64,000 nt of DNA from positions 124,001 to 188,000 of the forward strand of contig NC_005363.1 of the NCBI RefSeq assembly GCF_000196175.1. The letters run 5' to 3'. This document shows positions 1-64,000 of this stretch, one piece after another (the first letter of the stretch is position 1; every line of letters begins with the position of its first letter). The notes under the pieces were generated by a model. The model did not search any database. It saw only the letters and a program-made list of their open reading frames with translations, and had not been told where the DNA came from. Source of the DNA: Bdellovibrio bacteriovorus HD100 (GTDB lineage Bacteria > Bdellovibrionota > Bdellovibrionia > Bdellovibrionales > Bdellovibrionaceae). The position numbers were made by a program, and so were the translations under genes.

Positions 1-615
1 AGCTTTCATAATATCCCAGTTGCTGAGGCCGATCTTCGGGCCCAGGCCTTGTTGCGTCTGATGAAGCTGGAAGAATACCAGGACCGCTCGGTGGAAACAC
101 TTAGCGGGGGCATGAAGCGCCGTCTGGCGATTGCTCGTGGCCTGATTAATTCTCCGGAAGTGGTTTTCCTGGATGAACCGACCACAGGTCTTGATCCGCA
201 GGCGCGAGTTTGGATCTGGGACTTCTTTAAGCATCTAAAATCTGAGAAAAGCACCTTGGTGCTGACCACCCACTATATGGAAGAAGCCGAGCAAATGTGT
301 GATCGTGTGGCGATCATCGATGGCGGCCGCATTCTGACTGTCGGTAAGCCCCGCGATCTGATTCGCGAGCTGATCGGCAAGGAAGTGGTGGAGTTTGACA
401 CCAATCCGGTGGATCTGAATTACTACCTGGGCCGTTTGCGCGCCGAGGGGTTCTCTTATCAGGTGATCAAAGACACGGTGTCTGTTCTGGTGAAAGAAAA
501 TCAGGAAGGCCGGCGCGTGGTGGACCTGATTGCCAGTGACAAGATCTTTATCCGCAAGCCGACGTTGAACGACGTCTTTTTGAAGCTTGCGGGTCATCAA
601 CTGAGGGACGAATAA
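1..615 (+). CDS. ABC transporter ATP-binding subunit (5'-partial)
   Basis: The reading frame is open from the first base of the window, so the start and the Walker A motif lie upstream. What remains shows the ABC signature LSGGMKRRLAIARG, Walker B with catalytic Glu (VVFLDEPTTGLDP) and the H-loop LTTHYMEEAE, followed by a roughly 90-residue C-terminal tail. The signature variant with MKRR and the MEEAE segment after the H-loop are typical of the DrrA/NodI (ABC-2 exporter) class. The stop TAA shares a base with the ATG of the permease gene that follows (TAATG), so the two are translationally coupled and very probably form one exporter. The substrate cannot be told from sequence. Confidence 0.9.
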   Translation, partial: SFHNIPVAEADLRAQALLRLMKLEEYQDRSVETLSGGMKRRLAIARGLINSPEVVFLDEPTTGLDPQARVWIWDFFKHLKSEKSTLVLTTHYMEEAEQMCDRVAIIDGGRILTVGKPRDLIRELIGKEVVEFDTNPVDLNYYLGRLRAEGFSYQVIKDTVSVLVKENQEGRRVVDLIASDKIFIRKPTLNDVFLKLAGHQLRDE

Positions 616-1403
616 TGAAGCTGAAAGACTGCTTTACCATTCCCACAGTGAACAGCGGCGCCATGAAAGTATGGTCCCGCAATTTCATGTATTTTAAAAA
701 AACCTGGCTGGTGTCCCTGTTCTGGATTGTTCTGGAGCCAGTGATCTATCTGGGGGCCATTGGTTTTGGTCTTGGCGCCTTTGTGAACAACATGGGTGGC
801 ATGTCTTATATTGAATTCTTCTTCCCGGCGTTGTTGTCCACGACAGCGATGATGGTGGCTTTCTTTGAGGGCACGTATGGGAACTACACGAAGCTGACTC
901 ATCAGAAAACCTATGCGACGATCATGCTGACTCGTGTGGGGCCAGAGGAAATTGTGGCGGGCGAGCTTTTGTGGGCGACCAGCAAAGGTTTCTTCGGTGT
1001 GACGGGTGTCACGATCGTGGCGCTGTTCTTTGGGTTGATTGATTCTTACCGCATTTTGCTGGCGTTGCCGATTCTGTTCCTGATGAGTGCGCTGTTTTCG
1101 TGCATTGGAATGATTCTGACTTCTTACGCACGCAACTATGACTCCTTTATCTATTCGACTTCAGGTTTGATTGTTCCAATGAGTCTGCTCAGTGGAACGT
1201 ACTTCCCGCTGGATCAGTTGCCCGCGGCACTTCGTTATGTGGCGTACTTGTTCCCGCTGACTCACGCGGTGGCAGCCGTGCGCGAAGTGCTTCATCAGGG
1301 ACCGACATTGTGGGTTTTGATTCACGTGTTAATTCTGCTGGTGGCGACGTGGATCTGCATGAACATCGCCTTCTTCCGCATTCGTAAGAAACTGCTTAAA
1401 TAA
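615..1403 (+). CDS. ABC-2 type transporter permease, NodJ-like
   Basis: This 262-residue inner-membrane protein has about six hydrophobic segments and looks like the NodJ/DrrB branch of ABC-2 permeases. Supporting stretches are the N-terminal VWSRNFMYFKKTW, the central SYIEFFFPALLSTTAMMVAF and the FEGTYGNY segment that follows. It is the membrane partner of the ATPase encoded immediately upstream, whose stop codon overlaps this start. The cargo (lipid, polysaccharide or drug) is unknown. The gene ends exactly where the convergent DUF523 gene ends, leaving no room for a separate terminator. Confidence 0.88.
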   Translation: MKLKDCFTIPTVNSGAMKVWSRNFMYFKKTWLVSLFWIVLEPVIYLGAIGFGLGAFVNNMGGMSYIEFFFPALLSTTAMMVAFFEGTYGNYTKLTHQKTYATIMLTRVGPEEIVAGELLWATSKGFFGVTGVTIVALFFGLIDSYRILLALPILFLMSALFSCIGMILTSYARNYDSFIYSTSGLIVPMSLLSGTYFPLDQLPAALRYVAYLFPLTHAVAAVREVLHQGPTLWVLIHVLILLVATWICMNIAFFRIRKKLLK

Positions 1404-1811
1404 TCAATCGACCGGGGTGACCTTGATGCCGTGTTTTTTCAAAAGCTCGGCAAAAACCCCGTCGCCGTCTTTCTGAGCGCCGGTGAAGGTGCCGTCATAG
1501 ATCTTTCCGCATCCGCACATGGGGGACTTGGATTTCAACAGCGCCTCGGTGGCGCCGACAAGTTTCGCAATTCTCAGAGCTTCTTCCGCACCACGGGTGT
1601 ATTGCTCGGTCACATCCACACCCTGATTGGTCAGGACTTGGTCGCCGATGCGTTCTGCCGGAGGACGGGGAGTTGAAAGACCACCCAACTGTTCCGGGCA
1701 GACGGGAATGGCTTCCCCGTTTTGCACCATCTCTTCAATCGGGGATCTTGTCTGGGCTTTGCAGTCATAGCGGCAGTGAACTCCGGAAAGGCAGGCAGAT
1801 ACGATCTTCAT
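1404..1811 (-). CDS. DUF523 family protein (TudS-like)
   Basis: A 135-residue protein with the conserved cysteines and motifs of DUF523: SACLSGVHCRYD at the N terminus, CPEQLGGLSTPRPPAE near residue 40 and KSPMCGCGKIYDG near residue 95. The family includes the [4Fe-4S] thiouracil desulfidase TudS, so an iron-sulfur sulfur-handling role is plausible, but the substrate here is not known. Its ATG overlaps the stop of the upstream transglycosylase gene by four bases (ATGA), making it the last gene of a minus-strand operon. Confidence 0.85.
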   Translation of the reverse strand: MKIVSACLSGVHCRYDCKAQTRSPIEEMVQNGEAIPVCPEQLGGLSTPRPPAERIGDQVLTNQGVDVTEQYTRGAEEALRIAKLVGATEALLKSKSPMCGCGKIYDGTFTGAQKDGDGVFAELLKKHGIKVTPVD

Positions 1812-2641
1812 TCAACCTCCTCGCTGCTTTCAAGCTGCTCCTGGGACTCCAGGTTTTCCAGTTCTTCCAGGGTCGGAATTTCTTCGCCAGAAGTCATTTC
1901 CTCCGGTGGAGGTTCGGGTTGGAAGAAATAAGCGACTTGGGCACTGGCAATGTCGTATTCTTCCTGCGAAATCCGGTGATACTGAAAAAGATCATCAACA
2001 ATACGGCCCAGGCGCTTGCGCGCAAAGGGAGTCAGCTCTTTGCGGTAATAGGACTGGGAGTACTTCACCGGATTCGGAAGAACCATCGCCAGGAAGGCTG
2101 ACTCAACCACCGTCAATTCTGCCGGGGACTTCTTGAAATAGTATTTCGCCGCCGCCTTGACTCCATAGATGTCTTTGCCGAACTCCACCACGTTCAGATA
2201 TCTTTCCAGGATTTCTTTTTTGGTCAGGGTGTGCTCGATCCGGTCGGTGATGATGGCTTCAAGACCCTTGCGGATGAAGGTGCGGTCCTTGTTCAGGAAC
2301 ATGTTTTTCGCCAGCTGCTGGGTGATGGTGGATCCGCCGCGCTTAAAGACACCGGTTTCCCAGCCCTCTTTGGCGTTCTTTTCAATCGCGTCCCAGTCAA
2401 AGCCCTTATGATTATAGAAATTGGAATCTTCAGTCAGAATGATGGTCTTTTGCAGGATGGGGGCGATCTGTTTCAGGGGGACATAGTTCTTGGAGCCAGG
2501 ACACAGTTCCACCTGATACATCTTTGTGACCATACAGCCGCGAATGTCTTTGTCTGACGGCAGCCAGGCCCACAACGAACCTGCGGCCACACCCATCAAA
2601 GTCAGAACACCCAATAAAAAGAAAAATAACTTTTTGATCAT
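1808..2641 (-). CDS. mtgA: Monofunctional biosynthetic peptidoglycan transglycosylase (GT51)
   Basis: A 277-residue membrane-anchored GT51 enzyme that polymerises lipid II into glycan strands. An N-terminal transmembrane segment is followed by the catalytic motif ILTEDSNFYNHKGFDW with its Glu, then RGGSTITQQLAKNMFLNKDR and the KKEILERYLNVVEFG motif. There is no transpeptidase domain, which fits the MtgA class. The last 30 or so residues form an acidic Glu/Ser-rich tail not usual in MtgA. It sits in an operon with a PAP2 phosphatase and an SDR enzyme, which supports a cell-wall precursor role. A second GT51 enzyme, PBP1A, lies near 25-27 kb. Confidence 0.92.
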   Translation of the reverse strand: MIKKLFFFLLGVLTLMGVAAGSLWAWLPSDKDIRGCMVTKMYQVELCPGSKNYVPLKQIAPILQKTIILTEDSNFYNHKGFDWDAIEKNAKEGWETGVFKRGGSTITQQLAKNMFLNKDRTFIRKGLEAIITDRIEHTLTKKEILERYLNVVEFGKDIYGVKAAAKYYFKKSPAELTVVESAFLAMVLPNPVKYSQSYYRKELTPFARKRLGRIVDDLFQYHRISQEEYDIASAQVAYFFQPEPPPEEMTSGEEIPTLEELENLESQEQLESSEEVE

Positions 2642-2648
2642 GCGGGGA

Positions 2649-3641
2649 CTACTTTGCCACCAGTCCGTGATCTTTCATCCATTGCACAGAATTGTGAATG
2701 GCTTCGCGGGCCGGTCTTGGTGTGAAGCCAAGTTCCTTTTGGGCTTTGGAAGAATCAAACCAATGATACATCGTGGCCGTGTAGGCATTCTCGCGGCTCA
2801 GTGGTCCTTTCATGCCGATCTTTTCCATGAAGTCACCGACAGCGCCGACGGCATGCAAAAGGCCGTCAGGCAGCTGGTGCTTCGGAGGTTTGACGCCGGC
2901 TTCGGCTGCAATCATCGCAAAGAGATCCTTGATCAGAATGTTTTCGCCGGAAAGAATATAGCGTTCGCCTTTGCGTCCGACCTTCCAGGCGCTCAGAATG
3001 CCGGCAACGACATCCTCCGCAGCGACTACATTCACGCCGCCAGAGGTGTAGAAATTCAATTTCCCTTGAGCAACTTTGACCTGCATCTTGCGGCTGCCCT
3101 TTTTGGCATCTCCTCGGCCATAGATTGTCGAGGGGTTCAGCATCACGGCGTCGATCTCATTTTTGTCGCAGGCGCTTTTTACCAGAGTTTCGGCTTGGTG
3201 TTTGGTTTCGAAGTATCCCAGATTCAGATCCGCGATGTTGTAAGGGGATTCTTCATTCAGAATCTGATCGGGGGTGTATCCGGCCCCGATGGCCACCACT
3301 GAGGACAAGTAAACCAAACGTCGCACGTTGTGCTCGCGGCAGACAGCAATGACGTTGGCCGTGCCTTCGACATTAACCTTGTCCATCAGGGCGCGTTGGG
3401 ACTTTTTATAGGCAATCACTCCGGCCAGGTGAAAGACCGTGTCCATGCCTTTGGTGGCTTCCAGCAAGGAATGTACATCAGTGACATCGCCGTGAACGTA
3501 TTTGCACTTCACGCCTTCCAGTTCAGAAAGGTCACTTTTAGGGCGAACCAGGGCATAGACATCGTGGCCCTCTTCCAGAAGGGCTTTGGTCAGCCAGCTG
3601 CCTAAAAAACCGTTTGCTCCGGTGACTAAAACTTTCTTCAT
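2649..3641 (-). CDS. NAD(P)-dependent epimerase/reductase, extended SDR family
   Basis: A 330-residue extended short-chain dehydrogenase. The N-terminal nucleotide-binding motif is VLVTGANGFLGSWLTKALLE (GxxGxxG). The SSV segment near residue 113 and the YFETK motif near residue 142 (YxxxK) supply the catalytic Ser, Tyr and Lys. It resembles dihydroflavonol-4-reductase-like and HpnA-like sugar epimerases. The substrate cannot be assigned; a nucleotide sugar or isoprenoid-linked sugar would suit the neighbours. Its start overlaps the upstream PAP2 gene's stop by four bases, and the transglycosylase gene follows after 7 bases. Confidence 0.85.
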   Translation of the reverse strand: MKKVLVTGANGFLGSWLTKALLEEGHDVYALVRPKSDLSELEGVKCKYVHGDVTDVHSLLEATKGMDTVFHLAGVIAYKKSQRALMDKVNVEGTANVIAVCREHNVRRLVYLSSVVAIGAGYTPDQILNEESPYNIADLNLGYFETKHQAETLVKSACDKNEIDAVMLNPSTIYGRGDAKKGSRKMQVKVAQGKLNFYTSGGVNVVAAEDVVAGILSAWKVGRKGERYILSGENILIKDLFAMIAAEAGVKPPKHQLPDGLLHAVGAVGDFMEKIGMKGPLSRENAYTATMYHWFDSSKAQKELGFTPRPAREAIHNSVQWMKDHGLVAK

Positions 3642-4219
3642 GTGGTGACGGTCCCTTCATTTTTGATGCGATCAAGGATGAGCTTGCACAGGCGGGCGAA
3701 TAAAAGGCCAAAGATCAATCCCAACAAGCCCCCGCAGATGACATCGGCCGGGAAGTGAACCCCGTTATACACACGGCTGTAGGCGACCACTGTCGCCAAA
3801 GTATACAGCGGCACCGCTGCCGGCGGGAAAATCGCGGAAGTGAAGCTCGCAAAGCTGAACATATTGGTGGCATGGTTGGAAACAAAACTGTAACCGCCAA
3901 AGGGGGCGCGTACTTGCACGTTAAGGCCTTCGGTGTGACCGGGCCTTGGGCGCTGCACGGTTTTTTTCAGAGCCCAGTTGCCAAATCCATCAGAAACAGA
4001 AACGGACAGAAGGGCAAAGACAAAGATGATCAGACCTTTTTTCAGCCCACGACGCCAGATAAACAGAGCCAGAATCACCGGGACCAGGACATATTTGAAA
4101 AACGGTGTTTTATGCAGATCTGTGATGAATGGGAAAAATTGATCAGCCCAAGCCGCAGTCCAATGTGAATTCACCAATACAAAAAGACTCTTATCCAGAG
4201 ACAAAATAAAATCGAGCAT
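3638..4219 (-). CDS. PAP2 superfamily membrane phosphatase
   Basis: A 193-residue integral membrane phosphatase with about five hydrophobic segments. The three PAP2 motifs are present in order: KKTVQRPRPG (KX6RP), SFVSNHATNMFSFA (normally PSGH, here SNHA, keeping the catalytic His) and SRVYNGVHFPADV (SRX5HX3D). Enzymes of this type dephosphorylate undecaprenyl pyrophosphate or phospholipid phosphates at the periplasmic face. Location at the head of an operon with a GT51 transglycosylase favours undecaprenyl recycling, which is inference. It is divergent from motA. Confidence 0.88.
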   Translation of the reverse strand: MLDFILSLDKSLFVLVNSHWTAAWADQFFPFITDLHKTPFFKYVLVPVILALFIWRRGLKKGLIIFVFALLSVSVSDGFGNWALKKTVQRPRPGHTEGLNVQVRAPFGGYSFVSNHATNMFSFASFTSAIFPPAAVPLYTLATVVAYSRVYNGVHFPADVICGGLLGLIFGLLFARLCKLILDRIKNEGTVTT

Positions 4220-4314
4220 CAGAGTGACTGTACCTTAATTTTTCGCTCGCAGAAAGTCTAGGTTCTGCACTGGTCCAAGTGTCACCAGCAAGGGCCTATG
4301 GCATCATTCTGTTT

Positions 4315-5067
4315 ATGGACAAAGCAACATGGATTGGGATTCTGGTAGGGGTCGGTGGGATTCTGCTTGGCAACCTGCTGGAGGGCGGACACACAAGTTC
4401 GCTGATGCAATTGACGGCCTTTATTATCGTTTTAACGGGAACTATCGGAGCCGTGATGGTTTCCAGTTCTGAAAAAGACTTAAAGACCGGTCTGCAGCTG
4501 GCTAAAAAGGCCTTTCGTCATGAAGAAAGCCGCAGCAAGGTGCGCCTCAACGAAATCGTCGACTGTGCAAGGCTGGCCAAAAAAGAAAACATCCTGGCTT
4601 TAGAGCCGCGTCTAAACCGTATCGAGGATCCCCTGTTAAAAGGAGTTCTCAGAAATGTGGTCGACGGTGTCGACATAACCACAATCCGCGATATCTTCGA
4701 AACACAAATCCACACCGAAGAAGAAGAGCTTCTGGGCGGAGCCAAAATTTGGACAGACGCCGGTGGTTTTGCACCCACCATTGGTATTATCGGAGCCGTC
4801 CTGGGGCTGATTCATGTCATGGGAAATCTGACTGACACAAGTAAATTGGGCGCGGGGATCGCGGTGGCCTTTGTGGCGACTGTGTACGGAGTCAGCTCGG
4901 CCAATTTGTTGTTCCTGCCTCTTGGAAACAAACTGAAACGCCGTGTTCAGGCCTTAACCCGCGAAAAAATGATGGTCCTTGAAGGGGGCCTTCTGATCGC
5001 CAGCGGAATGAATCCTGTGGTGCTGGAACAGAAGCTTTACGCCTATCTCGACAGCGATCAAAAATAG
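4315..5067 (+). CDS. motA: Flagellar motor stator protein MotA
   Basis: About 250 residues with four hydrophobic segments: two at the N terminus and two around residues 155-205, including the conserved GGFAPTIGIIGAVLGLIHVM. The cytoplasmic loop between carries the usual charged stretch. MotA and MotB form the proton channel that drives flagellar rotation. I place the start at the ATG at 4315 (MDKATWIG), which gives a normal MotA N terminus; an in-frame GTG at 4279 would add 12 atypical residues. Neither has a clear ribosome-binding site. motB follows 14 bases downstream. Confidence 0.93.
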   Translation: MDKATWIGILVGVGGILLGNLLEGGHTSSLMQLTAFIIVLTGTIGAVMVSSSEKDLKTGLQLAKKAFRHEESRSKVRLNEIVDCARLAKKENILALEPRLNRIEDPLLKGVLRNVVDGVDITTIRDIFETQIHTEEEELLGGAKIWTDAGGFAPTIGIIGAVLGLIHVMGNLTDTSKLGAGIAVAFVATVYGVSSANLLFLPLGNKLKRRVQALTREKMMVLEGGLLIASGMNPVVLEQKLYAYLDSDQK

Positions 5068-5081
5068 GTCGGAAAGAATTC

Positions 5082-5831
5082 ATGGCAAAAAAACACCGCA
5101 AACACGAAGAACATGAGAACCATGAGAGATGGCTGGTCTCTTATGCGGATTTCATCACTCTGCTGTTTGCCTTTTTTGTTGTCATGTACGCCACTTCGAC
5201 TTCCAACGAAGAAAAACAAAAAGAGTTTGAAGACTCCGTGAAGTTGAGCTTGCATCTGGTGGGCCGGGGCGGGTCCGATGCAGATTCCAATTCGATTGGC
5301 AGTATTATCGGTGAGTTGGAAATGCCGGTCGGGAATTTCCCTAAAAAGGGCGGTCCCGGCGAGGTCGAAGACTATGTGGAAAGGTCTCTGGATAAGTCCA
5401 TGGACAGTGCGCAGAAAAAGCTGGCCATTCAGGATGTTTATCATGATGCCGTGGGGGTGAGGATTGCTCTTGCCGCTTCGACATTCTTCCAAGAGGGCTC
5501 CGCAAAACTAAAACCTGAAGCCCTTAAGAGCCTTGATAAGGTTGCAGATGTTCTAAAGACCCATAAAAAAAGAATTATTATCGAAGGTCATACCGATGAT
5601 CTGCCGATTGCGGGCACACTCTTCCCAAGCAACTGGGAGTTGGCCGGGGGGCGTGCTTCCGCGGTCGTGCGCTATCTGGTGAAGGTGCACCAGATGGATC
5701 CAAAACGTTTTGTTTCATTATCTTACGGTGATCAGAAGCCGGTGGTGCCCAACGATAGTGATGAGCACCGGGCGATGAACCGCCGGATCGAGATTTTCAT
5801 CGTCACCGACAGTTCCAAGGTTGAAATTTAG
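5082..5831 (+). CDS. motB: Flagellar motor stator protein MotB
   Basis: A 249-residue stator subunit. A short His/Lys-rich cytoplasmic start is followed by the single transmembrane helix WLVSYADFITLLFAFFVVMY. It carries the proton-binding Asp at residue 23, then a linker and a C-terminal OmpA-like peptidoglycan-binding domain (IEGHTDDLPIAG, then NRRIEIFI). The Asp and overall form point to a proton-type rather than sodium-type stator. Bdellovibrio bacteriovorus is known to carry three motAB pairs; which one this would match cannot be told here. The gene ends one base before the convergent nagZ ends. Confidence 0.94.
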   Translation: MAKKHRKHEEHENHERWLVSYADFITLLFAFFVVMYATSTSNEEKQKEFEDSVKLSLHLVGRGGSDADSNSIGSIIGELEMPVGNFPKKGGPGEVEDYVERSLDKSMDSAQKKLAIQDVYHDAVGVRIALAASTFFQEGSAKLKPEALKSLDKVADVLKTHKKRIIIEGHTDDLPIAGTLFPSNWELAGGRASAVVRYLVKVHQMDPKRFVSLSYGDQKPVVPNDSDEHRAMNRRIEIFIVTDSSKVEI

Positions 5832-6944
5832 TTACTCTGACAAAAGCCCGTCGGGAATCTGGCCATTGGCGATCGCGGAGGCGATCTTCAGGTGTTCCGG
5901 ACTGCCGATGATCTTGATTGCTTCTTCCAATGGCAGCGGGTCAGGATTCTGAATCTTTACTTTTTTAAAGTCCATGATGCGATGATAGCTGGCTTCAAGA
6001 TCCTCTTTCTTCAGGGACCCTTGCGCCAATGCACCCAGAATGGCGTCGTAAGCCTGCGGCGGAACTTCTGGATCGTTACAATAAAGCAGCAGATCCACAC
6101 CGGCCTTCAGGGCCCGCACGGGAACCTCTTCAATGCCATAGTGTTTGGTCATGGCTTTCATACCCAGATCATCGGTGATGATCAGGCCACGATAGCGCAT
6201 CTCTTCACGAATCATTTTTCTTACGAATGTCTCGGACAAAGTCACCGGCCATTCAGGATCAATTTTCGGAAACTTGATGTGCGAGGTCATGACCATGTCC
6301 ACGCGGGATTTGAAGGTCTTTTTAAACGGAATCAGCTCGCAGGACTCCAGGCGCTCCAGATCAGTGTTTTCAACCGGCAGGTCTTCGTGGCTGTCGACGA
6401 TGGTGTTTCCATGTCCTGGGAAGTGCTTCGCACAAGTGATGACATCGGATTTGATGTATCCGCGAACCAGGGCAGAAGCGTGTTTTGCCACCATCTCGGG
6501 ATCAGAACTGATGGAACGGTCGCCAATGACGGTGTTGCCGGGATTGGTGAAGATATCCACACAAGGGGCAAAATCCAGATTGATGCCCACGGCTTTCATT
6601 TCAAGACCCATGCGGTTGGCAAAGTGGAAGGACACGGTCGGAGCATCCAGGTCGCCCAGTTTTCTGAGAGGTGGCCACACGGTGAACGGGGCCTTCAGGC
6701 GGTGAACACGGCCCCCTTCCATGTCGATACCAATAAACAGCGGAGCCTTGTCGACTTGTTTGTGGCGCAGGGACTGGATCTCGGCGCACAGCTCGCGCAC
6801 TTGTTTGGGTTCAGCGACGTTCCGGCCAAACAGGCACACACCACCAATATTATTTTCTACAATGAACTTCTTTTCGTCAGCGGTGAGGGCGTGACCTGAT
6901 ACGCCGATGAACATGTGCTGACCGATGATATGACTGATACTCAT
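5832..6944 (-). CDS. nagZ: Beta-N-acetylglucosaminidase NagZ (GH3)
   Basis: A 370-residue GH3 enzyme with no signal peptide, so cytoplasmic. It carries the family hallmark KHFPGHGNTIVDSHEDLP near residue 175, including the DSH loop with the general acid/base His. The nucleophile Asp is expected in LIITDDLGMKAM near residue 255. NagZ removes the non-reducing GlcNAc from GlcNAc-anhydroMurNAc muropeptides during wall recycling. With amgK, murU and namZ found at 12.8-16.0 kb, it completes a plausible murein-sugar salvage set. It is longer than the E. coli enzyme (about 340 residues) mainly at the C terminus. Confidence 0.92.
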   Translation of the reverse strand: MSISHIIGQHMFIGVSGHALTADEKKFIVENNIGGVCLFGRNVAEPKQVRELCAEIQSLRHKQVDKAPLFIGIDMEGGRVHRLKAPFTVWPPLRKLGDLDAPTVSFHFANRMGLEMKAVGINLDFAPCVDIFTNPGNTVIGDRSISSDPEMVAKHASALVRGYIKSDVITCAKHFPGHGNTIVDSHEDLPVENTDLERLESCELIPFKKTFKSRVDMVMTSHIKFPKIDPEWPVTLSETFVRKMIREEMRYRGLIITDDLGMKAMTKHYGIEEVPVRALKAGVDLLLYCNDPEVPPQAYDAILGALAQGSLKKEDLEASYHRIMDFKKVKIQNPDPLPLEEAIKIIGSPEHLKIASAIANGQIPDGLLSE

Positions 6945-6947
6945 GAA

Positions 6948-7826
6948 CTAGTTCCCTTTTTTCTCTGTTTCCGGTTGAGCTTTGATGATGATTCCCTGTC
7001 CCTGTGGGACGCCCATTTGCTTGCTCGGAGCTGGGGCGTTGGCTTCCGCTGCTTTCAGCTTGGCATTGCGGGAGACGACATTGGCGTCGCCGGCAGGAAC
7101 CTTGCCGAATAAAGTTTTTAGCAGAGAGGCGCTATAAGGGATGTTTCCAATGGCTTCGGACGGATTTGCCACAAGTTCTGTGACGATGCCCTGGCCCATG
7201 GCGTTTGTGCCCAGGACTTCGCCACGTTCATTGACGTAGCTTAGGAATTTGATGTCTTTGAAGGTGTTCAGAATCTTGAAGGACTTAAAGCCGTTAAAGA
7301 TCTCTTCTTTTCCGACCAGGGCTTGACCCTTGTAGATGGCGCCGTCTTCTTCCGCGATGGCCTGATATTCATAGTTGGTTTCTGATTTCAGGCCTTCTTT
7401 GGATTTCAACATCAGATACACCAGGAACGTTGAAAGGAAGGTTCCTTTAGGGATCTTCTTTTCGATGCGGGAAACTTTGTTGCCGTTTTTAATCACGCCC
7501 GTCAGGGTGCCACCTTTGAACTTGGCGTCGATGATCTTGGATTCTTTGCCGGCCAAAGAGGTGTATTCATAGGAAATCGGTGTCAGGTCGGCATCCGCAT
7601 AGGCCTTCAGGCTTTCGGTGGTTTCGCTGGGACCTTTTCCGGTTTTCAGGAAGTAGGTGGAGATGAACTGCTTCTTTTTGGCGTCGAATTCATAACGGCT
7701 GATCACATATCCAATGTGTTCTTCACCGGAAAGGACCTTGGCGTAGCCTTCAAACAGCACGTCCGCCTGCGCAGGCAGTGTGAAAGCAAGTGACAGCAAA
7801 ATTGTCAGACAAACTCGTTGGACCAT
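6948..7826 (-). CDS. Secreted periplasmic protein of unknown function
   Basis: About 292 residues. I chose the ATG at 7826, which is preceded by a good ribosome-binding site (GGGAG) and opens with a signal peptide (VQRVCLTILLSLAFTLPAQA). The upstream in-frame ATG would add 19 residues before it. The mature part is predicted beta-rich (FEGYAKVLSGEEHIGYVISRY, then TYFLKTG). The C-terminal region carries GEVLGTNAMGQGIVTEL and a Pro/Ala/Lys-rich tail. I do not recognise the family. nagZ begins 3 bases downstream, so the two are probably cotranscribed, suggesting an envelope job. Confidence 0.75.
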   Translation of the reverse strand: MVQRVCLTILLSLAFTLPAQADVLFEGYAKVLSGEEHIGYVISRYEFDAKKKQFISTYFLKTGKGPSETTESLKAYADADLTPISYEYTSLAGKESKIIDAKFKGGTLTGVIKNGNKVSRIEKKIPKGTFLSTFLVYLMLKSKEGLKSETNYEYQAIAEEDGAIYKGQALVGKEEIFNGFKSFKILNTFKDIKFLSYVNERGEVLGTNAMGQGIVTELVANPSEAIGNIPYSASLLKTLFGKVPAGDANVVSRNAKLKAAEANAPAPSKQMGVPQGQGIIIKAQPETEKKGN

Positions 7827-7948
7827 CGTCGAGTTCTCCCTTCCGAGGCATGGATAAAAGTCTGTCATCTCACTATAGAACAAGTCAAAGTTTTAGAGGT
7901 CGAGTTGTTGCTTCATGAGACAACCTACGAGACAATGCTGGGATACAG

Positions 7949-10168
7949 ATGTTGAACTCACGAAGCACTTTTATTCAGAATCTTAACAACAAGCGGGGGC
8001 AAATCGCCCTGTTCGTGGCGTTGATCTTTCAGATTCTTTTCCTGTTCTTTGCGATGGTCATCAACGTCGGTCTTTTGGTTCACCATAAAATCAATCTGCA
8101 AAACTCCGTCGATCTGGCCGCCTATTACGGCGCGATGAAACAGGCCGAGGGCATGAACGTGATTGCGCACACGAACTATCAGATTCGTCAGAGCTGGAAA
8201 CTGCTTGCCTGGCGGTATCGCATGCTGGGGACTGCCGGGGATTTCGAGGAGCATCCCTTCGATAAGGTGGGTGGTGGACGTATTCGTACAACCGATGACG
8301 ACAGTATCAATCCTGGAGCACAGAATTTTTACGACTCCCCATCCTTCTGTATCACTTATATTCCATTTAAGCCGATGCCAGATGGAGAAAATACCTGCAA
8401 AGCTTTGTCTTCGCATACAGGAATTAATGTATTTAAAATTCCGCCTGTGTTGATCGATTTGCCGAGTGTTTCGGGAAGAACTCGAAGTCTTGCCTTGAAT
8501 CTTCGTGCTAGTTTGATTGAGCGTTGTAAAGATTTTGGATCTTTTAACTATCTCATGCTGGGTGGATTCGTTGTTGCCTTCAATATCGATCAAGGCAATC
8601 GGGCGCTTTTGATTTCCTATCTGTCCAAGGCTATGAGTCCTAGTTCCCCTGATGCGGATTTCTTTGATATTGACGGCAAGAGCGTCAAGTTGGGTATGGA
8701 AAATACCCTTAAAAACAATCTGACTGCTGCTAACAATACGTCCGATTTAAAAATGAGTATCTATAATTCATTGGGGCACTCGGCCTGCAATGGGTCTCAA
8801 GGTGCCAAGGGCGAGCCTGCTCGCTGGTTAAAGCAAATCAAGACTTATCCTGGATTCAGCTACATTGATACGATCTGTACTGAAACAAGTATTACACCTA
8901 AGCCGAAGATGCTTTCAAACGTTGAATCAGATCTTCCAAATGCGACAGTCGCAGATGGAAGATTCAGGACTGAAGTTGATGAACTGAAGAACTATATCGG
9001 CATCCGTGAGCCTATCAGCGATATCTATAACTACTCCATTGGGGTGGAAAAGAATCCGTGGTGTATGGCCTATGTAGGAGTTTCTGCATCGGCTCGCCCA
9101 AAGATTCCGTTTTCGCCCTTTGGTTCCTTGGAGATTAAAGCTCGAGCATTCTATAAGCCCTTCGGTGGTCGCATTGGTCCGTGGTATTACAACAAGTATC
9201 CGTCGGGCTCTGCTTCTTATAACGGATCACAAGGCAGTCCCAATGACAAAACGGATCCGAATCTGCCACCTCGTTTGATGGACCAAGCGCATGTTGGTGT
9301 GCCGGGGGATCCGACACGAATTGCAAATTACAGTCGTTATGTCGGCGATAAAGTCGGTTTGAAAAGTCGCCGGGTTCTTTATCATTATGGCAGAGCTATT
9401 TATAAGTTAGACCCTAACTGGGTAATTGGCTCGGACGGGAACGTTGAGCCGGGCAGTGCTCCGGTTAACTATGGAGATACGGCGCCTAACTTCGAGCATT
9501 GGAAGCACCTGCCATTTAATTTCTATCAACGTGGCGGGAATCAGGATTTGCTCGCTTGGGATCATGCTAATGATCAGCCATCGCGCATGCGTATGCTTGA
9601 GCTTTCGGCGATTCTTCCGGATCCATTCGATTTGACCTACTATTCAATTGAACCTGATTTCTATCACAACTATTACACACGCCTGCGTGATGGATTCCTG
9701 AAGACTATTGGTTCCGCTTACTATACCGAGAATAAAGAGTTCTTGGGTGATATTGGAACTCACAAAGGTTCCAATAAAGAGGGTATCAACTGGGATAAAT
9801 TCAGCGTCATCGATCAGTACAAAGCTGTTTCCGGAAATACATTTATGAAGACGTTCGTGGATATCGCAGGGAAACTGACTTATATCTCCACAAAATGGCA
9901 GGATGTTCTGACGTCCTGGGCGCCGGTGAGCCTTGTGGATTACAGTTTGGATCCAGCCAAGTTCGGCAAATGCACGATCACACCGAGAGGTGCTGATTCC
10001 GGTGAGCCTGAAGTGCCAAACCCAGGAAACTGCGTTTCGGGCGGAACAACGGGCTACTCTGTGAAGATGGTTTCGTCGGACTATCTTCGTCGTACTGATC
10101 TTGAGTTGGGCGGCACAGGGGTGCGTGGAGCACTGCTGAATCCTCCTCCTGAAGACAGCGAGTTCTAA
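7949..10168 (+). CDS. Tad-type (TadE/G-like) membrane-anchored surface protein
   Basis: 739 residues. The N terminus shows a Tad domain: RGQIALFVALIFQILFLFFA and its continuation form one long hydrophobic segment, and INLQNSVDLAAYYGA follows. This is the pattern of TadG and TadE-like pilus-assembly proteins. The remaining 680 or so residues are a large extracytoplasmic region rich in Tyr, Pro, Asn and Gly with scattered cysteines and no domain I recognise. No Tad ATPase, secretin or Flp prepilin gene lies nearby, so this may be a stand-alone surface protein. It heads a three-gene plus-strand cluster. The divergent promoter region carries two GAGACAA words 12 bases apart (7917-7923 and 7929-7935). 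Confidence 0.72.
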   Translation: MLNSRSTFIQNLNNKRGQIALFVALIFQILFLFFAMVINVGLLVHHKINLQNSVDLAAYYGAMKQAEGMNVIAHTNYQIRQSWKLLAWRYRMLGTAGDFEEHPFDKVGGGRIRTTDDDSINPGAQNFYDSPSFCITYIPFKPMPDGENTCKALSSHTGINVFKIPPVLIDLPSVSGRTRSLALNLRASLIERCKDFGSFNYLMLGGFVVAFNIDQGNRALLISYLSKAMSPSSPDADFFDIDGKSVKLGMENTLKNNLTAANNTSDLKMSIYNSLGHSACNGSQGAKGEPARWLKQIKTYPGFSYIDTICTETSITPKPKMLSNVESDLPNATVADGRFRTEVDELKNYIGIREPISDIYNYSIGVEKNPWCMAYVGVSASARPKIPFSPFGSLEIKARAFYKPFGGRIGPWYYNKYPSGSASYNGSQGSPNDKTDPNLPPRLMDQAHVGVPGDPTRIANYSRYVGDKVGLKSRRVLYHYGRAIYKLDPNWVIGSDGNVEPGSAPVNYGDTAPNFEHWKHLPFNFYQRGGNQDLLAWDHANDQPSRMRMLELSAILPDPFDLTYYSIEPDFYHNYYTRLRDGFLKTIGSAYYTENKEFLGDIGTHKGSNKEGINWDKFSVIDQYKAVSGNTFMKTFVDIAGKLTYISTKWQDVLTSWAPVSLVDYSLDPAKFGKCTITPRGADSGEPEVPNPGNCVSGGTTGYSVKMVSSDYLRRTDLELGGTGVRGALLNPPPEDSEF

Positions 10169-10262
10169 ACAGATTTCATCTGAGCGTCTCATTCTAATAC
10201 AAGACCTAAAAACTTAAGAAACTCTGACTTTTGTCCGAAAAGGATATGGTAGGGGAAATTTT

Positions 10263-11723
10263 ATGCGTAGTTTGAAGACAAGTCTTCTTTCAGGCCTAAT
10301 TGCATTGTCGTTCACTGCTTCGCTCGCTCATGCAGAAGGGGCTGGTGGGAGTACCACTCCCGCTGCCGCCTCTGGGGCGGCAAAAGATGCGCGTACCGAG
10401 GTATCCGATGAAGGTTATACTGAAAAGCCTGGTGAGTTTAAGGCCGAAATTACTAAGTTGGAAACGGCATTAAATGCCGCCGAATCATTGGGTGGTGCTC
10501 CCGGCGTAGCAGCTTTTAAGGATCTGAGCCAGGCTACGTCATTTTACTCTAATCTGCATGGGACCTGTGTAAAGACTCAATCTACAGCATCTTGGTTGTG
10601 TCGAGAAAAGACGAGTCCTGAGCTTCAAAAGACACTAAACAATATTAATACCGTAGCGAGTATGATTACCGGAGTTGCCGTGCAAGATGCTTGTAGCAAT
10701 CTCGCAAAGATCGCACGCCTAGCTCAAGGTGGTTTGACTGCATATACCGCAGCCTGTTCTTCTGCTCGTGCAGCTTGTGAGGCATCTTGTTCAACGGTTG
10801 CAACAAATCTTGAGCGAATTGTGAAGACAGATTTAAATGCCATTGCTTGTAAAACTAGAACCCTGGAAAATACGACTGCTTGTAATAGTCTGGATACTCA
10901 GTTGAATGCTGTTTCTGCGAAGATTAAGGATCTCGCGGCTACAGATAACTCAAAAGCAGATAATAAATCCATTGCGAAAAAGAATGTCGCTTGTACTTAT
11001 GAATACGCGAACATGATCGTATCTGCCGGTGCGGGTATTGCTTCCATGATTTCTTCCTTCAAACAAGGTCAGCAGTGTGACGAGGAGTCTAACGGTACTG
11101 GCACTGACACTACGACAACCGCTGCTGTTGACAAGTGTGCTGATGCGACTGTCGCGGCCAATGATCCAGAGTGTATCTGTAAAGCAAATCCAAGAACTCC
11201 GGGTTGCTCCAATTCCTATCAAAAAGCCAATGACGGGACGACGTCTCGCCTGGCTTCCCAAGGCGCAGAGCTAGGCACAGCAAATGGCAAAGGTGACGCA
11301 AGCACCCTTCCAGGCATTGAAAGTGATCCGTTTGCAGCTTTGCGTGACCTTGCCTCCACCAATGCGGGTGGCGGTGATTCCTCTGGTGCCGGTGCGCCTA
11401 TGGGCGGTGGCAGTGGCTTGAGTGGCTTTGGTGGTGGCAGCGGCGGTGGAGCCGGCGCCCAGGGCGAAGCTGCGAAAAAAGGTCTGAACACTGATATTCT
11501 CGGCGGCGCCGGTGGCGGCGGTGGTGGGGGTGGTTTCGGAGGCTTTAAAGGCTCTGACTCCAAACTGCGCCAGTACCTGCCAGGTGGAGCGAAAGATCCA
11601 TCTCAAGGATTGGCAGGTCAGCAGGCTTGGAAAAATGAAGTAACCGGCCAGGGTGGTAAATCCAACTGGGAAAAGATCAAAGAACGCTACCGCGACAACA
11701 AGAACACTCTTTTGAATAACTAG
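10263..11723 (+). CDS. Secreted Ala/Cys-rich protein with Gly-rich C-terminal region
   Basis: 486 residues. A signal peptide (MRSLKTSLLSGLIALSFTASLAHA) is followed by three regions. Residues 25-265 are an Ala-rich, probably helical segment with many Cys residues (for example SSARAACEASCSTVATN), suggesting disulfides. A Thr/Cys-rich linker follows. Residues 360-440 are strongly Gly-rich, with an uninterrupted run of nine Gly. The start follows an AGGGGAAATTTT ribosome-binding region. I recognise no family. It lies between the Tad-like gene and another secreted Gly-rich protein gene, only 8 bases before the latter, so the three probably act together at the cell surface. Confidence 0.72.
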   Translation: MRSLKTSLLSGLIALSFTASLAHAEGAGGSTTPAAASGAAKDARTEVSDEGYTEKPGEFKAEITKLETALNAAESLGGAPGVAAFKDLSQATSFYSNLHGTCVKTQSTASWLCREKTSPELQKTLNNINTVASMITGVAVQDACSNLAKIARLAQGGLTAYTAACSSARAACEASCSTVATNLERIVKTDLNAIACKTRTLENTTACNSLDTQLNAVSAKIKDLAATDNSKADNKSIAKKNVACTYEYANMIVSAGAGIASMISSFKQGQQCDEESNGTGTDTTTTAAVDKCADATVAANDPECICKANPRTPGCSNSYQKANDGTTSRLASQGAELGTANGKGDASTLPGIESDPFAALRDLASTNAGGGDSSGAGAPMGGGSGLSGFGGGSGGGAGAQGEAAKKGLNTDILGGAGGGGGGGGFGGFKGSDSKLRQYLPGGAKDPSQGLAGQQAWKNEVTGQGGKSNWEKIKERYRDNKNTLLNN

Positions 11724-11731
11724 GGGAAGCT

Positions 11732-12742
11732 ATGACAAATTTAACAATCAGGTTCGTTTGTATATTGTCGTTGATATGGTCTCCAGTTATGGCGGGCGCA
11801 GTCACTGTCAGTGGCGGCAGCACTTCCACAACGACACCTAAGACTACGCCTGACAAAGGGGTTGAGTCCACTCCGGGTAAAACCGCTCAGCCATCGGTGA
11901 AAGACTCTGCTGATAAGTCTGGAAGTTCAAATAAAGGCGCTCAGGCGACTCAGTTCCTTACTGGGGCATTGATGTTTACTATGGCGGCTGAAAAGTGGGG
12001 CGAATGCTCCAGTCAAAACTATGGCGCATGTGCGATGGCTGCGATCTTCACGGGATTTGGCGTTCTCTCCATGGCTCAGGGTAAGGAGCACGGAAAGGCA
12101 GCGGGATCTTCAGGACTAACATCCTTTCAATCAGACGGTTTGGGCAATGCATATGATTACGGGAATATCGATCTGACTGATCCAAATAATCCACTATCAA
12201 AAGATCCGAATGTGAAGGCTTTGGGAACGAATACCGGAAAGCTGACCACTGGCGGATTGCTTGATCCCAAAACAGGAATCATCAAAACTCCGGACGGCAA
12301 AACTTACAAGGCTTCTGACTTTTCATCGGCTGCTTCCATGGCTGCTGCTGGGATCCCTCAAGGTGCGATCCTGGCTGCACAAGATGCCTACGCTCAGGTT
12401 TCCAAAAAATCCGCAGATAAAGTTGAGAAGCTAAAACTGGGTTCCATGACAGCAACCAACGGCTTCAGTGAAGGCGGTGGCGGTGGTGGTGGTGGCTGGG
12501 GCCCGGCTTCTCCAACTGATGATGGTTCCGGCAGTGACTATGCTGGCACAGGCGGTTCTGGTTCCAGTGGCGTTAGCCTGGAGCGTGACCCTTCAAGTCT
12601 TGCAGGCATGCAAAAGAACTATAACGGTGAGCCGATCGGTGTTGCCGCTGACAGTATCTTCCTGATGATGACCCGCAGATACAAAGTCAAAGAAAGCCAA
12701 GAGTCTTTCTATACTGATGCTGAACTGGCTTTGCAGAAGTAA
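11732..12742 (+). CDS. Secreted protein with Gly-rich tract, unknown function
   Basis: 336 residues with an N-terminal signal sequence (ILSLIWSPVMAGA), then a Thr/Ser/Pro-rich stretch and a short hydrophobic region (ATQFLTGALMFTMAAEKW) near residue 75. The middle resembles a repeat-poor globular domain with DPKTGIIKTPDGKTYKASDF. A poly-Gly tract follows near residue 250, then Ser/Gly-rich sequence. A GGGGAAGC ribosome-binding site precedes the ATG. It has the same overall plan as the preceding gene product and ends just before a strong bidirectional terminator, closing the cluster. Function unknown. Confidence 0.7.
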   Translation: MTNLTIRFVCILSLIWSPVMAGAVTVSGGSTSTTTPKTTPDKGVESTPGKTAQPSVKDSADKSGSSNKGAQATQFLTGALMFTMAAEKWGECSSQNYGACAMAAIFTGFGVLSMAQGKEHGKAAGSSGLTSFQSDGLGNAYDYGNIDLTDPNNPLSKDPNVKALGTNTGKLTTGGLLDPKTGIIKTPDGKTYKASDFSSAASMAAAGIPQGAILAAQDAYAQVSKKSADKVEKLKLGSMTATNGFSEGGGGGGGGWGPASPTDDGSGSDYAGTGGSGSSGVSLERDPSSLAGMQKNYNGEPIGVAADSIFLMMTRRYKVKESQESFYTDAELALQK

Positions 12743-12761
12743 AAGCCAGATATCAGAATTA

Positions 12762-12790
12762 AAAAAGGGTGCTGTTGCCAGCACCCTTTT
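12762..12790. terminator. Bidirectional intrinsic terminator
   Basis: Poly-A, the stem GGGTGCTG, a short TTGC loop, CAGCACCC and then poly-T. It lies between the convergent Gly-rich protein gene and namZ, and has T-runs on both sides so it can serve both strands. Confidence 0.85.
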
Positions 12791-12795
12791 TGTTT

Positions 12796-13989
12796 TTAAT
12801 AAAGCAGGTATTTCTTTCTTTCCTTCACCCAGGGTTTTTCATCCTTGGCCAATGCCGCATCCAGATCTTTTGGAGTGGCCTTTGGATTTTCGATCCAGTT
12901 CTTCAGCGCTGGTCCGCCGTTAATCACATCAAATGCCAAGCGGTCCTTCACATACTCATAGGCAAAATCGCGATAAATCGGGTACTTCGGATGCATCTCG
13001 CGGATCACCTTCAGCATCAGCGCAGTCAAACGGAATGGTTTGAACTGATCGTGCTTGTAGCTGACACCGTCCGTGTGGAACTGGAAGCCATGGCAAAGCT
13101 TGCCCACATGCTTGTGGAAAGTTGGCTCAAAGAAGCATTCACGCAAGGTCACACCCTTAAACCACTGAGGTGCTTTCTTTTTCATGCGAACCAGAACTTC
13201 CGCATAATCAATATCCGAAGCGCCGATGATCTCAAGGGCGCGAGTGGTTCCGCGTGCTTCCGAAAGGGTGGTGCCTTCAATCAACACGGTTCCAGAATAA
13301 GCGCGCGCCATGTTCAAAGAGGCCGCGTTCGGCGACGGATTCACCCAAGGGCGTTTCAAGTCCCAGCCAAAGCCCGGCCCCTTGTCAGGATTGTAGCCTT
13401 TCATCTTCACGATTTGCAGATCCAGATCCATTTTGTAGTAGTCAGCAAAATACAAAGCCAGCTCACCCACGGTCAGACCGTGGCGCATAGGGATCGGGGC
13501 TGCACCCACAAAGGATTCCCAGCCTGGAAGCATCTTGAATCCTTCCACCGGTCGGCCCGCAGGGTTGGGACGATCCAAAACGATGACGGTCTTTCCAAGT
13601 TTTGCGGACTCTTCCATAATGTACAAAAGCGTGGTGATGAAGGTGTAAATGCGGCAGCCCAGATCCTGAAGATCAAACAACACCACATCGAAGTGGGACA
13701 TCATCTCTGCCGTTGGACGGCGAACTTCGCCATACAGACTGAACACCGGAATCTTGTGCACAGGATCCACAAAGTCCGGGCTTTCGATCATGTTGTCTTG
13801 TTTGTCGCCACGGACGCCGTGCTGGGGGCCGAACGCGCAAGAAAGTTTAATCTTTTTGGAAAGCAAATCCATGCTGTGCTGAAGATTTTCATCCACGCTG
13901 GCCGGGTGACAGACTAGGCCCACACGTTTGCCCTTAAGGCTTTTTAGCATCTTTGGATTTGCGAGAAGTACTTCCAGACCGAGTTTCAT
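12796..13989 (-). CDS. namZ: Exo-beta-N-acetylmuramidase NamZ-like (GH171, DUF1343)
   Basis: 397 residues of the DUF1343 family, now GH171, whose characterised member NamZ cleaves terminal MurNAc from MurNAc-GlcNAc. Visible family motifs are GLVCHPASVD near residue 25, FGPQHGVRGDKQDNM near residue 55, VPVFSLYGE-like PVFSLYGEVRRPT and FDLQDLGCRIYTFI near residue 105. Also present are VLDRPNPAGRPVEG and PMRHGLTVGELA. There is no signal peptide, so the enzyme is predicted cytoplasmic, unlike secreted NamZ. It is the last gene after amgK and murU, 12 bases below murU, and would release free MurNAc, the substrate of AmgK. Confidence 0.85.
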   Translation of the reverse strand: MKLGLEVLLANPKMLKSLKGKRVGLVCHPASVDENLQHSMDLLSKKIKLSCAFGPQHGVRGDKQDNMIESPDFVDPVHKIPVFSLYGEVRRPTAEMMSHFDVVLFDLQDLGCRIYTFITTLLYIMEESAKLGKTVIVLDRPNPAGRPVEGFKMLPGWESFVGAAPIPMRHGLTVGELALYFADYYKMDLDLQIVKMKGYNPDKGPGFGWDLKRPWVNPSPNAASLNMARAYSGTVLIEGTTLSEARGTTRALEIIGASDIDYAEVLVRMKKKAPQWFKGVTLRECFFEPTFHKHVGKLCHGFQFHTDGVSYKHDQFKPFRLTALMLKVIREMHPKYPIYRDFAYEYVKDRLAFDVINGGPALKNWIENPKATPKDLDAALAKDEKPWVKERKKYLLY

Positions 13990-14001
13990 AAATATCCTTA
14001 T

Positions 14002-14991
14002 TTACAGAAAGAGAGTGTCTTTGGCTTGAGTGCCAGCAGGGACCCGGGCATTTGTTCCGACGATGACATTGGTCAGTTCGCAGCCGTTTTCCACAATAGC
14101 TCCGGGGCCGGCGCAGAAAGTTCCGTGAATTCGGGAATGACCCAAAAACGCAGATTTTGAAATCAGGCTGTAGCCGCCATCTGTGGAGGCCAATACGGTT
14201 TCTTCTTTGGAGTATCTTTTTAAAGTGCCTTCCAGGATGGCCTTCTGATAAGTCGCCGGGCCCGCCAGATAGTGCAGGCATTTTTCAGAAGCCTCCAGAA
14301 AGTCCGTTGGATTTCCGGTTTCAAACCACGTGCACTCAAACGGATAGGCTTCGACAGAAAGACCTTTTTTGATCGCCGCAGTCAAAGCATCATAAAGAAT
14401 ATTCGATTCACCTTTGGCTGGGATGAAATCAAACACTTTGTCAGAAAGAATCTGCACGCCCACAAAGTGCCAGGCTTTCACGGCCCCGGCGATCGGGGTC
14501 TTGCCAAAGCCCAGCACGCGGTTGTGAGCATCTGTCCAGACACCGCCAAACTTGGTTCCCACATCCGGGTGATCCATCACCATCAAAGTGGCGACATTGC
14601 GCTGATGGCGGTGATGCAGGATCGCTTTTTTCATAACATCAGACTCTTTGGGAAGAATGATTTCATCGGCATTCATCATGACGAACGAATCATCGCCCAT
14701 AAAGTGATCGCGGGCTTTCCCCAGGCCGCCGCCGCTGCCAAGAATCTGTCCAACTTCATCAGAAAAATGCAAAGACTTCGCGTGATGGCGCAGGCTGTGG
14801 AAAAGGTGGTGGATTTCGCCAGGCAAGTGATAGGTGTTCACCACCAGCTTGTTGATGGCAAGATTTCCCAGAAAGCTCAGGGAGTGTCCGGCCAAAGGAA
14901 CCGTGACAAACGGAATGGCTGGCTTTGGAAGTGTCAGCGTGTAGGGGCGAAGTCTTGTGCCTTCACCCGCCGCCAGCAACATCACGTTCAT
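14002..14991 (-). CDS. murU: Nucleotidyltransferase, probable MurNAc-1-phosphate uridylyltransferase
   Basis: 329 residues. The N-terminal sugar-nucleotidyltransferase signature is MLLAAGEGTRLRPYTLTLPK (GxGxRxxPxT...PK), followed by the substrate-pocket stretches ILGSGGGLGKA and MMNADEI. A C-terminal region with LLISKSAFLGHS-like and AIVENGCELTNVIVG repeats looks like a left-handed beta-helix. Known MurU proteins are about 225 residues and lack this part, so this form is extended. Its start overlaps the amgK stop by four bases. MurU makes UDP-MurNAc from MurNAc-1-phosphate. The assignment rests on the amgK pairing; a GDP-mannose or dTDP-glucose pyrophosphorylase-like role is the alternative. 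Confidence 0.75.
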   Translation of the reverse strand: MNVMLLAAGEGTRLRPYTLTLPKPAIPFVTVPLAGHSLSFLGNLAINKLVVNTYHLPGEIHHLFHSLRHHAKSLHFSDEVGQILGSGGGLGKARDHFMGDDSFVMMNADEIILPKESDVMKKAILHHRHQRNVATLMVMDHPDVGTKFGGVWTDAHNRVLGFGKTPIAGAVKAWHFVGVQILSDKVFDFIPAKGESNILYDALTAAIKKGLSVEAYPFECTWFETGNPTDFLEASEKCLHYLAGPATYQKAILEGTLKRYSKEETVLASTDGGYSLISKSAFLGHSRIHGTFCAGPGAIVENGCELTNVIVGTNARVPAGTQAKDTLFL

Positions 14992-16007
14992 AAAGATTCG
15001 TACTTTCTTTCCAGAGCACCGGAATCAATCAGGACATCAGCAAAGACTTTGTATTCCGGGAACTCGTTGATGGCTTTCATCACACGACGAAGAGTTCCGG
15101 AAAGGTACTTCAGATAACGACGGTCTTGGCGCAGGTGATAGAAGCTGGCAAAGCTTCCACAGGCTTTAAAACAGCGCTGGATGGATTGCAGTTCATAGAT
15201 ACGGTCAAACTGCTCACGCGAGAAATCTTTTGGCAAATAGGCTTTGGATCTTTCCAGATAGTAGTCAATCAGTGTGCGTGCCATGGAATCATTCATGTCC
15301 ACGTATGAGTCCCGCATCAGGCTGACCAGGTCATACTGAATCGGACCCAGTCGGGCATCCTGGAAGTCAATCACGCTCATCTGATCCAGTTTGATCATCA
15401 GGTTGCGGGAATGATAATCACGGTGAGCGATGCGTTTTGGTTCCTTGTCCAGACGGCTGGAGATATCCACAAAGATATCCGTGATTTCTTTGTTTAAAGA
15501 TTCGCCGAAGGGGAATTTCAAAACACCGGAAAGCAGATTGTCCTTGCCGTAGTTCATCTCCCACAGGAATTTTTCGGTGTTGAATTCGATCTTGAAAGCG
15601 GTGCAGTCAGATTTGTCCAAAGTAGCCGGATGGTGGATCTTTACGATCTCGTCCACGGCCATCTGGTAGAACTCCAAAGAAGCTTCCTGGCTTTGGCTTT
15701 CCCAGAATTTTCTTTCCAGGGTCAGGTCACCCAGGTCTTCCAGCAGCATCAGTCCTTCTTGCGGGGACTGAGCCACGACTGTGGGTACATGCACACCATT
15801 TTTGGCAAAATGATTCAGCACGCTCAGGAAGGGGTAGTTGTTGGGATCATAGGGCTCCCAGCGCATCAGCACCCAGGACTGATTGTCCTGCACCACGCGA
15901 TAGTAACGGCGGTTGGAGGCGTCTCCGGCCAAGGAAAAGACCTTGTAGTTGTCGGAGCTCAAAGCTTTTGTCAAAAATGGAACTAGGAATTCATCGTGAG
16001 TGACCAT
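14988..16007 (-). CDS. amgK: Aminoglycoside-phosphotransferase family sugar kinase, probable AmgK
   Basis: About 339 residues of the APH-like kinase fold. Visible are the N-terminal FSLAGDASNRRYYRV (glycine-loop equivalent), the catalytic loop IAHRDYHSRNLM (HxDxxxxN type) and the metal-binding IDFQDARLGP. These features, together with a directly overlapping murU-type gene, are those of AmgK, the anomeric MurNAc/GlcNAc 1-kinase of the cell-wall recycling shortcut. I start at the ATG at 16007 (MVTHDEFL); a GTG at 16028 would add seven residues and has no ribosome-binding site. First gene of amgK-murU-namZ. Confidence 0.78.
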   Translation of the reverse strand: MVTHDEFLVPFLTKALSSDNYKVFSLAGDASNRRYYRVVQDNQSWVLMRWEPYDPNNYPFLSVLNHFAKNGVHVPTVVAQSPQEGLMLLEDLGDLTLERKFWESQSQEASLEFYQMAVDEIVKIHHPATLDKSDCTAFKIEFNTEKFLWEMNYGKDNLLSGVLKFPFGESLNKEITDIFVDISSRLDKEPKRIAHRDYHSRNLMIKLDQMSVIDFQDARLGPIQYDLVSLMRDSYVDMNDSMARTLIDYYLERSKAYLPKDFSREQFDRIYELQSIQRCFKACGSFASFYHLRQDRRYLKYLSGTLRRVMKAINEFPEYKVFADVLIDSGALERKYESL

Positions 16008-16063
16008 AAGAAAAATTCTCACAGACACTCACGGCATTATCAAGGATAAATCAGACGGGAAAA

Positions 16064-16933
16064 TTAAGCGTCGATCGGACCATCTTTCATGAAGAACAGT
16101 TCCAGAACTTCCTTCAGTCCCTGCGGCGTCATTGGAGCGCGGTCGACTTCAAAGCAGTTCACGGAAATCTCATCCACGAATTTTGAATCCAGCGTGCTTT
16201 CACCCAGTTCTTCCAGACTTCTCAGGGAGCTGGTAATGATCAGCGGCTCGTCGTCCAGATGCTCTTCGCTGATATAATCCATCAGCAGCTCTTGTTCAGC
16301 GGCATTCAGGTTTTCCACGTTTTCCACAAAGATTGTCATTCCACCCATGCGGGCAATATCCATAGAGGAATGCAGCTGACCTTTGATGTCATTGAATGGA
16401 ACAAATGCCCAGCGACCGGTCAGCTCATGCAGCTGCAAAGCGACTTTCTTGTTGTTGTTCTCGGATCGGCCCTCAAGGTGAATCAGGTGCGAAATCAGTT
16501 CGGCAGCTGGACCTTCGTTGGGGACGATGGAATCGTCAGCCAGAAGTTCATCAATTGTCGGCATCGGTTCTTCGCCAAACAGACGGACGTTGTCCAGATT
16601 GGGTTGAACTTTGCTGAGTTCTTCAAGGTTGGCTTCTTTCTGGTCCAGATACCATTTGTACATGGCCGGTTCCAGAACCATTCTTACCAACTGAGCCACT
16701 CCAGAGCGCTTCTCACTATTCAGATCATCTGCGGATGGCACCACAGCTGTTCCCAAGAAGTTCCCATTCACTCGAATGGGGATATGAAGGTCACGCCCCC
16801 GCGTGAACATTTCTTCCGCGCCTGAAACTTCTGACAGGTCCATCAACTGACGGATCTGTAAACCCTTCCCATAGCGGTTGGCCAGAATCTGCTTTAGTCT
16901 TTCTACAAAAGAGCTATCCAATGTTGTCTGCAT
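16064..16933 (-). CDS. Degenerate sigma54-activator-like protein (no Walker A, no GAFTGA)
   Basis: 289 residues. The N-terminal third looks like a small sensor domain (DLHIPIRVNGNFLGTAVVPS). The C-terminal half follows the order of a sigma54 AAA+ domain: GGMTIFVENVENLNAAEQELL corresponds to GGTLFLDEIGDL...Q..LL, PLIITSSLRSLEELGE to the sensor I region, and ISVNCFEVDRAPMTPQGLKEVLELFF to the sensor II approach. The Walker B DE is EN here, and no P-loop or GAFTGA loop is seen, so it should not hydrolyse ATP or remodel sigma54. It may be a regulatory partner of the activator encoded next to it. No HTH is visible. Confidence 0.65.
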   Translation of the reverse strand: MQTTLDSSFVERLKQILANRYGKGLQIRQLMDLSEVSGAEEMFTRGRDLHIPIRVNGNFLGTAVVPSADDLNSEKRSGVAQLVRMVLEPAMYKWYLDQKEANLEELSKVQPNLDNVRLFGEEPMPTIDELLADDSIVPNEGPAAELISHLIHLEGRSENNNKKVALQLHELTGRWAFVPFNDIKGQLHSSMDIARMGGMTIFVENVENLNAAEQELLMDYISEEHLDDEPLIITSSLRSLEELGESTLDSKFVDEISVNCFEVDRAPMTPQGLKEVLELFFMKDGPIDA

Positions 16934-16978
16934 AAAACCACGTACCCCTTACACAATACCTAGCTGGAACTTCACTAC

Positions 16979-16995
16979 TACAAGAGCAATGCCAA
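16979..16995 (-). promoter_or_regulatory. Possible sigma54 (-24/-12) promoter
   Basis: On the minus strand TTGGCATTGCTCTTGTA reads as TGGCAT-N5-TTGTA, near the consensus TGGCAC-N5-TTGCA. The -12 element has GT rather than the nearly invariant GC, so this is a weak match. It lies about 45 bases above the start of the degenerate activator-like gene and next to a true sigma54 activator gene. Confidence 0.3.
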
Positions 16996-17050
16996 GTCCG
17001 AAGGGGGTTTAAATTATTGAGTATATTCAGAAGGATAGCCCGTTTTTGGC

Positions 17051-17089
17051 AAAAAAAGTGGGCTTTAAGATTTGCTCTTAAAGCCCACT
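17051..17089 (-). terminator. Intrinsic terminator of the sigma54 activator gene
   Basis: A perfect 14-bp inverted repeat (17057-17070 and 17076-17089, arm AGTGGGCTTTAAGA, 5-base loop) is followed on the minus strand by seven T. It sits about 45 bases below the activator stop and separates it from the next minus-strand gene. Confidence 0.9.
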
Positions 17090-17133
17090 AAGTTTCGATC
17101 ATTTAGGTAATTCTTTTAGGGTCGGTGCCCTTT

Positions 17134-18690
17134 TTAGCGCGCCAGTTTACGCTTATCCAGGCCGTACTTTTCGACCTTCATGATAAGACCCGCGCGGCTG
17201 ATACCCAGTTCTTTTGCAAGCTTGGATTTGTTCCAACCTGTGCGGCGCAGACCCTCACGGATCATTTCGCGCTCAAGGTCTTCCAACGCATCTTTCAGCT
17301 TACCCTGCAAACGGGAACCCTGAACTTTGTTCTTTTCGCCAGCTTCCAAAACTTTCGGGGAAAGAAGTTCCGCCATCAGTTTTGTTTCGTCGCCGGAAAG
17401 AACACAAAGTCTTTCGATCTCATTCTGCAGCTCACGCACGTTGCCCGGCCATGGATAGTCATAAAGCTTTTCCAAAGCACGTTTGGTGATCTGGCGTTTT
17501 GGTCCGCCTTGCTGATCGTGAATTTTGTTAAGGAAGAAATCCACCAGGAACGGGATGTCTTCTTTTCTTTCACGCATCGGAGGAACACGGATGTTGATAA
17601 CATTCAGGCGATAGTACAAGTCCTCACGGAAGGTGCCTTGTTCTACCATTTCTTTCAGGTTTCTGTTTGTTGCCGCCACGATACGCACATCCACTTTACG
17701 GGATTCAGTCGCACCCACTGGCATGAACGTACCTTCCTGAAGAACACGCAGCAGTTTTACCTGCATCTGCGGGGAGGTGTCCCCGATCTCATCCAGGAAG
17801 AAAGTTCCTTTGTCGGCCATTTCGAAAAGACCTTTTTTGTCTTTCAAAGCACCTGTGAAGGAGCCTTTTACGTGACCGAACAATTCAGATTCCAAAAGGT
17901 TGTCATTGAACGCGGAACAGTTCTGAATGATGAAAGGCTTGTCTTTACGGTGAGAGTTGTAGTGAATTGATTTTGCGATCAATTCCTTACCCGTACCGTT
18001 TTCACCCTGCACCAATACTGTGGAATCTGCACCTTTGATCTTATCAAGCAAAGCATACAGGGACTGCATTGGTTTGGACTTACCGATCATGTTGTCATAC
18101 TTGAAGCGGTTGCCCAGTTCTTTGTTCAATTCTTTGATGCGGTCTTCACGGGAAGAGATTTCCAGGTGAAGGGTCACGATCTCCTGTGCCACCAGTTCGC
18201 ACAGCTCGTTGAAGTGAGCGCGCTCCTGATCATCCAGGAACTTCAGTTTGCCCAGACATTTTTCAATCACTTCGCCGGACATACCGAAGGCTGCAAGGCG
18301 CTCGCGGATCTCTGTCAGACGGGAAGTGAAGTTGGAGTCACGGAAGAAGCCCATAGCCACAACCGTACCCACACAGTCATTTTCGATCATGATCGGGAAT
18401 ACACCCACATCAAAACCAACCATGTCCCACTTGCGCAGGGAGAATCTGTTTTGGGAAGTGCGAAGATCATCCAAAGACTTGGTCACAAGTTCTGCGATGC
18501 TTTGCTGACCGGCTTCTTTTCTTACCAGAGCTGTGATTGCCGGGTTGCTGAAGGTGACTTTATCAGAGTCATAACCTTTAAGCATTCCGCGCTCGTCTGT
18601 GAAAACAACGTCAATGTTCCACCACGCGCTGAGAATCTGTTTGAGCTTGTTGATGACATGTATATGTTCAAACTCATCCCAATTAATCAT
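17134..18690 (-). CDS. Sigma54-dependent transcriptional activator (NtrC family)
   Basis: About 518 residues. The N-terminal 190 residues form a PocR/GAF-like sensor (DVVFTDERGMLKGYD, VGVFPIMIENDCVGTVVAMG), then a short coiled linker and a complete AAA+ domain. That domain has Walker A GENGTGKELIAK, the sigma54 loop GSFTGA, Walker B GTFFLDEIGD and PWPGNVRELQNEIERL. The C terminus is a Fis-type HTH (WNKSKLAKELGISRAGLIMKVEKYG). No receiver domain is present, so it probably answers a ligand. I start at the ATG at 18690, preceded by AAAGGA; an upstream in-frame start would add 17 odd residues. An 18-bp palindrome lies just upstream. Confidence 0.93.
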   Translation of the reverse strand: MINWDEFEHIHVINKLKQILSAWWNIDVVFTDERGMLKGYDSDKVTFSNPAITALVRKEAGQQSIAELVTKSLDDLRTSQNRFSLRKWDMVGFDVGVFPIMIENDCVGTVVAMGFFRDSNFTSRLTEIRERLAAFGMSGEVIEKCLGKLKFLDDQERAHFNELCELVAQEIVTLHLEISSREDRIKELNKELGNRFKYDNMIGKSKPMQSLYALLDKIKGADSTVLVQGENGTGKELIAKSIHYNSHRKDKPFIIQNCSAFNDNLLESELFGHVKGSFTGALKDKKGLFEMADKGTFFLDEIGDTSPQMQVKLLRVLQEGTFMPVGATESRKVDVRIVAATNRNLKEMVEQGTFREDLYYRLNVINIRVPPMRERKEDIPFLVDFFLNKIHDQQGGPKRQITKRALEKLYDYPWPGNVRELQNEIERLCVLSGDETKLMAELLSPKVLEAGEKNKVQGSRLQGKLKDALEDLEREMIREGLRRTGWNKSKLAKELGISRAGLIMKVEKYGLDKRKLAR

Positions 18691-18715
18691 AAGTATCGTC
18701 CTTTCAGTGACTGTC

Positions 18716-18733
18716 AAAAGTATCGATACTTTT
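18716..18733. promoter_or_regulatory. Perfect 18-bp palindrome, candidate operator
   Basis: AAAAGTATCGATACTTTT is perfectly self-complementary with no loop, as a dimeric repressor or activator site would be. It lies 26-43 bases above the sigma54 activator start, next to TTGACGATAAAAG on the minus strand, so it could overlap that gene's promoter and serve autoregulation. Confidence 0.5.
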
Positions 18734-18817
18734 ATCGTCAAGAAAGTAGACGAACTTTAGCGGGACTGTCTAAAGAGCGTGCAAAGCTGGACCAAGGACT
18801 GGGGCGCATGTCTCATT

Positions 18818-20008
18818 CTAGGACTTATATTCTGACGGAATGTGCATTCCTTCGCCATCGCGAAGCGCATGGTAGGTTGGTGACATGATTTCAACCTGGG
18901 CTTCGTTAAATAAATCCTGAATATTTTTATATAGTTCGGAATACACATCGTCAAAGTTGTTTGCAAGACGGGTGTAGGCATTCAGTTCATATTCCACATA
19001 CGAGTTATCCAGGGCTGTCTGAAGTATAAAGGGCTTGGGGTCTTTCAAGACCCCTTCGGTGCGGGCGGCGGCGCCCAGCAACAGCTCATGCACTTTTCTC
19101 CAGTTCACGTCATATCCAATGGTGATGCGTGGATTTAGAATCAAACCTTTGGTGTCAGCCACGGCGCTGTAGTTGATAATGTGGCTGTTAAGCACGTTTG
19201 AATTGGGAATAGTCACATCAACGTTCTTGATGGTTCGGATGCGCGTGACCAGCAGATTCTTTTCAACAACATCCCCTACGGTGGTGCTGAGCTTCACCCG
19301 GTCACCGACTTGGAACGGACGCATGTAGGTGATCACCAGACCTGCCACCATGTTTGAAATTGCAGAGCTGGATCCCAATGAAATCAAAAGACCCAGAAAC
19401 ACCGAGACACCCTGGAAGGCCGGGGAGCTGGATCCCGGCAAATGCGGGAAGATGATAATCAGTGTGAAGGCAAAAACCAGAATGCGCACCAGATTGTAGG
19501 TCGGCTGCGCCCATTCTGCATGAAAACCTTCCAGCTTAAGATAGCCGGCTTCGATGCGCAGGAAGAACAGTCGGATGACTTTCAGAATGTAGCGCATCAC
19601 CAAGCAGATCACGATGACATAAATGGCTTTGGGAATATAGTCGACGATGGTCTTCAGTACTTCCTTCAGTGGATCCAGAATGTAATGAAGCATGTTGTCC
19701 GAGATGTGCTGAGTTTCGGGGAAGAAGCCCAGAACCAGAGAGAAATAGAAATAAAGCCCCAGGACGTTGATAACCAGTCGCAGGGCTTTCAGCAGGCTGC
19801 AGATGCCGGCTGTCAGAGACTGGGCCGTGATGATTTCAAAGTTATGAATCTTTAATGCCGGAAGCTGGCTGTGGGGCAGGGATTGGATCTTCTTCTGCAG
19901 CCATGGAAAAAACCAGCTTAACAAGGACATGGCCACGATGAGAATCACGGTGGCGATACCGGTATTGATAACAGCGCTGCTCAATTCAGATCCAAATAAA
20001 GTAGACAT
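18818..20008 (-). CDS. MscS-family mechanosensitive channel
   Basis: 396 residues. The first 170 or so hold three to four hydrophobic segments. The pore-lining segment (FLGLLISLGSSSAISNMVAGLVI) and the beta domain (MRPFQVGDRVKLSTTVGDVV, then VTIPNSNVLNSHIINYS) follow, with a C-terminal alpha/beta region. Such channels open under membrane tension and vent solutes on osmotic downshock. The N-terminal membrane region is longer than in E. coli MscS (286 residues). It is the last gene of the PBP1A-uvrA-MsbA-like-MscS run, 20 bases below the ABC gene. Confidence 0.9.
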   Translation of the reverse strand: MSTLFGSELSSAVINTGIATVILIVAMSLLSWFFPWLQKKIQSLPHSQLPALKIHNFEIITAQSLTAGICSLLKALRLVINVLGLYFYFSLVLGFFPETQHISDNMLHYILDPLKEVLKTIVDYIPKAIYVIVICLVMRYILKVIRLFFLRIEAGYLKLEGFHAEWAQPTYNLVRILVFAFTLIIIFPHLPGSSSPAFQGVSVFLGLLISLGSSSAISNMVAGLVITYMRPFQVGDRVKLSTTVGDVVEKNLLVTRIRTIKNVDVTIPNSNVLNSHIINYSAVADTKGLILNPRITIGYDVNWRKVHELLLGAAARTEGVLKDPKPFILQTALDNSYVEYELNAYTRLANNFDDVYSELYKNIQDLFNEAQVEIMSPTYHALRDGEGMHIPSEYKS

Positions 20009-20028
20009 ACTTTATTTAGAACATAGAA

Positions 20029-21750
20029 CTAAGTGTGTTGCAAACTGTGGAAGCGGAAGTACTCGCCCTCTTTTGACATGAGGTCTTTGTGAGTGCCGAT
20101 CTCGGCGATCTCTCCTGACTTCATGACGACAATCTTGTCGGCTTTTTGAATTGTCGACAGTCGGTGGGCAATCACCAGAGCCGTGCGGCCCTCCATCAGA
20201 TGATCAATCCCCTTTTGAACTTCGATTTCGCTGGCAGTGTCCAAGGCGCTTGTCGCTTCATCCAAAATCAGAACTGGAGCATCTTTAAACATCGCACGAG
20301 CAATGCTGATGCGCTGCTTTTCGCCGCCGGAAAGAAGATTTCCGCGGTCGCCCACGCGGCTTTGATAGCCATGCGGTGTTTTCATGATGAAGTCATGGGC
20401 GTTCGCCAGCTTTGCCATGGCCGGGATGTCTTCACGGGTGCGGTTGTAGTCACCAGCCCAGATGTTCTTTTCGATGGTATCGCTGAACAAGAACACATCC
20501 TGAGTCACCAGGGCGACATTGCGACGCAGATCCTTCAGGCCGATATCATGAATGTTCACGCCATCAATCAGAATTTCGCCGGAGGTGGGGTCAAAGAATC
20601 TTTCCAGCAGGTTCACGATGGTGGATTTACCACTGCCGCTGGCGCCGACCAAAGCAACCACTTCGCCGCGGTTGATTTCTAGGTTCAGATTCTTCAGAAT
20701 CATTTCTTTGCCATAGCTGAAGCTCACGTTTTTATAAGTGATCTTCTTCCAGTCTTTTGGAAATGGAACTGGATTGGCAACTTGAGGAACTTCCGATTCA
20801 TTTTCAATGATCTCAAAGATTCGACGCAGGGAAATGGTCACTTCCTGAATGCGAACGTAAGCTTCTTGAACACGCTTGATAGGCTGATTGATCATCAACA
20901 AGGAAGCCACAAAGCCCACGAAAGTTCCCGGAGTGCTGCGACCAGCGGCGATTTCATAGCTCACATACATGAACACACAAAGAACAATGGCAGTTGCGAG
21001 GAATTCGGTGACAGGACCGCTGGCTTCCTGGCGTTTGTAGATGGTCTTGCGGATGCCAAGGTACTTGTCGGATTCCTTAATCAGGCGCTCACCCATGTCT
21101 TTTTCAAGATTGAAGGACTGGATAATACGAACGCCGTCCAGACTTTCTTTGATGGTGGAGGTCATGTACTCCATCACGTCACGTTCTTGAGGAATATACT
21201 TGCGCATGCTGCGGGCGATGTTTTTCAGAATAACCGCAATCACCGGTGCAATCAGGAAAGTGGCCAATGTCAGCTTCCAATCGATGCGGATCAAATTGAT
21301 CAGCAAACCTACCAGCATCAGCGGATACAGGAAAATGTCGGCCACCACACGCAGGCCATCCTGGATGATGCGAATGTCATTCAGGATGCGGCTGATCAAG
21401 CCACCGGAGCCTGCGGCATAGTTGTTATGGAAGGACAGATTCAGGCGCATGAACTTCTGCTGAAGTTTTTGGCGCAGTCCCTGAACCACGCGCTCGGCGG
21501 TGTAGTTCATCAGATAAATGTGGAAGTAACGAGAAGTCGCTTGAACCAGCGCCAAACCCAAGGCCATCGGCACCAGGGTGGCCATGGCCTGCTGCTGATT
21601 TGCAGACAGTCCATCGAACAGCCCTTTGATCATATAAGCCAGCTGTGTGGTTGCCAGCGCGTTCAGAATCCCTGTGGCGGCGACGATGTAAAGGGTGCTT
21701 TTGTACTGTTTAAGTTCGCCCAGGAGCTTCTTGATTTCAGGTGACATCAT
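20029..21750 (-). CDS. ABC transporter, MsbA-like (fused membrane and ATPase domains)
   Basis: 573 residues: a six-helix membrane domain (residues 1-310) fused to an ATPase. The ATPase has Walker A ALVGASGSGKSTIVNLL, Q-loop LVTQDVFLFSDT, signature LLSGGEKQRISIARAMF, Walker B VLILDEATSALD and switch His AHRLSTI. The size and the coupling-helix pattern match MsbA-type lipid A flippases, which act as homodimers in the inner membrane. A multidrug or peptide exporter is the alternative. It lies 11 bases after uvrA, in the same operon. Confidence 0.88.
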   Translation of the reverse strand: MMSPEIKKLLGELKQYKSTLYIVAATGILNALATTQLAYMIKGLFDGLSANQQQAMATLVPMALGLALVQATSRYFHIYLMNYTAERVVQGLRQKLQQKFMRLNLSFHNNYAAGSGGLISRILNDIRIIQDGLRVVADIFLYPLMLVGLLINLIRIDWKLTLATFLIAPVIAVILKNIARSMRKYIPQERDVMEYMTSTIKESLDGVRIIQSFNLEKDMGERLIKESDKYLGIRKTIYKRQEASGPVTEFLATAIVLCVFMYVSYEIAAGRSTPGTFVGFVASLLMINQPIKRVQEAYVRIQEVTISLRRIFEIIENESEVPQVANPVPFPKDWKKITYKNVSFSYGKEMILKNLNLEINRGEVVALVGASGSGKSTIVNLLERFFDPTSGEILIDGVNIHDIGLKDLRRNVALVTQDVFLFSDTIEKNIWAGDYNRTREDIPAMAKLANAHDFIMKTPHGYQSRVGDRGNLLSGGEKQRISIARAMFKDAPVLILDEATSALDTASEIEVQKGIDHLMEGRTALVIAHRLSTIQKADKIVVMKSGEIAEIGTHKDLMSKEGEYFRFHSLQHT

Positions 21751-21761
21751 TTGTTTCCAGA

Positions 21762-24710
21762 TTACGAGGTTTGGTGGCTCTCGATATAACGCTTGAGATA
21801 TTGCCCCGTCAGACTTTTCTTCACTTTCATGATATCGTCCGGGGTGCCTGTCGCCACAATGTTTCCGCCCTTTTTACCTGCTTCAGGACCGAGGTCAATC
21901 ACATAATCTGAGCCACGGATCACATCGAGATTGTGCTCCACGACGACGACGCTGCCGCCAGTCTCAATCAGCTTGTTCAGAACCTTCATCAATAGCTCCA
22001 CCTCACGGAAGTGCAGGCCGGTGGTCGGTTCGTCCAGAATGTACAGGGTGGACTTCTGTTGGACCTGAGACAGCTCTTTGGCGATTTTTAAGCGCTGGGA
22101 TTCCCCGCCGCTTAAAGAGTTGGCCGGTTGCCCCAGCTGCAGGTAATCCAGTCCGACCTCTTTTAGCACGCTCAGGGGCTTGCGGATGTTCGGGTGGGCC
22201 ACGAAGAAATTCATGGCTTCATTCACGGTCATTGAAAGAATTTCGTGAATGTTTTTGTTCTTATATTGAATTTCGAGGATCTCGGGTCGGTACTTTTTTC
22301 CGTCACAGACGTCACATGGGATAACCACGTTATCCATGAACATCATGTCGATTTCCTCATAACCCGTGCCTTTGCAGGCCGGGCAGCGACCACCATCTAC
22401 ATTCAAACTGAAGGTTCCGGCCGTGTAACCACGGGACTGAGATTCAGGTGTTGTGGACATGATCATGCGAATGGCATCAAACGCCTTCAGGTAAGTGATT
22501 GGCGAGCTTCGTGCGGATTTACCAATCGGGGACTGGTCAATCAGCAGCACGTTTTTGATATGCTCCACACCGTCCAAGCCTGAATAGTCCTGGGCTGGCA
22601 TATATTCAATATCCAGTGCACGAGCCAAAGCCGGATACAGAGTTTTTGAAATCAGAGTCGATTTACCAGAACCACTGACCCCCGTCACAGTCACCAGGCG
22701 GTTTAGCGGGAAGGTCACATCTAGATTCTTCAGGTTGTGTCCTTTGGCGCCTTTTAATTCAATTTTGACTTTGTAGTTATCCACATCCACCGGACGAATC
22801 GTGCGTAAAGCCTGCCAGTTTTTGGAAGGCTTCAGGAACGGAACCGTGTTGGACTTTTCATAGTCATAGAACTTCTCGGTTGTGCCCGAGTAAACAACTT
22901 CACCGCCCAGATAGCCTGAGCCAGGACCCATTTCGATGATGTGTTCGCTGGCTTTGATCACGTCGTGATCGTGCTCCACAATCACCAGAGTGTTTCCAAG
23001 GTCTTTCAGATCCTTCAGGATGGAAATCAAACGATCGTTGTCGCGCGGGTGAAGACCCACCGTGGGTTCGTCCAAAACATACAAAGCTTGAGAAAGCCCC
23101 ATGCCCAGCTGGTTTGCAAGAATCAAACGCTGATATTCCCCGCCAGACAGTGTGCGGGTTTCACGTCCCAGGGACAGATAATGAACCCCCACGCGCATCA
23201 GAAATTCCAGACGTGAGCGGATTTGTTTTAACACTTCACCCGCTACTTCCTGCTGGAAAGGGGTGACTTCCAGTTTTTGGAAGAAAGTATTCAGATCTTC
23301 AATCGTCAAATTGGAAAGATCATTGATATTTGAATTTGCAATAAGCACGTGATTGGCTTCCGTGCGCAGGCGCGCGCCTTTGCAGGTCGGGCACTGGAAC
23401 GGACTGCGGAAACGGGAGATGAACACCCGCACGTGCATTTTGTATTTGATCTGATCAAGGTACTCAAACAGACCACGCACGCCGAAGAAATCTTTGTTTC
23501 CATTCCAGATCACATCACGTTCAGCCTTGGGAAGGTCCTTCCAAGGGGTGTGAGTGTCGATCTTGGTCTTTTTGCAGTAGGCAAGCAGCTGCTTTTTTTC
23601 ATGGGCAGCACTGGGCATCCAGAAGGGGCTTAAGGCCCCTTGAGCCAGGCTCAAATTCGGATTTGGAATCACTTTTTCTTCGTCGATATCCAGGATGTTT
23701 CCGAAGCCCTTGCACGTCGGGCAGGCCCCGATCGGGGAATTGAAGCTGAAAAGTTTCGAGCTCAGTGGCGGCGGAGTATAACCACACACCGGGCAGGACG
23801 CTTCTTCACTGACTTGCAGGCGCTCTCCATCTGTAGAAAGAATGGTCGCTCTGCGAGTGATCAGATGCGTGTTGTATTTGATGCTGGCTTCATAGGCTTG
23901 AGTCAGTGAATCTGCCAGGCGGCCGCGTTCATCCTCGTTGAAGGACATACGGTCGATCACCAGATAGAAGGTCTCTTTAGGCAGACCTTTTTTGATTGCG
24001 GCTGCTTCGCCGATTTCGACGACGGTGCCCATTTCTTCATTGGTCAGGCCACCAGGATGAGTCGCTACAATTTCAGGAGTTTCGACTTTTTTGGAGGCTT
24101 TCTTGCCGGAAGCTTTGGTTTTTTTGCCAGCTGCTTTTGCTGCCGGCTTTTTAACTTCCGTCACTTTCGGAATATAGATGCGCAGATAACCATCTTGCAG
24201 CAGCAGGGAATGAAGTTTTTTGCCTTCAGCCACGCGGCCTTCAGAATTGATTTCGACCAGAAGATAACCGCGCTTTCCGGCAAAGTTCTTCAGAACCTTG
24301 TCGGTGGCTTCGGTCACACTTTCTTTTTCGGTGGGGCAATGGTGAGTCGGGCAGTAGGATTTCCCGATTTTTTCGTAAAGCAGGCGAAGATAGTCGATGA
24401 TTTCAGTCGTGGTCCCCACCGTCGAGCGGGAACTTTTAACCGTGTTTTTCTGCTCAATCGAAATAGCTGGGGGAATATTGTTGATGCCTTCGATGTCCGG
24501 CTTCGGAGCCTTGTTCAGAAACTGACGGGCATAGTTGGACATGCTTTCGATAAAACGACGCTGACCTTCGGCAAACAATGTTTCGAAGGCCAGGGAAGAT
24601 TTCCCGGAACCACTGGGGCCGCAGATCACAGTCATGGAACCAACCGGGATCTTGACCTCAATGTTCTTAAGATTGTTTTGTTTCACCCCCCAGAGGTGAA
24701 TATCCTTCAT
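21762..24710 (-). CDS. uvrA: Excinuclease ABC subunit A
   Basis: 982 residues, the DNA damage sensor of nucleotide excision repair. Two ABC modules are complete: Walker A GPSGSGKSSLAFETL and signature LSGGEYQRLILANQLG; Walker A GVSGSGKSTL and signature LSGGESQRLKIAKELS. Both zinc modules are present (CPVCGYTPPPLSSKLFSFNSP then CPTCKGFG; CPACKGTG then CDVCDGKKYR). About 40 residues longer than E. coli UvrA, owing partly to a Lys/Ala-rich insert at residues 183-210. Its start overlaps the PBP1A stop. Confidence 0.96.
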   Translation of the reverse strand: MKDIHLWGVKQNNLKNIEVKIPVGSMTVICGPSGSGKSSLAFETLFAEGQRRFIESMSNYARQFLNKAPKPDIEGINNIPPAISIEQKNTVKSSRSTVGTTTEIIDYLRLLYEKIGKSYCPTHHCPTEKESVTEATDKVLKNFAGKRGYLLVEINSEGRVAEGKKLHSLLLQDGYLRIYIPKVTEVKKPAAKAAGKKTKASGKKASKKVETPEIVATHPGGLTNEEMGTVVEIGEAAAIKKGLPKETFYLVIDRMSFNEDERGRLADSLTQAYEASIKYNTHLITRRATILSTDGERLQVSEEASCPVCGYTPPPLSSKLFSFNSPIGACPTCKGFGNILDIDEEKVIPNPNLSLAQGALSPFWMPSAAHEKKQLLAYCKKTKIDTHTPWKDLPKAERDVIWNGNKDFFGVRGLFEYLDQIKYKMHVRVFISRFRSPFQCPTCKGARLRTEANHVLIANSNINDLSNLTIEDLNTFFQKLEVTPFQQEVAGEVLKQIRSRLEFLMRVGVHYLSLGRETRTLSGGEYQRLILANQLGMGLSQALYVLDEPTVGLHPRDNDRLISILKDLKDLGNTLVIVEHDHDVIKASEHIIEMGPGSGYLGGEVVYSGTTEKFYDYEKSNTVPFLKPSKNWQALRTIRPVDVDNYKVKIELKGAKGHNLKNLDVTFPLNRLVTVTGVSGSGKSTLISKTLYPALARALDIEYMPAQDYSGLDGVEHIKNVLLIDQSPIGKSARSSPITYLKAFDAIRMIMSTTPESQSRGYTAGTFSLNVDGGRCPACKGTGYEEIDMMFMDNVVIPCDVCDGKKYRPEILEIQYKNKNIHEILSMTVNEAMNFFVAHPNIRKPLSVLKEVGLDYLQLGQPANSLSGGESQRLKIAKELSQVQQKSTLYILDEPTTGLHFREVELLMKVLNKLIETGGSVVVVEHNLDVIRGSDYVIDLGPEAGKKGGNIVATGTPDDIMKVKKSLTGQYLKRYIESHQTS

Positions 24711-27382
24711 TCCGATAAATCCTGTTTGTAGAAGTCAGTTGCCTCTTCGGCTTTGTTCGAGGCGGCTGTAGGTTCAGTCCCTTCAACGAAAGCCTGGCGA
24801 ATGATCTTCTTGGTTGAGGCCGAAGCCAGTTTTCCGGTTTCGCTGTCGATATTAGCAAACACAATACCGTCCGGCACGGGGAAAGTCATCTGCGGAAGAC
24901 CTTCGTGAGCCGCTTTCATGTAGTCGACCCAAATCGGCAAAGCAGAGCGTCCGCCGACCTCGCCTTTACCCAGGCTCTTTTCTTTGTCAAAGCCCACCCA
25001 CACACCAGTGGAAATCTGCGGGCTGTAACCGATAAACCACGCGTCAAAGTAGTTGTTCGTGGATCCAGTCTTACCAGCGACCTCACGGCCCACGGCGCGG
25101 GCGCGACCACCAGTACCACCAGCATCTTCCACAACACCTTTCAACAGTGTTGTCATCACATAGGCTGTAGAAGGGCGAATCAGCTGATCAGCATCCTGGA
25201 AGAAGATGCTTGGATCAAGTTTGGCATTCTTGCCTTCCTTCTTTTTCATTTCTTCGACCTTGGCTGGATCATTCATGGCTTCCAGGAAGGCTTTGCGACG
25301 CTCTTCGAAGCCGTCATTGATAGTTTTGATCTCTTTGTCAAAACGGGCATCCAAAGAAACGGTTTTGAGAATATTCTTGCCGTTGGCATCATCCACCTTG
25401 TGGATCAGCAGCGGGGAAAGTCGTTTGCCAAGACGACCAAATTCAGCAAAAGCTTTGGTCATCTCGTACAAAGTCACGCTGCTGGAGCCCAGGGCCAGCG
25501 TAAAGTCAGGATTCAAAGGGCTGTAGATTCCCAGGCGACGAGCGTATTCCATGGACCATGGCACACCCACATCTTCGATGATTTTCACGGTTGGGATATT
25601 CAAAGATTTCACCAAGGCATTGCGGAACAGGATGTCGCCACCGAAGCTTTTGGAGTGATTCGATGGCTTCCAAACCTTCATGTCACCCTGGCCTTCGGCA
25701 TCATCCGCAGCACCACCTTCTTCATAGACAATCGGCGCGTCCATGATCGGAGTTGCCGGAGTGTAGCCCTTTTCCAGTGCGGAAGCATAGACAATGGCTT
25801 TAAAAGCAGAACCTGTCTGACGGGGAGCTTGAATGGCGCGGTTGAATTCGCTCTTTGCGAAGTTGGATCCACCGACCATTGCCAGGACATCCTGACTGTC
25901 CTGATCAAAGGAAATCAGTGCGCCTTCAACCAAAGGTTCCTGATCCAGTTCCAGACCCACAAATTTGCTCAAGTCCGGGGCTGCCGCCGTTGGAAGGCCC
26001 TTCTTTTTGCTGGCAAGGCGGGTGGAGCTGAATTGATCTGCCACCACCTTCACCAGAATCACATCGCCTTTTTTGAGGGCTTCAGAAGGCTTTTTGATCG
26101 CCGCCAGATCATAGCGGGCTTCAGAGTCGGGCTTGCGGGCCCAAGTCATGGTTTCAATGTCGATCACACCGCGGGTTTCAGGCAGTTTCACGTAAACCAG
26201 TCCCAGCGTGTCGTCGACTTTTTCCACCACACCATTCACAGTGTCTTTCAGCTTGATGTACGGAGGCAGCAACGGATGCAGCTTTTCATCCTGCGCCGAC
26301 TTCACTGGCACGATGTCGGCGAACTTTCCGTCAGGCAGAATGGTTCTTTCCGGAGTGAAGTCTGAGATCAGTTTTTTCTGATTTTCTTTCAGGAACTCTT
26401 CAATGGCGTCTTCATCAGAAAGATTTTTGGATGGACCACGGTAACCCTGGCGCTTATCCAAGGACTTCAGGCCTTCTTTTACGGAATCCTGAGCGGCCAT
26501 CTGTTTGGTTAGATCAAGGCTTGTGTAGATTTTAAGGCCTTTGTCCAAAACCATGTCTTCACCCAGTTGGTTGACCAGCAGCTGACGAACGGTTTCCAGA
26601 TAGAAAGGTGCATATTCTTCGTAGTTTTCACGAACGTAAACCTTCACCGGCTCTTGGATGGCCGCTTCGGATTCTTCTTTGCTGACATAGCCAACATCGG
26701 CCATGCGGCGCAGAACATAGATCTGACGTTCTTTGGCACGCAGCGGATTTGAAACCGGGCTGTAGCGGGAAGGAGCCTGGGGAAGACCCGCCAGGATCGC
26801 CATTTCAGACAGTGTCAGCTTGGAAACCGGCTTGCGATAGTAAGTCTGAGCCGCCTGCTCGACACCATACGCCCCTTGGCCGAAGTAAATCTGATTCAAG
26901 TAAAGGAAAAGGATGTCCTCTTTGCTCAGATTCTTTTCCATTTCAATCGCCAGAAGGATATCGCGCAATTTACGGGTTAGAGTTTTTTCAGAGGATAGCA
27001 GCAGCGTTTTTGCCACCTGCTGAGTGATCGTCGAGCCCCCTTGAACGGAACGACCGGCACGCAAGTTGGCTAAAGCCGCACGGAAGATGGCTTGCGGGTT
27101 GATCCCTTTGTGAGAGAAGAACTGATCATCTTCGGCTGCCAGGAACGCATTGATAAGATTTTTTGGAATCTTGTCGTATGGAACCAAGGTGCGGCGTTCG
27201 CGGAAGAACTCGCCGATTTTTTTGTTGTTGCGATCATAGACCTGACTGACCAGCAGGGGCTGGTAGTCTTTTACGGTGATCAATTGAGGCAGTCCGGATT
27301 TGACAGACTGAACGATGAGATATACACCGAGGATGCCGACAAGACCGAGGGCGACGCAAAATAGCAGGATCTTTTTTAACAC
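24707..27382 (-). CDS. mrcA: Penicillin-binding protein 1A (bifunctional murein synthase)
   Basis: About 891 residues. An N-terminal membrane anchor is followed by the GT51 domain (LAAEDDQFFSHKGI, QGGSTITQQVAKTLLLSSEK, LFLYLNQIYFGQGAYG), an OB-like domain near residues 380-480 and the transpeptidase domain. The active-site motifs are GSAFK (SxxK), KSLNIPTVK (SxN) and AGKTGSTNNYFDAWF (KTG). It polymerises and crosslinks peptidoglycan in the periplasm. The longest frame begins at a TTG at 27403, but the GTG at 27382 has the ribosome-binding site AAAGGAG nine bases upstream and is my choice. A GC-rich hairpin overlaps this site. Confidence 0.94.
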   Translation of the reverse strand: MLKKILLFCVALGLVGILGVYLIVQSVKSGLPQLITVKDYQPLLVSQVYDRNNKKIGEFFRERRTLVPYDKIPKNLINAFLAAEDDQFFSHKGINPQAIFRAALANLRAGRSVQGGSTITQQVAKTLLLSSEKTLTRKLRDILLAIEMEKNLSKEDILFLYLNQIYFGQGAYGVEQAAQTYYRKPVSKLTLSEMAILAGLPQAPSRYSPVSNPLRAKERQIYVLRRMADVGYVSKEESEAAIQEPVKVYVRENYEEYAPFYLETVRQLLVNQLGEDMVLDKGLKIYTSLDLTKQMAAQDSVKEGLKSLDKRQGYRGPSKNLSDEDAIEEFLKENQKKLISDFTPERTILPDGKFADIVPVKSAQDEKLHPLLPPYIKLKDTVNGVVEKVDDTLGLVYVKLPETRGVIDIETMTWARKPDSEARYDLAAIKKPSEALKKGDVILVKVVADQFSSTRLASKKKGLPTAAAPDLSKFVGLELDQEPLVEGALISFDQDSQDVLAMVGGSNFAKSEFNRAIQAPRQTGSAFKAIVYASALEKGYTPATPIMDAPIVYEEGGAADDAEGQGDMKVWKPSNHSKSFGGDILFRNALVKSLNIPTVKIIEDVGVPWSMEYARRLGIYSPLNPDFTLALGSSSVTLYEMTKAFAEFGRLGKRLSPLLIHKVDDANGKNILKTVSLDARFDKEIKTINDGFEERRKAFLEAMNDPAKVEEMKKKEGKNAKLDPSIFFQDADQLIRPSTAYVMTTLLKGVVEDAGGTGGRARAVGREVAGKTGSTNNYFDAWFIGYSPQISTGVWVGFDKEKSLGKGEVGGRSALPIWVDYMKAAHEGLPQMTFPVPDGIVFANIDSETGKLASASTKKIIRQAFVEGTEPTAASNKAEEATDFYKQDLSE

Positions 27383-27383
27383 T

Positions 27384-27410
27384 GTGGGGGGCTCCTTTAA
27401 CAAGCCCCCA
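27384..27410 (-). promoter_or_regulatory. Hairpin around the PBP1A ribosome-binding site
   Basis: On the minus strand TGGGGGCT and AGCCCCCCA pair across a 9-base loop; the AAAGGAG ribosome-binding site lies partly in the loop and partly in the second arm. It could mask translation initiation of PBP1A or be a weak attenuator. No T-run follows. Confidence 0.35.
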
Positions 27411-27463
27411 TTCTAACAGTGCAAATGGGTAGGGTCTAGGGACACTGGCCCGAAGGCTGGGTC

Positions 27464-28855
27464 CTACTTTCTGCCCGTTTTGGAGCCGGAGCTGCGGGAA
27501 CGTTTCGAGGACCCTTTCGCAGCATCACCCAGGTGACACTGAGCCGCCAGTTCAGAGTTGGACTCAACTGTGGTCTTCACATCCTCAATAATCTCGGTTT
27601 GCGCGGAGATTTCACTGGAAGCTTCTTCTGAAGTGTACTCAGCACCACGTTTTGGCGCAGGACCCAAAGTCATCAAACCGTTGTTCGCCCGGTTCAAGGC
27701 CTCGGTGTAGCTTTGCTGTTTAGTGGCCAGGGCTTTGAGTTTGGTCTGCATGTTTTCCTGAGCGGCCTGCATCTTGTTCTGAGTCAGGGTCATCAGATCT
27801 GTGACCTTCTTTTCAGCCTGAGATTTTCTTTTTGTTGTGTCGGCTTTCATCTGATCCAGCTGATTCGATGCCAGATTCAGAGAATCATTCAGTTCATCTG
27901 TGCTGGCTTCAGCATTGCGGATCTGATCGTTGATGGATTCCATCTTTGCCGTGCTCTGTTCGTTCAAGGAAATACGCGCTTGTTGGAAGCGGTTCATACA
28001 TTTATTAAAGGCATCAAGCGCCGCAGCCTTTTGTGCTTTGGCTTTGGAAATGTGATTACCACTGGAAGAAGCGTTCACCTTCCCGTAGGCTTCTGCCGCT
28101 TTGGTGTATTCCTGATTGCAGGCAAATTTAGAAGTTTCTGCTGTCAGCTCCAGCATTTTTGTCGCTTTCTCGCGAACGGCATTGGTCATCTCAGAGCGCA
28201 GGGAGATAATTTTAGAATTGTACTCACGCAGTTTTTCCTTGGCAGCTGTCTGGCTGGCTTGGAATTCTGAGATCTTTTCACGCTCTTGTTCGTCCAATGA
28301 CGTTTTAGTCTCTTCCAGTTCCTGTTGGGCATCGGTCAGAGCCTGCTGCAGTTCCTGAATGGTCGTATTGAACGTTTCTTTGATTTCAGCCTCATCATCA
28401 GCCAGTTCGGCGATGTCCTTCTGGGTGTCTTTGATTTCCTGTTCAAGACGTTTCTTTTCGTCATAATAGTCACGACCATTCATCTGAGGGCAGGAACCAC
28501 CGATGTTCGATCCTGCCGGAAGGCCCATCAATGTACCGATAGCGTCGGTCGTGTCAAAGCTGTCGGTGCCCAAAGTTTCTGAACACGCCTGGGCTTTTTC
28601 AGCACAGCCAGAACCCATTCCCGCTTTGCGGCAGGCTTCAGCAATTTTATTCTTAGCTGCTGTGATCTCGCTTCGTGCCTGAGAACACTGCGACTGCAGG
28701 CGAGCCGCTTTACTTTCTGCGATCTCTTCTTGGGACTTGGTAAAGCTAAGTCCTTCAGCCAAGGAAACGGAAGGGGTTGCCAATGAAAGCACGCTCAGGA
28801 TGTTGATAACTGTTTTGACAGATGCATTCTTTTTAGAGCTTGAAATCTTATTCAT
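27464..28855 (-). CDS. Secreted coiled-coil protein with Cys-rich head, unknown function
   Basis: About 463 residues. I start at the ATG at 28855, preceded by GGGAGG; the longest frame adds 22 residues. A signal peptide ends near LATPSVSLA. Residues 35-110 hold six or so Cys (QCSQARSEITAAKNKIAEAC begins this part). Residues 115-400 are a long heptad-rich coiled coil full of Glu, Gln, Lys and Ala. The last 60 residues are Ser/Arg/Lys-rich with one Cys. It may be a periplasmic structural protein. The Cys-rich, Ala-rich style recalls the secreted protein at 10.3 kb but no clear homology is visible. Confidence 0.72.
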   Translation of the reverse strand: MNKISSSKKNASVKTVINILSVLSLATPSVSLAEGLSFTKSQEEIAESKAARLQSQCSQARSEITAAKNKIAEACRKAGMGSGCAEKAQACSETLGTDSFDTTDAIGTLMGLPAGSNIGGSCPQMNGRDYYDEKKRLEQEIKDTQKDIAELADDEAEIKETFNTTIQELQQALTDAQQELEETKTSLDEQEREKISEFQASQTAAKEKLREYNSKIISLRSEMTNAVREKATKMLELTAETSKFACNQEYTKAAEAYGKVNASSSGNHISKAKAQKAAALDAFNKCMNRFQQARISLNEQSTAKMESINDQIRNAEASTDELNDSLNLASNQLDQMKADTTKRKSQAEKKVTDLMTLTQNKMQAAQENMQTKLKALATKQQSYTEALNRANNGLMTLGPAPKRGAEYTSEEASSEISAQTEIIEDVKTTVESNSELAAQCHLGDAAKGSSKRSRSSGSKTGRK

Positions 28856-28980
28856 TTGATTTCCTCCCCGATGATAATGAGTGGTGCAATACCAGTACCA
28901 ATTATCGGCAGACCTGCCCAAAAGGTTTACGTCTCAGAGTGAGATTTCGGTCAAAGCCAGTACAGGCGGGGAAAGAAAAT

Positions 28981-29007
28981 AAAAAAGCCCGGCAGGGGCC
29001 GGGCTTT
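28981..29007 (-). terminator. Intrinsic terminator below mscL
   Basis: AAAGCCCGGC (28984-28993), loop AGGG, GCCGGGCTTT (28998-29007), continuing on the minus strand into TTTTTTATTTT. It lies 26 bases past the mscL stop. Confidence 0.9.
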
Positions 29008-29032
29008 GAAGTGTCGTTGAATTTGAAGAGGT

Positions 29033-29467
29033 CTAGGAAGCAACCGCACTTCCGCAGTGAGCGCACTTACGTGCTTTCATCGGGATGCTTGAGCAGCACT
29101 CTGGACATTCTTTCGTGGTCACCGGGGCGGGCTCTTCGGCCCGCTTCAATTTGTTCGCGGCTTTAATGATCAGGAAAATTGAAAAGGCCACGATGACAAA
29201 GTCCAGAACCACGTTGAGAAAGGTTCCGTAGTTCAGTGTCGCAACACCGGCGGCCTTGGCGGCGTCCAGTGTCGGGTAGGAGTCCCCATTGAGAACAAAG
29301 AAAAGATTTGAGAAATCAACCTTGCCCATTCCCAGAGAAAGAACTGGCGTCAGAACATCTGTTACAAATGAAGTAACAATCTTGCCGAATGCTGCGCCGA
29401 TGATGATACCCACAGCCATGTCCAGGACATTGCCGCGCATGATAAACGTTTTAAACTCCTTAAACAT
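29033..29467 (-). CDS. mscL: Large-conductance mechanosensitive channel with C-terminal zinc ribbon
   Basis: 144 residues. The N-terminal helix [20 protein letters not shown] and the pore helix that follows ([17 protein letters not shown]) are classic MscL, and the second transmembrane helix is near residues 80-105. The end is unusual: two Cys pairs ([19 protein letters not shown]) form a probable zinc ribbon in the cytoplasm instead of the usual amphipathic helix. MscL pentamers release solutes at near-lytic tension. Such ribbon-tailed MscL forms occur in some other bacteria. A strong terminator follows. Confidence 0.94.
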
Positions 29468-29482
29468 GGTTGCAATCCTTTC

Positions 29483-30193
29483 TTAGAATTTTGCCACGAG
29501 GTTCATTGTACTCGTGGTTGTTGTGTACTTGCCATCAGCTGGAATGGAATTTTGATATTGTAATAGATAGGCCAACTTCAAAGAGAAAACAGAGTTCAGC
29601 ATCACATTCAAAGAAGCCTCTGTGTTGAACAGATAAGCATCGGTGTTAGTGAAGTTTGGCAGATACTCAGCCCAGTATTTGAATGACAAAGTTTTATCCA
29701 GAGCTTTGTTAAATTCGGTGAAAAGACGGCCCATGTTGTCATGAGTCGTTCCGCCCCCTGTGGGAAGTGTTTTTTGATAACGATAACCGACCTCGAAGAA
29801 CCAGTTCATCTCGTCAGATTTGATCAGACTGTACTTTAAACCCAAGTCGGAAGAGTCCCTTTGGATATAGCCGTTGAAAACATCGCTCTCTGCCTTTTGA
29901 CCGGCGAAAATGCCCAGATAGTCCGTCAGTTCGCGTTCGTAGCGAGCTCCGACTTCCCAGTTGCGGGCAGATTCAACGCCGTTGGAGTCCGTTTTCAAAT
30001 AACGGCCGAATGCGGAGTAGACGTTTTTTTCCTGAGTGTAAGTGGTTTTTGCTTTTGCAGCATAACTTTCAGAATCACTGTTTCCGCTGACAACAACGGC
30101 ACCTGCTTCTGCTTCACCGGTAAGTGGGGCAGCAACTGCAGAGAACGAACAAAGCAAAGTGAACACACTTGCGGCAATCAAGAACAGTTTCAT
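29483..30193 (-). CDS. DUF481 outer-membrane beta-barrel protein
   Basis: 236 residues with a signal peptide (MKLFLIAASVFTLLCSFSAVAA) and alternating aromatic/polar strands ending in Phe (NLVAKF), as expected of an outer-membrane barrel. The opening GEAEAGAVVVSGNSDSES and the repeated strand pairs fit DUF481 (YdiY-like, salt-induced outer-membrane protein). I start at the ATG at 30193, eight bases after AAGGAG; a TTG two codons earlier is less likely. The promoter region is shared with the divergent small gene at 30.3 kb. Confidence 0.82.
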   Translation of the reverse strand: MKLFLIAASVFTLLCSFSAVAAPLTGEAEAGAVVVSGNSDSESYAAKAKTTYTQEKNVYSAFGRYLKTDSNGVESARNWEVGARYERELTDYLGIFAGQKAESDVFNGYIQRDSSDLGLKYSLIKSDEMNWFFEVGYRYQKTLPTGGGTTHDNMGRLFTEFNKALDKTLSFKYWAEYLPNFTNTDAYLFNTEASLNVMLNSVFSLKLAYLLQYQNSIPADGKYTTTTSTMNLVAKF

Positions 30194-30312
30194 ACACAAA
30201 TCTCCTTTTATTTATCCAGGATTTGACTCTAGTTTTAATTCGCTCTTCGTCCAAGAAAAAATTGATGAGAAACACAGTAAAATCTGCTAATTTTGCCGGG
30301 AGGTTTGTGCAG

Positions 30313-30567
30313 GTGCAAAAAGGTTTTAATTCAGATATTACAGTGCGCGGTCAGAAGTATCACATCCAGACAGAGGATTGGGGAACACAGAACCCTTACC
30401 TGGTCAGCAGAATCTTCTGCAATGGGGCTGTGATGAAGACCATTAAAACACCCTACGACACTGTTTTGAAACTGGGCTCGGTTCAGTCTGAAGAAGCGAT
30501 TAAATTGGCTTTGCGTCGTCAACACACCACGATAATTGATACCCTGATGGCAGGGAGCCTTCCTTAA
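30313..30567 (+). CDS. Small conserved protein of unknown function
   Basis: About 84 residues if translation begins at the GTG at 30313, which stands nine bases after GGGAGG; an in-frame ATG at 30265 would add 16 residues but lacks a ribosome-binding site. The core ITVRGQKYHIQTEDWG and the segment NPYLVSRIFCNGAVMKTIKT resemble a small domain I recall from uncharacterised proteins of myxobacteria and relatives. It is predicted to be a compact alpha/beta cytoplasmic protein. It precedes ftsE by 72 bases and might be part of that transcript. Confidence 0.65.
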   Translation: MQKGFNSDITVRGQKYHIQTEDWGTQNPYLVSRIFCNGAVMKTIKTPYDTVLKLGSVQSEEAIKLALRRQHTTIIDTLMAGSLP

Positions 30568-30639
30568 ACCTCATTATTTTCGCAAAACCTCGACTTGTGG
30601 CGAGTATTCATCAGCAGGCATCTTTCATAAGATGAAGGG

Positions 30640-31302
30640 ATGATTGAATTCTCTCACGTCTATAAGACCTATCCGGGCCCGGTGCATGCGCTGAAAAATG
30701 TCGATTTGCGCATCGACAAGGGTGAGTTTGTGTTTCTGACCGGTCCCAGCGGGGCGGGAAAAACCACTCTGTTCAAGATGATCTCGGCCTATGACATCGC
30801 CACTTCAGGCGATGTGAAGGTGGCGGGTCACGATCTTTTGACAATGCGAGATTCCCAGATTCCCTTCTTTCGCCGAAAAATCGGCGTGATCTTCCAGGAT
30901 TTCAAACTTTTGAAGGATCGAACGATCTTTGAAAACGTCGCACTGCCGTTGCAGGTTCGCGGTGACAAAGCCCCGTCCATTCAGCGCCGTGTGTATGAGG
31001 TGCTGGAACAAGTGGGGTTGGCACACAAGCATGACCAGTACCCCGATTTTGTGTCCGGGGGTGAGCAGCAAAGAACTGCGATTGCCCGTGCGATCATTCA
31101 TCAGCCGGGTGTTTTAATCGCCGATGAGCCGACCGGAAATCTGGATCCGCGCCTGAGTGAAGAAATCATGGATCTTTTGGAGCGTGTCTGTTCTCAAGGG
31201 ACCACGGTTTTCGTGGCAACGCATGATCACGAAATGGTTCGTCGCCGCAAGAAACGCACATTGCAACTGCAGGACGGCATGATTGTGGGGGACACGAAGT
31301 GA
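30640..31302 (+). CDS. ftsE: Cell division ATP-binding protein FtsE
   Basis: 220 residues. ABC ATPase motifs are complete: Walker A GPSGAGKTTLFKM, Q-loop IFQDFKLLKD, signature VSGGEQQRTAIARAI, Walker B VLIADEPTGNLDP and switch His ATHDHEMV. The start MIEFSHVYKTYPGPVHAL is typical of FtsE. With FtsX it forms the divisome complex that turns on periplasmic murein hydrolases through an EnvC-type activator. Its stop overlaps the ftsX start by four bases. Confidence 0.95.
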   Translation: MIEFSHVYKTYPGPVHALKNVDLRIDKGEFVFLTGPSGAGKTTLFKMISAYDIATSGDVKVAGHDLLTMRDSQIPFFRRKIGVIFQDFKLLKDRTIFENVALPLQVRGDKAPSIQRRVYEVLEQVGLAHKHDQYPDFVSGGEQQRTAIARAIIHQPGVLIADEPTGNLDPRLSEEIMDLLERVCSQGTTVFVATHDHEMVRRRKKRTLQLQDGMIVGDTK

Positions 31303-32192
31303 GACCACATCATAAGAACTGGGCTTTGAAGGTTTCCACCCTGGTTGTCGTAACAGCATGTTTTGTGGTGATGGGTGCAGCCCTTCTTGTATCGCAGAAC
31401 TTTCGAAACATCCTGACCCTGTGGGGCGAGGATGTGCAGATGACGGTTTATCTTTCTCAGGATCTGTCCGAGAAAGGCCGTCAGGACATTGAAAGCAAAA
31501 TCAAAGAAAATGAGAATGTGGCCGCCGTGAAGTTCGTCACGCAAGAGCAGGCTTTGGGGGATTTTCGCACCCAGATGGCCAGTTATGCTCCGGATATCAC
31601 TCAGGATGAGGAACTGCTGCGTCTGATCCCGGCCAGCCTCCTGGTTCAATTAAAATCCAATGTGGCTGCGGCCGAGCAGACCGCTGTTTTACAAAACATG
31701 GCCGGAAAGCTTCGTCAGCTCGAGGGCGTGGACGAAGTCAGTTATGGCCAGGACTGGGTTGAAAAGTATGCGGCATTGGTCAACGCCATTGAACTGACGT
31801 TGCGGGCTTTGTGCGTGGTGATTCTGATGGCGTCCCTTTTTGTGATGTCCAATGCGATCCGCGCTTCCGTAGCGGCAAGAAAAGATGAGATTGTGGTCCT
31901 GGAGATGATCGGGGCCACTCCGTCCATGATCCGTAAGCCCTTCCTTGTTGAAGGAGCGGTACTGGGGGTGGTTTCCTCCGTTTTATCATTGGGTCTTTGC
32001 TTTGCCGTTTATATCGGTATCAAAAATTTACTGACGACGAAACTGAGCTTTCTGCAACTGGGGGAGCACATTCAGTTCCTTGGCCCGTTGTTGCTGGTGA
32101 CTTTCGTTGTCGCCGGCACAGGTCTGGGGGCCTTGGGTTCTTATCTGTGTGTGCGCCGTATGAATGACGGCTTTGCCGGAAGTCAGGGGTAG
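31299..32192 (+). CDS. ftsX: Cell division permease-like protein FtsX
   Basis: 297 residues. Hydrophobic helix 1 lies near residues 12-32. A periplasmic loop of about 140 residues follows (QMTVYLSQDLSEKG, NVAAVKFVTQEQAL, SYGQDWVEKY), then three further helices near residues 170-285. This is the FtsX plan, and the periplasmic loop is where EnvC-type partners bind. It sits between ftsE (ATGA overlap) and an EnvC-like gene 2 bases downstream. Confidence 0.94.
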   Translation: MRPHHKNWALKVSTLVVVTACFVVMGAALLVSQNFRNILTLWGEDVQMTVYLSQDLSEKGRQDIESKIKENENVAAVKFVTQEQALGDFRTQMASYAPDITQDEELLRLIPASLLVQLKSNVAAAEQTAVLQNMAGKLRQLEGVDEVSYGQDWVEKYAALVNAIELTLRALCVVILMASLFVMSNAIRASVAARKDEIVVLEMIGATPSMIRKPFLVEGAVLGVVSSVLSLGLCFAVYIGIKNLLTTKLSFLQLGEHIQFLGPLLLVTFVVAGTGLGALGSYLCVRRMNDGFAGSQG

Positions 32193-32194
32193 TT

Positions 32195-33310
32195 TTGAAG
32201 ATTGCACAGATTCTTTTGGTATTGGGACTGTCACTGACGTTGGGGGCGAAGGCCGCAAATCCCACTGAAGTGGACAGTCTTGCCAAGGACTTTGAAGCGA
32301 CCAAAAAAAAGCTGGAGGATGCCGAGCTGAAACAGCGGCAGGTCCTGTCTGCCCTTTATCAGTTGAATAAAAAAATCAAAAAGATTGTGACTGAAAAAGG
32401 GGAGATGTCCCAGCAGCGGGCGTTCCTGGAAGTGAACATCCGCAACCTCACCCAAAAAGTGGAGGACCTGGACCAGAAATCGCGCCAGCAGAGAACTCTT
32501 TTGGCGGAACGTCTGCGGGCCATGTACAAACTGGGCGGGCCTTCGATTGCGCGCTTCCTGTTTTCTTCCAGCAGTTCGGCTTCTTTGGAAAGAAATCTGA
32601 AAATTCTGGGCGTGGTTGCCGCCCGTGACCTTGAGCTGATCAAAAACTATTCCCGGGACCTGAAGGACCTGGAGGCCAAACGCAAGACTTTGGCGCAACG
32701 TCTGGACAGTATGAAGTCCGTAGAACAAAAAATCGCCTTGCAGGAAAAGGCCCTGCGTAAAGAGCAGGACCTTAAAGGCAAACTTCTGGACGGGATCCGC
32801 AAGAACAAGCTCTTTGCCATTAATAAAATCAATGGCCTTCGTGAAAAGTCCCTGCAGTACAATATCGACGATGCTGGACTTTTTGATCTGCTGTTTAAGC
32901 CCTCCTTTGCCGACCAAAAAGGTGAGCTTTCTGCACCTCTGGAAGGTGTGATCACCCGCAAATTTGGACTTATGAAAGGGCAGGATCACCCCTATACTTT
33001 AACTCACAAGGGAATCTTTATTTCAGCGGCCAGGGGTAGCAATATCAAAGCCGTGTTTGAAGGCAGGGTTTCTTATGTCGGAACGCTTCCGGGCTTTGGA
33101 ACAACTCTGATTGTGGATCATGGAGATCACTACTACAGCGTCTATTCCCATGCACAAGAAGTGAAAGTGAACACCGGTGATGAGGTCACGGGATCTCAGG
33201 TGCTGGCGCAAGTGGGTGAAGCCCCGCAAGACGGCAGTTCCGGACTGTATTTTGAAATTAGACATTTTTCCGAACCCTACGACCCGCAACAGTGGATGAA
33301 AGGACTCTAA
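32195..33310 (+). CDS. EnvC-like murein hydrolase activator (coiled coil plus degenerate LytM domain)
   Basis: 371 residues, TTG start preceded by AGGGG. A signal peptide, a coiled coil of about 215 residues and a C-terminal LytM/M23 domain follow in order. The zinc ligands are incomplete: HxxxD appears as HKGIFI (Asp lost) and the HxH of the last strand appears as GLYFEIRH. The YSHAQE His remains. E. coli EnvC has lost the same ligands, so this is most likely a non-catalytic activator controlled by FtsEX. It lies directly after ftsX and 4 bases before ctpA. Confidence 0.88.
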   Translation: MKIAQILLVLGLSLTLGAKAANPTEVDSLAKDFEATKKKLEDAELKQRQVLSALYQLNKKIKKIVTEKGEMSQQRAFLEVNIRNLTQKVEDLDQKSRQQRTLLAERLRAMYKLGGPSIARFLFSSSSSASLERNLKILGVVAARDLELIKNYSRDLKDLEAKRKTLAQRLDSMKSVEQKIALQEKALRKEQDLKGKLLDGIRKNKLFAINKINGLREKSLQYNIDDAGLFDLLFKPSFADQKGELSAPLEGVITRKFGLMKGQDHPYTLTHKGIFISAARGSNIKAVFEGRVSYVGTLPGFGTTLIVDHGDHYYSVYSHAQEVKVNTGDEVTGSQVLAQVGEAPQDGSSGLYFEIRHFSEPYDPQQWMKGL

Positions 33311-33314
33311 CACT

Positions 33315-34691
33315 ATGCAATCACTCAAACGCTACTGGAAAACCTATATTTTGGGCGGCGCCCTTCTGCTGGTTTTGTTCATCATGGCAGAAACAGGTTT
33401 CCAGGTTAGATCCTTTGCTCAGGAAAGGTATGCGGATCTGCAGAACTTCAGTAAAGTTCTTAATCTGATTCAGCAGTACTATGTTGAAGAAGTGAATACC
33501 AAGAAGCTGGTTTACGGGGCGATCAAAGGGATGCTGCGCGAACTGGATCCACACACGAACTTCATGCCACCGGAGATGTTCAAGGATTTTGAGACAGAAA
33601 CCAGTGGTGAGTTCGGTGGGTTGGGTATTGAGATTTCCATTCAAAACGGCATTCTGACGATCATTTCCCCGATCGAGGATGCACCAGCCTGGGAAGCGGG
33701 CATCAAGGCTGGGGATAAAGTTGTATCTATCGACGGGACCACCACAAAAGGCATGAGTCTGGCCGAAGCTTCCGTGATGATGCGTGGAAAAAAAGGCAGC
33801 AAGATTGTTTTGCGAGTCGTGCGCGATAACGAGGAAAAACCTCGCGACATCACCGTTGTTCGTGGCAGTGTGAAAATCAAGTCAGTGAAGTACACGGATC
33901 TGGGGGATGGTTTTGCTTATGTGCGGATCACAAGCTTCATTGAAAACACATCCAAGGATCTGCAAAAGACTGTTGAAAATCATATCAAGAACAACAAAAA
34001 TATGGCGGGCTTGTTGATTGATATGCGCAGAAATCCGGGTGGTTTGCTGGATCAGGCCATCAAGGTCAGTGATATGTTCCTGAAGGACGGGACGATTGTT
34101 TCCACTATCGGACGTAATAAAAACGAAAAAGAAGTGGCGACAGCCTCTAAAAAAGGTCAGTACACAAACTTCCCGATTGTGATTCTGGTGAATGAATACA
34201 CCGCAAGTGCCAGTGAAATTGTGTCCGGTGCTTTGCAGGACAACAAACGTGCTTTGATCGTCGGTCAAAGAACATTTGGTAAAGGCTCCGTCCAGTCTGT
34301 GATCAAGCTGGGTGATGGCAGTGGTTTGAAATTGACCGTGGCTCGTTACTACACACCGAATGGTGTTTCGATCCAGGCAGAAGGTATTCATCCTGACATC
34401 GAAATTGAAGATGTGGATCCGGATGCTTTCTCTAAGGCGATTGTGAAGTCTGTCACAACTCGTGAAGGTGATATCGCAGGTCACTTGAAAGGTGATCGTG
34501 AGAAAGCGGCAGAGAAGCTGGATGTTAAAGAGGGCGCAGAAGAAGGCGCACTGGCTTGGTGGAAAGACGTGGGATCGAAAAAAGATGAAAAGCTGTCGCC
34601 GCGCGATAAGCTGTTCAAGTCTGATTATCAAGCATATCAAGCATTTAGCTATCTCAAAGCATGGGATACTTTGAAGGCTTTGACGCGCTAG
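33315..34691 (+). CDS. ctpA: Carboxy-terminal processing protease (S41)
   Basis: 458 residues. An N-terminal membrane anchor is followed by the ELDPHTNFMPPEMF motif, a PDZ domain near residues 95-175 (EFGGLGIEIS; GDKVVSIDG) and the peptidase core. The catalytic Ser is expected at residue 298 in EYTASASEI and the general-base Lys at 323 in QRTFGKGSVQS. CtpA-type proteases trim or degrade periplasmic proteins, including murein endopeptidases. Placement after an EnvC-like gene matches the gene order in Pseudomonas. The C-terminal 70 residues after the core are Lys/Glu-rich. Confidence 0.94.
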   Translation: MQSLKRYWKTYILGGALLLVLFIMAETGFQVRSFAQERYADLQNFSKVLNLIQQYYVEEVNTKKLVYGAIKGMLRELDPHTNFMPPEMFKDFETETSGEFGGLGIEISIQNGILTIISPIEDAPAWEAGIKAGDKVVSIDGTTTKGMSLAEASVMMRGKKGSKIVLRVVRDNEEKPRDITVVRGSVKIKSVKYTDLGDGFAYVRITSFIENTSKDLQKTVENHIKNNKNMAGLLIDMRRNPGGLLDQAIKVSDMFLKDGTIVSTIGRNKNEKEVATASKKGQYTNFPIVILVNEYTASASEIVSGALQDNKRALIVGQRTFGKGSVQSVIKLGDGSGLKLTVARYYTPNGVSIQAEGIHPDIEIEDVDPDAFSKAIVKSVTTREGDIAGHLKGDREKAAEKLDVKEGAEEGALAWWKDVGSKKDEKLSPRDKLFKSDYQAYQAFSYLKAWDTLKALTR

Positions 34692-34754
34692 TTATTGATT
34701 AAGAATTTTAGAGGCCCTACTCTAGCCGCACATCCAAGGCAGAGGGGGCCTTTC

Positions 34755-35315
34755 ATGTTAAAACTTGTTATCTTCATCACGGCGTTGTGTTCTTTGGCTC
34801 ACGCCCAGCACATCGGTTTCGAAAAAGGGAATTCCCTCACTGTCACTCCAATTCAAGGTCAAGTTCGTGTGCTCTGTGGCGGCTTTAACGGCAACGGAAC
34901 GGCGCTGTATTCCTGTCGTGACATCGTTATGAAGCCCGCCGCCTACGATCATTTCGTGGGACCACGCGATGCGCGTGTTACTAAGGTGGAGCTGACGGCT
35001 TTTCATCAAGATGGTTCCAATCGTTCAAAAACAGAAGACTATCAGGGAGCTCGTGGAGCCAGTGCTGATGCTTTCAATCTTTGGATTTCAACTCTGTTTC
35101 AGAAGCCCCTGCTTGAAGTGGGCACGAACAACGTGAACTACCGTTTGGTCAGTGGAAGCACTGTTTATGCGGAAGGTTCGTTCCAGGCTGTGGTTACTAA
35201 GACGGCCATGCGTGAATGCCCGATGGCAACTTATCAGTCTACAGACGTCAACGACTGCAATTCGCAGTACTCCATCTGTCAGCGCTACTTCAAAGAATTT
35301 AACAACTGCCAGTAA
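34755..35315 (+). CDS. Small secreted protein with multiple Cys, unknown function
   Basis: About 186 residues. I start at the ATG at 34755, preceded by AGAGGGGG, because it opens with a signal peptide (MLKLVIFITALCSLAHAQ); the longest frame adds 20 residues. The mature protein has seven Cys, including CGG, SCRD and a cluster near the C terminus (ECPMATYQSTDVNDCNSQYS), so disulfides are likely. I recognise no family. A bidirectional terminator follows. Confidence 0.72.
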   Translation: MLKLVIFITALCSLAHAQHIGFEKGNSLTVTPIQGQVRVLCGGFNGNGTALYSCRDIVMKPAAYDHFVGPRDARVTKVELTAFHQDGSNRSKTEDYQGARGASADAFNLWISTLFQKPLLEVGTNNVNYRLVSGSTVYAEGSFQAVVTKTAMRECPMATYQSTDVNDCNSQYSICQRYFKEFNNCQ

Positions 35316-35322
35316 AAATTAA

Positions 35323-35353
35323 AAAAGCCGGTCTCATTGCTGAGCCGGCTTTT
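35323..35353. terminator. Bidirectional intrinsic terminator
   Basis: AAAAGCCGG pairs with CCGGCTTTT, with a further CTCA/TGAG inner stem and a TTGC loop. It lies between two convergent genes and has A- and T-runs on either side. Confidence 0.85.
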
Positions 35354-35376
35354 CGGAGTAGAGATTTCTTTTATTC

Positions 35377-36078
35377 TTATACGCACTCTTTAAGTTTCTT
35401 CACAACTTCCATTGCTTTGGCTTTATCAACGCCTTTAACTTCCATGATCGCATCCACGAAAGCTTCTTCAGATGTGCCGCGTTTGCCGGATTCAACGATC
35501 TGGTCGTGGCGCTCGATGATTTGAGTGTAAGAGTCACGCTCTGCCTTGGAGAATCTGGTCAGGATGGCCTCTGGCAGAGTTTCCAGTTTGGACAACGCTG
35601 CTGTGGTTTCAGTCAACTCCGCGGCGTTCAGGTCTTTGGCTGTTTTGCGTGCGCCTGTCAAAGAGGAGTTTGCCATCAGTTTCGCAGAAGCCGTTGCTGC
35701 CGCATCGATGGATTGACCTTCGTTAGCGTCCTTTTTACTGATCTCAGCCGCCATCTTTTTGGCTGCAACGATAGTAGCCAGGCTGTCCAGACGTTGTGCG
35801 GACTTGGTTGGATCTGCTTTCAGAGCCATGGAAAGAGCATTGTTCTTACCAGAAGGAAGTGCCAGTTCATTGATGATGTTGTCCTGAGCGACTTTCAGTT
35901 TCTGGGCATCCAAACCTTTAGAGGTCATGCCTTTACCGAAAGCGGCGGCTTTAACCTGCTTGGTGTATTCCACCAAAGCTTCACGCGCTGGTTTTGCACC
36001 AGGGGCTGCGTGGACTGTCAAAGACAGGGACATAGTAGTCACCAGGGCGGCCATACCGAAAACAAATGCTTTTTTCAT
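35377..36078 (-). CDS. Secreted helical protein, unknown function
   Basis: 233 residues with a clear signal peptide (MKKAFVFGMAALVTTMSLSLTVHA) and a strong ribosome-binding site (AAGGAGAGAG). The mature part is Ala/Lys/Glu-rich and predicted all-helical, for example SAQRLDSLATIVAAKKMAAE, with a single Cys three residues from the end (KLKECV). I recognise no family. It lies downstream of the 921-residue membrane protein gene, 126 bases apart, and might be cotranscribed. Confidence 0.7.
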   Translation of the reverse strand: MKKAFVFGMAALVTTMSLSLTVHAAPGAKPAREALVEYTKQVKAAAFGKGMTSKGLDAQKLKVAQDNIINELALPSGKNNALSMALKADPTKSAQRLDSLATIVAAKKMAAEISKKDANEGQSIDAAATASAKLMANSSLTGARKTAKDLNAAELTETTAALSKLETLPEAILTRFSKAERDSYTQIIERHDQIVESGKRGTSEEAFVDAIMEVKGVDKAKAMEVVKKLKECV

Positions 36079-36204
36079 ACTCTCTCTCCTTAGTACTTGT
36101 TAATTTTTTAAACAGGGCACTCCAATTTTTGGGACTCTCCAATCCCAGAAGCGCCTTGCTTAGTTTAATCGTTTCAACACTCTATATATCAAAGGCCGTA
36201 CCAA

Positions 36205-38970
36205 TTAGTTCTTGCCCGGCATTGCCATGCCTCTCATCTGAGCGATCTTGGCCTGAATCTCATTTTGGAACTGACCTTGTTCCGCATTGAGACGTTTGAT
36301 ATTGCGGATCTTGTCCCAGCTCACAGCATTTGCCATGGAGCCGTACATCATCACTTCCTGCGCCAGAGATTGAAGCTGTTCCAGCGCCTGAACCGCGATA
36401 TCACGTTGTTGTTTGTTCAAGGTCACCACCGCACCCTCAGTCGCGTCACCCACACCCAACAGGGTGGAAACGCCCGCCAGAGCCGTTTGAATCTTGGTCA
36501 CTTGCTCTTCCAGCTGGTAGTTTTCCAAAGGCGACTGAATCACTTCGCGGCCTTCAATATTTTTCACTTCGATTTTCTTCAGCAAATTGTTCAGAGCAAA
36601 GAACTCGCCTTCAACAGCCTTCAATGCCGCGTGGGTCGGAGCGTTCTTAAGAAGATTTTCAAATTTCAGATCAAACTTCGCAGAAGGCTGAAGCATTTCC
36701 TGCAGCAAAGCCAGGTACACACGCTCTTCCTGGAAGACAGCATTGATGATCCCGTTGGCCATCGGGCCACGGTTGAAGCTGCTTCTTTCGTTGTTGTACA
36801 TTTTGCGAACCATCTTCACGACGATCTCGTCATAGCTCTTGGAGAATTCACCAAAGGCCTTTTGCATCTGGGATTCTGTTTTAGCTGTCCACCAAGCCGG
36901 GAATGCGGACTCTTCTTTAGAGCCAACCGCATTGTCACGGGCTTCGTGAACAAGGTATTCAACAAAACCTTTATAGTTCTTGCCGCTGGCTGCGCGCACC
37001 GGCCAGTTGTAGATTCTTTCAACCGGAGCATCGGCTTTGATGCCAAAGCACGGATCAAATTCATCATTCTGATTTGCCAAAGTCGGTGGCAGGAACACAG
37101 ACGGGAAGCCCGTGTGAGCACCGGCAATTTTTGGAGTCTTCACAACTTTGCCATTGGCTTCCACATCCGGACCGCAGATCATCTGCATGACCAGGAAGTC
37201 GGTGATCTTCGGAGTTTTAAACAGACCCACCTGACGGTAGTAGCTTGTACCAGCCAATGCTTCCGCAGTGCTCGGCGCTTTTTCGTAAGCCTGGCCGAAA
37301 CCACGACCCACTTCCAGAGAAGGATCCGGAGAGCCCATGTAGCTGCGGATCTCGTTCATCACACGGAAATAGTTTTGAGAGCTGGAAACATTCTGAGCAG
37401 CAATGCGCATGTTGTTGTTCAGCTCCAGCAACCCTTTGCCGATCTGGTCGCGGTCACCGGTGGAAAGCTTGGCGATGATGCCATTGATGGCTTTCTTTTC
37501 CGCCGGGTAAAGATATTTGGTCTTGTCGGATTTCATCAAAGCTTCGGCCTTGATCGCCGCTTCAGCCACGGTGTCCAGCTGCATGCCTTCGATAAACTGC
37601 GGGTGAGTCAGGTAAAGGTCCTCGCGGCCTTCAGCCATATCCAGCGGAGTCACGCCATTCAGCGGAGCCGTGCGCAGCAGTGGCTGAATCTGGGATTCGT
37701 TGAATCTTGCGTTGCGGATTTCATTCACAAAATCGTTATAGAAGGAATAGCTGCTGTTAAACATGCTCGTCAGGCTTTTCAAAGCTTCAGACCAGTTGTG
37801 GTGAGCTTCGTAGACCTCAGACATGTTGATCATGCGCCAGTCCATCATCTTCTGATGGAAGTGCTTCATTTCATGTTTCAAGTTGTCGGTAGAACCATTC
37901 CACTTCGCGGTTTTCAAAGTGTTCACATGGTTCACCATGTCGCGGTTCATGTCGTGGAAGTCAGCTCCGTCAAAGATGTTTTTCCAGGCAAAGGTCACAT
38001 GACGGTTGAACCACATGTCCAAAGCCACGAATGCGGAGATCTGAAGGCCTTTAACAATCAAAAGGCGCAGACCTTTTACTTGCATCGTGCCCGGTGTCAG
38101 CCAGACAGCGATATCAACACCAGTCACACGCAAAACCACTTTCGTCAGCAGGGCCTGACCCAAAGCCGCCGCGCCAGAAGAAATCAGCATGGATGCGATC
38201 CCCGGAGCGTACTCCCAGATTTTCTTTTGAATGACCAGATATTCGTAAGCTTTACCACACGGATCTTCCTCAACGCCCGCAGCGGTGTCCTTCTGGGAAA
38301 CTTTGCCGCCCATCATGACTTTCGCACACGCCTTCACGTTCGGATCCGAAGCGATGGAGGAAAGATAAGTTTGCAGGAAAGCGCCCACGGTCATGCCCAG
38401 ATACGGGATCATGTGGTGGAACTTCGGATTTTTGATGTAAGTGGATAGCAGGTTGGAAGTCAGACCTTGGGAATACATGAAAGTGAAGAAGCCAAACACT
38501 CCCATCGGTGAAAGCTGGTGCTGGATATGCTGTTGCATTGCCACAGGATTTTGCGAATAGTTCGTGATCAGCTGGCCGGCCACAACCGCACCCATCGCGA
38601 CGAAGAACATGGCAGATTCCGTCGGCAGGTTTCTTACAGTGTGGGACAGGGATGCTTTGGAGGCGTTTTTAATGCGCACCATTTCATCCAGCATCATCTT
38701 GTTGATGGATTTTGGCGAGAACTTGCGAAGTTGTTTTTCTTCCCCGAACGGGATTTCCATCGCCAGCTTTTTGGTTGTTTTATCAAAGACTTGGGCTTTC
38801 TTGGATTCCTTGTCGACATAAAGGGTGTAACCCATGGGCTCCAGGAAATCGCGGTACTGGGCAAGTTGAGCCTTCTCTTTTTCAGTCCAATTGGCTGCAG
38901 CCTGGGCCACAGGGGCCAGGATCATGTTAACAGCGGCAATGGCAGTCAGAATCTTAGAGAACCATTTCAT
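36205..38970 (-). CDS. Large membrane protein of unknown function
   Basis: 921 residues. A signal-like N terminus (MKWFSKILTAIAAVNMILAPVAQA) is followed by a short domain (TLYVDKESKKAQVFDK). About five hydrophobic segments lie between residues 108 and 330, for example AMFFVAMGAVVAGQLITNYS and ALGQALLTKVVLRVTGVDIA. A soluble helical region of about 580 residues rich in Met, Asn and Ala completes it. No catalytic motif is evident and I recognise no family. The size and unusual plan suggest a lineage-specific envelope protein. Confidence 0.75.
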   Translation of the reverse strand: MKWFSKILTAIAAVNMILAPVAQAAANWTEKEKAQLAQYRDFLEPMGYTLYVDKESKKAQVFDKTTKKLAMEIPFGEEKQLRKFSPKSINKMMLDEMVRIKNASKASLSHTVRNLPTESAMFFVAMGAVVAGQLITNYSQNPVAMQQHIQHQLSPMGVFGFFTFMYSQGLTSNLLSTYIKNPKFHHMIPYLGMTVGAFLQTYLSSIASDPNVKACAKVMMGGKVSQKDTAAGVEEDPCGKAYEYLVIQKKIWEYAPGIASMLISSGAAALGQALLTKVVLRVTGVDIAVWLTPGTMQVKGLRLLIVKGLQISAFVALDMWFNRHVTFAWKNIFDGADFHDMNRDMVNHVNTLKTAKWNGSTDNLKHEMKHFHQKMMDWRMINMSEVYEAHHNWSEALKSLTSMFNSSYSFYNDFVNEIRNARFNESQIQPLLRTAPLNGVTPLDMAEGREDLYLTHPQFIEGMQLDTVAEAAIKAEALMKSDKTKYLYPAEKKAINGIIAKLSTGDRDQIGKGLLELNNNMRIAAQNVSSSQNYFRVMNEIRSYMGSPDPSLEVGRGFGQAYEKAPSTAEALAGTSYYRQVGLFKTPKITDFLVMQMICGPDVEANGKVVKTPKIAGAHTGFPSVFLPPTLANQNDEFDPCFGIKADAPVERIYNWPVRAASGKNYKGFVEYLVHEARDNAVGSKEESAFPAWWTAKTESQMQKAFGEFSKSYDEIVVKMVRKMYNNERSSFNRGPMANGIINAVFQEERVYLALLQEMLQPSAKFDLKFENLLKNAPTHAALKAVEGEFFALNNLLKKIEVKNIEGREVIQSPLENYQLEEQVTKIQTALAGVSTLLGVGDATEGAVVTLNKQQRDIAVQALEQLQSLAQEVMMYGSMANAVSWDKIRNIKRLNAEQGQFQNEIQAKIAQMRGMAMPGKN

Positions 38971-39100
38971 AGCTTCACCTCAGTCTCTGAATGTATAGAA
39001 GCAAGCTTTGGGCCCCTCAAAAGCGATTAAATGGCACGGGACTTGTCTCATACCGCGACGAGGCCGCAAACGGGCACTGGGGTGTCTAAATCTTGTGATT

Positions 39101-39110
39101 GTCTCATTCT
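39101..39110 (+). promoter_or_regulatory. Recurrent intergenic word GTCTCATTCT
   Basis: This 10-mer also occurs at 10186-10195 and 18810-18819 at gene edges, and the shorter GTCTCA at 39045-39050. Here it lies about 40 bases above trxA. Its function is unknown; a promoter or regulator site is possible. Confidence 0.3.
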
Positions 39111-39151
39111 GGGATTTGGGATAAGCCTAGCGCCACAAAACAGGAGGCCCC

Positions 39152-39502
39152 ATGGCTGTCGTAGAAATCACCAAGAACAACATTCAAGAGATCGTTGAAA
39201 GCAACAACATGATCATTCTGGATTTCTGGGCCACATGGTGTGCACCTTGCCGTCGTTTTGCCCCGATCTTTGAGTCTGTGGCTGCAAAACACCCCGACGT
39301 GATTTTCGGAAAGATCGACACCGAAGCGGAGGTGGAGTTGGCGGACAAGTTCCAGATCAAATCCATCCCGACTTTGATGATCATCAAAGAAAGCGACATT
39401 ATCTTCAGCCAGCCAGGCGCCTTGCCGGAAGAGATCTTTGAGCAGATCGTGGTGAAGGCCAAAGAAATCGACATGGAAGAGGTTCGTCGTGAAAACTCTT
39501 AA
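39152..39502 (+). CDS. trxA: Thioredoxin
   Basis: 116 residues of the thioredoxin fold without a signal peptide, so cytoplasmic. The active site reads FWATWCAPCRRFAPIFE, with the CxxC motif written Cys-Ala-Pro-Cys rather than the usual Cys-Gly-Pro-Cys. The cis-Pro motif is SIPTLMI. It would reduce protein disulfides with thioredoxin reductase. A GGAGGCC ribosome-binding site precedes the start. The next gene begins inside its 3' end (14-base overlap). Confidence 0.93.
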   Translation: MAVVEITKNNIQEIVESNNMIILDFWATWCAPCRRFAPIFESVAAKHPDVIFGKIDTEAEVELADKFQIKSIPTLMIIKESDIIFSQPGALPEEIFEQIVVKAKEIDMEEVRRENS

Positions 39503-39947
39503 GCCGTTGTTGCCACTTTTGGTGGTGCTGGCAGCATCCCAGTCCAAGGCGGTGTCCTGGAGAATCTTTGGCGCCTGCAAGAACTCTCCTGTGCATGAGG
39601 GAACCTATCAGGCGGACTTGACTAAATCAGTGGGCGCTCTGAGCCTTGAAATCTTTGATGCGAATAAGATCCCGTACGTGGGATCTGCGGAAGGCATCAA
39701 TTCCATCATCAACAGCCCGATCGGTCTGGACAGCATTGAAGTTGTGTCCGACACCGAACTGCGCGCTTATGGCTGGTGTTACACTATCAACGGCAAGCAG
39801 CCGACAGAAATGCCGGACAAGATTCAATTCAAATCCCAGGACGACAAGTTGACGTGGTTCTATGCGTACTCCACCAATAAGAATAATGAGTGGACCGACT
39901 ATTGTTCCCCGGCCTACTGGATCGCGGCCGATCAGTTCTGCAAATAA
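39489..39947 (+). CDS. Small secreted Cys-containing protein, possibly DUF4430-like
   Basis: 152 residues with a signal peptide (MKTLKPLLPLLVVLAASQSKA). The mature part contains YGWCYTINGKQPTEMP and a preceding segment (GIDSIEVV-like: GLDSIEVVSDTELRA) that recall DUF4430, a small beta domain related to the end of transcobalamin. That link is tentative. Four Cys suggest disulfides. The start overlaps the trxA end by 14 bases, so the two are translationally linked, which hints at a redox connection. A strong terminator follows. Confidence 0.68.
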   Translation: MKTLKPLLPLLVVLAASQSKAVSWRIFGACKNSPVHEGTYQADLTKSVGALSLEIFDANKIPYVGSAEGINSIINSPIGLDSIEVVSDTELRAYGWCYTINGKQPTEMPDKIQFKSQDDKLTWFYAYSTNKNNEWTDYCSPAYWIAADQFCK

Positions 39948-39948
39948 A

Positions 39949-39977
39949 AAAAGCCCGGTGTTTCCACCGGGCTTTTT
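39949..39977. terminator. Bidirectional intrinsic terminator
   Basis: AAAAGCCCGGTG, loop TTTC, CACCGGGCTTTTT. It lies between the convergent secreted-protein and cyclophilin genes. Confidence 0.9.
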
Positions 39978-40000
39978 AGTATTCAAATTTGAATTCGAAA

Positions 40001-40636
40001 TTACTTCTGGATCGTTACGTGTTTGATCACGATTGGTTCAACCGGGCGATCCATAGCTCCTGTTTTGGAGTTCTCGATGGATTTAACCACGTCCATACCT
40101 TCAACAACTTCACCGAACACCGTGTGACGGCCATCCAACCAAGGAGTTGGAACAGTTGTTACGAAGAACTGGGAACCATTGGTGTTAGGACCCGCGTTCG
40201 CCATGGAAAGGATGCCTGGTTTGTCGTGTTTCGGAGCGCCAGCTGGGAACTCATCTTCGAAACGGAAGCCTGGGCCGCCAGTTCCAGTTCCAAGTGGGCA
40301 ACCACCCTGAATCATGAAATCTTTGATCACGCGGTGGAAAGTCAGACCATCATAGAATGGCTTCTTCACTTTCTCGCCAGTTTTAGGATCAGTCCATTCT
40401 TTGGTGCCTTCGATCAGGCCCACGATGTTTTCTACTGTTTTCGGCGCTTTATCTGCGAAAAGTTTTACTTTGAAAGTGCCTTTAGATGTCTCAAATACTG
40501 CGATCATGTCTTTTCCCTTCTTCGTAGCCTTTGCCTTGGATTCGGTCTTTGCATCTGCGCGGAAGCTGAAAGCTGCCAATAGGAATGCAAAAAGGTAGAT
40601 CCAAAATACCTTCTTAACATCGATATTCTTCGACAT
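40001..40636 (-). CDS. Secreted cyclophilin-type peptidyl-prolyl isomerase
   Basis: About 211 residues. I start at the ATG at 40636, preceded by AGGAGA. A signal peptide ([19 protein letters not shown]) and a Lys-rich linker come before the cyclophilin domain, with the active-site segments [22 protein letters not shown] and [12 protein letters not shown]. It speeds proline isomerisation in periplasmic or outer-membrane proteins. The gene is solitary, 35 bases below glnE, so readthrough from the Tol-glnE transcript is possible. Confidence 0.93.
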
Positions 40637-40671
40637 TGGGGTCTCCTGACTTTTGTCCAACCCCTTCACTA

Positions 40672-42972
40672 TTAGTGAGGCAGCCGTCGAGGGTCAAGTT
40701 CCTTCAAAAGTGCAACGTTAGCCGAAAGCAGGCCTGTGACTTCATTCAGAAGCTCTTGCGGAGGCAGATGAAGCGCCAAGGCAAGCGCATGAAACGACTC
40801 ATGATTTGGGCTCAGTTCCGTCAGCGACTCTGACGCAACCAGCTGAAGCATCTGCTCAATCTGGCGCAGTCGGTCATAGTTCTTGAGCAAAACACCTGAT
40901 TTCTCCTCTAAAGCGCTGATCAAATCGGCGGTTCCTGTTGAGGAGGGTTTGAATTTCTTCTTTAAAACTGCGGTCTGCGCGGCCAGTTCCACATCCACAA
41001 GTCCGCCTTCGCTGTACTTCAAGTTGGGATGTGCTCCCTCAACCAGCAACTGAGTGCGGATGCGCTCAAGCTCATCCAGCTCAGCGGAAGAAAGCCCCAG
41101 ATCCAAAAAGCCCAGATTATTGTGAGTGCTTTCGCCAATCCAGCGGGCTTTCAAATAAGCCTGACGTTCCCAGGCCGAACTTTGAGTTTGCAGATAGTCT
41201 TCCAGATCCTTTTGCACAATAACCAAGGGCCCGGCTTTTCCGGACGGGCGCAGGCGCATGTCGATGGAATAGATATTTCCACCACGATGACTTTCAGTCA
41301 GACGGGTGATGAAACGTTTGGCGAGCTTATAGTCTATTTCGACCGGTTCCTCCGGCACGACAAAGATGAAATCTAGGTCTGAGCGGAAACCCATTTCGCG
41401 GCCGCCCCATTTGCCCAACGCCAGAATGCGCAGCTTCGAGGGATATTCTTTTTTCAGAGCATCCAGCAACGTGGTCGCCACGGAATCCGCAGTGGAGGTC
41501 AGATTCGCGGTCAACTGCTGAAGGTTTTTATCTTCAAGATACTCGCTTCCGTTGATGACCTCAGAAAGAAGCTTCTTTTCAGCCAGTTCTTCCAGCAGGG
41601 TGCCCAGATCTTCCGAGTGTTTGTCCTGAGCGCGGTACACGAAACTGTCCAGCAGTTCAGGGCGGTTGCACAGAATGCGGGAAAGATACGGCGAATGACC
41701 GAACAACCACGCCAGTTCCTGCAGCAGTTCTTTTTCGCGCAATAGCAGCGCAAAGAAGCTGGCTTTGGCCCGCGTGCTGCCGATGAAATCTTTTAACAGC
41801 AACAAACCCCGGCGAATGTCGCCTTTTTGTTCCTGCAAGGTTTCTAGAAAAGCCCCCAAAAAGGCTTTGCGTGAAAGCTCATCGCGGCCTTTGTTGCGGG
41901 AAAGAACTTCCTGCCCCAGGATTTCCTGCCAAAGTTCCTGCAGATCCTGATCCGGCAAGCCGGTGCGTTTCAGTTCTTCTTCCAGCGAAATCTCTTTCGG
42001 GGCTTCCCCCAACAGACTTTTTACGATGGAATCACAGCGAAGCATGTCGAACTTCAGATTCGGCAAGGCCTGCATCACAAATTCAGGATGCGTTTCGTTC
42101 AGTACCAGTAAGTGAGTCTGTTCATCGTTCAGCGCCTGAACATAGTTTTCAAGCCGGCGCAGATTCCAATAGTGCTGGCGCAGGAACTTGGCTTCTTCAG
42201 GTGGCAGAAGCTCTTTCATTTCCAGCAGTAATAAAGCCTCCGTGGTTCCGCGCACCTGCAATGTCAGATCGCGGCCACCGTGAATGACCTGAAGGGCGTG
42301 GGTGAAAAGCTCGACATCGCGAATGCCCCCGATGCCCAGCTTTAAATCCACCACTTGATCCTGCGAGCGTTCCCAGTAATGCACCTGAATTTTAGAGCGC
42401 AGGGTCTTTAAGTCTTCGAGCAAAGTAAAATCCAGATGTTTGCGGAAAGAAAACTTCTGCGCAAACGCCAGCACTTCCTTCTGCACATCTTCATCACCGG
42501 CAATCGGGCGCAGACGAACAAAGGCCAGACGTTCCCAGGTTTCGCCATAGTTGCCATAGTAATCTTTGAATTGATCCAGGGTTGGAATCAGCGGCCCTTG
42601 TTTGCCGCCGGGGCGCAGGTCAAAGTCCACGCGAAAGACAAAGCCCGCCGCAGTTCGTTCAGTCAGAATCTTTTGAAACTTGCGCAAAGCCGAAAGGCCT
42701 TGGGCAGAGTCCTCCTGACTGACCAATAGAACATCCACATCCGAGCTTAAATTCAGTTCTGAAGACCCCAGCTTGCCCAGGGCGAAAAGTGCGATTTTTT
42801 GATTGGAAAAGCAGTGATCAAAAGCGTGGCGTAAAAGAAGATCCGCGGCCCCACTCCATTGCTGGCAGATTTGATCGGGGGCCATAGAGTCGGTCTTGGC
42901 GGCGTCAGCAAAGCGAGACCAGATCTCGCTGCGCTCTTGCCGTAACTGATCCTCGATGGATAAGTTAGTCAA
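40672..42972 (-). CDS. glnE: Glutamine synthetase adenylyltransferase/removase, short form
   Basis: 766 residues with two nucleotidyltransferase domains: the N-terminal one has [20 protein letters not shown] and the C-terminal one [20 protein letters not shown]. Both keep the SDxD metal-binding motif, so both removal and addition of AMP on glutamine synthetase are plausible. E. coli GlnE is about 946 residues; here roughly 90 residues are missing before the first motif and the rest is spread. The start lies inside the tolB 3' end (8-base overlap), tying nitrogen control to the Tol operon. No longer start is possible without a deeper overlap. Confidence 0.9.
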
Positions 42973-44350
42973 TGTTGTTGGACCATTTTGGCTTGTAGTA
43001 ATTGTTGTTGTCGTTGGTCACACGACGCTCTTCAGTTCCGTCCACGGTGGAAATATAGATCTGATTTTTCCCCGTGCGGTTGGACGTGTACATCACGAAT
43101 CTTCCATCCGGAGAGAATGAAGGGTCTTCGTTACTTGCCATGCGACCGTTTGGTTTCTTCGCGGAAGTCAGACGGATCATTCCAGTGCCGTCCGCGTTCA
43201 TCACAAAGATATCAAAGTTGTTGTCGCTCTGGCCGGCAAAGGCGATTTTCTTGCCATCCGGAGACCAGGACGGGGACGAGTTAAACACACCTGCAAAAGT
43301 GATGCGTTTCACATTGTTCCCGGCAGCGTCCGCCGTGTAAATCATCGGGCGGCCCGCACGGTCTGAAGAGAAGCTCAGCAACCCTTGTGGGGATACTGTC
43401 GGCTCCACGTTCAATGCTCCGGCAGGTCCATTGGTGATTTTGCCAACCAGAGTTCCATCCAGTCCCATTTTGTAGATGTCCGGGCTGTTACCCTGGGAAA
43501 TGGTCAGATAAATGTGTTTTCCGTCAGCCGAGAAGGACGCGCCTGAATTGATACCCTGGCGGTAAGAGATCAAAGATCTTTTCCCGGTCGTCAGATCCAA
43601 CAGCAGCATGTCGGCGTTGCGGAACTTTGCACCCACACGTTTCACATAAGAAGTGTAGGCGATCTTTTTACCGTCCGGAGACCATGCTGGAGAAATCGAG
43701 ATACTGCGATGATTCGAAACCTGTTCCATGTTCGCCCCATCCCAGTCCATCGTGAAGATTTCTTTGCTCTGGCCGCTGCCTTTGTCGCTGGAAACAACCA
43801 CGCGGGACAGGAACGGACCTTCAACACCGGTCAGGGCTTTCATGACGTCGTTGGCGAAAGTGTGCGCGATACGACGGGCACTGCTGGTTGGGCCTTTATA
43901 CTTTTTGCCCAGAACCAAGGCCGCACGGGGAACGTGGTAGGTGTAGGTTTCCAAAGTCACTTCGTTGCCGACAACCGAGTAACCCGCACGGATCAGGAAG
44001 TCAGCGCCGATGGAGGACCAGCTTTGGAATTTGAATCCGTTTGGCAGACCCGGAGCCGGCATCAAGCCGGTTTTGGAGGTGTCTTCCAGGAAAGCACTCT
44101 GGTTGATGAACTGGAAGTAAGAGGAAACGGTCAGATCGTTTGTGATCGTATTAAAGATCTCAACCCCGACACCCTGATTGCGGGAGGCTGTTGAAGGGGA
44201 GCCTGTGTATTGCAAAGGCGGGAACGCCATCAGGCTTTTTTTGGTGCGTGCTTCGCCCAACTTGATATAGATGCCATTGTTGTTTTGGGCATGGGAGAAA
44301 AGAGGGAATAGGCCGATAATCAGAGCAAGGGCCAGTATCTGTTTCATCAT
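42965..44350 (-). CDS. tolB: Tol-Pal system beta-propeller protein TolB
   Basis: 461 residues with a signal peptide ([18 protein letters not shown]), an N-terminal alpha/beta domain and a C-terminal propeller. The repeats carry the [35 protein letters not shown] and [12 protein letters not shown] signatures. TolB works in the periplasm between the TolQRA complex and Pal. An AGGAGG ribosome-binding site stands five bases before the first ATG; a second ATG follows immediately. No pal gene lies next to it, which is unusual. Confidence 0.93.
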
Positions 44351-44363
44351 GATGTCCTCCTAG

Positions 44364-45224
44364 TTATTCCGGGAATCCGATCAGGATTCCGTCCACAGAG
44401 AATACGGCAATCAGTTTTTCCGGCGGAGCCGGGAATGGTGCCGAACGGTCAATGGTTGCTAATACTTCTTCATCGTAGCTGGGATTGCCACTGGATTTAA
44501 CAATTTTTCTGCCCAGAATATTGCCGCGCGAATCCACGAACACACGCACCTGCGCTTTGTAATCGCGCTTCGCCAGCCATTCCGGGATTGTCCAATTTTG
44601 TTTGATGTGACGATCCAGATCGGAAATGTAGTTGTCGTTCTGAAGCTTGGCAATTCCCGTCAAAGATGTGCCAGGCGACAGGACGTTTCCTCTTACCGGC
44701 GTACTTCCGGTGGCGGCTTTGCCGGTTCCGGCAGCGGCCGCGGCTTTTTTCTTATCTTCGGCCACGTCCTCTTTGATTTTTTCCAATGCAGCCATGGCTT
44801 TGAGTTTGTCCAAAGCGTTTTGCTGCTGGGATTTCACTTTTTCCAGATTGATGCCCTCTTCCTTGGCTTTCGCCGGAGGAAGTTTCACAGGTTCTGGTTT
44901 TGGTGGGGTTTTCTTTTCCACCACTTTTTCCGGGGCCTTTTCGGGCGGTTTTTCTTTTACGGGTTCCTTGGCGACTTCTTTTTCAGGAAGGGCCGGTTTG
45001 GGATTTTCTTTTGCCGGGGGCGCCAGATCCTTGGGTTCCACCTTGTCCGGCAGGCCCACCATATCCACACGCACGGCTTGCGAGAAATCAATCGGTTCCG
45101 GATCAAAAAAGACCGTCTTCAAAGTAAAGATCGAGATAATAAGCGCGTGCAGGGCAAAGGAGATCCCTATGCCGCGGGTTACTTGCTCATCATTCTGCTG
45201 ATCTTTTTCCTCTAAATAATTCAC
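44364..45224 (-). CDS. tolA: TolA/TonB-like energy-transducing protein
   Basis: 286 residues. A cytoplasmic start leads to a transmembrane helix (ISFALHALIISIFTLKTVFF), then a long Pro/Lys/Glu-rich spacer (EPVKEKPPEKAPEKVVEKKT), an Ala/Lys-rich helical part and a C-terminal TonB/TolA-type domain (IKQNWTIPEWLAKRDYKAQV, DRSAPFPAPPEKL). It bridges inner and outer membrane and couples the TolQR motor to TolB/Pal. Position between tolR and tolB supports TolA rather than TonB. Confidence 0.9.
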   Translation of the reverse strand: MNYLEEKDQQNDEQVTRGIGISFALHALIISIFTLKTVFFDPEPIDFSQAVRVDMVGLPDKVEPKDLAPPAKENPKPALPEKEVAKEPVKEKPPEKAPEKVVEKKTPPKPEPVKLPPAKAKEEGINLEKVKSQQQNALDKLKAMAALEKIKEDVAEDKKKAAAAAGTGKAATGSTPVRGNVLSPGTSLTGIAKLQNDNYISDLDRHIKQNWTIPEWLAKRDYKAQVRVFVDSRGNILGRKIVKSSGNPSYDEEVLATIDRSAPFPAPPEKLIAVFSVDGILIGFPE

Positions 45225-45232
45225 AGCTCAGG

Positions 45233-45649
45233 TCATTGATCTTTCGGCTGAGTGATCAGGCCGATGTTAAAGATGCCAGCGGCACGCACTTCGGCCATAG
45301 CTTCCGCGACGAAGCCATAGTCCACTTTGCGGTCTGCCTGAATGTACACCTGTTTGTTCTTTTTATTTTCGAAGATCGCTTTCAGTTTCGGGCGCAGTTC
45401 GTTCATGGCGATCTTTTGTTTGGCGATGGTCATTCTTTGATCTGAATTGATCACCAGTACAAAAGGCTCTTCATTGACTTCAACACCGGAAGAAGAGGTC
45501 TTGGGCAGATCCACTTCAATCCCCTGTTGCATCAAAGGAGTCGTCACCATGAACATGATCAGCAACACCAGCATCACGTCCACCAAAGGCGTGATGTTGA
45601 TTTCGCTTAATGTCGCCCGGCTTTTTCCGCCGCCGCCACTCATTCCCAT
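45233..45649 (-). CDS. tolR: TolR/ExbD-family protein
   Basis: 138 residues. A short Gly/Ser-rich cytoplasmic start is followed by ATLSEINITPLVDVMLVLLI, a transmembrane helix holding the proton-relay Asp, then a periplasmic domain (IEVDLPKTSSSG; VYIQADRKVDYGFVAEAM). With TolQ it forms the proton-driven motor. It lies 2 bases after tolQ. Confidence 0.94.
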   Translation of the reverse strand: MGMSGGGGKSRATLSEINITPLVDVMLVLLIMFMVTTPLMQQGIEVDLPKTSSSGVEVNEEPFVLVINSDQRMTIAKQKIAMNELRPKLKAIFENKKNKQVYIQADRKVDYGFVAEAMAEVRAAGIFNIGLITQPKDQ

Positions 45650-45651
45650 GA

Positions 45652-46389
45652 TTAATTTCCTTGGAAGAAGTTACGTTTAACGATGTTCAGGAAGTCGGCG
45701 CCGAAGTTATTCAGAACGATCTCCTGTTTGCGAATTTTAGAGATAAAGTTGTTGTACAAAACAACCGCTGGAATCGCTGTTGCCAGACCGATTGCGGTGG
45801 CAATCAGGGCTTCCGAGATACCCGGCGCTACAACCGCCAAGCTGGCTGTTCCGGTCTGACCAATCTTGTGGAAGGAACCCATGATCCCCCAAACGGTACC
45901 GAAAAGACCGATGAAAGGACCGGTGGAGCCGGTTGTTGCCAGAACTGTCAGGCGGGATTCCAGTTTGGAAATTTCGCTTTCAGTGGCTTTGTTCAAAACG
46001 CGCTCCAGATTGTCGATGCCGGAAAGGATCGGTTTATCGCCTTCGGTTTTGGAAAGCAGCGGGGATTCAGAGATCTTTTTCATCTCCAGGTACACGGCTT
46101 TAAACACGCGGGCGACAGAAGAGTCTTTATATTGGTCGATGTCTTCAAACAACGTGTCTAAAGAATTTACCTTCCAGAATTTGGACAAGAACAGTTCATC
46201 GGACTGTTTCATGTTTTTGAACGTGACATATTTGGAGTAACCAATGGCCCAGCAGAAAACGGACATCACAATCAGCATCAACAAAGTCAGCTGAACAATG
46301 GGACTGGCTTGAGCGATAGCATCAATGGAGCTGGTGTTCACTGATACAGAGGGTGCAGCTTGGGCCGCGTTGACAAAAATAGGGGACAT
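45652..46389 (-). CDS. tolQ: TolQ/ExbB-family protein
   Basis: 245 residues with three transmembrane helices, near residues 28-50, 150-170 and 190-215. The conserved cytoplasmic-edge motif [21 protein letters not shown] and the [17 protein letters not shown] helix are typical of TolQ/ExbB. The first 27 residues form an Ala/Ser-rich extension before helix 1. The start follows GGAGG. It heads the tolQ-tolR-tolA-tolB-glnE operon. Confidence 0.94.
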
Positions 46390-46449
46390 ATCTAGACCTC
46401 CGTTAAGGTACGTCTTAAAAAGATATGCCCAAATGCATTTTGGATCAAC

Positions 46450-47316
46450 CTATTGAGCAGGACCTTGGTTTAGAAGACGGAGCAATTCTGGCAAATTCGT
46501 CGTGATAAGGCCTTCTGCCTTATAGCGAGTTGCATCAGCAAGCTGAGCTTCATTCTCGATAGGACCCAGGAAGATTCTTTTGTTGCGACGACGCATCTCT
46601 GTGATGATCTCGTCGTTGAACGCCGGACGCTTCATCAATGTAAATGGAGCGATGAACACATCACCCTTAAATTGAGTCGATGGCAGAATCCACAACGAAT
46701 CAAAGCTGAGCAATCTCATAATATCCGGATGGCTGGTGCCGTACACCCATTCTGGTTTCAGCTCTTTGATGGTTGTCATCACGATCAAAGCGTCGCTTTG
46801 AATCAGCGTGCGTTTGTTGGGTTTGAAAGCATCAATGGCGTTGACCACTGTGGAATGCACGTCGTGCACGTTATCCACGACATTCAGGACAAAGCGCGTT
46901 TCCGGGAACTGTTCGTAGTATTCTTTCAGTGCCGGAGTGGTCTTATAGAACTCGTTGATCTGCTCCCACGGATATTCCGACAGTTTTCCACCGGTCATGA
47001 TCTTGGCCGTCGGATTGGCTTTTTGTTCAGCCATCTTCATATCGATGAATTCACGGTCGCGGTTGGCTGGCAAAATGAACGGCACTTTGTCCTGGGAAAT
47101 GCGCACATCCGCCCAGATCACCGCATCGGGTTTGAGCTTCAGGGTCTCTTGAACCTTCTCCAGGGTGTCGGCTTTGACGATCACGATCGGAGCGGGGCCA
47201 GAAAAGAAGGCGTGTTCGTAGGCCGGGAAGGATTGCCCCAGACCCCATATACGGGCCATAAGCAGTAAAATACCAAGGATAAGGAAGCTGACAGCGGTAA
47301 TGAAAAGGATTCTCAT
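46450..47316 (-). CDS. GDPD-like TIM-barrel protein lacking catalytic residues
   Basis: About 288 residues, starting at the ATG at 47316 (GAAGG upstream); a further ATG six codons earlier is possible. An N-terminal membrane anchor (ILFITAVSFLILGILLLMAR) is followed by a domain laid out like glycerophosphodiester phosphodiesterases. Where the family has AHRG it reads VIVKADT, where it has ElD it reads IWADVRISQDKVP, and the later HD is PA. The late part (RIFLGPIENEAQLADATRYKAEGLITTNLPELL) matches the barrel's end. A binding rather than enzymatic role is likely. Confidence 0.68.
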   Translation of the reverse strand: MRILFITAVSFLILGILLLMARIWGLGQSFPAYEHAFFSGPAPIVIVKADTLEKVQETLKLKPDAVIWADVRISQDKVPFILPANRDREFIDMKMAEQKANPTAKIMTGGKLSEYPWEQINEFYKTTPALKEYYEQFPETRFVLNVVDNVHDVHSTVVNAIDAFKPNKRTLIQSDALIVMTTIKELKPEWVYGTSHPDIMRLLSFDSLWILPSTQFKGDVFIAPFTLMKRPAFNDEIITEMRRRNKRIFLGPIENEAQLADATRYKAEGLITTNLPELLRLLNQGPAQ

Positions 47317-47396
47317 AGGACCTTCGTATAGCATCCTAAGACTTTGAAATCAGCACATTTTTTCAAAACAGAAGGAAAGATTCCTGTCATAACCTT

Positions 47397-47421
47397 AAAT
47401 ACGTTAAAATTAGGCGTATTT
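47397..47421. promoter_or_regulatory. Inverted repeat, candidate operator of the Suf regulator
   Basis: AAATACG and CGTATTT are separated by 11 bases, about 92 bases above the Rrf2-type regulator gene that heads the suf operon. The dyad size suits an Rrf2/IscR dimer, so autoregulation in response to iron-sulfur status is a reasonable guess. Confidence 0.5.
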
Positions 47422-47512
47422 CGCCTTGTTTTTCAATTGGCTTTCTATTAGATAGAAGGCGACGCCGTGTCCGCAGAGGACCCTCTGAGGGCGCCGGTGA
47501 AGGGAACCTTAC

Positions 47513-47968
47513 ATGAATAAAATCAATCGCAAGCTTGAATACGCTCTGATGGCTCTCAAGTACATGAGTCAAAAGATCCCCGGGGAGCTCACAACTGCCA
47601 AAGAAGTGTCGGATTCATTCCACACACCTTTTGATGCGACTGCTCGTGTGATGCAGCAGATGGCCCAAAAGGGTGGGATTTTGCGCGCCGAATACGGAGC
47701 TAATGGCGGATATCAAATCACAAAAGACCTTGCGAAGGTTTCCATACACGACCTTGTTGAGGTGATTGAAGGACCAACTGCGTTGGTGAAATGCCTGCAC
47801 AAGGAAGCGCCTTGTGAAATTCAAGGCACCTGCAACATCGTGTCTCCGATCACAGCTTTGAACGACAGACTTACAGACTTCTACAAAAGCCTGAGCCTGA
47901 AAGAACTATTGGTGGAAAGAATGGCAATGCCAGCGAAAAAATCCTCAGAGGCGGTGGCCCATGGATAA
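47513..47968 (+). CDS. Rrf2-family iron-sulfur regulator of the suf operon
   Basis: 151 residues. A winged HTH ([53 protein letters not shown]) is followed by three Cys in the cluster-binding loop ([20 protein letters not shown]). The spacing is CX6CX5C, against CX5CX5C in IscR. It probably senses [2Fe-2S] supply and controls the suf genes. Its stop lies inside the sufB start (8-base overlap), and a dyad lies upstream. Confidence 0.92.
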
Positions 47969-49418
47969 TAACAAATCCTCCAGCAATCCGCTGGAAAGTT
48001 ACGAATACAAATACGGTTTCACCACCGACATTGAAACAGATCAGGTTCAGCTGGGTCTGAACGAAGACATCATTCGTCTGATCTCTGCGAAAAAGAACGA
48101 GCCAGAGTGGATGCTTGAATACCGCTTGAAGGCGTTCCGTCACTGGCTGACGATGGTGGAGCCTGAATGGGCGCACGTGTCTTATCCGAAGATCGACTTC
48201 CAGGCGATCCGCTATTATTCCGCGCCGAAAAAAGCGACGGACGAAGCTGACAAACCAAAATCTCTGGATGATCTGGATCCGGAGCTGATCAAGACATTTG
48301 AGAAGCTGGGTATTCCGCTGACCGAACAAAAGCGCATCTCCGGTATTGCCGTGGATGTGGTGTTTGACTCTGTTTCTGTGGGCACGACTCACACCGAAGT
48401 GCTGGATAAAGCCGGTGTGATCTTCTGTTCTATTTCTGAGGCGATTCACAAACATCCGGATCTGGTGAAAAAGTACCTGGGCTCTGTTGTACCTCACACG
48501 GACAACTATTATGCCGCTTTGAATGCGGCGGTCTTCACTGACGGATCTTTCTGTTACATCCCGAAAGGCGTTCGTTGTCCGATTGATCTTTCCACTTACT
48601 TCCGTATTAACGCCAAAGACACCGGTCAGTTTGAAAGAACTTTGCTGGTGTGTGATGAAGGCGGTTACGTGAATTACCTTGAGGGCTGTACGGCGCCTCA
48701 ACGTGATGAAAACCAGCTGCACGCCGCAGTGGTTGAGCTTGTGGCATTGGACAATGCCGAGATCAAGTATTCCACAGTTCAAAACTGGTACACAGGCGAT
48801 AAAGAAGGCCGTGGTGGTATCTATAACTTTGTGACCAAGCGTGGAAAAGCTCTTGGGAAGTATTCCAAGATCTCCTGGACCCAAGTGGAATCCGGTTCTG
48901 CGATCACTTGGAAATATCCTTCCTGCATTTTGCAGGGTGAAGGCTCTGAAGGGGCGTTCTACTCTGTGGCTTTGACTCACGATCTGATGCAGGCGGATAC
49001 CGGCACGAAGATGATTCATATTGGTAAAAACACCAAGAGCACGATCATCTCCAAAGGTATTTCCACGGACAAGTCCTCCAATGCTTACCGTGGTCAGGTG
49101 AAGATTCTGCCTTCGGCGGAAAATGCGCGCAACTACTCCCAGTGTGACTCCATGCTGGTGGGCGATCAAAGCAGTGCGCATACTTATCCTTATATTGAAG
49201 TGAAAAACAAAACTGCGACGATTGAACACGAAGCGACGACTTCACGTATCAGTGAAGATCAGATCTTCTATTTGCAGTCCCGCGGTCTGGATATGGAAAA
49301 AACAATTTCGATGCTGGTGAACGGCTTCTGTAAAGAGGTCTTTAAAGAGCTTCCTCTGGAATTCTCTGTCGAAGCCGTAAAACTGATCGAAATGAAACTT
49401 GAGAATAGTGTCGGCTAG
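47961..49418 (+). CDS. sufB: Fe-S cluster scaffold SufB
   Basis: 485 residues of the SufB beta-helix family. Recognisable stretches include [80 protein letters not shown] and the C-terminal [15 protein letters not shown]. SufB with SufC and SufD forms the scaffold on which clusters are built from sulfur delivered by SufS. Normal length; second gene of the operon. Confidence 0.96.
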
Positions 49419-49460
49419 GGCCGGCAGAGCGTAGCTGAAGCAGCTCAATAAAGGTGAAAT

Positions 49461-50219
49461 ATGAATTTACTAGAGATCAAAAACCTACATGCAAGAGTTG
49501 AAGAAAAAGAAATCCTGAAAGGTCTGAACCTGACAGTGAAACCGGGTGAAGTTCATGCCATCATGGGCCCGAACGGTTCCGGTAAATCCACACTTTCTAA
49601 AGTGCTTGCCGGTCACCCGGCGTATGAAGTCACTTCCGGTGAAGTGAAATACGAAGTGAACTTCAACATGACCAATTTGTTGGATCTTGAGCCGGATGAA
49701 AGAGCCAAAGAAGGCATCTTCCTGGCATTCCAGTATCCGATTGAGGTTCCGGGTGTTTCCAATTTCACGTTCCTGCATACGGCTTTCAACTCTGTATTGC
49801 AGCACCAGGGTTCTGAACCAATGCCGGAAGGTGAGTTCCGTGAATTCCTTTATCAGAAAATGAAACTGGTCAGCATGAAGCCTGAATACCTGGATCGCCC
49901 GGTGAACACAGGTTTTTCTGGTGGTGAGAAAAAGAAAAATGAAATTCTGCAGATGGCGGTTTTATCCCCGCGTCTGGCGCTTTTGGATGAAACAGATTCC
50001 GGTCTGGACATCGATGCTTTGCGTGTTGTTTCTGAAGGGGTGAACAAACTTCGCCGTAAAGACAACGCGATCATTCTGGTCACTCACTATCAGCGTCTGT
50101 TGGATTATATCAAACCGGACTTCGTTCACGTTTTGGCCAACGGCAAAATCATCGAGACTGGCGACAGCTCTTTGGCGCTGAAGCTGGAAGAAAAAGGCTA
50201 CGACTGGCTGACGGTATAG
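49461..50219 (+). CDS. sufC: Fe-S assembly ATPase SufC
   Basis: 252 residues. Walker A GPNGSGKSTLSK, Q-loop FLAFQYPIEVPGV, signature SGGEKKKNEILQMAV and Walker B ALLDETDSGLDID are those of SufC, a soluble ABC ATPase that drives SufBCD rearrangement. The CDS lies 42 bases after sufB and ends with TAG next to the sufD ribosome-binding site. Confidence 0.96.
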   Translation: MNLLEIKNLHARVEEKEILKGLNLTVKPGEVHAIMGPNGSGKSTLSKVLAGHPAYEVTSGEVKYEVNFNMTNLLDLEPDERAKEGIFLAFQYPIEVPGVSNFTFLHTAFNSVLQHQGSEPMPEGEFREFLYQKMKLVSMKPEYLDRPVNTGFSGGEKKKNEILQMAVLSPRLALLDETDSGLDIDALRVVSEGVNKLRRKDNAIILVTHYQRLLDYIKPDFVHVLANGKIIETGDSSLALKLEEKGYDWLTV

Positions 50220-50228
50220 GAAGTGACT

Positions 50229-51488
50229 ATGAACCTGTTAACGAGCTATGAAAAATTCAGTCAATCCAACCCTGCAGATGGCGCATTGTCCGCTTTCCGC
50301 AAGGCCGGGTATGACTATGCTCTAAATAAAGGTCTTCCGACCCGCAAGGATGAAGACTGGCACTATACCAGCGTGAAGACTTTGAACGAAGGCACGTTCC
50401 TGCCAAGCGCAGTGAATCCGGTAGAGCCCAGCCACGAAACTCTGGTAGAGATCAAAAAAAATCTGAATCCGGAATTTGCCAACATCGTTTTCTTTAACGG
50501 TGTATTGAATAAGACCCTGTCGGCAGATTTGCCAGCGGGTGTGAGTCTAAAAGAACTTTCCCAGTATCCGGCTCAGTTTGATGACACCTTTGATGCCTTG
50601 AACGGCGCCTATATGGCAAAACCGTTTTTGGTGACTGTTGCCAAAGAAACGTCTGTGGAAAAACCTGTGAATTTCGTCTTCTTCACGTCTGCGGAAGGGG
50701 GCCCATCACTGATGGTAAATCCTCGCCTGAGTCTTGACGTGGGCGCGCGTTCTTCCGTGCGTGTGCTGGAAAGCCATTACGGCAAAGCTGGCACCACTTA
50801 CTTTGCAAACTCTGTCAGTGATGTGCATGTTGGCGAAAGTGCCAAGCTTGTGTACGTGCGTGTTCAGGCTGAAAGCGAAAGTGCGGTGAATATCGGTCGC
50901 ACGCGTCTGGTGGTTGAAAAAGACGCCAACGTGGAAAGCCTGGCTTTTGCAACGGGTGCCAGACTGTCCCGTCATTCTTTGGATGTGATTTTGAACGGCC
51001 CTGGTTCCAATACGGAAATTCTGGGTGTGTACGCGGTTCGTGGCAACCAGCACGTGGACAACACTTCCTTGATCAACCACAAGGTAGGCGAGTGCAATAC
51101 CAATCAGCTTTATAAAGGTATTCTGGACGGGGAATCCCGTGCCGTGTTCTGCGGAACTGTTCGCATCGAAAAGGGTGCGCAGAAAGCCAACTCGGCCCAG
51201 TTGAATAATAATCTTCTTTTGAGCGGCAAAGCGGAAGCCGACAGCAAACCTTGTCTGCAGATTTATGCTGACGATGTGAAAGCGGCGCACGGATCCACAG
51301 TGGGTCAGTTGAACCGTGAAGAGCTGTTCTATCTGCAGTCCCGCGCCATTCCGAAAGAGAAAGCCATCCCGATGCTGAGCTACGGGTATCTTTCTGAAGT
51401 GATTTACAAAATTTCCGACGAGAACATCCAGAAATGGTTGTCTCGCCATCTGGACGAGGCGTTCAGCAGCCTTGCCCTGAATCGGTAA
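50229..51488 (+). CDS. sufD: Fe-S assembly protein SufD
   Basis: About 419 residues, starting at the ATG at 50229 with AGGAA upstream; a GTG two codons earlier is less likely. SufD features are TRKDEDWHYTSVKTLNEG near residue 40, GNQHVDNTSLINHKVGECNT, and the C-terminal HGSTVGQLNREELFYLQSRAIPK. It pairs with SufB in the SufBC2D scaffold and helps iron entry. sufS follows 5 bases downstream. Confidence 0.94.
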   Translation: MNLLTSYEKFSQSNPADGALSAFRKAGYDYALNKGLPTRKDEDWHYTSVKTLNEGTFLPSAVNPVEPSHETLVEIKKNLNPEFANIVFFNGVLNKTLSADLPAGVSLKELSQYPAQFDDTFDALNGAYMAKPFLVTVAKETSVEKPVNFVFFTSAEGGPSLMVNPRLSLDVGARSSVRVLESHYGKAGTTYFANSVSDVHVGESAKLVYVRVQAESESAVNIGRTRLVVEKDANVESLAFATGARLSRHSLDVILNGPGSNTEILGVYAVRGNQHVDNTSLINHKVGECNTNQLYKGILDGESRAVFCGTVRIEKGAQKANSAQLNNNLLLSGKAEADSKPCLQIYADDVKAAHGSTVGQLNREELFYLQSRAIPKEKAIPMLSYGYLSEVIYKISDENIQKWLSRHLDEAFSSLALNR

Positions 51489-51493
51489 GTGAT

Positions 51494-52723
51494 ATGAGTA
51501 ATCTAGACGACATATTTGCCTCTGTAAGATCCCAGTTTCCGGCTTTGACTCAGAAAGTTCATGGCAAGAACCTGGTTTATCTGGACAGTGGTGCGACAAC
51601 TTTGAAGCCGCAGTCGGTGGTCGACCGTATTGCGCATTTTTATTCTTATGAAACTTCCAATGTTCATCGTGGCGCACACTATCTGGGTGACGTGGCGACC
51701 GGACATTTCGAAGCGGCCCGCCAGAAGGTGGCCGAATTCCTGGGTGCCCGTCAGTCCGAGGAAATCATCTTTGTTCGTGGCACCACCGAGGGCGTGAACC
51801 TGGTGGCAAATTCCTGGGGCCTTTCCAACTTGAAGGCCGGGGATGAGATCCTGATCACCGTGATGGAGCATCACGGAAACATCGTGCCGTGGCAGATGGT
51901 CGCAGAAAAAGTCGGCGCCAAAGTCGTGGCCGCGGATATTCTGGACAATGGCGAGCTGGATCTTGAAGACTTCAAAAAGAAATTGAACTCTCGCACGAAG
52001 ATGGTGGCTTTCACCGCTTCTTCGAATGTTCTGGGCACGAACACAGACATGAAGCTTTTGACCAAGCTTGCTCATGAAGTGGGTGCGAAGGTTCTGGTGG
52101 ATGGGGCGCAGATCGTGTCTCAGTTGCCGGTGGATGTTTCTGATATTGATTGCGACTTCTTTGTGTTTTCTGCACACAAGCTTTTCGGCCCGTTTGGGTT
52201 TGGGGCTGTGTACGGAAAAAAAGAGATTCTGGATCAGATGCCCCCTTATCAGGGTGGCGGCAGTATGATTTCCAAGGTGACGATCGAAAAAACCACGTTC
52301 AATGATGTGCCGACGCGCTTTGAGGCCGGAACTCCGCACGTGGAAGGCGCCGTGGGATTGCATGCGGCACTGACGTTCGTTGAGAACATCGGTCTGGATA
52401 AGATTCATAAATATGAGATGGATCTTTTGAACTACGCAACTGGCAGGCTTCTGGAGATCCCGGATGTAAAAATCTACGGAACCTCTCAGAATAAAGGGGC
52501 GATTTTGTCCTTTAATCTGAAAGGGGCTCACCACTCTGACATTGGTCAGATTCTGGACCAAGAAGGTGTGGCAGTCAGAGCAGGACACCATTGTACGCAG
52601 CCGCTGATGGCGCGTCTGGGAGTTCCCGGCACCGTCAGAGCATCCCTTTCAGTGTATAATAATCGTGAAGATATTGATTCTATGGTTAAAGCCGTGGTGA
52701 AAGCCCGGGAGATGTTGTTATGA
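51494..52723 (+). CDS. sufS: Cysteine desulfurase SufS
   Basis: About 409 residues, starting at the ATG at 51494 (MSNLDDIFASVRSQFPALTQ); the longest frame runs 20 residues back into sufD. The PLP Lys lies in DFFVFSAHKLFGPFG and the active Cys in VRAGHHCTQPLMAR, with the type-II (SufS/CsdA) layout. LDSGATTLKPQSVVDRI near residue 28 is also typical. It withdraws sulfur from cysteine for the SufBCD scaffold. No SufE or SufU gene is seen in the window. Its stop overlaps the nfu start (ATGA). Confidence 0.95.
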   Translation: MSNLDDIFASVRSQFPALTQKVHGKNLVYLDSGATTLKPQSVVDRIAHFYSYETSNVHRGAHYLGDVATGHFEAARQKVAEFLGARQSEEIIFVRGTTEGVNLVANSWGLSNLKAGDEILITVMEHHGNIVPWQMVAEKVGAKVVAADILDNGELDLEDFKKKLNSRTKMVAFTASSNVLGTNTDMKLLTKLAHEVGAKVLVDGAQIVSQLPVDVSDIDCDFFVFSAHKLFGPFGFGAVYGKKEILDQMPPYQGGGSMISKVTIEKTTFNDVPTRFEAGTPHVEGAVGLHAALTFVENIGLDKIHKYEMDLLNYATGRLLEIPDVKIYGTSQNKGAILSFNLKGAHHSDIGQILDQEGVAVRAGHHCTQPLMARLGVPGTVRASLSVYNNREDIDSMVKAVVKAREMLL

Positions 52724-53280
52724 GCACCCAAGATGTACTGATTCGTATTCAGGCAACTCCGAACCCCAATGCGTGGAAATTCGTTTTGGATCGCGCCGTC
52801 TTGAATGACGGCAAGGCGACCTATGCTGATGCCAAGGAAGCTGAGCAGAGCATTCTGGCGTCTTCCTTGTTCCAGGTGGAGGGTGTTCGTCAGGTTCACT
52901 TCTTCCAGAACGTGATCACGATCACGCATAATTTCGATGCGGATCCGGAAGAGATTCAACGCAACGTTTGTTCGGTGATTCAGACCCGCATGCCGGCGCA
53001 TAATCCGGCGGTGACCCAGATGGATGAAAAGAAGCTTCGCCGTGCCAGCCTGCCGCCGGAAGTCCAGCAGATCGAAGAGATTCTGGACCAAACGGTCCGT
53101 CCCGGTTTGCAAGGTGACGGCGGGGACTTGGATGTGGTGAAATATGAAGACAACAAGCTCTATGTCTTTTATCAGGGAGCTTGTGGAACCTGCCCGAGTG
53201 CCACTTCAGGTACACTGATGGCCATCGAGGGAATTTTGCGGGATCAATTCAATCCAACAATTGAAGTTATCCCGATGTGA
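52720..53280 (+). CDS. NfuA-like Fe-S carrier protein
   Basis: 186 residues. The N-terminal half is an Nfu_N domain (IRIQATPNPNAWKFVLDRAV; VRQVHFFQNVITITHNF) and the C-terminal half a NifU domain (VRPGLQGDGGDLDVVKY) with the CxxC pair in GACGTCPSATSGT that binds a shared [4Fe-4S] cluster. It probably takes clusters from SufBCD to target proteins. The order Nfu_N-NifU matches eukaryotic NFU1 rather than E. coli NfuA, which has an A-type N-terminal domain. Last clear gene of the suf operon. Confidence 0.92.
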   Translation: MSTQDVLIRIQATPNPNAWKFVLDRAVLNDGKATYADAKEAEQSILASSLFQVEGVRQVHFFQNVITITHNFDADPEEIQRNVCSVIQTRMPAHNPAVTQMDEKKLRRASLPPEVQQIEEILDQTVRPGLQGDGGDLDVVKYEDNKLYVFYQGACGTCPSATSGTLMAIEGILRDQFNPTIEVIPM

Positions 53281-53286
53281 GGATGA

Positions 53287-53952
53287 ATGCAGTCAGCGCA
53301 AGGTGCTCAGAAGCAAACTCCGGACAAGGTTGAAAGATTTCGTCTGTTGTGTGAGCGCCTCGCCCTGGTTCTGCAAAAAGAGGGTTTGTCCGTCAAACCC
53401 TACCGTGACCCCGCTTTGCCGCACTTTAATCAGCTGAACGAAAGCCAAAAAGACATCGCCCTTCACACCTTGAAGGACTATCTGGAAATCTGCCAGGAAG
53501 CCCACGCGGAAAGTTTCTCTTTAAAAGATTCCCCACGCTTTTGCTGGAAGGCTTTGCGCCGCTGGGGCTTGATCCCGGCCTCTGATTTTTTCGACAAATT
53601 AGAAGAATCTGATTCTGTGGAAGTGTACACCGATGAAGGCCTGCAGGTGTTTCGAAATCTGCGCTTCTTTGAGGTTTGCACGTACACGCTGGAAGAGCTT
53701 TATTCTTTGGAGTGGTGGAAGCTGTACGGCCGTGAAGAATCTGTGACCCGCAGCCTTTTTTCAATCTCTTTGGATTTGATCAACGGTCATATCCCAGGAA
53801 CGATGAAGTTCGATACCGGCAAACACGAACTGTGGGAGCTGTCTTCTGAGGGGATGCGCCGTTTTGTGGTCGAGCCGCGGCATGCGTGTTCTCTCCGTCG
53901 TAACGGAGAGATTCGGGGATTCCTATTTACGACGACGGTGGACTGTCTCTGA
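53287..53952 (+). CDS. Unrecognised cytoplasmic protein
   Basis: 221 residues without signal or membrane segments. Stretches such as VERFRLLCERLALVLQKEGL, FCWKALRRWGLIPASDFFDK and FTYTLEELYSLEWW-like CTYTLEELYSLEWWKLYGRE suggest a mixed alpha/beta protein rich in Trp and aromatic residues. It begins 6 bases after the nfu gene, so it is probably cotranscribed with suf. The last 30 bases overlap the end of the convergent gene. I recognise no family. Confidence 0.7.
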   Translation: MQSAQGAQKQTPDKVERFRLLCERLALVLQKEGLSVKPYRDPALPHFNQLNESQKDIALHTLKDYLEICQEAHAESFSLKDSPRFCWKALRRWGLIPASDFFDKLEESDSVEVYTDEGLQVFRNLRFFEVCTYTLEELYSLEWWKLYGREESVTRSLFSISLDLINGHIPGTMKFDTGKHELWELSSEGMRRFVVEPRHACSLRRNGEIRGFLFTTTVDCL

Positions 53953-54480
53953 ACCCAGCTGTTCTTCAGCGGATCTTTTCATGCCCGGGGCTGTGGCTTC
54001 CATGGTGTCTTCGTTGCGGCTGACAATCACGGCAGAATTTCCCAGGACTTCTTCTTTGGCCAGGGCTTTGACTGCCAGCGAGATCGCTTTTTGCTTTTCT
54101 TTTGAGAAGCCCACCACAGTCAGTTTTAGTTCCACCACCTGACCCACTTTCACTCCGGACAAAGTGTCAGAGGTGATGCCGTCAACAACACTGACCCCTT
54201 CCGGCAGGGACCACGTGTACGCCAGGTCGCCTTGCAGGGTCTGATTCACAAGAACGCGGCCGACAAGAATCACTTCATCAGTGCCGGATTCAGGGATTTC
54301 ATCCTCGGATTTTAGTTCAACATGGAACAGAGCCAGATGTTTACCCACAGGAGCAGGCCGCCACGTGGATTTGGCTGTGGAAGCGGGTTTGCGGTCTTCC
54401 GTTTTTGCCGTGAAGGAATAAACTGAAATGCCTGCAAGCAGGGACAGGATTGCGGTAAAGGCTATCTTTCGGTTCCGCAT
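53923..54480 (-). CDS. Membrane-anchored protein of unknown function
   Basis: 185 residues. An N-terminal membrane segment or signal (AFTAILSLLAGISVYSFTA) is followed by a beta-rich domain (LALFHVELKSEDEIPESG; VILVGRVLVNQTLQGDLAYT; VVELKLTVVGFSKEK) and a charged tail ending in RRRK. The middle resembles an immunoglobulin-like fold by strand pattern only. Its start lies inside the end of the metallopeptidase-like lipoprotein gene (19-base overlap), so the pair are likely coexpressed. Confidence 0.68.
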   Translation of the reverse strand: MRNRKIAFTAILSLLAGISVYSFTAKTEDRKPASTAKSTWRPAPVGKHLALFHVELKSEDEIPESGTDEVILVGRVLVNQTLQGDLAYTWSLPEGVSVVDGITSDTLSGVKVGQVVELKLTVVGFSKEKQKAISLAVKALAKEEVLGNSAVIVSRNEDTMEATAPGMKRSAEEQLGSETVHRRRK

Positions 54481-56426
54481 ATGACTGTGCCTCCTTTTTT
54501 GATTCTGTAAGTTGCATTGGTGTTCATCTGGGATGCCGTTTTATTGTAAGCGTTGATTTTTACGTTCAGCAGGTAGTAGCCAGCAGACAGTCCACTGGTG
54601 CTGATGGACTCGGTGGCGCCCACGGTTTCAGAACGGCTCTGTTTGACGATATAGTCAGAGGAATATCCGCCATACCAATAGGCGTCTTCAAAGTACACAT
54701 AGTCCTTTTTGTACAGAATAAGATCCAGATTCAGCTTTGTGCTTGAATACTCCAGCGACAGAGTGGTGCTGTTGCCATCGTGATAGTACAGATAGAAGTC
54801 GTTATTCACCTGCTGATCCGAGCGTTTGACGCTGTCTCTGGCCGTCATCAGTTGTTCTTCTTTTCCGACAGTGAAGGTGATATCAGAACAGGTGGTTTCG
54901 CCCAGATAGAAAGCATAGTCCTTGGTGGTCTTGCTTTGCTTTTCTTCAGCAAGGATCGCGTCCCATTTTGCTGTCGCACCAGCCACGTTGCGGGACAGTA
55001 GATTGTTAAACAGACCTACACTTGGAATGGGATAGACGGAGGTGTTGACCAGACTGGTGGTGACCGGATTGGATTTTTTGTGCCCGGCAGTGTCTTCCCC
55101 AGCGAAGGTCATCCACACTTTTGAGAAGTCCATGCCTCCGCCGAATTTGGTGCTTTCATACTCGGCCATGTCATCGCGAGTGGCTTTGTAAAGCGCGCGC
55201 GATACGGACACTTCACGGAAAGTCCCCGTGCCGGCAAGATCCGCTGAAGTGTTGTCATAGCTTGCCGCAGTTCCATCCTGCCACAGGTTGAAGGAAATAC
55301 TGACCCCGGCCGTGTTTCCTGAGGCGCGGTAGCCATAGGTGTCCACATAGTAGTGATAACGGGGATCTGTCGGTGCTCGATTTTCATCAGCGTTGTTATA
55401 GGCGGCATCCGCTCCACTTAAGACGGCGGCCTGGAAATAGTTGGCCCAGCCTTCACTCCAGGAAAGTCTGGCATCGATGACGAAGTTCCCTGTGTGGGAT
55501 CCTCCCGGAGATCCGGAATTGCCGTAGACGTCTTCCAGGAAGTGAGCGTATTCATGCAGGATCACGGAGTCATCAAAGTGGTCAGTGTCAGAAGACTTCA
55601 CGTCGCCGTTCACGCCCCCCAGGATGTAGAGCTTGCGTTCCCCCGGGGAATAGAACGACAGGGGAGAGTTGGAGCCGAAGTAAGAGTATGGATTGAATCC
55701 GGCCTTCCAGAAGACGGTCACTTTTTCGGCCACCCACCAGAGGTTGGTGTTGGTGGAAGGAATACCGCCATTGTTTTTGCCAATGTTGCGGCGGATGTAT
55801 TCGTTCGCCAGCAGGATGTTGTACATGATGTTGAAGGCGCCACCTTCGATGCGAGATGACGTGCTTTCGTTGGCCTCGGCGTAAACCGGGGAAGAAGTCA
55901 GATCCAGCGTGCCTGTGGTGATATCACCCGCCGTGATAGAGAATGATTTCGCCGCATAGTGAGGGGTGTTGGCATAAATGTCGGCCAGGATGCTGACTTT
56001 CAGATAGTCATTATAAGCCCGCGAGAAGACTTTGAAAGTGTAGGTGCCAGCGGTTTTTGGAATCTTAAAGGTCGCAATGCCATCGGTGTCGGTTTCACCC
56101 TGTTGGATGCGGGTGCCGGAGGTGTCATAGATATGGAACTCTGCAAAGGAGATTGGAACGGCATCGCCAGTTGCGACCACATTGGTCAGTCCGTTGGTAG
56201 AGCTGCCGGGAGTGAAGCTCAGGCCGCGATAAAGGAACTTTGTCGGAAGTGTGACAGTGACGGACTGGGCGGCATCCATTTCGGTGGGTTTGCCGTAATA
56301 GGTCGGCTCAGGAGAGGCGGGGGCATTGGATGAGAAGTCGCCGCCTTCAAGGCCGCCACCACCACAAGCTGTCAGAATGAGAGTCCACGCGCTGATAAAA
56401 CCAGCCATCATCCGGTTCAAAGTCAT
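54462..56426 (-). CDS. Lipoprotein with HExxH metallopeptidase-like domain
   Basis: 654 residues. The lipobox LILTACGGGG marks a lipoprotein. Domains in order: a carboxypeptidase-regulatory-like beta domain near residues 75-150 (IYDTSGTRIQQGETDTDGIA), a peptidase-like domain and a C-terminal beta domain resembling the bacterial pre-peptidase type (SAGYYLLNVKINAY). The peptidase-like domain has the zinc motif VILHEYAHFLED near residue 289 and a possible third ligand Glu in SWSEGWANYF. The HExxH plus distant Glu pattern is that of gluzincins. Surface or periplasmic location is predicted. Confidence 0.78.
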   Translation of the reverse strand: MTLNRMMAGFISAWTLILTACGGGGLEGGDFSSNAPASPEPTYYGKPTEMDAAQSVTVTLPTKFLYRGLSFTPGSSTNGLTNVVATGDAVPISFAEFHIYDTSGTRIQQGETDTDGIATFKIPKTAGTYTFKVFSRAYNDYLKVSILADIYANTPHYAAKSFSITAGDITTGTLDLTSSPVYAEANESTSSRIEGGAFNIMYNILLANEYIRRNIGKNNGGIPSTNTNLWWVAEKVTVFWKAGFNPYSYFGSNSPLSFYSPGERKLYILGGVNGDVKSSDTDHFDDSVILHEYAHFLEDVYGNSGSPGGSHTGNFVIDARLSWSEGWANYFQAAVLSGADAAYNNADENRAPTDPRYHYYVDTYGYRASGNTAGVSISFNLWQDGTAASYDNTSADLAGTGTFREVSVSRALYKATRDDMAEYESTKFGGGMDFSKVWMTFAGEDTAGHKKSNPVTTSLVNTSVYPIPSVGLFNNLLSRNVAGATAKWDAILAEEKQSKTTKDYAFYLGETTCSDITFTVGKEEQLMTARDSVKRSDQQVNNDFYLYYHDGNSTTLSLEYSSTKLNLDLILYKKDYVYFEDAYWYGGYSSDYIVKQSRSETVGATESISTSGLSAGYYLLNVKINAYNKTASQMNTNATYRIKKGGTVICGTER

Positions 56427-56505
56427 GTAGATCTTATCGGATTTACGGGGGGTGGGCTGAACGCGGGAAAGCCCTATTTCTTAATCGAAATTATTGAGGA
56501 AATGA

Positions 56506-56560
56506 CGAAGTTTTTTGCAGGACTGTCTCGGCTTGAGACAAATAAAAAAAGGCTCGAAGA
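56506..56560. repeat. 55-bp direct repeat, copy 1
   Basis: Identical over 55 bases to 58875-58929. The unit begins with CGAAG and ends with CGAAGA. It contains GTCTCGGCTTGAGAC, a 5-bp stem with a 5-base loop, set between TTTTTT and AAAAAAA arms that could extend the hairpin. It lies just past the KAP NTPase stop. Confidence 0.92.
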
Positions 56561-56583
56561 AACTAAGTCACCTTTACCTTAAT

Positions 56584-58836
56584 TTAAACTTTAAGAAAGG
56601 ATTTAATCACTCTTATTACATTCAGATATTTCCCATTATTAACTTCAATTAATCGGGTAACTAACGAGTGTTGAGAGTCGCTGGTCATTCGCATAAATCT
56701 TGCTGTATTTATGTAGTCGTCATTGCTATTGAAACCATTAATTTCAAGGTATTTTTCCAACAAATTGTCCAGTTGCGCTTCATTTAAGATTGATGTTCTT
56801 GCAATATGCATGTGGTCTAAATATTGCCGAAGGAGTCCGCTTTCATTTTCAAGTATCTCGAAGTAATTTTGATCTAGAGATAGTACCTCCTCATATGAAA
56901 AGTTGGGAAGAGAAGCGAAGAGGTTTGCTTTGATAGTTTCGAATTCAACTGGATAATCTGGTTTGTATACGCGTTTAAAAAGGAGCATGGACATAATTGA
57001 TACTTTTAGTTCACCTGTCCATGCAACCTTTGCGCGGGCGCTTAAATACCCATTTATCCAGCTCTTAAAAATTCCGGTGGAGGATATAGCTTCGCGAAGA
57101 GAATGATAGATCCATTCAGTGTTTCCATCCTTTTCATGACAGATCTTCTTCATTGTTAATGCAACAAATGATGGATGTAGACTCCTATCGATTGCCTGAA
57201 CTATTCCGATGAAGTTTGAGCTTAGTTGATCTGCGGTTAGATAATTGAATGAATAGCTAGGTATTTCTTGATGGTGAGAGTATGGATTATCCTTAAGTCC
57301 ATCAATGATCATTTTGAGACCTTCCCATGAAATTGCATTTGGGGGGGATTTGTCCATTTGATAGATTGGGGTATAAATGGGATTTATCATTTTAAATAGA
57401 TGATGTCTATTTTCGCCGTTTGAAAGCTCGGAAACTAATGTGAATGCTGCATGTGTTTGGTTTCCATAGATGCTTTGATATAGAGCGACGAACTTATCTT
57501 CGTCGCCTGGCATAGGTTCAAACATGTCTAAATAAATTTTTGGGAACCGTGTCTTTAAAATTGTTATCTTTATGGCCTCTTGAAGGTGGATCTTGTGTGC
57601 TCCGAACTTGAGGAGTGAGTGCAGGGAGATGGCAAATTGCTTTAAGTCGCGATAATTATTCAGAAGATAGTAATATTCGCTTTCAAAATTGGTCTTGGAA
57701 ATTTCAGTAAGGTAGTGTTCCATGCCTTCTTGCTCAAGCACTCTCATGATATACTGTTTTGCTTGATTGTTGGACTGATTGTAGTCCAGCGCATGTACAT
57801 GAAGTTCGTAGTCTATGTATTTTGCAAAGAAAGAGCTATGTCCGTGAGAAGAATCATGCAATAAGCTCTCAATTCGAACTCTGTCGTATAAAACAATTTG
57901 CTTAATTTTTGGAACGCCAGCGATTTTTCCAATTAAACGTAATGCGACGACGACCTCTTCAGGTTTTAGCCTGTCGAGATCGTCATATATAATTACGTAC
58001 ATATCATCTGATGACTCTAGGTGATTTGATAAAAGTTTTTTTGTAGCAATCTGACTATCGGAGTTTGTTACTAGTTGTACAACTGAAGACAATATGTTTG
58101 GGGTTGATGAAAGCATCGACTCAAAGACAGCCTTTGTAAAAATATTTGGATTCTCGCCAAAGAATATCGACAAATATTTTTCTCTTAGTTCTTCGACAAG
58201 TGACTCGGAGCTGAAGTAGTTTGAAGAGTCAATGTGAGTGATTTTGTACCGGCGGTCCTTTTCTAAGGTGGAGACTAAAGAGTGGATTAGAGAAGTTTTC
58301 CCTATGCCCCACGGTCCAGATATTCCAATAGTTGAAAGTTTGTTGTTTTCGTGCACTACCTTCAAGAGAAAGTCTTCCTTTTCTCCCGCATCTTTACTTA
58401 GACCTTCGGTGATCTCGAAAGGCCGTAGGTCAAATATTGATTCAAGTCCGAAGTTTTCAATTTTTTGGGGTGCTTTTCCGCTCTTCCAGTTAATGGAGGC
58501 AATCATTCCTAATACTGTGGATACCATTCCAATTAGGTAGACAATTTCTTTATGTTGAGAGGGTGGGGACGTGTATAGGTCGACAACAAGCATTAAGTTG
58601 GAAAGAAAGTAGGTGAAGCCATTGGCTATAAGGGACTTGGTATTTTGAGAGAACGTAAATACCTGATATGTGAGGCAAAAGCACAGCACTGACCAACTCG
58701 ATATACTTAAAAGTCTAAGCGCTAAGCTCAATTCCTTTGTTGCGTCTACGAACAGTGACAGGCCGTATAGTATTGCAAAGCTGGCCAGCAGGGACTTTAG
58801 TAAGGAGGTTGAGTGTTTTTGTAGAAATGGGACCAT
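56584..58836 (-). CDS. KAP-family P-loop NTPase with N-terminal membrane helices
   Basis: 750 residues. Four hydrophobic helices lie within residues 10-118 (for example LLASFAILYGLSLFV and LIGMVSTVLGMIASINW). A KAP-type P-loop domain follows, with Walker A GISGPWGIGKTSLIHSL near residue 174 and Walker B MYVIIYDDLDRLKPEEV near residue 283. The last 350 residues are helical with no known motif. KAP NTPases are membrane-linked STAND-like ATPases, patchily spread and found in phage-defence settings. The gene is AT-rich (two sampled 60-base lines gave 38% and 42% GC, against 60% in a line of xseA) and is bounded by perfect 55-bp repeats, so recent gain is likely. No clear ribosome-binding site. 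Confidence 0.85.
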   Translation of the reverse strand: MVPFLQKHSTSLLKSLLASFAILYGLSLFVDATKELSLALRLLSISSWSVLCFCLTYQVFTFSQNTKSLIANGFTYFLSNLMLVVDLYTSPPSQHKEIVYLIGMVSTVLGMIASINWKSGKAPQKIENFGLESIFDLRPFEITEGLSKDAGEKEDFLLKVVHENNKLSTIGISGPWGIGKTSLIHSLVSTLEKDRRYKITHIDSSNYFSSESLVEELREKYLSIFFGENPNIFTKAVFESMLSSTPNILSSVVQLVTNSDSQIATKKLLSNHLESSDDMYVIIYDDLDRLKPEEVVVALRLIGKIAGVPKIKQIVLYDRVRIESLLHDSSHGHSSFFAKYIDYELHVHALDYNQSNNQAKQYIMRVLEQEGMEHYLTEISKTNFESEYYYLLNNYRDLKQFAISLHSLLKFGAHKIHLQEAIKITILKTRFPKIYLDMFEPMPGDEDKFVALYQSIYGNQTHAAFTLVSELSNGENRHHLFKMINPIYTPIYQMDKSPPNAISWEGLKMIIDGLKDNPYSHHQEIPSYSFNYLTADQLSSNFIGIVQAIDRSLHPSFVALTMKKICHEKDGNTEWIYHSLREAISSTGIFKSWINGYLSARAKVAWTGELKVSIMSMLLFKRVYKPDYPVEFETIKANLFASLPNFSYEEVLSLDQNYFEILENESGLLRQYLDHMHIARTSILNEAQLDNLLEKYLEINGFNSNDDYINTARFMRMTSDSQHSLVTRLIEVNNGKYLNVIRVIKSFLKV

Positions 58837-58874
58837 GCTAGGACTATCGGATATAAACTTAAACTAATTAAGTG

Positions 58875-58929
58875 CGAAGTTTTTTGCAGGACTGTCTCGG
58901 CTTGAGACAAATAAAAAAAGGCTCGAAGA
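58875..58929. repeat. 55-bp direct repeat, copy 2
   Basis: Perfect copy of 56506-56560, lying 38 bases above the KAP NTPase start. The two copies are 2,369 bases apart and enclose only that gene. Confidence 0.92.
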
Positions 58930-59108
58930 CCACTCTGAAAAAGTAAACCTGTTTTAGCTAAGGTGGGTAACCATGATAACAACTTTAGGCTTCTCAGTAC
59001 GAGCTGAGCTTGCTCACCATTGTCAGGGACAGTCCCCAAAAATATGCTTGTAAGGTTTATTTTCGATAGAGCTTTACGCCGTCGAACCCTTCTAAAAACC
59101 ATTCTATC

Positions 59109-59177
59109 ATGTCTTTTTATATCGTCAATCGAACCGGACTCTTACTTTCCGGTAAAGCTCCGATAAATTGCTTATGA
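59109..59177 (+). CDS. Possible 22-codon leader ORF
   Basis: An ATG at 59109 opens 22 codons (MSFYIVNRTGLLLSGKAPIN and two more) and its TGA overlaps the ATG of the small membrane protein gene as ATGA. There is no clear ribosome-binding site. It could couple translation to the next gene, or be chance. Confidence 0.25.
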   Translation: MSFYIVNRTGLLLSGKAPINCL

Positions 59178-59392
59178 CACCAGAAAAGCTCGATTTTATT
59201 TTTCCCTTCGTGGTTTTTTTCTATGGACTCCTGATGGTTGTTGTGTTGGAGAACCCTGTCCTGGCGCGCATCGGGCAGGAGCGCATGGGTCAGGCCTATG
59301 CCAATTTGGCCAAACACAAATCCCTGGGTTGGGTGTGTTTTTTCGTGGGCGGATTGTGGTCCGTTCAGAACGTTTGGCACTCCAGTCTATAG
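59174..59392 (+). CDS. Small two-helix membrane protein
   Basis: 72 residues with two hydrophobic segments: FIFPFVVFFYGLLMVVVL near the start and LGWVCFFVGGLWSVQNVW near the end. A short charged loop between them carries NPVLARIGQERMGQAYANL. I know no named family. No good ribosome-binding site precedes the ATG at 59174, whose first bases overlap a possible leader stop. It lies 56 bases before xseA on the same strand. Confidence 0.6.
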   Translation: MTPEKLDFIFPFVVFFYGLLMVVVLENPVLARIGQERMGQAYANLAKHKSLGWVCFFVGGLWSVQNVWHSSL

Positions 59393-59424
59393 GTCGTTGA
59401 CTCTCAATGTATTGACTCCACCCC

Positions 59425-59448
59425 GAGGGAGCATTAGCCTCTGCTCCC
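59425..59448 (+). promoter_or_regulatory. Hairpin sequestering the xseA ribosome-binding site
   Basis: GGGAGC (59427-59432) pairs with GCTCCC (59443-59448), the latter directly abutting the xseA ATG, with a 10-base loop. The only Shine-Dalgarno-like sequence, GAGGGAG, lies in the first arm, so translation may be controlled by this fold. Confidence 0.4.
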
Positions 59449-60855
59449 ATGTCGGACTCTCCTAATCAGCCTCTTCGTAAAACAGATGTTTCAGCCCAAG
59501 CCAGTCTTGGAGCTGCGGACCTATTGACGAAGAACAACGAACCTTCCGTGCTTTCCGTCGAGCAGCTTAATATCTATGTGAAGCAGTTGCTGGAGGGTCA
59601 GATCGGGCAGGTGTGGGTGAAGGGTGAAATTTCAAACTTCAAGGCTCACACCTCCGGTCACTTTTATTTCAGCCTGAAAGATTCCCGTTCCCAGATCACG
59701 GCCGTGATGTTCCGTGGTAACAACGCCCGTTTGAAATTCAAACCTACCGATGGGATGGAAGTCATCGTTCGCGGCCGCATCACGGTGTATGAGCCGCGTG
59801 GTAACTATCAGCTGATGTGCGAGATGATGGAACCCGTCGGTGCCGGAGCTTTGCAAAAAGCTTTCGAGCAACTGAAAATGAAATTGAAAGCCGAGGGTTT
59901 GTTTGAATCAGCCCGCAAAAAGCCGATTCCGACTTTCCCAAGACATATTGCGATCGTGACGTCTCCGACCGGAGCGGCGATTCGTGATATTTTGAACGTT
60001 CTTTCCCGTCGCGCTAAAGCCATCCAGGTGACGGTGGTTCCAACCATCGTGCAGGGTGAGGCGGCAGCTCCACAAATTTGCGAGGCCTTTAAAAAAGCCA
60101 CCGCCCTTCCGGGTGTGGATGTGGTGATTGTCGGGCGCGGTGGTGGATCCATTGAAGACATGTGGTGTTTCAATGATGAACGGCTTGCGCGTTTGATTGC
60201 GGCAAGCCCGGTCCCGGTGATTTCCGCCGTGGGGCACGAAATTGATTTTACTATCGCTGACTTTGTGGCGGACTTGCGTGCGCCGACACCTTCGGCCGCG
60301 GCAGAACTTGTGGCGAAAAGCTCAGGCGAACTGGCCAACAAGGTTGTGTCGCTGGAGCGCATGCTGCATCTGACTTTTGAAAAGAAGATGAAGTTCCTGC
60401 GTGAAAAGATGCTGGGTCTTTCCAAACGACTGGTGGATCCGAAGCGCCGTTTGCAGGATCTGGAGCTTCGCAACGATGATCTTTTGAACCGTCTGGAGTT
60501 CGCGATCAACCGCCGTCTGGCGGAGCGTCGCCACCGGGTGGAGCTGATGAGTCAGAAACTGGGAAGCCCCCAGGATCTGATTGATGAAAAGAAAAAGGAT
60601 CTGGAATATCTGAAGGCACGTTCTGAAAAGGCGCTACATTTTTCGATTGAAAGAAAAAAGGCCCGCATGGGCAAGGTCATGGCTATGCTGGATAGTCTCA
60701 GTCCCCTGAAGGTGGTTGAGCGTGGCTATTCAATCGTGACCAAAAATTCTGAAGTTATTAAATCTGCGAGTCAGGTGAAAAAGGGAGACCTTTTGGATAT
60801 CCGCCTGGCTCAGGGCTCAGTGACCGCCATCGTGGATGGCGTGAAGGAGGAATAG
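59449..60855 (+). CDS. xseA: Exodeoxyribonuclease VII large subunit
   Basis: 468 residues. The OB-fold domain (VKGEISNFKAHTSGHFYFSL; SQITAVMFRGN) is followed by the catalytic domain (IAIVTSPTGAAIRDILNVLS; VDVVIVGRGGGSIEDMWCFN; SAVGHEIDFTIADFVADLRA) and a C-terminal coiled coil. About 30 extra residues precede the usual LSVEQLNIYVKQLLEG start. With XseB it degrades single-stranded DNA from both ends. xseB follows after one base. Confidence 0.95.
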   Translation: MSDSPNQPLRKTDVSAQASLGAADLLTKNNEPSVLSVEQLNIYVKQLLEGQIGQVWVKGEISNFKAHTSGHFYFSLKDSRSQITAVMFRGNNARLKFKPTDGMEVIVRGRITVYEPRGNYQLMCEMMEPVGAGALQKAFEQLKMKLKAEGLFESARKKPIPTFPRHIAIVTSPTGAAIRDILNVLSRRAKAIQVTVVPTIVQGEAAAPQICEAFKKATALPGVDVVIVGRGGGSIEDMWCFNDERLARLIAASPVPVISAVGHEIDFTIADFVADLRAPTPSAAAELVAKSSGELANKVVSLERMLHLTFEKKMKFLREKMLGLSKRLVDPKRRLQDLELRNDDLLNRLEFAINRRLAERRHRVELMSQKLGSPQDLIDEKKKDLEYLKARSEKALHFSIERKKARMGKVMAMLDSLSPLKVVERGYSIVTKNSEVIKSASQVKKGDLLDIRLAQGSVTAIVDGVKEE

Positions 60856-60856
60856 A

Positions 60857-61081
60857 ATGGATTTTGAGAAGAAACTAGGCCGTCTTGAAGAGATCGTGCA
60901 AAAGATGGAAAAAGGCGATCTGGCTTTGGAAGAGTCTTTGAAGCTGTTCGAGGAAGGTGTGAAGCTTTCCCGCGAATGCCATCAGCGTCTGAATGAAGCT
61001 GAATCCAAAGTGAAACTGTTGATGTCTGTGGGAGCTGACGGCCAGCCGGTGACCACTGATTTCACTTCAGAGGAGAACTAA
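60857..61081 (+). CDS. xseB: Exodeoxyribonuclease VII small subunit
   Basis: 74 residues, all helical, with the XseB signature FEKKLGRLEEIVQKMEKGDL and LEESLKLFEEGVKLSRECHQ. A GGAGG ribosome-binding site lies in the end of xseA. It binds the XseA coiled coil. The next gene, ispA, starts 3 bases past its stop. Confidence 0.95.
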   Translation: MDFEKKLGRLEEIVQKMEKGDLALEESLKLFEEGVKLSRECHQRLNEAESKVKLLMSVGADGQPVTTDFTSEEN

Positions 61082-61084
61082 GCC

Positions 61085-61954
61085 TTGGATCTCGCAATTC
61101 AGATTGATCAGGAAATCGCCGCGCGCACCCAGGCTGTGAACCAGTTTGTGGAAAAATATCTGTCTGACATGGAGCTACCAGCAGGCAGCGCCATTTCTGA
61201 GTTGCGAAAGTCCATGCTTTATTCCGCCACCAATGGCGGGAAACGTTTCCGTCCGGTTCTGTCCTTGCTGGTCGGTGAGTTGTTCGGTGCTGGTAAAGAG
61301 CGCATCTTGCCTTTCGCCGCTGCCGTGGAAATGATTCATACGTACTCTTTGATTCATGATGATCTGCCATGCATGGATAACGATGACATGCGCCGCGGGA
61401 AGCCCACCAATCACAAAGTGTTCGGTGAAGACTTTGCGTTGCTGGCCGGGGACGCTCTTTTGACTGAAGCTTTCATGCTGATTGCGGAAAACTATGGGGA
61501 TAACAGCTTCCTGGTGGGTCACCTGACAAGGCTGTTATCTTCGGCGGCAGGAATTCGAGGCATGGTCGGTGGTCAGGCGATTGACCTGCGTGCTGGTGAC
61601 AAACAAATGTCACTGGAAGAACTGACCCATCTGCATCGTCTTAAAACCGGTGCGTTGATTCGTGTGGCGGTTGAGGGTGCGGCTGTGATTGCCGGGGCAA
61701 AGCCGACTGAAATTGAAAGTCTTAAAAAATTCGGCGAAGGCCTGGGCCTTGCTTTCCAAGTGGCCGACGATGTTCTGGATCACGGCGAAAAAGGTCAGGA
61801 TCTTCGCAGCTTCACCGGTATCCTGGGTCTTGAGGGCACAAAGACCTATTTGAAGGATGTCAGTGCTTCGACTTTGGCGGAACTGCACAAGGTGTCTGCC
61901 GATGCTCCGCTTTTGGAGTATCTGATCAGCTTTAATCAAAACCGTCAGGTGTAA
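61085..61954 (+). CDS. ispA: Polyprenyl (farnesyl/geranyl) diphosphate synthase
   Basis: 289 residues, TTG start with GGAG upstream in xseB. The first Asp-rich motif is SLIHDDLPCMDNDDMRRGKP and the second FQVADDVLDHGEKG; NGGKRFRPVLSLLVGE is the isopentenyl-diphosphate site. The residues before the first Asp motif (HTYSLIH) suggest a short-chain product, most likely farnesyl diphosphate, which feeds undecaprenyl and quinone synthesis. The xseA-xseB-ispA order is common in bacteria. tlyA follows after one base. Confidence 0.94.
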   Translation: MDLAIQIDQEIAARTQAVNQFVEKYLSDMELPAGSAISELRKSMLYSATNGGKRFRPVLSLLVGELFGAGKERILPFAAAVEMIHTYSLIHDDLPCMDNDDMRRGKPTNHKVFGEDFALLAGDALLTEAFMLIAENYGDNSFLVGHLTRLLSSAAGIRGMVGGQAIDLRAGDKQMSLEELTHLHRLKTGALIRVAVEGAAVIAGAKPTEIESLKKFGEGLGLAFQVADDVLDHGEKGQDLRSFTGILGLEGTKTYLKDVSASTLAELHKVSADAPLLEYLISFNQNRQV

Positions 61955-61955
61955 T

Positions 61956-62732
61956 ATGGGCGAAAAACTGCGTTTGGATCTTTATCTTGTCGAAAAGGGT
62001 CTGGCGCAGTCGCGCACTCATGCTCAGGAGCTGATCGAAGCCGGTCAGGTTTTTCTTTTTGAAAATTCGCAAAAGCGTATTCTGAAAAAGGCAAGCTTTG
62101 CTGTCTTGGACTCTCATCACGGAAAAATTGAAGTTGAAGCCGGTCCTGCGAATCGTTTTGTGTCCCGCGGGGGCTTGAAACTGGAAGGCGCTTTGGCGCA
62201 AGCCGGGGTTTTCGTGCAAGGCCTGAAAGTTCTGGACGTGGGTATTTCCACAGGGGGCTTTACCGATTGCCTTCTGCAAAAGGGCGCTGCCCAAGTGCTG
62301 GGTGTGGACGTGGGCCACGGCCAGGTTCACAGCAGTCTTCTTTCCAATCCGCGACTGACAGTTATTGAGGGCATCAATGCCCGCAATCTTTCCCGCGAAG
62401 AAGCGGTCAATCAGGCGACCCCAAAGGAAAAGTTTGATCTGGTCGTCATGGACGTTTCTTTTATTTCCATCTCTTTGATTGTTCCGGAATTAGCACATTT
62501 TCTTAAGACTGAAGGCTGTCTTTTAAGTCTGGTGAAGCCCCAATTCGAGGTCGGCGTTGACGGCCTTGCCAAGGGGGGTATAGTCAAAGATGTTTCACTG
62601 TATAAAGAAGTCGAGACGCGAATAAAGGAACTTTGTTCGCAAAATGGATTTAAGGTTCTCGACTACTTCCCATCTCCGATTCAGGGAAAGGACGGAAATA
62701 ATGAGTTCTTTGTTTTTGCCAAAAAAATCTAG
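61956..62732 (+). CDS. tlyA: TlyA-family rRNA 2'-O-methyltransferase
   Basis: 258 residues: an S4 RNA-binding domain (RLDLYLVEKGLAQSRTHAQE) followed by an FtsJ-like methyltransferase domain (FVSRGGLKLEGALAQ; VLDVGISTGGFTDCLLQKGA; DLVVMDVSFISISLIVPEL; SLVKPQFEVG). TlyA methylates 16S and/or 23S rRNA; the old name haemolysin A is misleading. The next gene starts 31 bases before its stop. Confidence 0.93.
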   Translation: MGEKLRLDLYLVEKGLAQSRTHAQELIEAGQVFLFENSQKRILKKASFAVLDSHHGKIEVEAGPANRFVSRGGLKLEGALAQAGVFVQGLKVLDVGISTGGFTDCLLQKGAAQVLGVDVGHGQVHSSLLSNPRLTVIEGINARNLSREEAVNQATPKEKFDLVVMDVSFISISLIVPELAHFLKTEGCLLSLVKPQFEVGVDGLAKGGIVKDVSLYKEVETRIKELCSQNGFKVLDYFPSPIQGKDGNNEFFVFAKKI

Positions 62733-63702
62733 TTGGATTGTCTTGTTCCTGTTTCTGGCAAGCTGTCAGAACTTAAGAACCCGTGAAGACATCCGCAAAA
62801 CTCCGCAGCCGACTCCCAGCCGTCCGGGGGTGACGCAACCGCGTCCTCCGGAAAATGTCGGCACTCCTCCGCCGATGGAATCAGATGAAGAAGACGTGGC
62901 TGAGACGCCACCGCCTCCTCCGGCGCCGGTGATCCCGACAATGCCCAAGATCGGCGTGATCCTGGGTGGCGGCGGGGCCAAGACCTACGCGCATATTGGG
63001 TTCTTGCATGAACTGCAAAGAGCCAAGGTTCCGGTTTACGCTATTGGTGGAGTTGAGTTTGCAGCTCCGATGGCGGCCCTTTACGCCAACAAGGAACTGG
63101 CCAACGATGTAGAGTGGCAGATGTTCAAGCTGAAGGATGAAGAGGTTTTGAAAAAATCTCTTCTGGGTGGCGTGAACAAGAATAACGAAGTGACGGTGTT
63201 GAAGGACTTTGTCGGTGTGGCTTTCAACCGCACCAAGGTGGAAGACTTTAAGATTCCTTTTGCCTGTCCGTCCTACAACTTGAAAAAGAATCAGGTTTAC
63301 CTGATGAACCGCGGTGGCATCGATCAGTTGATGTACCTGTGCATGGCGTATCCGCCGTTCTTCAAGCCCCACCAAAACAGTGTGGCGGGGGTTCGCGACA
63401 TCACGGCTTTGGCCAATTACCTGCGCCAAAAAGGGGCTAACTATATCGTGATGGTCAATGTGTTGCAGGCTCCGGGGGGTTCAAAACCCTTCACGCTGGA
63501 GTCCAGTGCCACCGACAACGTCTTATGGAGTGAAATCGCGGGACTGTATAATAAGCCTTTGCCAGGAGTTGACACTGTCATCTCGCTTGATACATCCAGC
63601 TATGGTATTATGGATTTCGACAAGCGTCGTGAGATCATGAACAAGGGCGCAGACTCAGCTGCCCGTCAGTTGAAGGGTCTGACCCGCAAGTGGGGACTTT
63701 AG
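62701..63702 (+). CDS. Patatin-like lipoprotein without catalytic Ser-Asp dyad
   Basis: About 333 residues, starting at the ATG at 62701 with GGAAATA upstream; the longest frame begins 19 codons earlier inside tlyA. Lipobox LFLFLASCQNL, then a Pro-rich linker (residues 33-80) and a patatin fold. The oxyanion loop VILGGGGAKTYAHIGFLHEL is intact. Where GxSxG should be, residues 118-122 read GVEFA, so Ser is Glu; and the DGG motif seems to be VAGVRD. Both catalytic residues are therefore missing. Other patatin landmarks (MAALYA; GANYIVMVNV) are kept. It probably binds lipid or a partner rather than hydrolysing. Confidence 0.8.
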   Translation: MSSLFLPKKSSWIVLFLFLASCQNLRTREDIRKTPQPTPSRPGVTQPRPPENVGTPPPMESDEEDVAETPPPPPAPVIPTMPKIGVILGGGGAKTYAHIGFLHELQRAKVPVYAIGGVEFAAPMAALYANKELANDVEWQMFKLKDEEVLKKSLLGGVNKNNEVTVLKDFVGVAFNRTKVEDFKIPFACPSYNLKKNQVYLMNRGGIDQLMYLCMAYPPFFKPHQNSVAGVRDITALANYLRQKGANYIVMVNVLQAPGGSKPFTLESSATDNVLWSEIAGLYNKPLPGVDTVISLDTSSYGIMDFDKRREIMNKGADSAARQLKGLTRKWGL

Positions 63703-63710
63703 GAGAATTT

Positions 63711-64000
63711 ATGAGCAGAAAACCCATCTATGACATGAACATCTTTTCCGAGAGAAGGAAAAAAGCCGGGGAGCAGATCCCAGGTGGTGCTTTGGTTGTG
63801 GCTTCTCACCCGGAATACATCCGTAATCACGACTGCCATTTCCCTTACCGTCAGGATTCCAATCTGTTTTACCTGACGGGCTGGGAAGAGCCTGAGTCTG
63901 TTTTGATTCATCGCCCGGGTCTGACTCCGGAAACAGTGATGTTCGTGCGCCGTCGTGACGTGGAAAGAGAAACCTGGGATGGTTTCCGCTATGGTCCGGA
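63711..64000 (+). CDS. pepP: Aminopeptidase P (Xaa-Pro), 3'-partial
   Basis: The ATG at 63711 is preceded by AGGAGAATTT, 8 bases after the patatin-like gene. The 96 or so residues visible match the N-terminal domain of aminopeptidase P: IFSERRKKAGEQIPGGALVV, FPYRQDSNLFYLTGWEEPES and VMFVRRRDVERETWDGFRYG. The metal-binding pita-bread domain would lie beyond the window. The enzyme removes N-terminal residues before proline. Confidence 0.9.
   Translation, partial: MSRKPIYDMNIFSERRKKAGEQIPGGALVVASHPEYIRNHDCHFPYRQDSNLFYLTGWEEPESVLIHRPGLTPETVMFVRRRDVERETWDGFRYGP

Follow-up and report, generated by a model that had tools for sequence, protein, structure and literature searches.

A TadG/KilN-like minor pilin gene and two genes for putatively secreted, Gly-rich proteins form a conserved cluster in Bdellovibrio bacteriovorus HD100

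Introduction

Proteins of the TadG pattern carry a Tad domain without Glu5, as does the product of gene 1 described here. Glu5 is also missing from GspK, the tip-most subunit of the type II secretion system (T2SS), to which gene 1 may be compared. In type IVa pili, a different pilus class from Tad, the adhesin PilY1 is loaded on minor pilins.

Tip proteins have been described for the Kil (Tad-like) pilus of Myxococcus xanthus. KilN4 has a pilin helix at its N terminus as well as two long helices and a beta scaffold, and it lacks a PDB homologue; of the four Myxococcus tips, three have their genes elsewhere than in the kil clusters (PMC12075869). The same 2025 paper found a B. bacteriovorus Tip by structure search and drew it in its Fig. 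7b. How Bdellovibrio recognizes and grips its prey is a long-standing question, and the analysis below now indicates a specific three-gene unit.

Results

The window, that is, the whole stretch of 64,000 nucleotides that was analyzed, matches Bdellovibrio bacteriovorus HD100, and gene 1 lies at 131.9 kb of this genome. The three open reading frames proposed by a first-pass annotation were recovered on the plus strand and encode proteins of 739 aa (gene 1, 7949..10168), 486 aa (gene 2, 10263..11723) and 336 aa (gene 3, 11732..12742). Gene 1 is preceded by a divergent, conserved gene for a DUF3108-like protein (6948..7883, minus strand; Pfam match below cut-off) and by a conserved gene for a family 3 glycosyl hydrolase (NagZ-like; 5832..6944, minus strand). 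Downstream lies the gene for the exo-muramidase NamZ (12796..13989, minus strand). Further conserved neighbors are MurU-like and AmgK-like genes and, as judged by eye, an AnmK-like gene.

Residues 17 to 63 of the gene 1 product matched the Pfam family Tad (PF13400; E = 1.5e-8, 35.3 bits versus a cut-off of 22.3), and the proposed Tad N terminus thus held up in a profile search. This was the sole PF13400 match found in the HD100 genome. The TadE match of gene 1 was weaker (14.8 bits, under its cut-off), and no Pfam family matched the ectodomain. The N-terminal helix of the Tad domain is encoded at 7997..8137 (plus strand); Gly17 was invariant in 30 sequences, and gene 1 has Phe instead of Glu at +5. 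Since Glu5 is absent and the prepilin peptidase TadV has been reported missing from Bdellovibrio (PMC5430801), the maturation of the protein is unexplained, which counts against its reading as a pilus tip.

The AlphaFold2 model of gene 1 (mean pLDDT 83.3, pTM 0.85) consists of a helix at residues 15 to 95 and a second helix at 172 to 229, followed by strands (268 to 405). Comparison with the PDB by Foldseek and VIA-align yielded no match at E ≤ 0.001 (best Z 6.0, rmsd 4.2, 103 aligned residues), and a PDB sequence search yielded none up to E = 1. A new fold cannot be concluded from the missing PDB match of this predicted structure. NCBIfam gave a single match, far below cut-off, and a plasmid search with gene 1 came back empty. 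By its Pfam match, its modeled fold and its matches across the phylum (see below), gene 1, inferred to be Bd0148, looks like a large TadG/KilN-type minor pilin that would be located at the tip of a Tad pilus.

As had been noted at first pass, no Tad machinery gene adjoins the cluster: the main Tad locus lies roughly 30 kb off, at 98.9 to 106.3 kb of the genome (about 26 to 33 kb from gene 1), and a TadC-like gene lies at 439.8 kb. Locus L032 holds Tad machinery comprising RcpC, a secretin, a TadZ-TadA-type fusion, a T2SSF protein and a Flp1-like pilin, and a second T2SSF protein is found in locus L072. Gene 1 is thus not encoded inside the tad locus of HD100; in other Bdellovibrio it is commonly about 250 kb away. 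The HD100 Tad locus has been described as incomplete (PMC3539863), and gene 1 suggests that its tip is encoded elsewhere. Linkage between gene 1 and the TadZ-TadA fusion gene is not evidence, because the distance between them spans about 6 kb (G259) to more than 1 Mb (G006). Co-occurrence is unusable as a test, because gene 1 (matched in 329/368 phylum genomes, in those outside the class often through its N- and C-terminal parts only) and the Tad motor (the fusion being matched at E ≤ 1e-20 in 365/368) are both nearly universal in the phylum.

The products of genes 2 and 3 have signal-peptide-like starts, as judged by eye, and poly-Gly tracts, in agreement with their annotation as secreted, Gly-rich proteins; the Cys-rich one is gene 2, with 14 Cys versus 3 in gene 3. 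In an alignment of 28 sequences, 13 of the 14 Cys residues of gene 2 were invariant (all but C196). The AlphaFold2 model of gene 2 (mean pLDDT 62) shows confident helices at about 41 to 120 and 151 to 250, a disordered linker at 318 to 432 and a C-terminal helix of low confidence at 468 to 484. It matched generic helical bundles only (best Z 10.4, rmsd 5.2, 172 aligned residues), and the two matches in a PDB sequence search (E = 0.0017 and 0.014) were confined to the Gly-rich linker. Neither gene 2 nor gene 3 had a family in NCBIfam or a Tad, TadE or Flp match in Pfam up to E = 1.

Genes 2 and 3 share a C-terminal module of ∼50 residues, PGGxxDP...AG...[WF]xx[IMV]xxRY, which recurs in three tandem genes at 488 to 492.6 kb of HD100. 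A profile (A1) built from these five HD100 tails, those of genes 2 and 3 included, matched gene 2 at 11559..11717 (plus strand; PGGxxDP...SNWEKIKERY; E = 2.1e-24 in its own genome) and gene 3 at 12578..12700 (plus strand; DPxxLAG...SIFLMMTRRY; E = 1.8e-14), with no sixth module protein among HD100 proteins up to E = 10. The conserved aromatic residue is Trp in gene 2 and Phe in gene 3. With a profile made without gene 3, the tails of gene 3 in L044 (E = 2.9e-6) and L049 (E = 4.6e-4) were still recovered, close to the C terminus. Taken by itself, the HD100 tail of gene 3 gave no significant match to the gene 2 profile. In the reverse test, a gene 3 profile found one gene 2 relative only (E = 0.04), which ranked behind an unrelated ORF (E = 0.025), and profile-profile comparison of the two tails gave a weak match (probability 7.7, P = 0.0045). 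Gene 3 thus appears to carry the module, as traced through intermediate sequences.

Outside the class Bdellovibrionia the module is almost absent; HD100 has 5 module proteins, and a relative (G017) has 11 module matches. In Pfam, known C-terminal sorting domains such as Por_Secre_tail had no match in the tails of either protein up to E = 1 or, up to E = 0.01, in any of 28 homologues of gene 3, an absence that is not proof. The module is a new element of the cluster and looks like an undescribed ending resembling an attachment tag.

Gene 1 itself may not be new, since a Bdellovibrio Tip is already proposed in PMC12075869. It is possible, if doubtful, that gene 1 is the very Tip drawn there and that genes 2 and 3 encode ordinary accessory secreted proteins. 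The reported structure search speaks for this, but the available parts of the paper mention neither Gly-rich partners nor a C-terminal module. Such a reading would be compatible with the explanation that we prefer.

Genes 1, 2 and 3 would correspond to Bd0148, Bd0149 and Bd0150. A published change in Bd0149, c.767G>T (G256V), fits codon 256 of gene 2, which is GGT. In gene 1, none of 11 start codons within the first 120 codons places a Gly at this site, and in gene 3 only two internal starts yield a fit. The codon fits the NamZ gene too, but NamZ is the inferred Bd0152, a muramidase according to PMC11656739. Because the G256V codon fits gene 2 and not gene 1, we infer that Bd0149 is gene 2 and Bd0150 is gene 3. 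A transposon mutant of Bd0150 is negative for attachment, killing and rounding and falls into class I, the same as tadC::tn (PMC6561027, Table 2). It was not one of the five complemented mutants, which counts against the tip reading. By this numbering, gripping prey seems to require at least one of the secreted partners.

Upstream of gene 2 we found a FliA (sigma-28)-like site, TAAG-N15-TCCGAAAA (10215..10241, plus strand). The pattern was composed after sight of the sequence, and with ≤1 mismatch it occurred twice in the window versus 4.1 expected, i.e., it is not rarer than chance. The site scores 10/12, a value also reached by the published FliA-dependent flp1 promoter region, but 74 of 2,000 random stretches of the same genome scored 10 or more. 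Within the genus, the strict pattern was present in 11 of 14 intervals between gene 1 and gene 2, and the other three kept GTCCGAAAAG with TAAG absent; none of five such intervals in the family's other genera had the strict pattern. Pbd0149, which carries a FliA motif and is active in the attack phase (PMC12622784), would by the numbering above be the gene 2 promoter. Conservation and the published motif support this promoter-like site, and the cluster probably comprises at least two transcription units, because genes 2 and 3 have such a site of their own. At the other end, the proposed terminator is present between gene 3 and the convergent NamZ gene (12762..12791, plus strand), where a stem of 13 pairs runs into a stretch of T. 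None of the other four terminator-like sites is as strong, although the total of five is not in excess over shuffled sequences (mean 5.8).

Of 36 relatives from the same family, 29 have the three genes next to one another, and four more are cut at contig ends; the annotation had made their neighborhood in relatives a point to check, and they are not rare neighbors. The triple is also kept in another order of the class (L204, L205). It was not found side by side in 3/36 family relatives, which counts against the tip reading. Also against it, some genomes of the class have gene 1 without any module match (e.g., G237-G240, G244), and three incomplete assemblies (G201, G263, G264) have the module without a gene 1 match.

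Pairs or singles resembling genes 2 and 3 also occur apart from gene 1 (L035, L059, L062, L038, L040). Along with the array at 488 to 492.6 kb and the promoter-like site of the gene 2-3 unit, they would suit a rather unlikely alternative in which both proteins belong to a surface coat, get to the outer membrane without help from the Tad pilus and use the module either as an outer-membrane anchor or as a signal by which another exporter sorts them, gene 1 being a neighbor through shared regulation. Against this stand the preservation of the triple within and beyond the family and the published Bd0150 phenotype, which equals that of tadC.

Outside the class, gene 1 lacks adjoining genes 2 and 3 at six loci, where it lies beside pyruvate dehydrogenase subunit-like genes and an HD-domain protein gene (named by eye; locus L209, with no ORF matching gene 1, was left out). 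These different neighbors, the long pilin-like helix with its invariant Gly17 and the attachment phenotype of gene 3 make it improbable that the cluster serves peptidoglycan recycling or envelope sensing, with gene 1 as a fixed envelope protein whose Tad helix is only an anchor, as the conserved NagZ-like, NamZ, MurU-like, AmgK-like and AnmK-like neighbors might suggest.

Discussion

We lean, by a small measure, toward reading the locus as a Tad-tip protein with tagged, prey-contacting partners. Gene 1 would cap a Tad (type IVb) pilus, with its N-terminal helix in the pilus and its ectodomain exposed at the tip, and the ATPase, secretin and pilins would be supplied by the locus at 98.9 to 106.3 kb. 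Genes 2 and 3 would be exported through Sec in the attack phase, each product having a head of its own that is followed by a flexible, Gly-rich linker and the common C-terminal helix module. The module would most likely dock them to the tip protein or another common cell-surface receptor, and the resulting assembly of the three proteins may make the first stable contact with prey.

A bolder version, which we put forward tentatively and regard as clearly less probable, is that of a dedicated Bdellovibrionia prey-contact family: each member would combine a head of its own with a Gly-rich tether and the shared C-terminal helix tag, by which it would be loaded onto a TadG-type pilus tip. If true, the tip would be modular, with tagged heads varied and multiplied by lineage. 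One cluster member has, by the numbering adopted here, a published attachment-null mutant, and the short conserved tag is open to truncation.

The first-pass description of a self-contained surface or adhesin set stands in part. Synteny, signal-peptide-like starts and the attachment-null mutant fit a surface or adhesin role. The set probably does not stand alone: the most plausible role for gene 1 is that of the tip in a pilus encoded elsewhere, and gene 1 occurs across the phylum without adjoining genes 2 and 3 and is followed by a unit with its own promoter-like site.

Compared with TadG (PF13400) of classical Tad loci, gene 1 has the same N-terminal Tad domain and very large ectodomain, but it is not in a tad operon and its ectodomain has no Pfam family. 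In contrast to the KilLMN heterotrimer, the products of genes 2 and 3 show no likeness to pilins in Pfam, gene 2 being modeled as a helical bundle with a linker; the partners look Sec-secreted and Gly-rich, with a common C-terminal module, and HD100 has one gene 1 whereas Myxococcus has four tips. The likeness to KilN and the KilLMN tips (PMC12075869) lies in a large TadG-type minor pilin with the same structural outline, conserved Cys residues, tips encoded outside the main clusters and a role in predation.

Layout and probable numbering of the cluster

We recovered from the window sequence these features that the first-pass annotation had described: three open reading frames, a Tad N terminus on gene 1, two Gly-rich partners and a closing terminator. 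The intergenic gaps measure 94 bases between genes 1 and 2 and 8 bases between genes 2 and 3. The match of gene 1 to PF13400 was the only one found in the genome (3,782,950 bases in one contig, the window being bases 124001 to 188000).

Published gene numbers could be related to the cluster at several points. Bd0152 is named a muramidase (PMC11656739), so the NamZ gene at 12796-13989 fits this number. The Bd0149 mutation c.767G>T, G256V, was reported for two biofilm-forming host-independent strains, both carrying further mutations (PMC11323537), and codon 256 of gene 2 is GGT. We rejected gene 1 as Bd0149, since none of 11 start codons in its first 120 codons places a Gly at position 256. The Pbd0149 promoter (∼100 bp) was described as having a FliA motif and attack-phase activity (PMC12622784), and we located a FliA-like site in the gap preceding gene 2. 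Because the muramidase name, the G256V codon and the FliA-like site all fit, genes 1 to 3 are most likely Bd0148, Bd0149 and Bd0150. Elsewhere, an inversion point mapped to Bd0108 (97,049-97,051 in BX842601; PMC11323537) falls within a 101-aa gene (L032 8874-9179, genome 96,873-97,178).

Conservation of the cluster and its neighborhood

In a search of 59 genomes, the HD100 genome among them, gene 1 was present in all 59 and gene 3 in 52, while gene 2 was matched in 41, with paralogues counted in. As read from match coordinates, genes 1, 2 and 3 are adjacent and in this order in 29 of 36 same-family relatives; contig ends interrupt the cluster in four (G003, G004, G013 and G036), and the genes were not found together in three (G030, G031 and G033). 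Beyond the family the picture is mixed: gene order is kept in loci L043, L046 and L050, genes 2 and 3 run convergent to gene 1 in L044, and gene 3 lies apart from the others in L037/L038 and L039/L040. In another order of the same class, the triple occurs in L204 and L205, and a contig end cuts L206. G005, G006 and G020 also hold additional gene 2 and gene 3 copies, paired or single, with no adjoining gene 1 (L035, L059 and L062). In G023 (L053 6309-8572), two overlapping ORFs stand in place of an intact gene 1, perhaps through an error in the sequence or through a genuine interruption.

Within the family, NagZ-like and DUF3108-like genes border the cluster at one end, and MurU-like, AmgK-like, NamZ or AnmK-like genes lie at the opposite end; the DUF3108, MurU and AmgK matches are all under the curated cut-offs, and the AnmK-like gene owes its name to its sequence. 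In the window, this conserved peptidoglycan-recycling neighborhood (NagZ-like, NamZ, MurU-like and AmgK-like; 5832-6944 and 12796-16028) encloses the cluster. Farther along, the stretch at 56000-59100 has a lower GC content (0.41 at 56-58 kb), contains a KAP-type NTPase gene (56584-58836) and was possibly acquired.

Of 368 genomes searched across the phylum, 329 gave a gene 1 match (by table count, 134/143 within the class and 195/225 outside), the outside-class genomes mostly giving two partial matches each at E values of about 1e-20 to 1e-40. In six outside-class loci (L198-L203; a further one, L209, was omitted because no gene 1 ORF was found there), gene 1 lies near genes resembling those of pyruvate dehydrogenase subunits and of an HD-domain protein, named by eye, and no match to gene 2 or gene 3 was obtained at a limit of E 0.05. 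A named-contig search with two short peptide patterns of the gene 1 family, which cannot show absence elsewhere, kept 80 of 93 loci, labeled as Bdellovibrio and relatives, Bdellovibrionota, Oligoflexia, Proteobacteria or unnamed bacterium; one is a MAG labeled Streptomyces griseus, probably a mislabel.

A shared C-terminal module

Genes 2 and 3 end in a module, roughly LPGGxxDPxxxxAG...G...N/S-I/N-[WF]-x-x-[IMV]-x-x-R-Y, that also ends three tandem genes at 488.1-492.6 kb of the genome. A profile built from 27 tails, five of them the HD100 ones, matched these five at E ≤ 1.8e-14 each; 32 candidates were scored, and no sixth HD100 module protein appeared at any E value up to 10. Between gene 2 and the tandem genes, the relationship extends to the bodies (hhalign probability 99.4, E 1.9e-21); gene 3 has the tail alone in common with them.

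Compared directly by hhalign, the gene 3 tail matched weakly (probability 7-8, P ∼0.005). With a profile lacking gene 3, the top foreign matches among 1675 ORFs were the tails of gene 3 orthologues in L044 (E 2.9e-6), L049 (4.6e-4), L205 (0.03) and L067 (0.05), ending 0-13 residues before the C terminus, and a profile of the tandem genes only also found the L044 tail (E 7.5e-5). HD100 gene 3 itself was not significant with either of these profiles. In the reverse test, the gene 3 profile matched one gene 2 relative, in L043 (E 0.04), ranked below an unrelated ORF at 0.025.

The three tandem genes (L034 6114-10574) encode secreted, Cys-rich proteins and are flanked by glutathione-peroxidase-like and aspartokinase-like genes, named by eye; G005 has four tandem copies between the same flanking genes (L036). 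In the gene 2 model, confident helices (∼41-120 and 151-250) are followed by a disordered linker (318-432) and a low-confidence terminal helix (468-484).

Module matches occurred in 165 of the 368 phylum genomes, 125/143 in the class and 40/225 outside, where all were weak (best 3.8e-6) and chance would account for about 2 in 225 genomes at the 0.01 limit. Genomes of the genus hold 3-11 matches each. Some class members have gene 1 and no module match (e.g., G237-G240, with small genomes, and G244), and G201, G263 and G264 have the module and no gene 1 match. In one genome from outside the class, a lipoprotein-like protein of 291 aa encoded close to gene 1 (L201 720-1595, reverse strand) carries, toward its end, a module-like ESIFKVVERRYRT; the gene 3 tail profile matched it at E 0.025, which may be chance. 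We found no description of the module or of the gene 1-3 cluster in the open papers searched.

Tad machinery and a possible role in prey contact

Architecture, shared module, conserved linkage and the presence of Tad machinery in the genome are shown here. In L032 (11757-13976, reverse strand), TadZ-like and TadA-like parts are fused in one 739-aa protein, and a TadZ-TadA-type fusion was matched at E ≤ 1e-20 in 365/368 phylum genomes. PMC5430801 gives the Tad operon as bd0109-bd0119, places flp1 under FliA control and reports TadV as absent.

According to PMC6561027, a Bd0150 transposon mutant lost attachment, killing and rounding of prey and was grouped in one class with tadC (Bd0470); Bd0150 is absent from the five complemented mutants named there. 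The attack-phase promoter of gene 2 and the attachment defect of gene 3 come from the literature, via inferred gene numbers. Another validated attachment-null gene in that text, Bd0161, would, if genes are counted along, be the one at 27464-28921 (reverse strand), whose 485-aa product had no Pfam match above cut-off.

We propose that gene 1 may cap the Tad pilus, that the tail helix would tether the products of genes 2 and 3 to gene 1 or another receptor, and that their heads could touch the prey.

Likeness of gene 1 to pilus tips

The AlphaFold2 model of gene 1, computed from 30 sequences (mean pLDDT 83.3, pTM 0.85), shows an N-terminal helix at 15-95 (81 residues), a second long helix at 172-229, and then strands and small helices. 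Cys 134, 150, 193, 675 and 695 are invariant in these 30 sequences. At position +5 after the invariant Gly, gene 1 has Phe rather than Glu, a pattern typical of TadG and likewise of GspK-type tip subunits. Structure and sequence searches of the PDB found no relatives of gene 1.

For genes 1 to 3, a strict Kil Tip made up of three pilins is not supported, the partners not being pilin-like by Pfam. A B. bacteriovorus Tip has already been predicted, with gene numbers confined to a figure (PMC12075869). KilN4, as described in that paper, and gene 1 are alike in being without PDB relatives, and gene 1 has the structural outline described for KilN4.

Follow-up and report, generated by a model that had tools for sequence, protein, structure and literature searches.

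Genomic islands of the Islander class enter stable-RNA genes at their 3' ends, and a regenerated stable-RNA gene accompanied by a displaced fragment is the hallmark of tyrosine-integrase islands at tRNA and tmRNA genes (PMC4383910). In Bdellovibrio bacteriovorus, strain-specific islands and single genes have been described at tRNAs of strains HD100 and Tiberius, and ICE-like elements were suggested for them (Hobley et al. 2012, PMC3539863). Tmn is a KAP NTPase whose transmembrane segments are unusual, and it guards Escherichia coli against several phages (PMC11846954).

Here we analyse a locus of strain HD100 where the 6S RNA gene, ssrS, has received a single membrane-linked KAP NTPase gene precisely at its 3' end. 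As with Islander-class islands, the 3' end of a stable RNA was hit, the gene was regenerated on one side with a displaced fragment at the other, and relatives have an empty site. Unlike those islands, the target is a 6S RNA gene rather than a tRNA or tmRNA gene, and the unit consists of a one-gene cargo of 2.4 kb without the integrase that Islander requires. The tRNA-site genes of Hobley et al. (PMC3539863) are similar in that they are strain-specific single foreign genes beside stable-RNA genes of the same organism, whereas the ssrS unit targets the 6S gene and is flanked by a long perfect repeat pair. With PifA and Tmn the locus shares a KAP P-loop NTPase encoded by a single gene that is mobile or accessory, but the HD100 protein is of low similarity and has its hydrophobic segments ahead of the NTPase domain. 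Integron cassettes resemble the unit in carrying one ORF with very short margins and a repeat, some 55 bp long, that resembles a recombination site, and their integrase acts in trans; the HD100 55-mer, however, is native ssrS sequence rather than a cassette-borne attC, and there is no array. We rejected the cassette reading because the 55-mer occurs once in genomes that lack the KAP gene. No description of a 6S gene as an attachment site was found in the openly licensed literature, and earlier reports may exist.

A one-gene unit between perfect repeats at ssrS

The window that we analysed is a 64-kb stretch of the 3,782,950-bp HD100 genome (bases 124001-188000), and feature positions are given within it unless they are marked as genomic. 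Two 55-bp sequences, described as perfect direct repeats in a first-pass annotation of the window, are located at 56506-56560 and 58875-58929. The copies proved to be 100% identical and are spaced 2,369 bp apart, and when the window was scanned for direct repeats of 28 bp or more lying within 20 kb of each other, this pair alone emerged. The same annotation had proposed a search for further copies; the 55-mer is not scattered, given that the pair has no close copies elsewhere in the HD100 genome (3.78 Mb), and the contigs of GTDB 220 and the viral contigs yielded zero matches. The inserted unit of 2,369 bp corresponds to 56561-58929 or, equally, to 56506-58874, the two bounds being equivalent because the crossover point within the 55 bp is not fixed.

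Inspection of the list of ORFs revealed only one plausible gene between the repeats, an intact ORF of 750 codons, in agreement with the first-pass description of a single 750-residue KAP NTPase. This gene (56584-58836, minus strand) accounts for 97% of the inter-repeat DNA, leaving margins of 23 bp after its stop codon and 38 bp before its start codon. As had been noted, no integrase or transposase is adjacent to the unit, and none is encoded within it. No terminal inverted repeats pair the two ends of the unit. A DNA transposon was therefore rejected, on the grounds that terminal inverted repeats, a transposase and any other gene are missing from the unit. Searches of plasmids and phages with the insert as DNA gave no match.

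With a GC content of 38%, the insert lies below the window as a whole (50%) and below both xseA and the lipoprotein gene on its other flank (52% each). The AT-richness reported at first pass thus holds, although the value of 60% then quoted for xseA is a local one and the whole gene has 52%. The KAP gene itself has 39% GC and 40% GC3, versus 52% GC and 59-62% GC3 for both native flanking genes. These flanks are a lipoprotein-like gene (54462-56426, minus strand), which 15 of the 20 congeners examined also have next to ssrS, and xseA (59449-60855, plus strand), which also lies past ssrS in congeners.

The target is ssrS (58914-59093, minus strand), the single 6S gene found in the HD100 genome and a full-length match to Rfam RF00013 (85.7 bits, E 8e-17). 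The 55-mer consists of the final 16 nt of ssrS, including the start of the U-run, and the 39 bp past the end of the gene. Because the right copy contains the end of ssrS itself, the left copy represents a displaced piece of that end, resembling an attachment site. The first-pass annotation had left unclear how the gene moved, a question that is narrowed by the identification of this target. The ssrS gene beside the right copy is intact, and its RNA is still predicted to fold as a long closed 6S hairpin. A promoter-like site, TTGACG-N16-TAGAAT, was predicted just before ssrS by a consensus scan (59101-59128, minus strand; 10/12).

Each copy of the 55-mer contains a palindrome, TGTCTC-N5-GAGACA (56524-56540 in the left copy and 58893-58909 in the right). 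This pattern is present at 10 sites in HD100, 8 of them beyond the two copies, compared with 0 sites for a reversed control pattern, and it recurs across the genus. The HD100 sites that we inspected are mostly intergenic, and some are terminator-like hairpins. A TGTCTCA-like motif also follows ssrS in many congeners despite differing surroundings. The palindrome may represent a site for a regulator or a hairpin that is favoured as such.

Empty sites in related genomes

We compared 24 genomes of the genus, HD100 and 23 others, with one genome per species. A comparison with relatives had been set beforehand as the check for an empty site carrying one 55-bp copy, and two genomes, designated G006 and G003, have exactly this arrangement with the same flanks. 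When the HD100 flanks were joined via one 55-mer, the resulting sequence aligned without gaps over 791 bp to both G006 (97.6% identity) and G003 (94.7%). The one 55-mer in each of these genomes is the same as the right HD100 copy, with which it also shares the right flank, whereas its left flank corresponds to that of the left HD100 copy; the 20 bases on either side are those of the outer flanks in HD100. Remoter congeners have a single, diverged 55-bp copy at the same place.

The KAP gene is present in only one of the 24 genomes, HD100 itself (0/23 for the other species). Its absence from the other genomes, together with the one-copy empty sites, places the gain on the HD100 lineage; from the empty sites of G006 and G003 the unit is missing as a block. 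HD100 had already separated from G006 and G003 when the gain took place. The earlier suggestion of a discrete and recent acquisition is accordingly upheld with respect to the unit, its recency being bounded only by that separation; at 55 bp, the repeats are too short to yield a date.

The KAP NTPase

The KAP protein matches the KAP_NTPase family PF07693 with an E value of 2e-20 and a score of 73.7 bits (curated cut-off, 20), and it contains a Walker A motif, GPWGIGKT, at residue 174 and a Walker B motif, YVIIYDDLDR, at residue 280. Its hydropathy peaks are confined to residues of about 20, 46 and 107, all of which are NH2-terminal to the NTPase domain. An inserted arrangement of the segments in KAP proteins is reportedly announced in the title of an article by Aravind and colleagues from 2004. 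The top defence model for the protein was PifA (PADLOC, E 5.7e-17), with low similarity in two stretches, the best of which spans residues 251-323; no Tmn-named model was among its defence-model matches. The link to phage defence raised by the first-pass annotation thus gains a KAP domain and a PifA match and stays circumstantial. A PifA- or Tmn-like role in defence is plausible for this protein on the basis of its sequence, and is unproven.

No close KAP homologues were detected in GTDB contigs, viral contigs, plasmids or phages, save one plasmid match at 25% identity, and 369 genomes of the phylum yielded weak KAP-domain matches only. The neighbours of four weak KAP homologues, viewed by eye, formed no obvious defence island. 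A sequence search of the PDB with the KAP protein matched nothing, and the structure model obtained from its single sequence with AlphaFold2 (mean pLDDT of 38.7) was too poor for use. A consensus scan of the 38 bp before the KAP gene revealed no promoter of its own that stood out, and the gene and ssrS are transcribed in the same direction. Read-through from ssrS into the KAP gene may therefore occur.

Other ssrS loci and tRNA sites

A search for similar units covered the flanks of ssrS and of tRNA genes. Of 60 further ssrS loci, 20 from the genus and 40 from other genomes of the order, none showed a comparable 3'-end duplication, and the idea of ssrS as a general insertion hotspot was rejected on the basis of these loci. 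A candidate duplication at ssrS of genome G136 turned out to be a tandem paralogue. In genome G022, a pair of genes that, judged by eye, resembles a nucleotidyltransferase (MNT) and a HEPN-like partner is located about 120-850 bp past the ssrS 3' end, at the place that the lipoprotein gene occupies in other congeners; no 3'-end duplication was found at ssrS of this genome.

We likewise scanned the 36 tRNA genes of HD100 at their 3' flanks, and none showed a long perfect repeat pair such as that at ssrS; the only similar arrangements were at tRNA-Gln and at one further tRNA. HD100 tRNA-Gln is followed, 233 bp downstream, by a 49-nt copy of its own 3' end with 92% identity. The 3' flank of this tRNA is hypervariable (genomic positions 2712650-2725000 in HD100; G003, G007 and G006 were compared). 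The site in G007 contains a phage-integrase fragment, which across 117 amino acids has approximately 40% identity with the HD100 enzyme, as well as an NsnB/AriA-like ATPase with matches among the defence models (NsnB, E 5e-55), and that in G003 contains a different gene set, including metallo-hydrolase-like and patatin-like genes. At another HD100 tRNA (genomic positions 2193883-2193953), a terminator-like 32-mer after the gene has a 94% copy 1,278 bp downstream, with three small ORFs in between; part of this interval is common to G003 only. The unit at ssrS thus stands alone as an instance of a process otherwise seen at tRNAs in the genus.

Discussion

The junctions at ssrS show the regenerated gene and displaced fragment that mark tyrosine-integrase islands (PMC4383910), and they therefore favour an insertion of the integrase type. 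Most likely, a tyrosine recombinase that acted in trans, or that has since been lost, made the insertion. We regard it as an evenly balanced proposition that the unit arose by site-specific integration of a small circle at the 3' end of ssrS, with the integrase acting in trans and the KAP gene serving as a defence-type cargo. According to this scheme, a small DNA circle would carry the KAP gene together with an ssrS 3'-end copy of its own, and recombination between that copy and its chromosomal counterpart would bring the circle into the chromosome. Integration would regenerate ssrS on one side, and the 55-bp fragment would end up displaced to the opposite side. The KAP NTPase, with its hydrophobic NH2-terminal segments, might then act at the membrane as a switch that is driven by nucleotides and directed against phages or other foreign DNA, in the manner of PifA or Tmn.

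Because the unit encodes no recombinase, a tyrosine integrase would have to act on it in trans. The HD100 genome has four Phage_integrase matches, comprising two ORFs of Xer size, one of 177 amino acids and one full-length enzyme of the phage type; the two recombinase genes that are not Xer genes lie at genomic positions 2597331 and 1933984. None of these is near the unit, the phage-type gene being about 2.4 Mb off, and the locus of the latter has not one 11-mer in common with the 55-mer. Given that no integrase is nearby and that no such 11-mer is shared, action in trans is something that we infer. The use of RNA 3' ends as insertion sites in the genus, as indicated by the strain-specific genes at tRNAs (PMC3539863) and by the tRNA-Gln site of G007, supports integration of a circle at ssrS, which is weakened by the lack of an integrase in the unit, by its being a single case among ssrS loci, and, as regards defence, by the KAP protein having no close relative among the sequences searched that could serve for comparison.

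A possible but rather unlikely alternative is that a larger, integrase-bearing island or prophage entered ssrS and that internal deletions left only the KAP gene and the two att-site copies. The junction signature would be the same, and integrase fragments and decayed islands do exist in the genus, as the tRNA-Gln site of G007 illustrates with its integrase fragment. The deletions, however, would have had to spare both repeats and yet end 23 bp past the stop codon and 38 bp ahead of the start codon, and the insert is devoid of any other gene fragment. With margins of just 23 and 38 bp, a unit that moved as such fits better than a decayed island.

It is improbable that no site-specific recombinase took part and that repair or template switching at a long staggered break duplicated the 55 bp, the position at the ssrS end being coincidental. 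Such an event would account for a unit without an integrase, and duplication at a break yields perfect repeats automatically. At 55 bp, however, the duplication well exceeds the target duplications known for transposons, which counts against this type of insertion, as does the lack of terminal inverted repeats. HD100 has about 40 stable RNA genes, and a chance landing at the terminus of any of them is also unlikely, being expected, by a rough estimate, for <1% of intergenic insertions. That the KAP gene is ancestral and was lost elsewhere is hardly credible: although deletion between the 55-bp repeats would recreate an identical empty site, the loss would be required in every other lineage (KAP in 0/23 congeners), which parsimony disfavours, normal divergence is seen at the one-copy site of remoter congeners, and the KAP gene retains foreign GC and GC3 values.

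Returning to integration of a circle, we propose, tentatively and as an unlikely rather than a probable reading in its entirety, that a minimal defence unit of one gene uses the 6S gene as its attachment site, that the circle is moved by an integrase in trans, as a non-autonomous element aimed at ssrS, and that the KAP gene is perhaps subject to growth-phase transcription linked to 6S RNA. The insertion has the look of a tiny mobile element that does not bring its own integrase. The availability of filled and empty sites in cultivable strains, with ends known to within 55 bases, renders excision, mobilisation in trans and effects on 6S RNA directly testable. With this locus, ssrS joins the stable-RNA genes that are able to be insertion targets while remaining intact. 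A complete foreign gene, itself a candidate for phage defence, has been added with almost no extra DNA to the genome of a predator that is thought to destroy foreign DNA.
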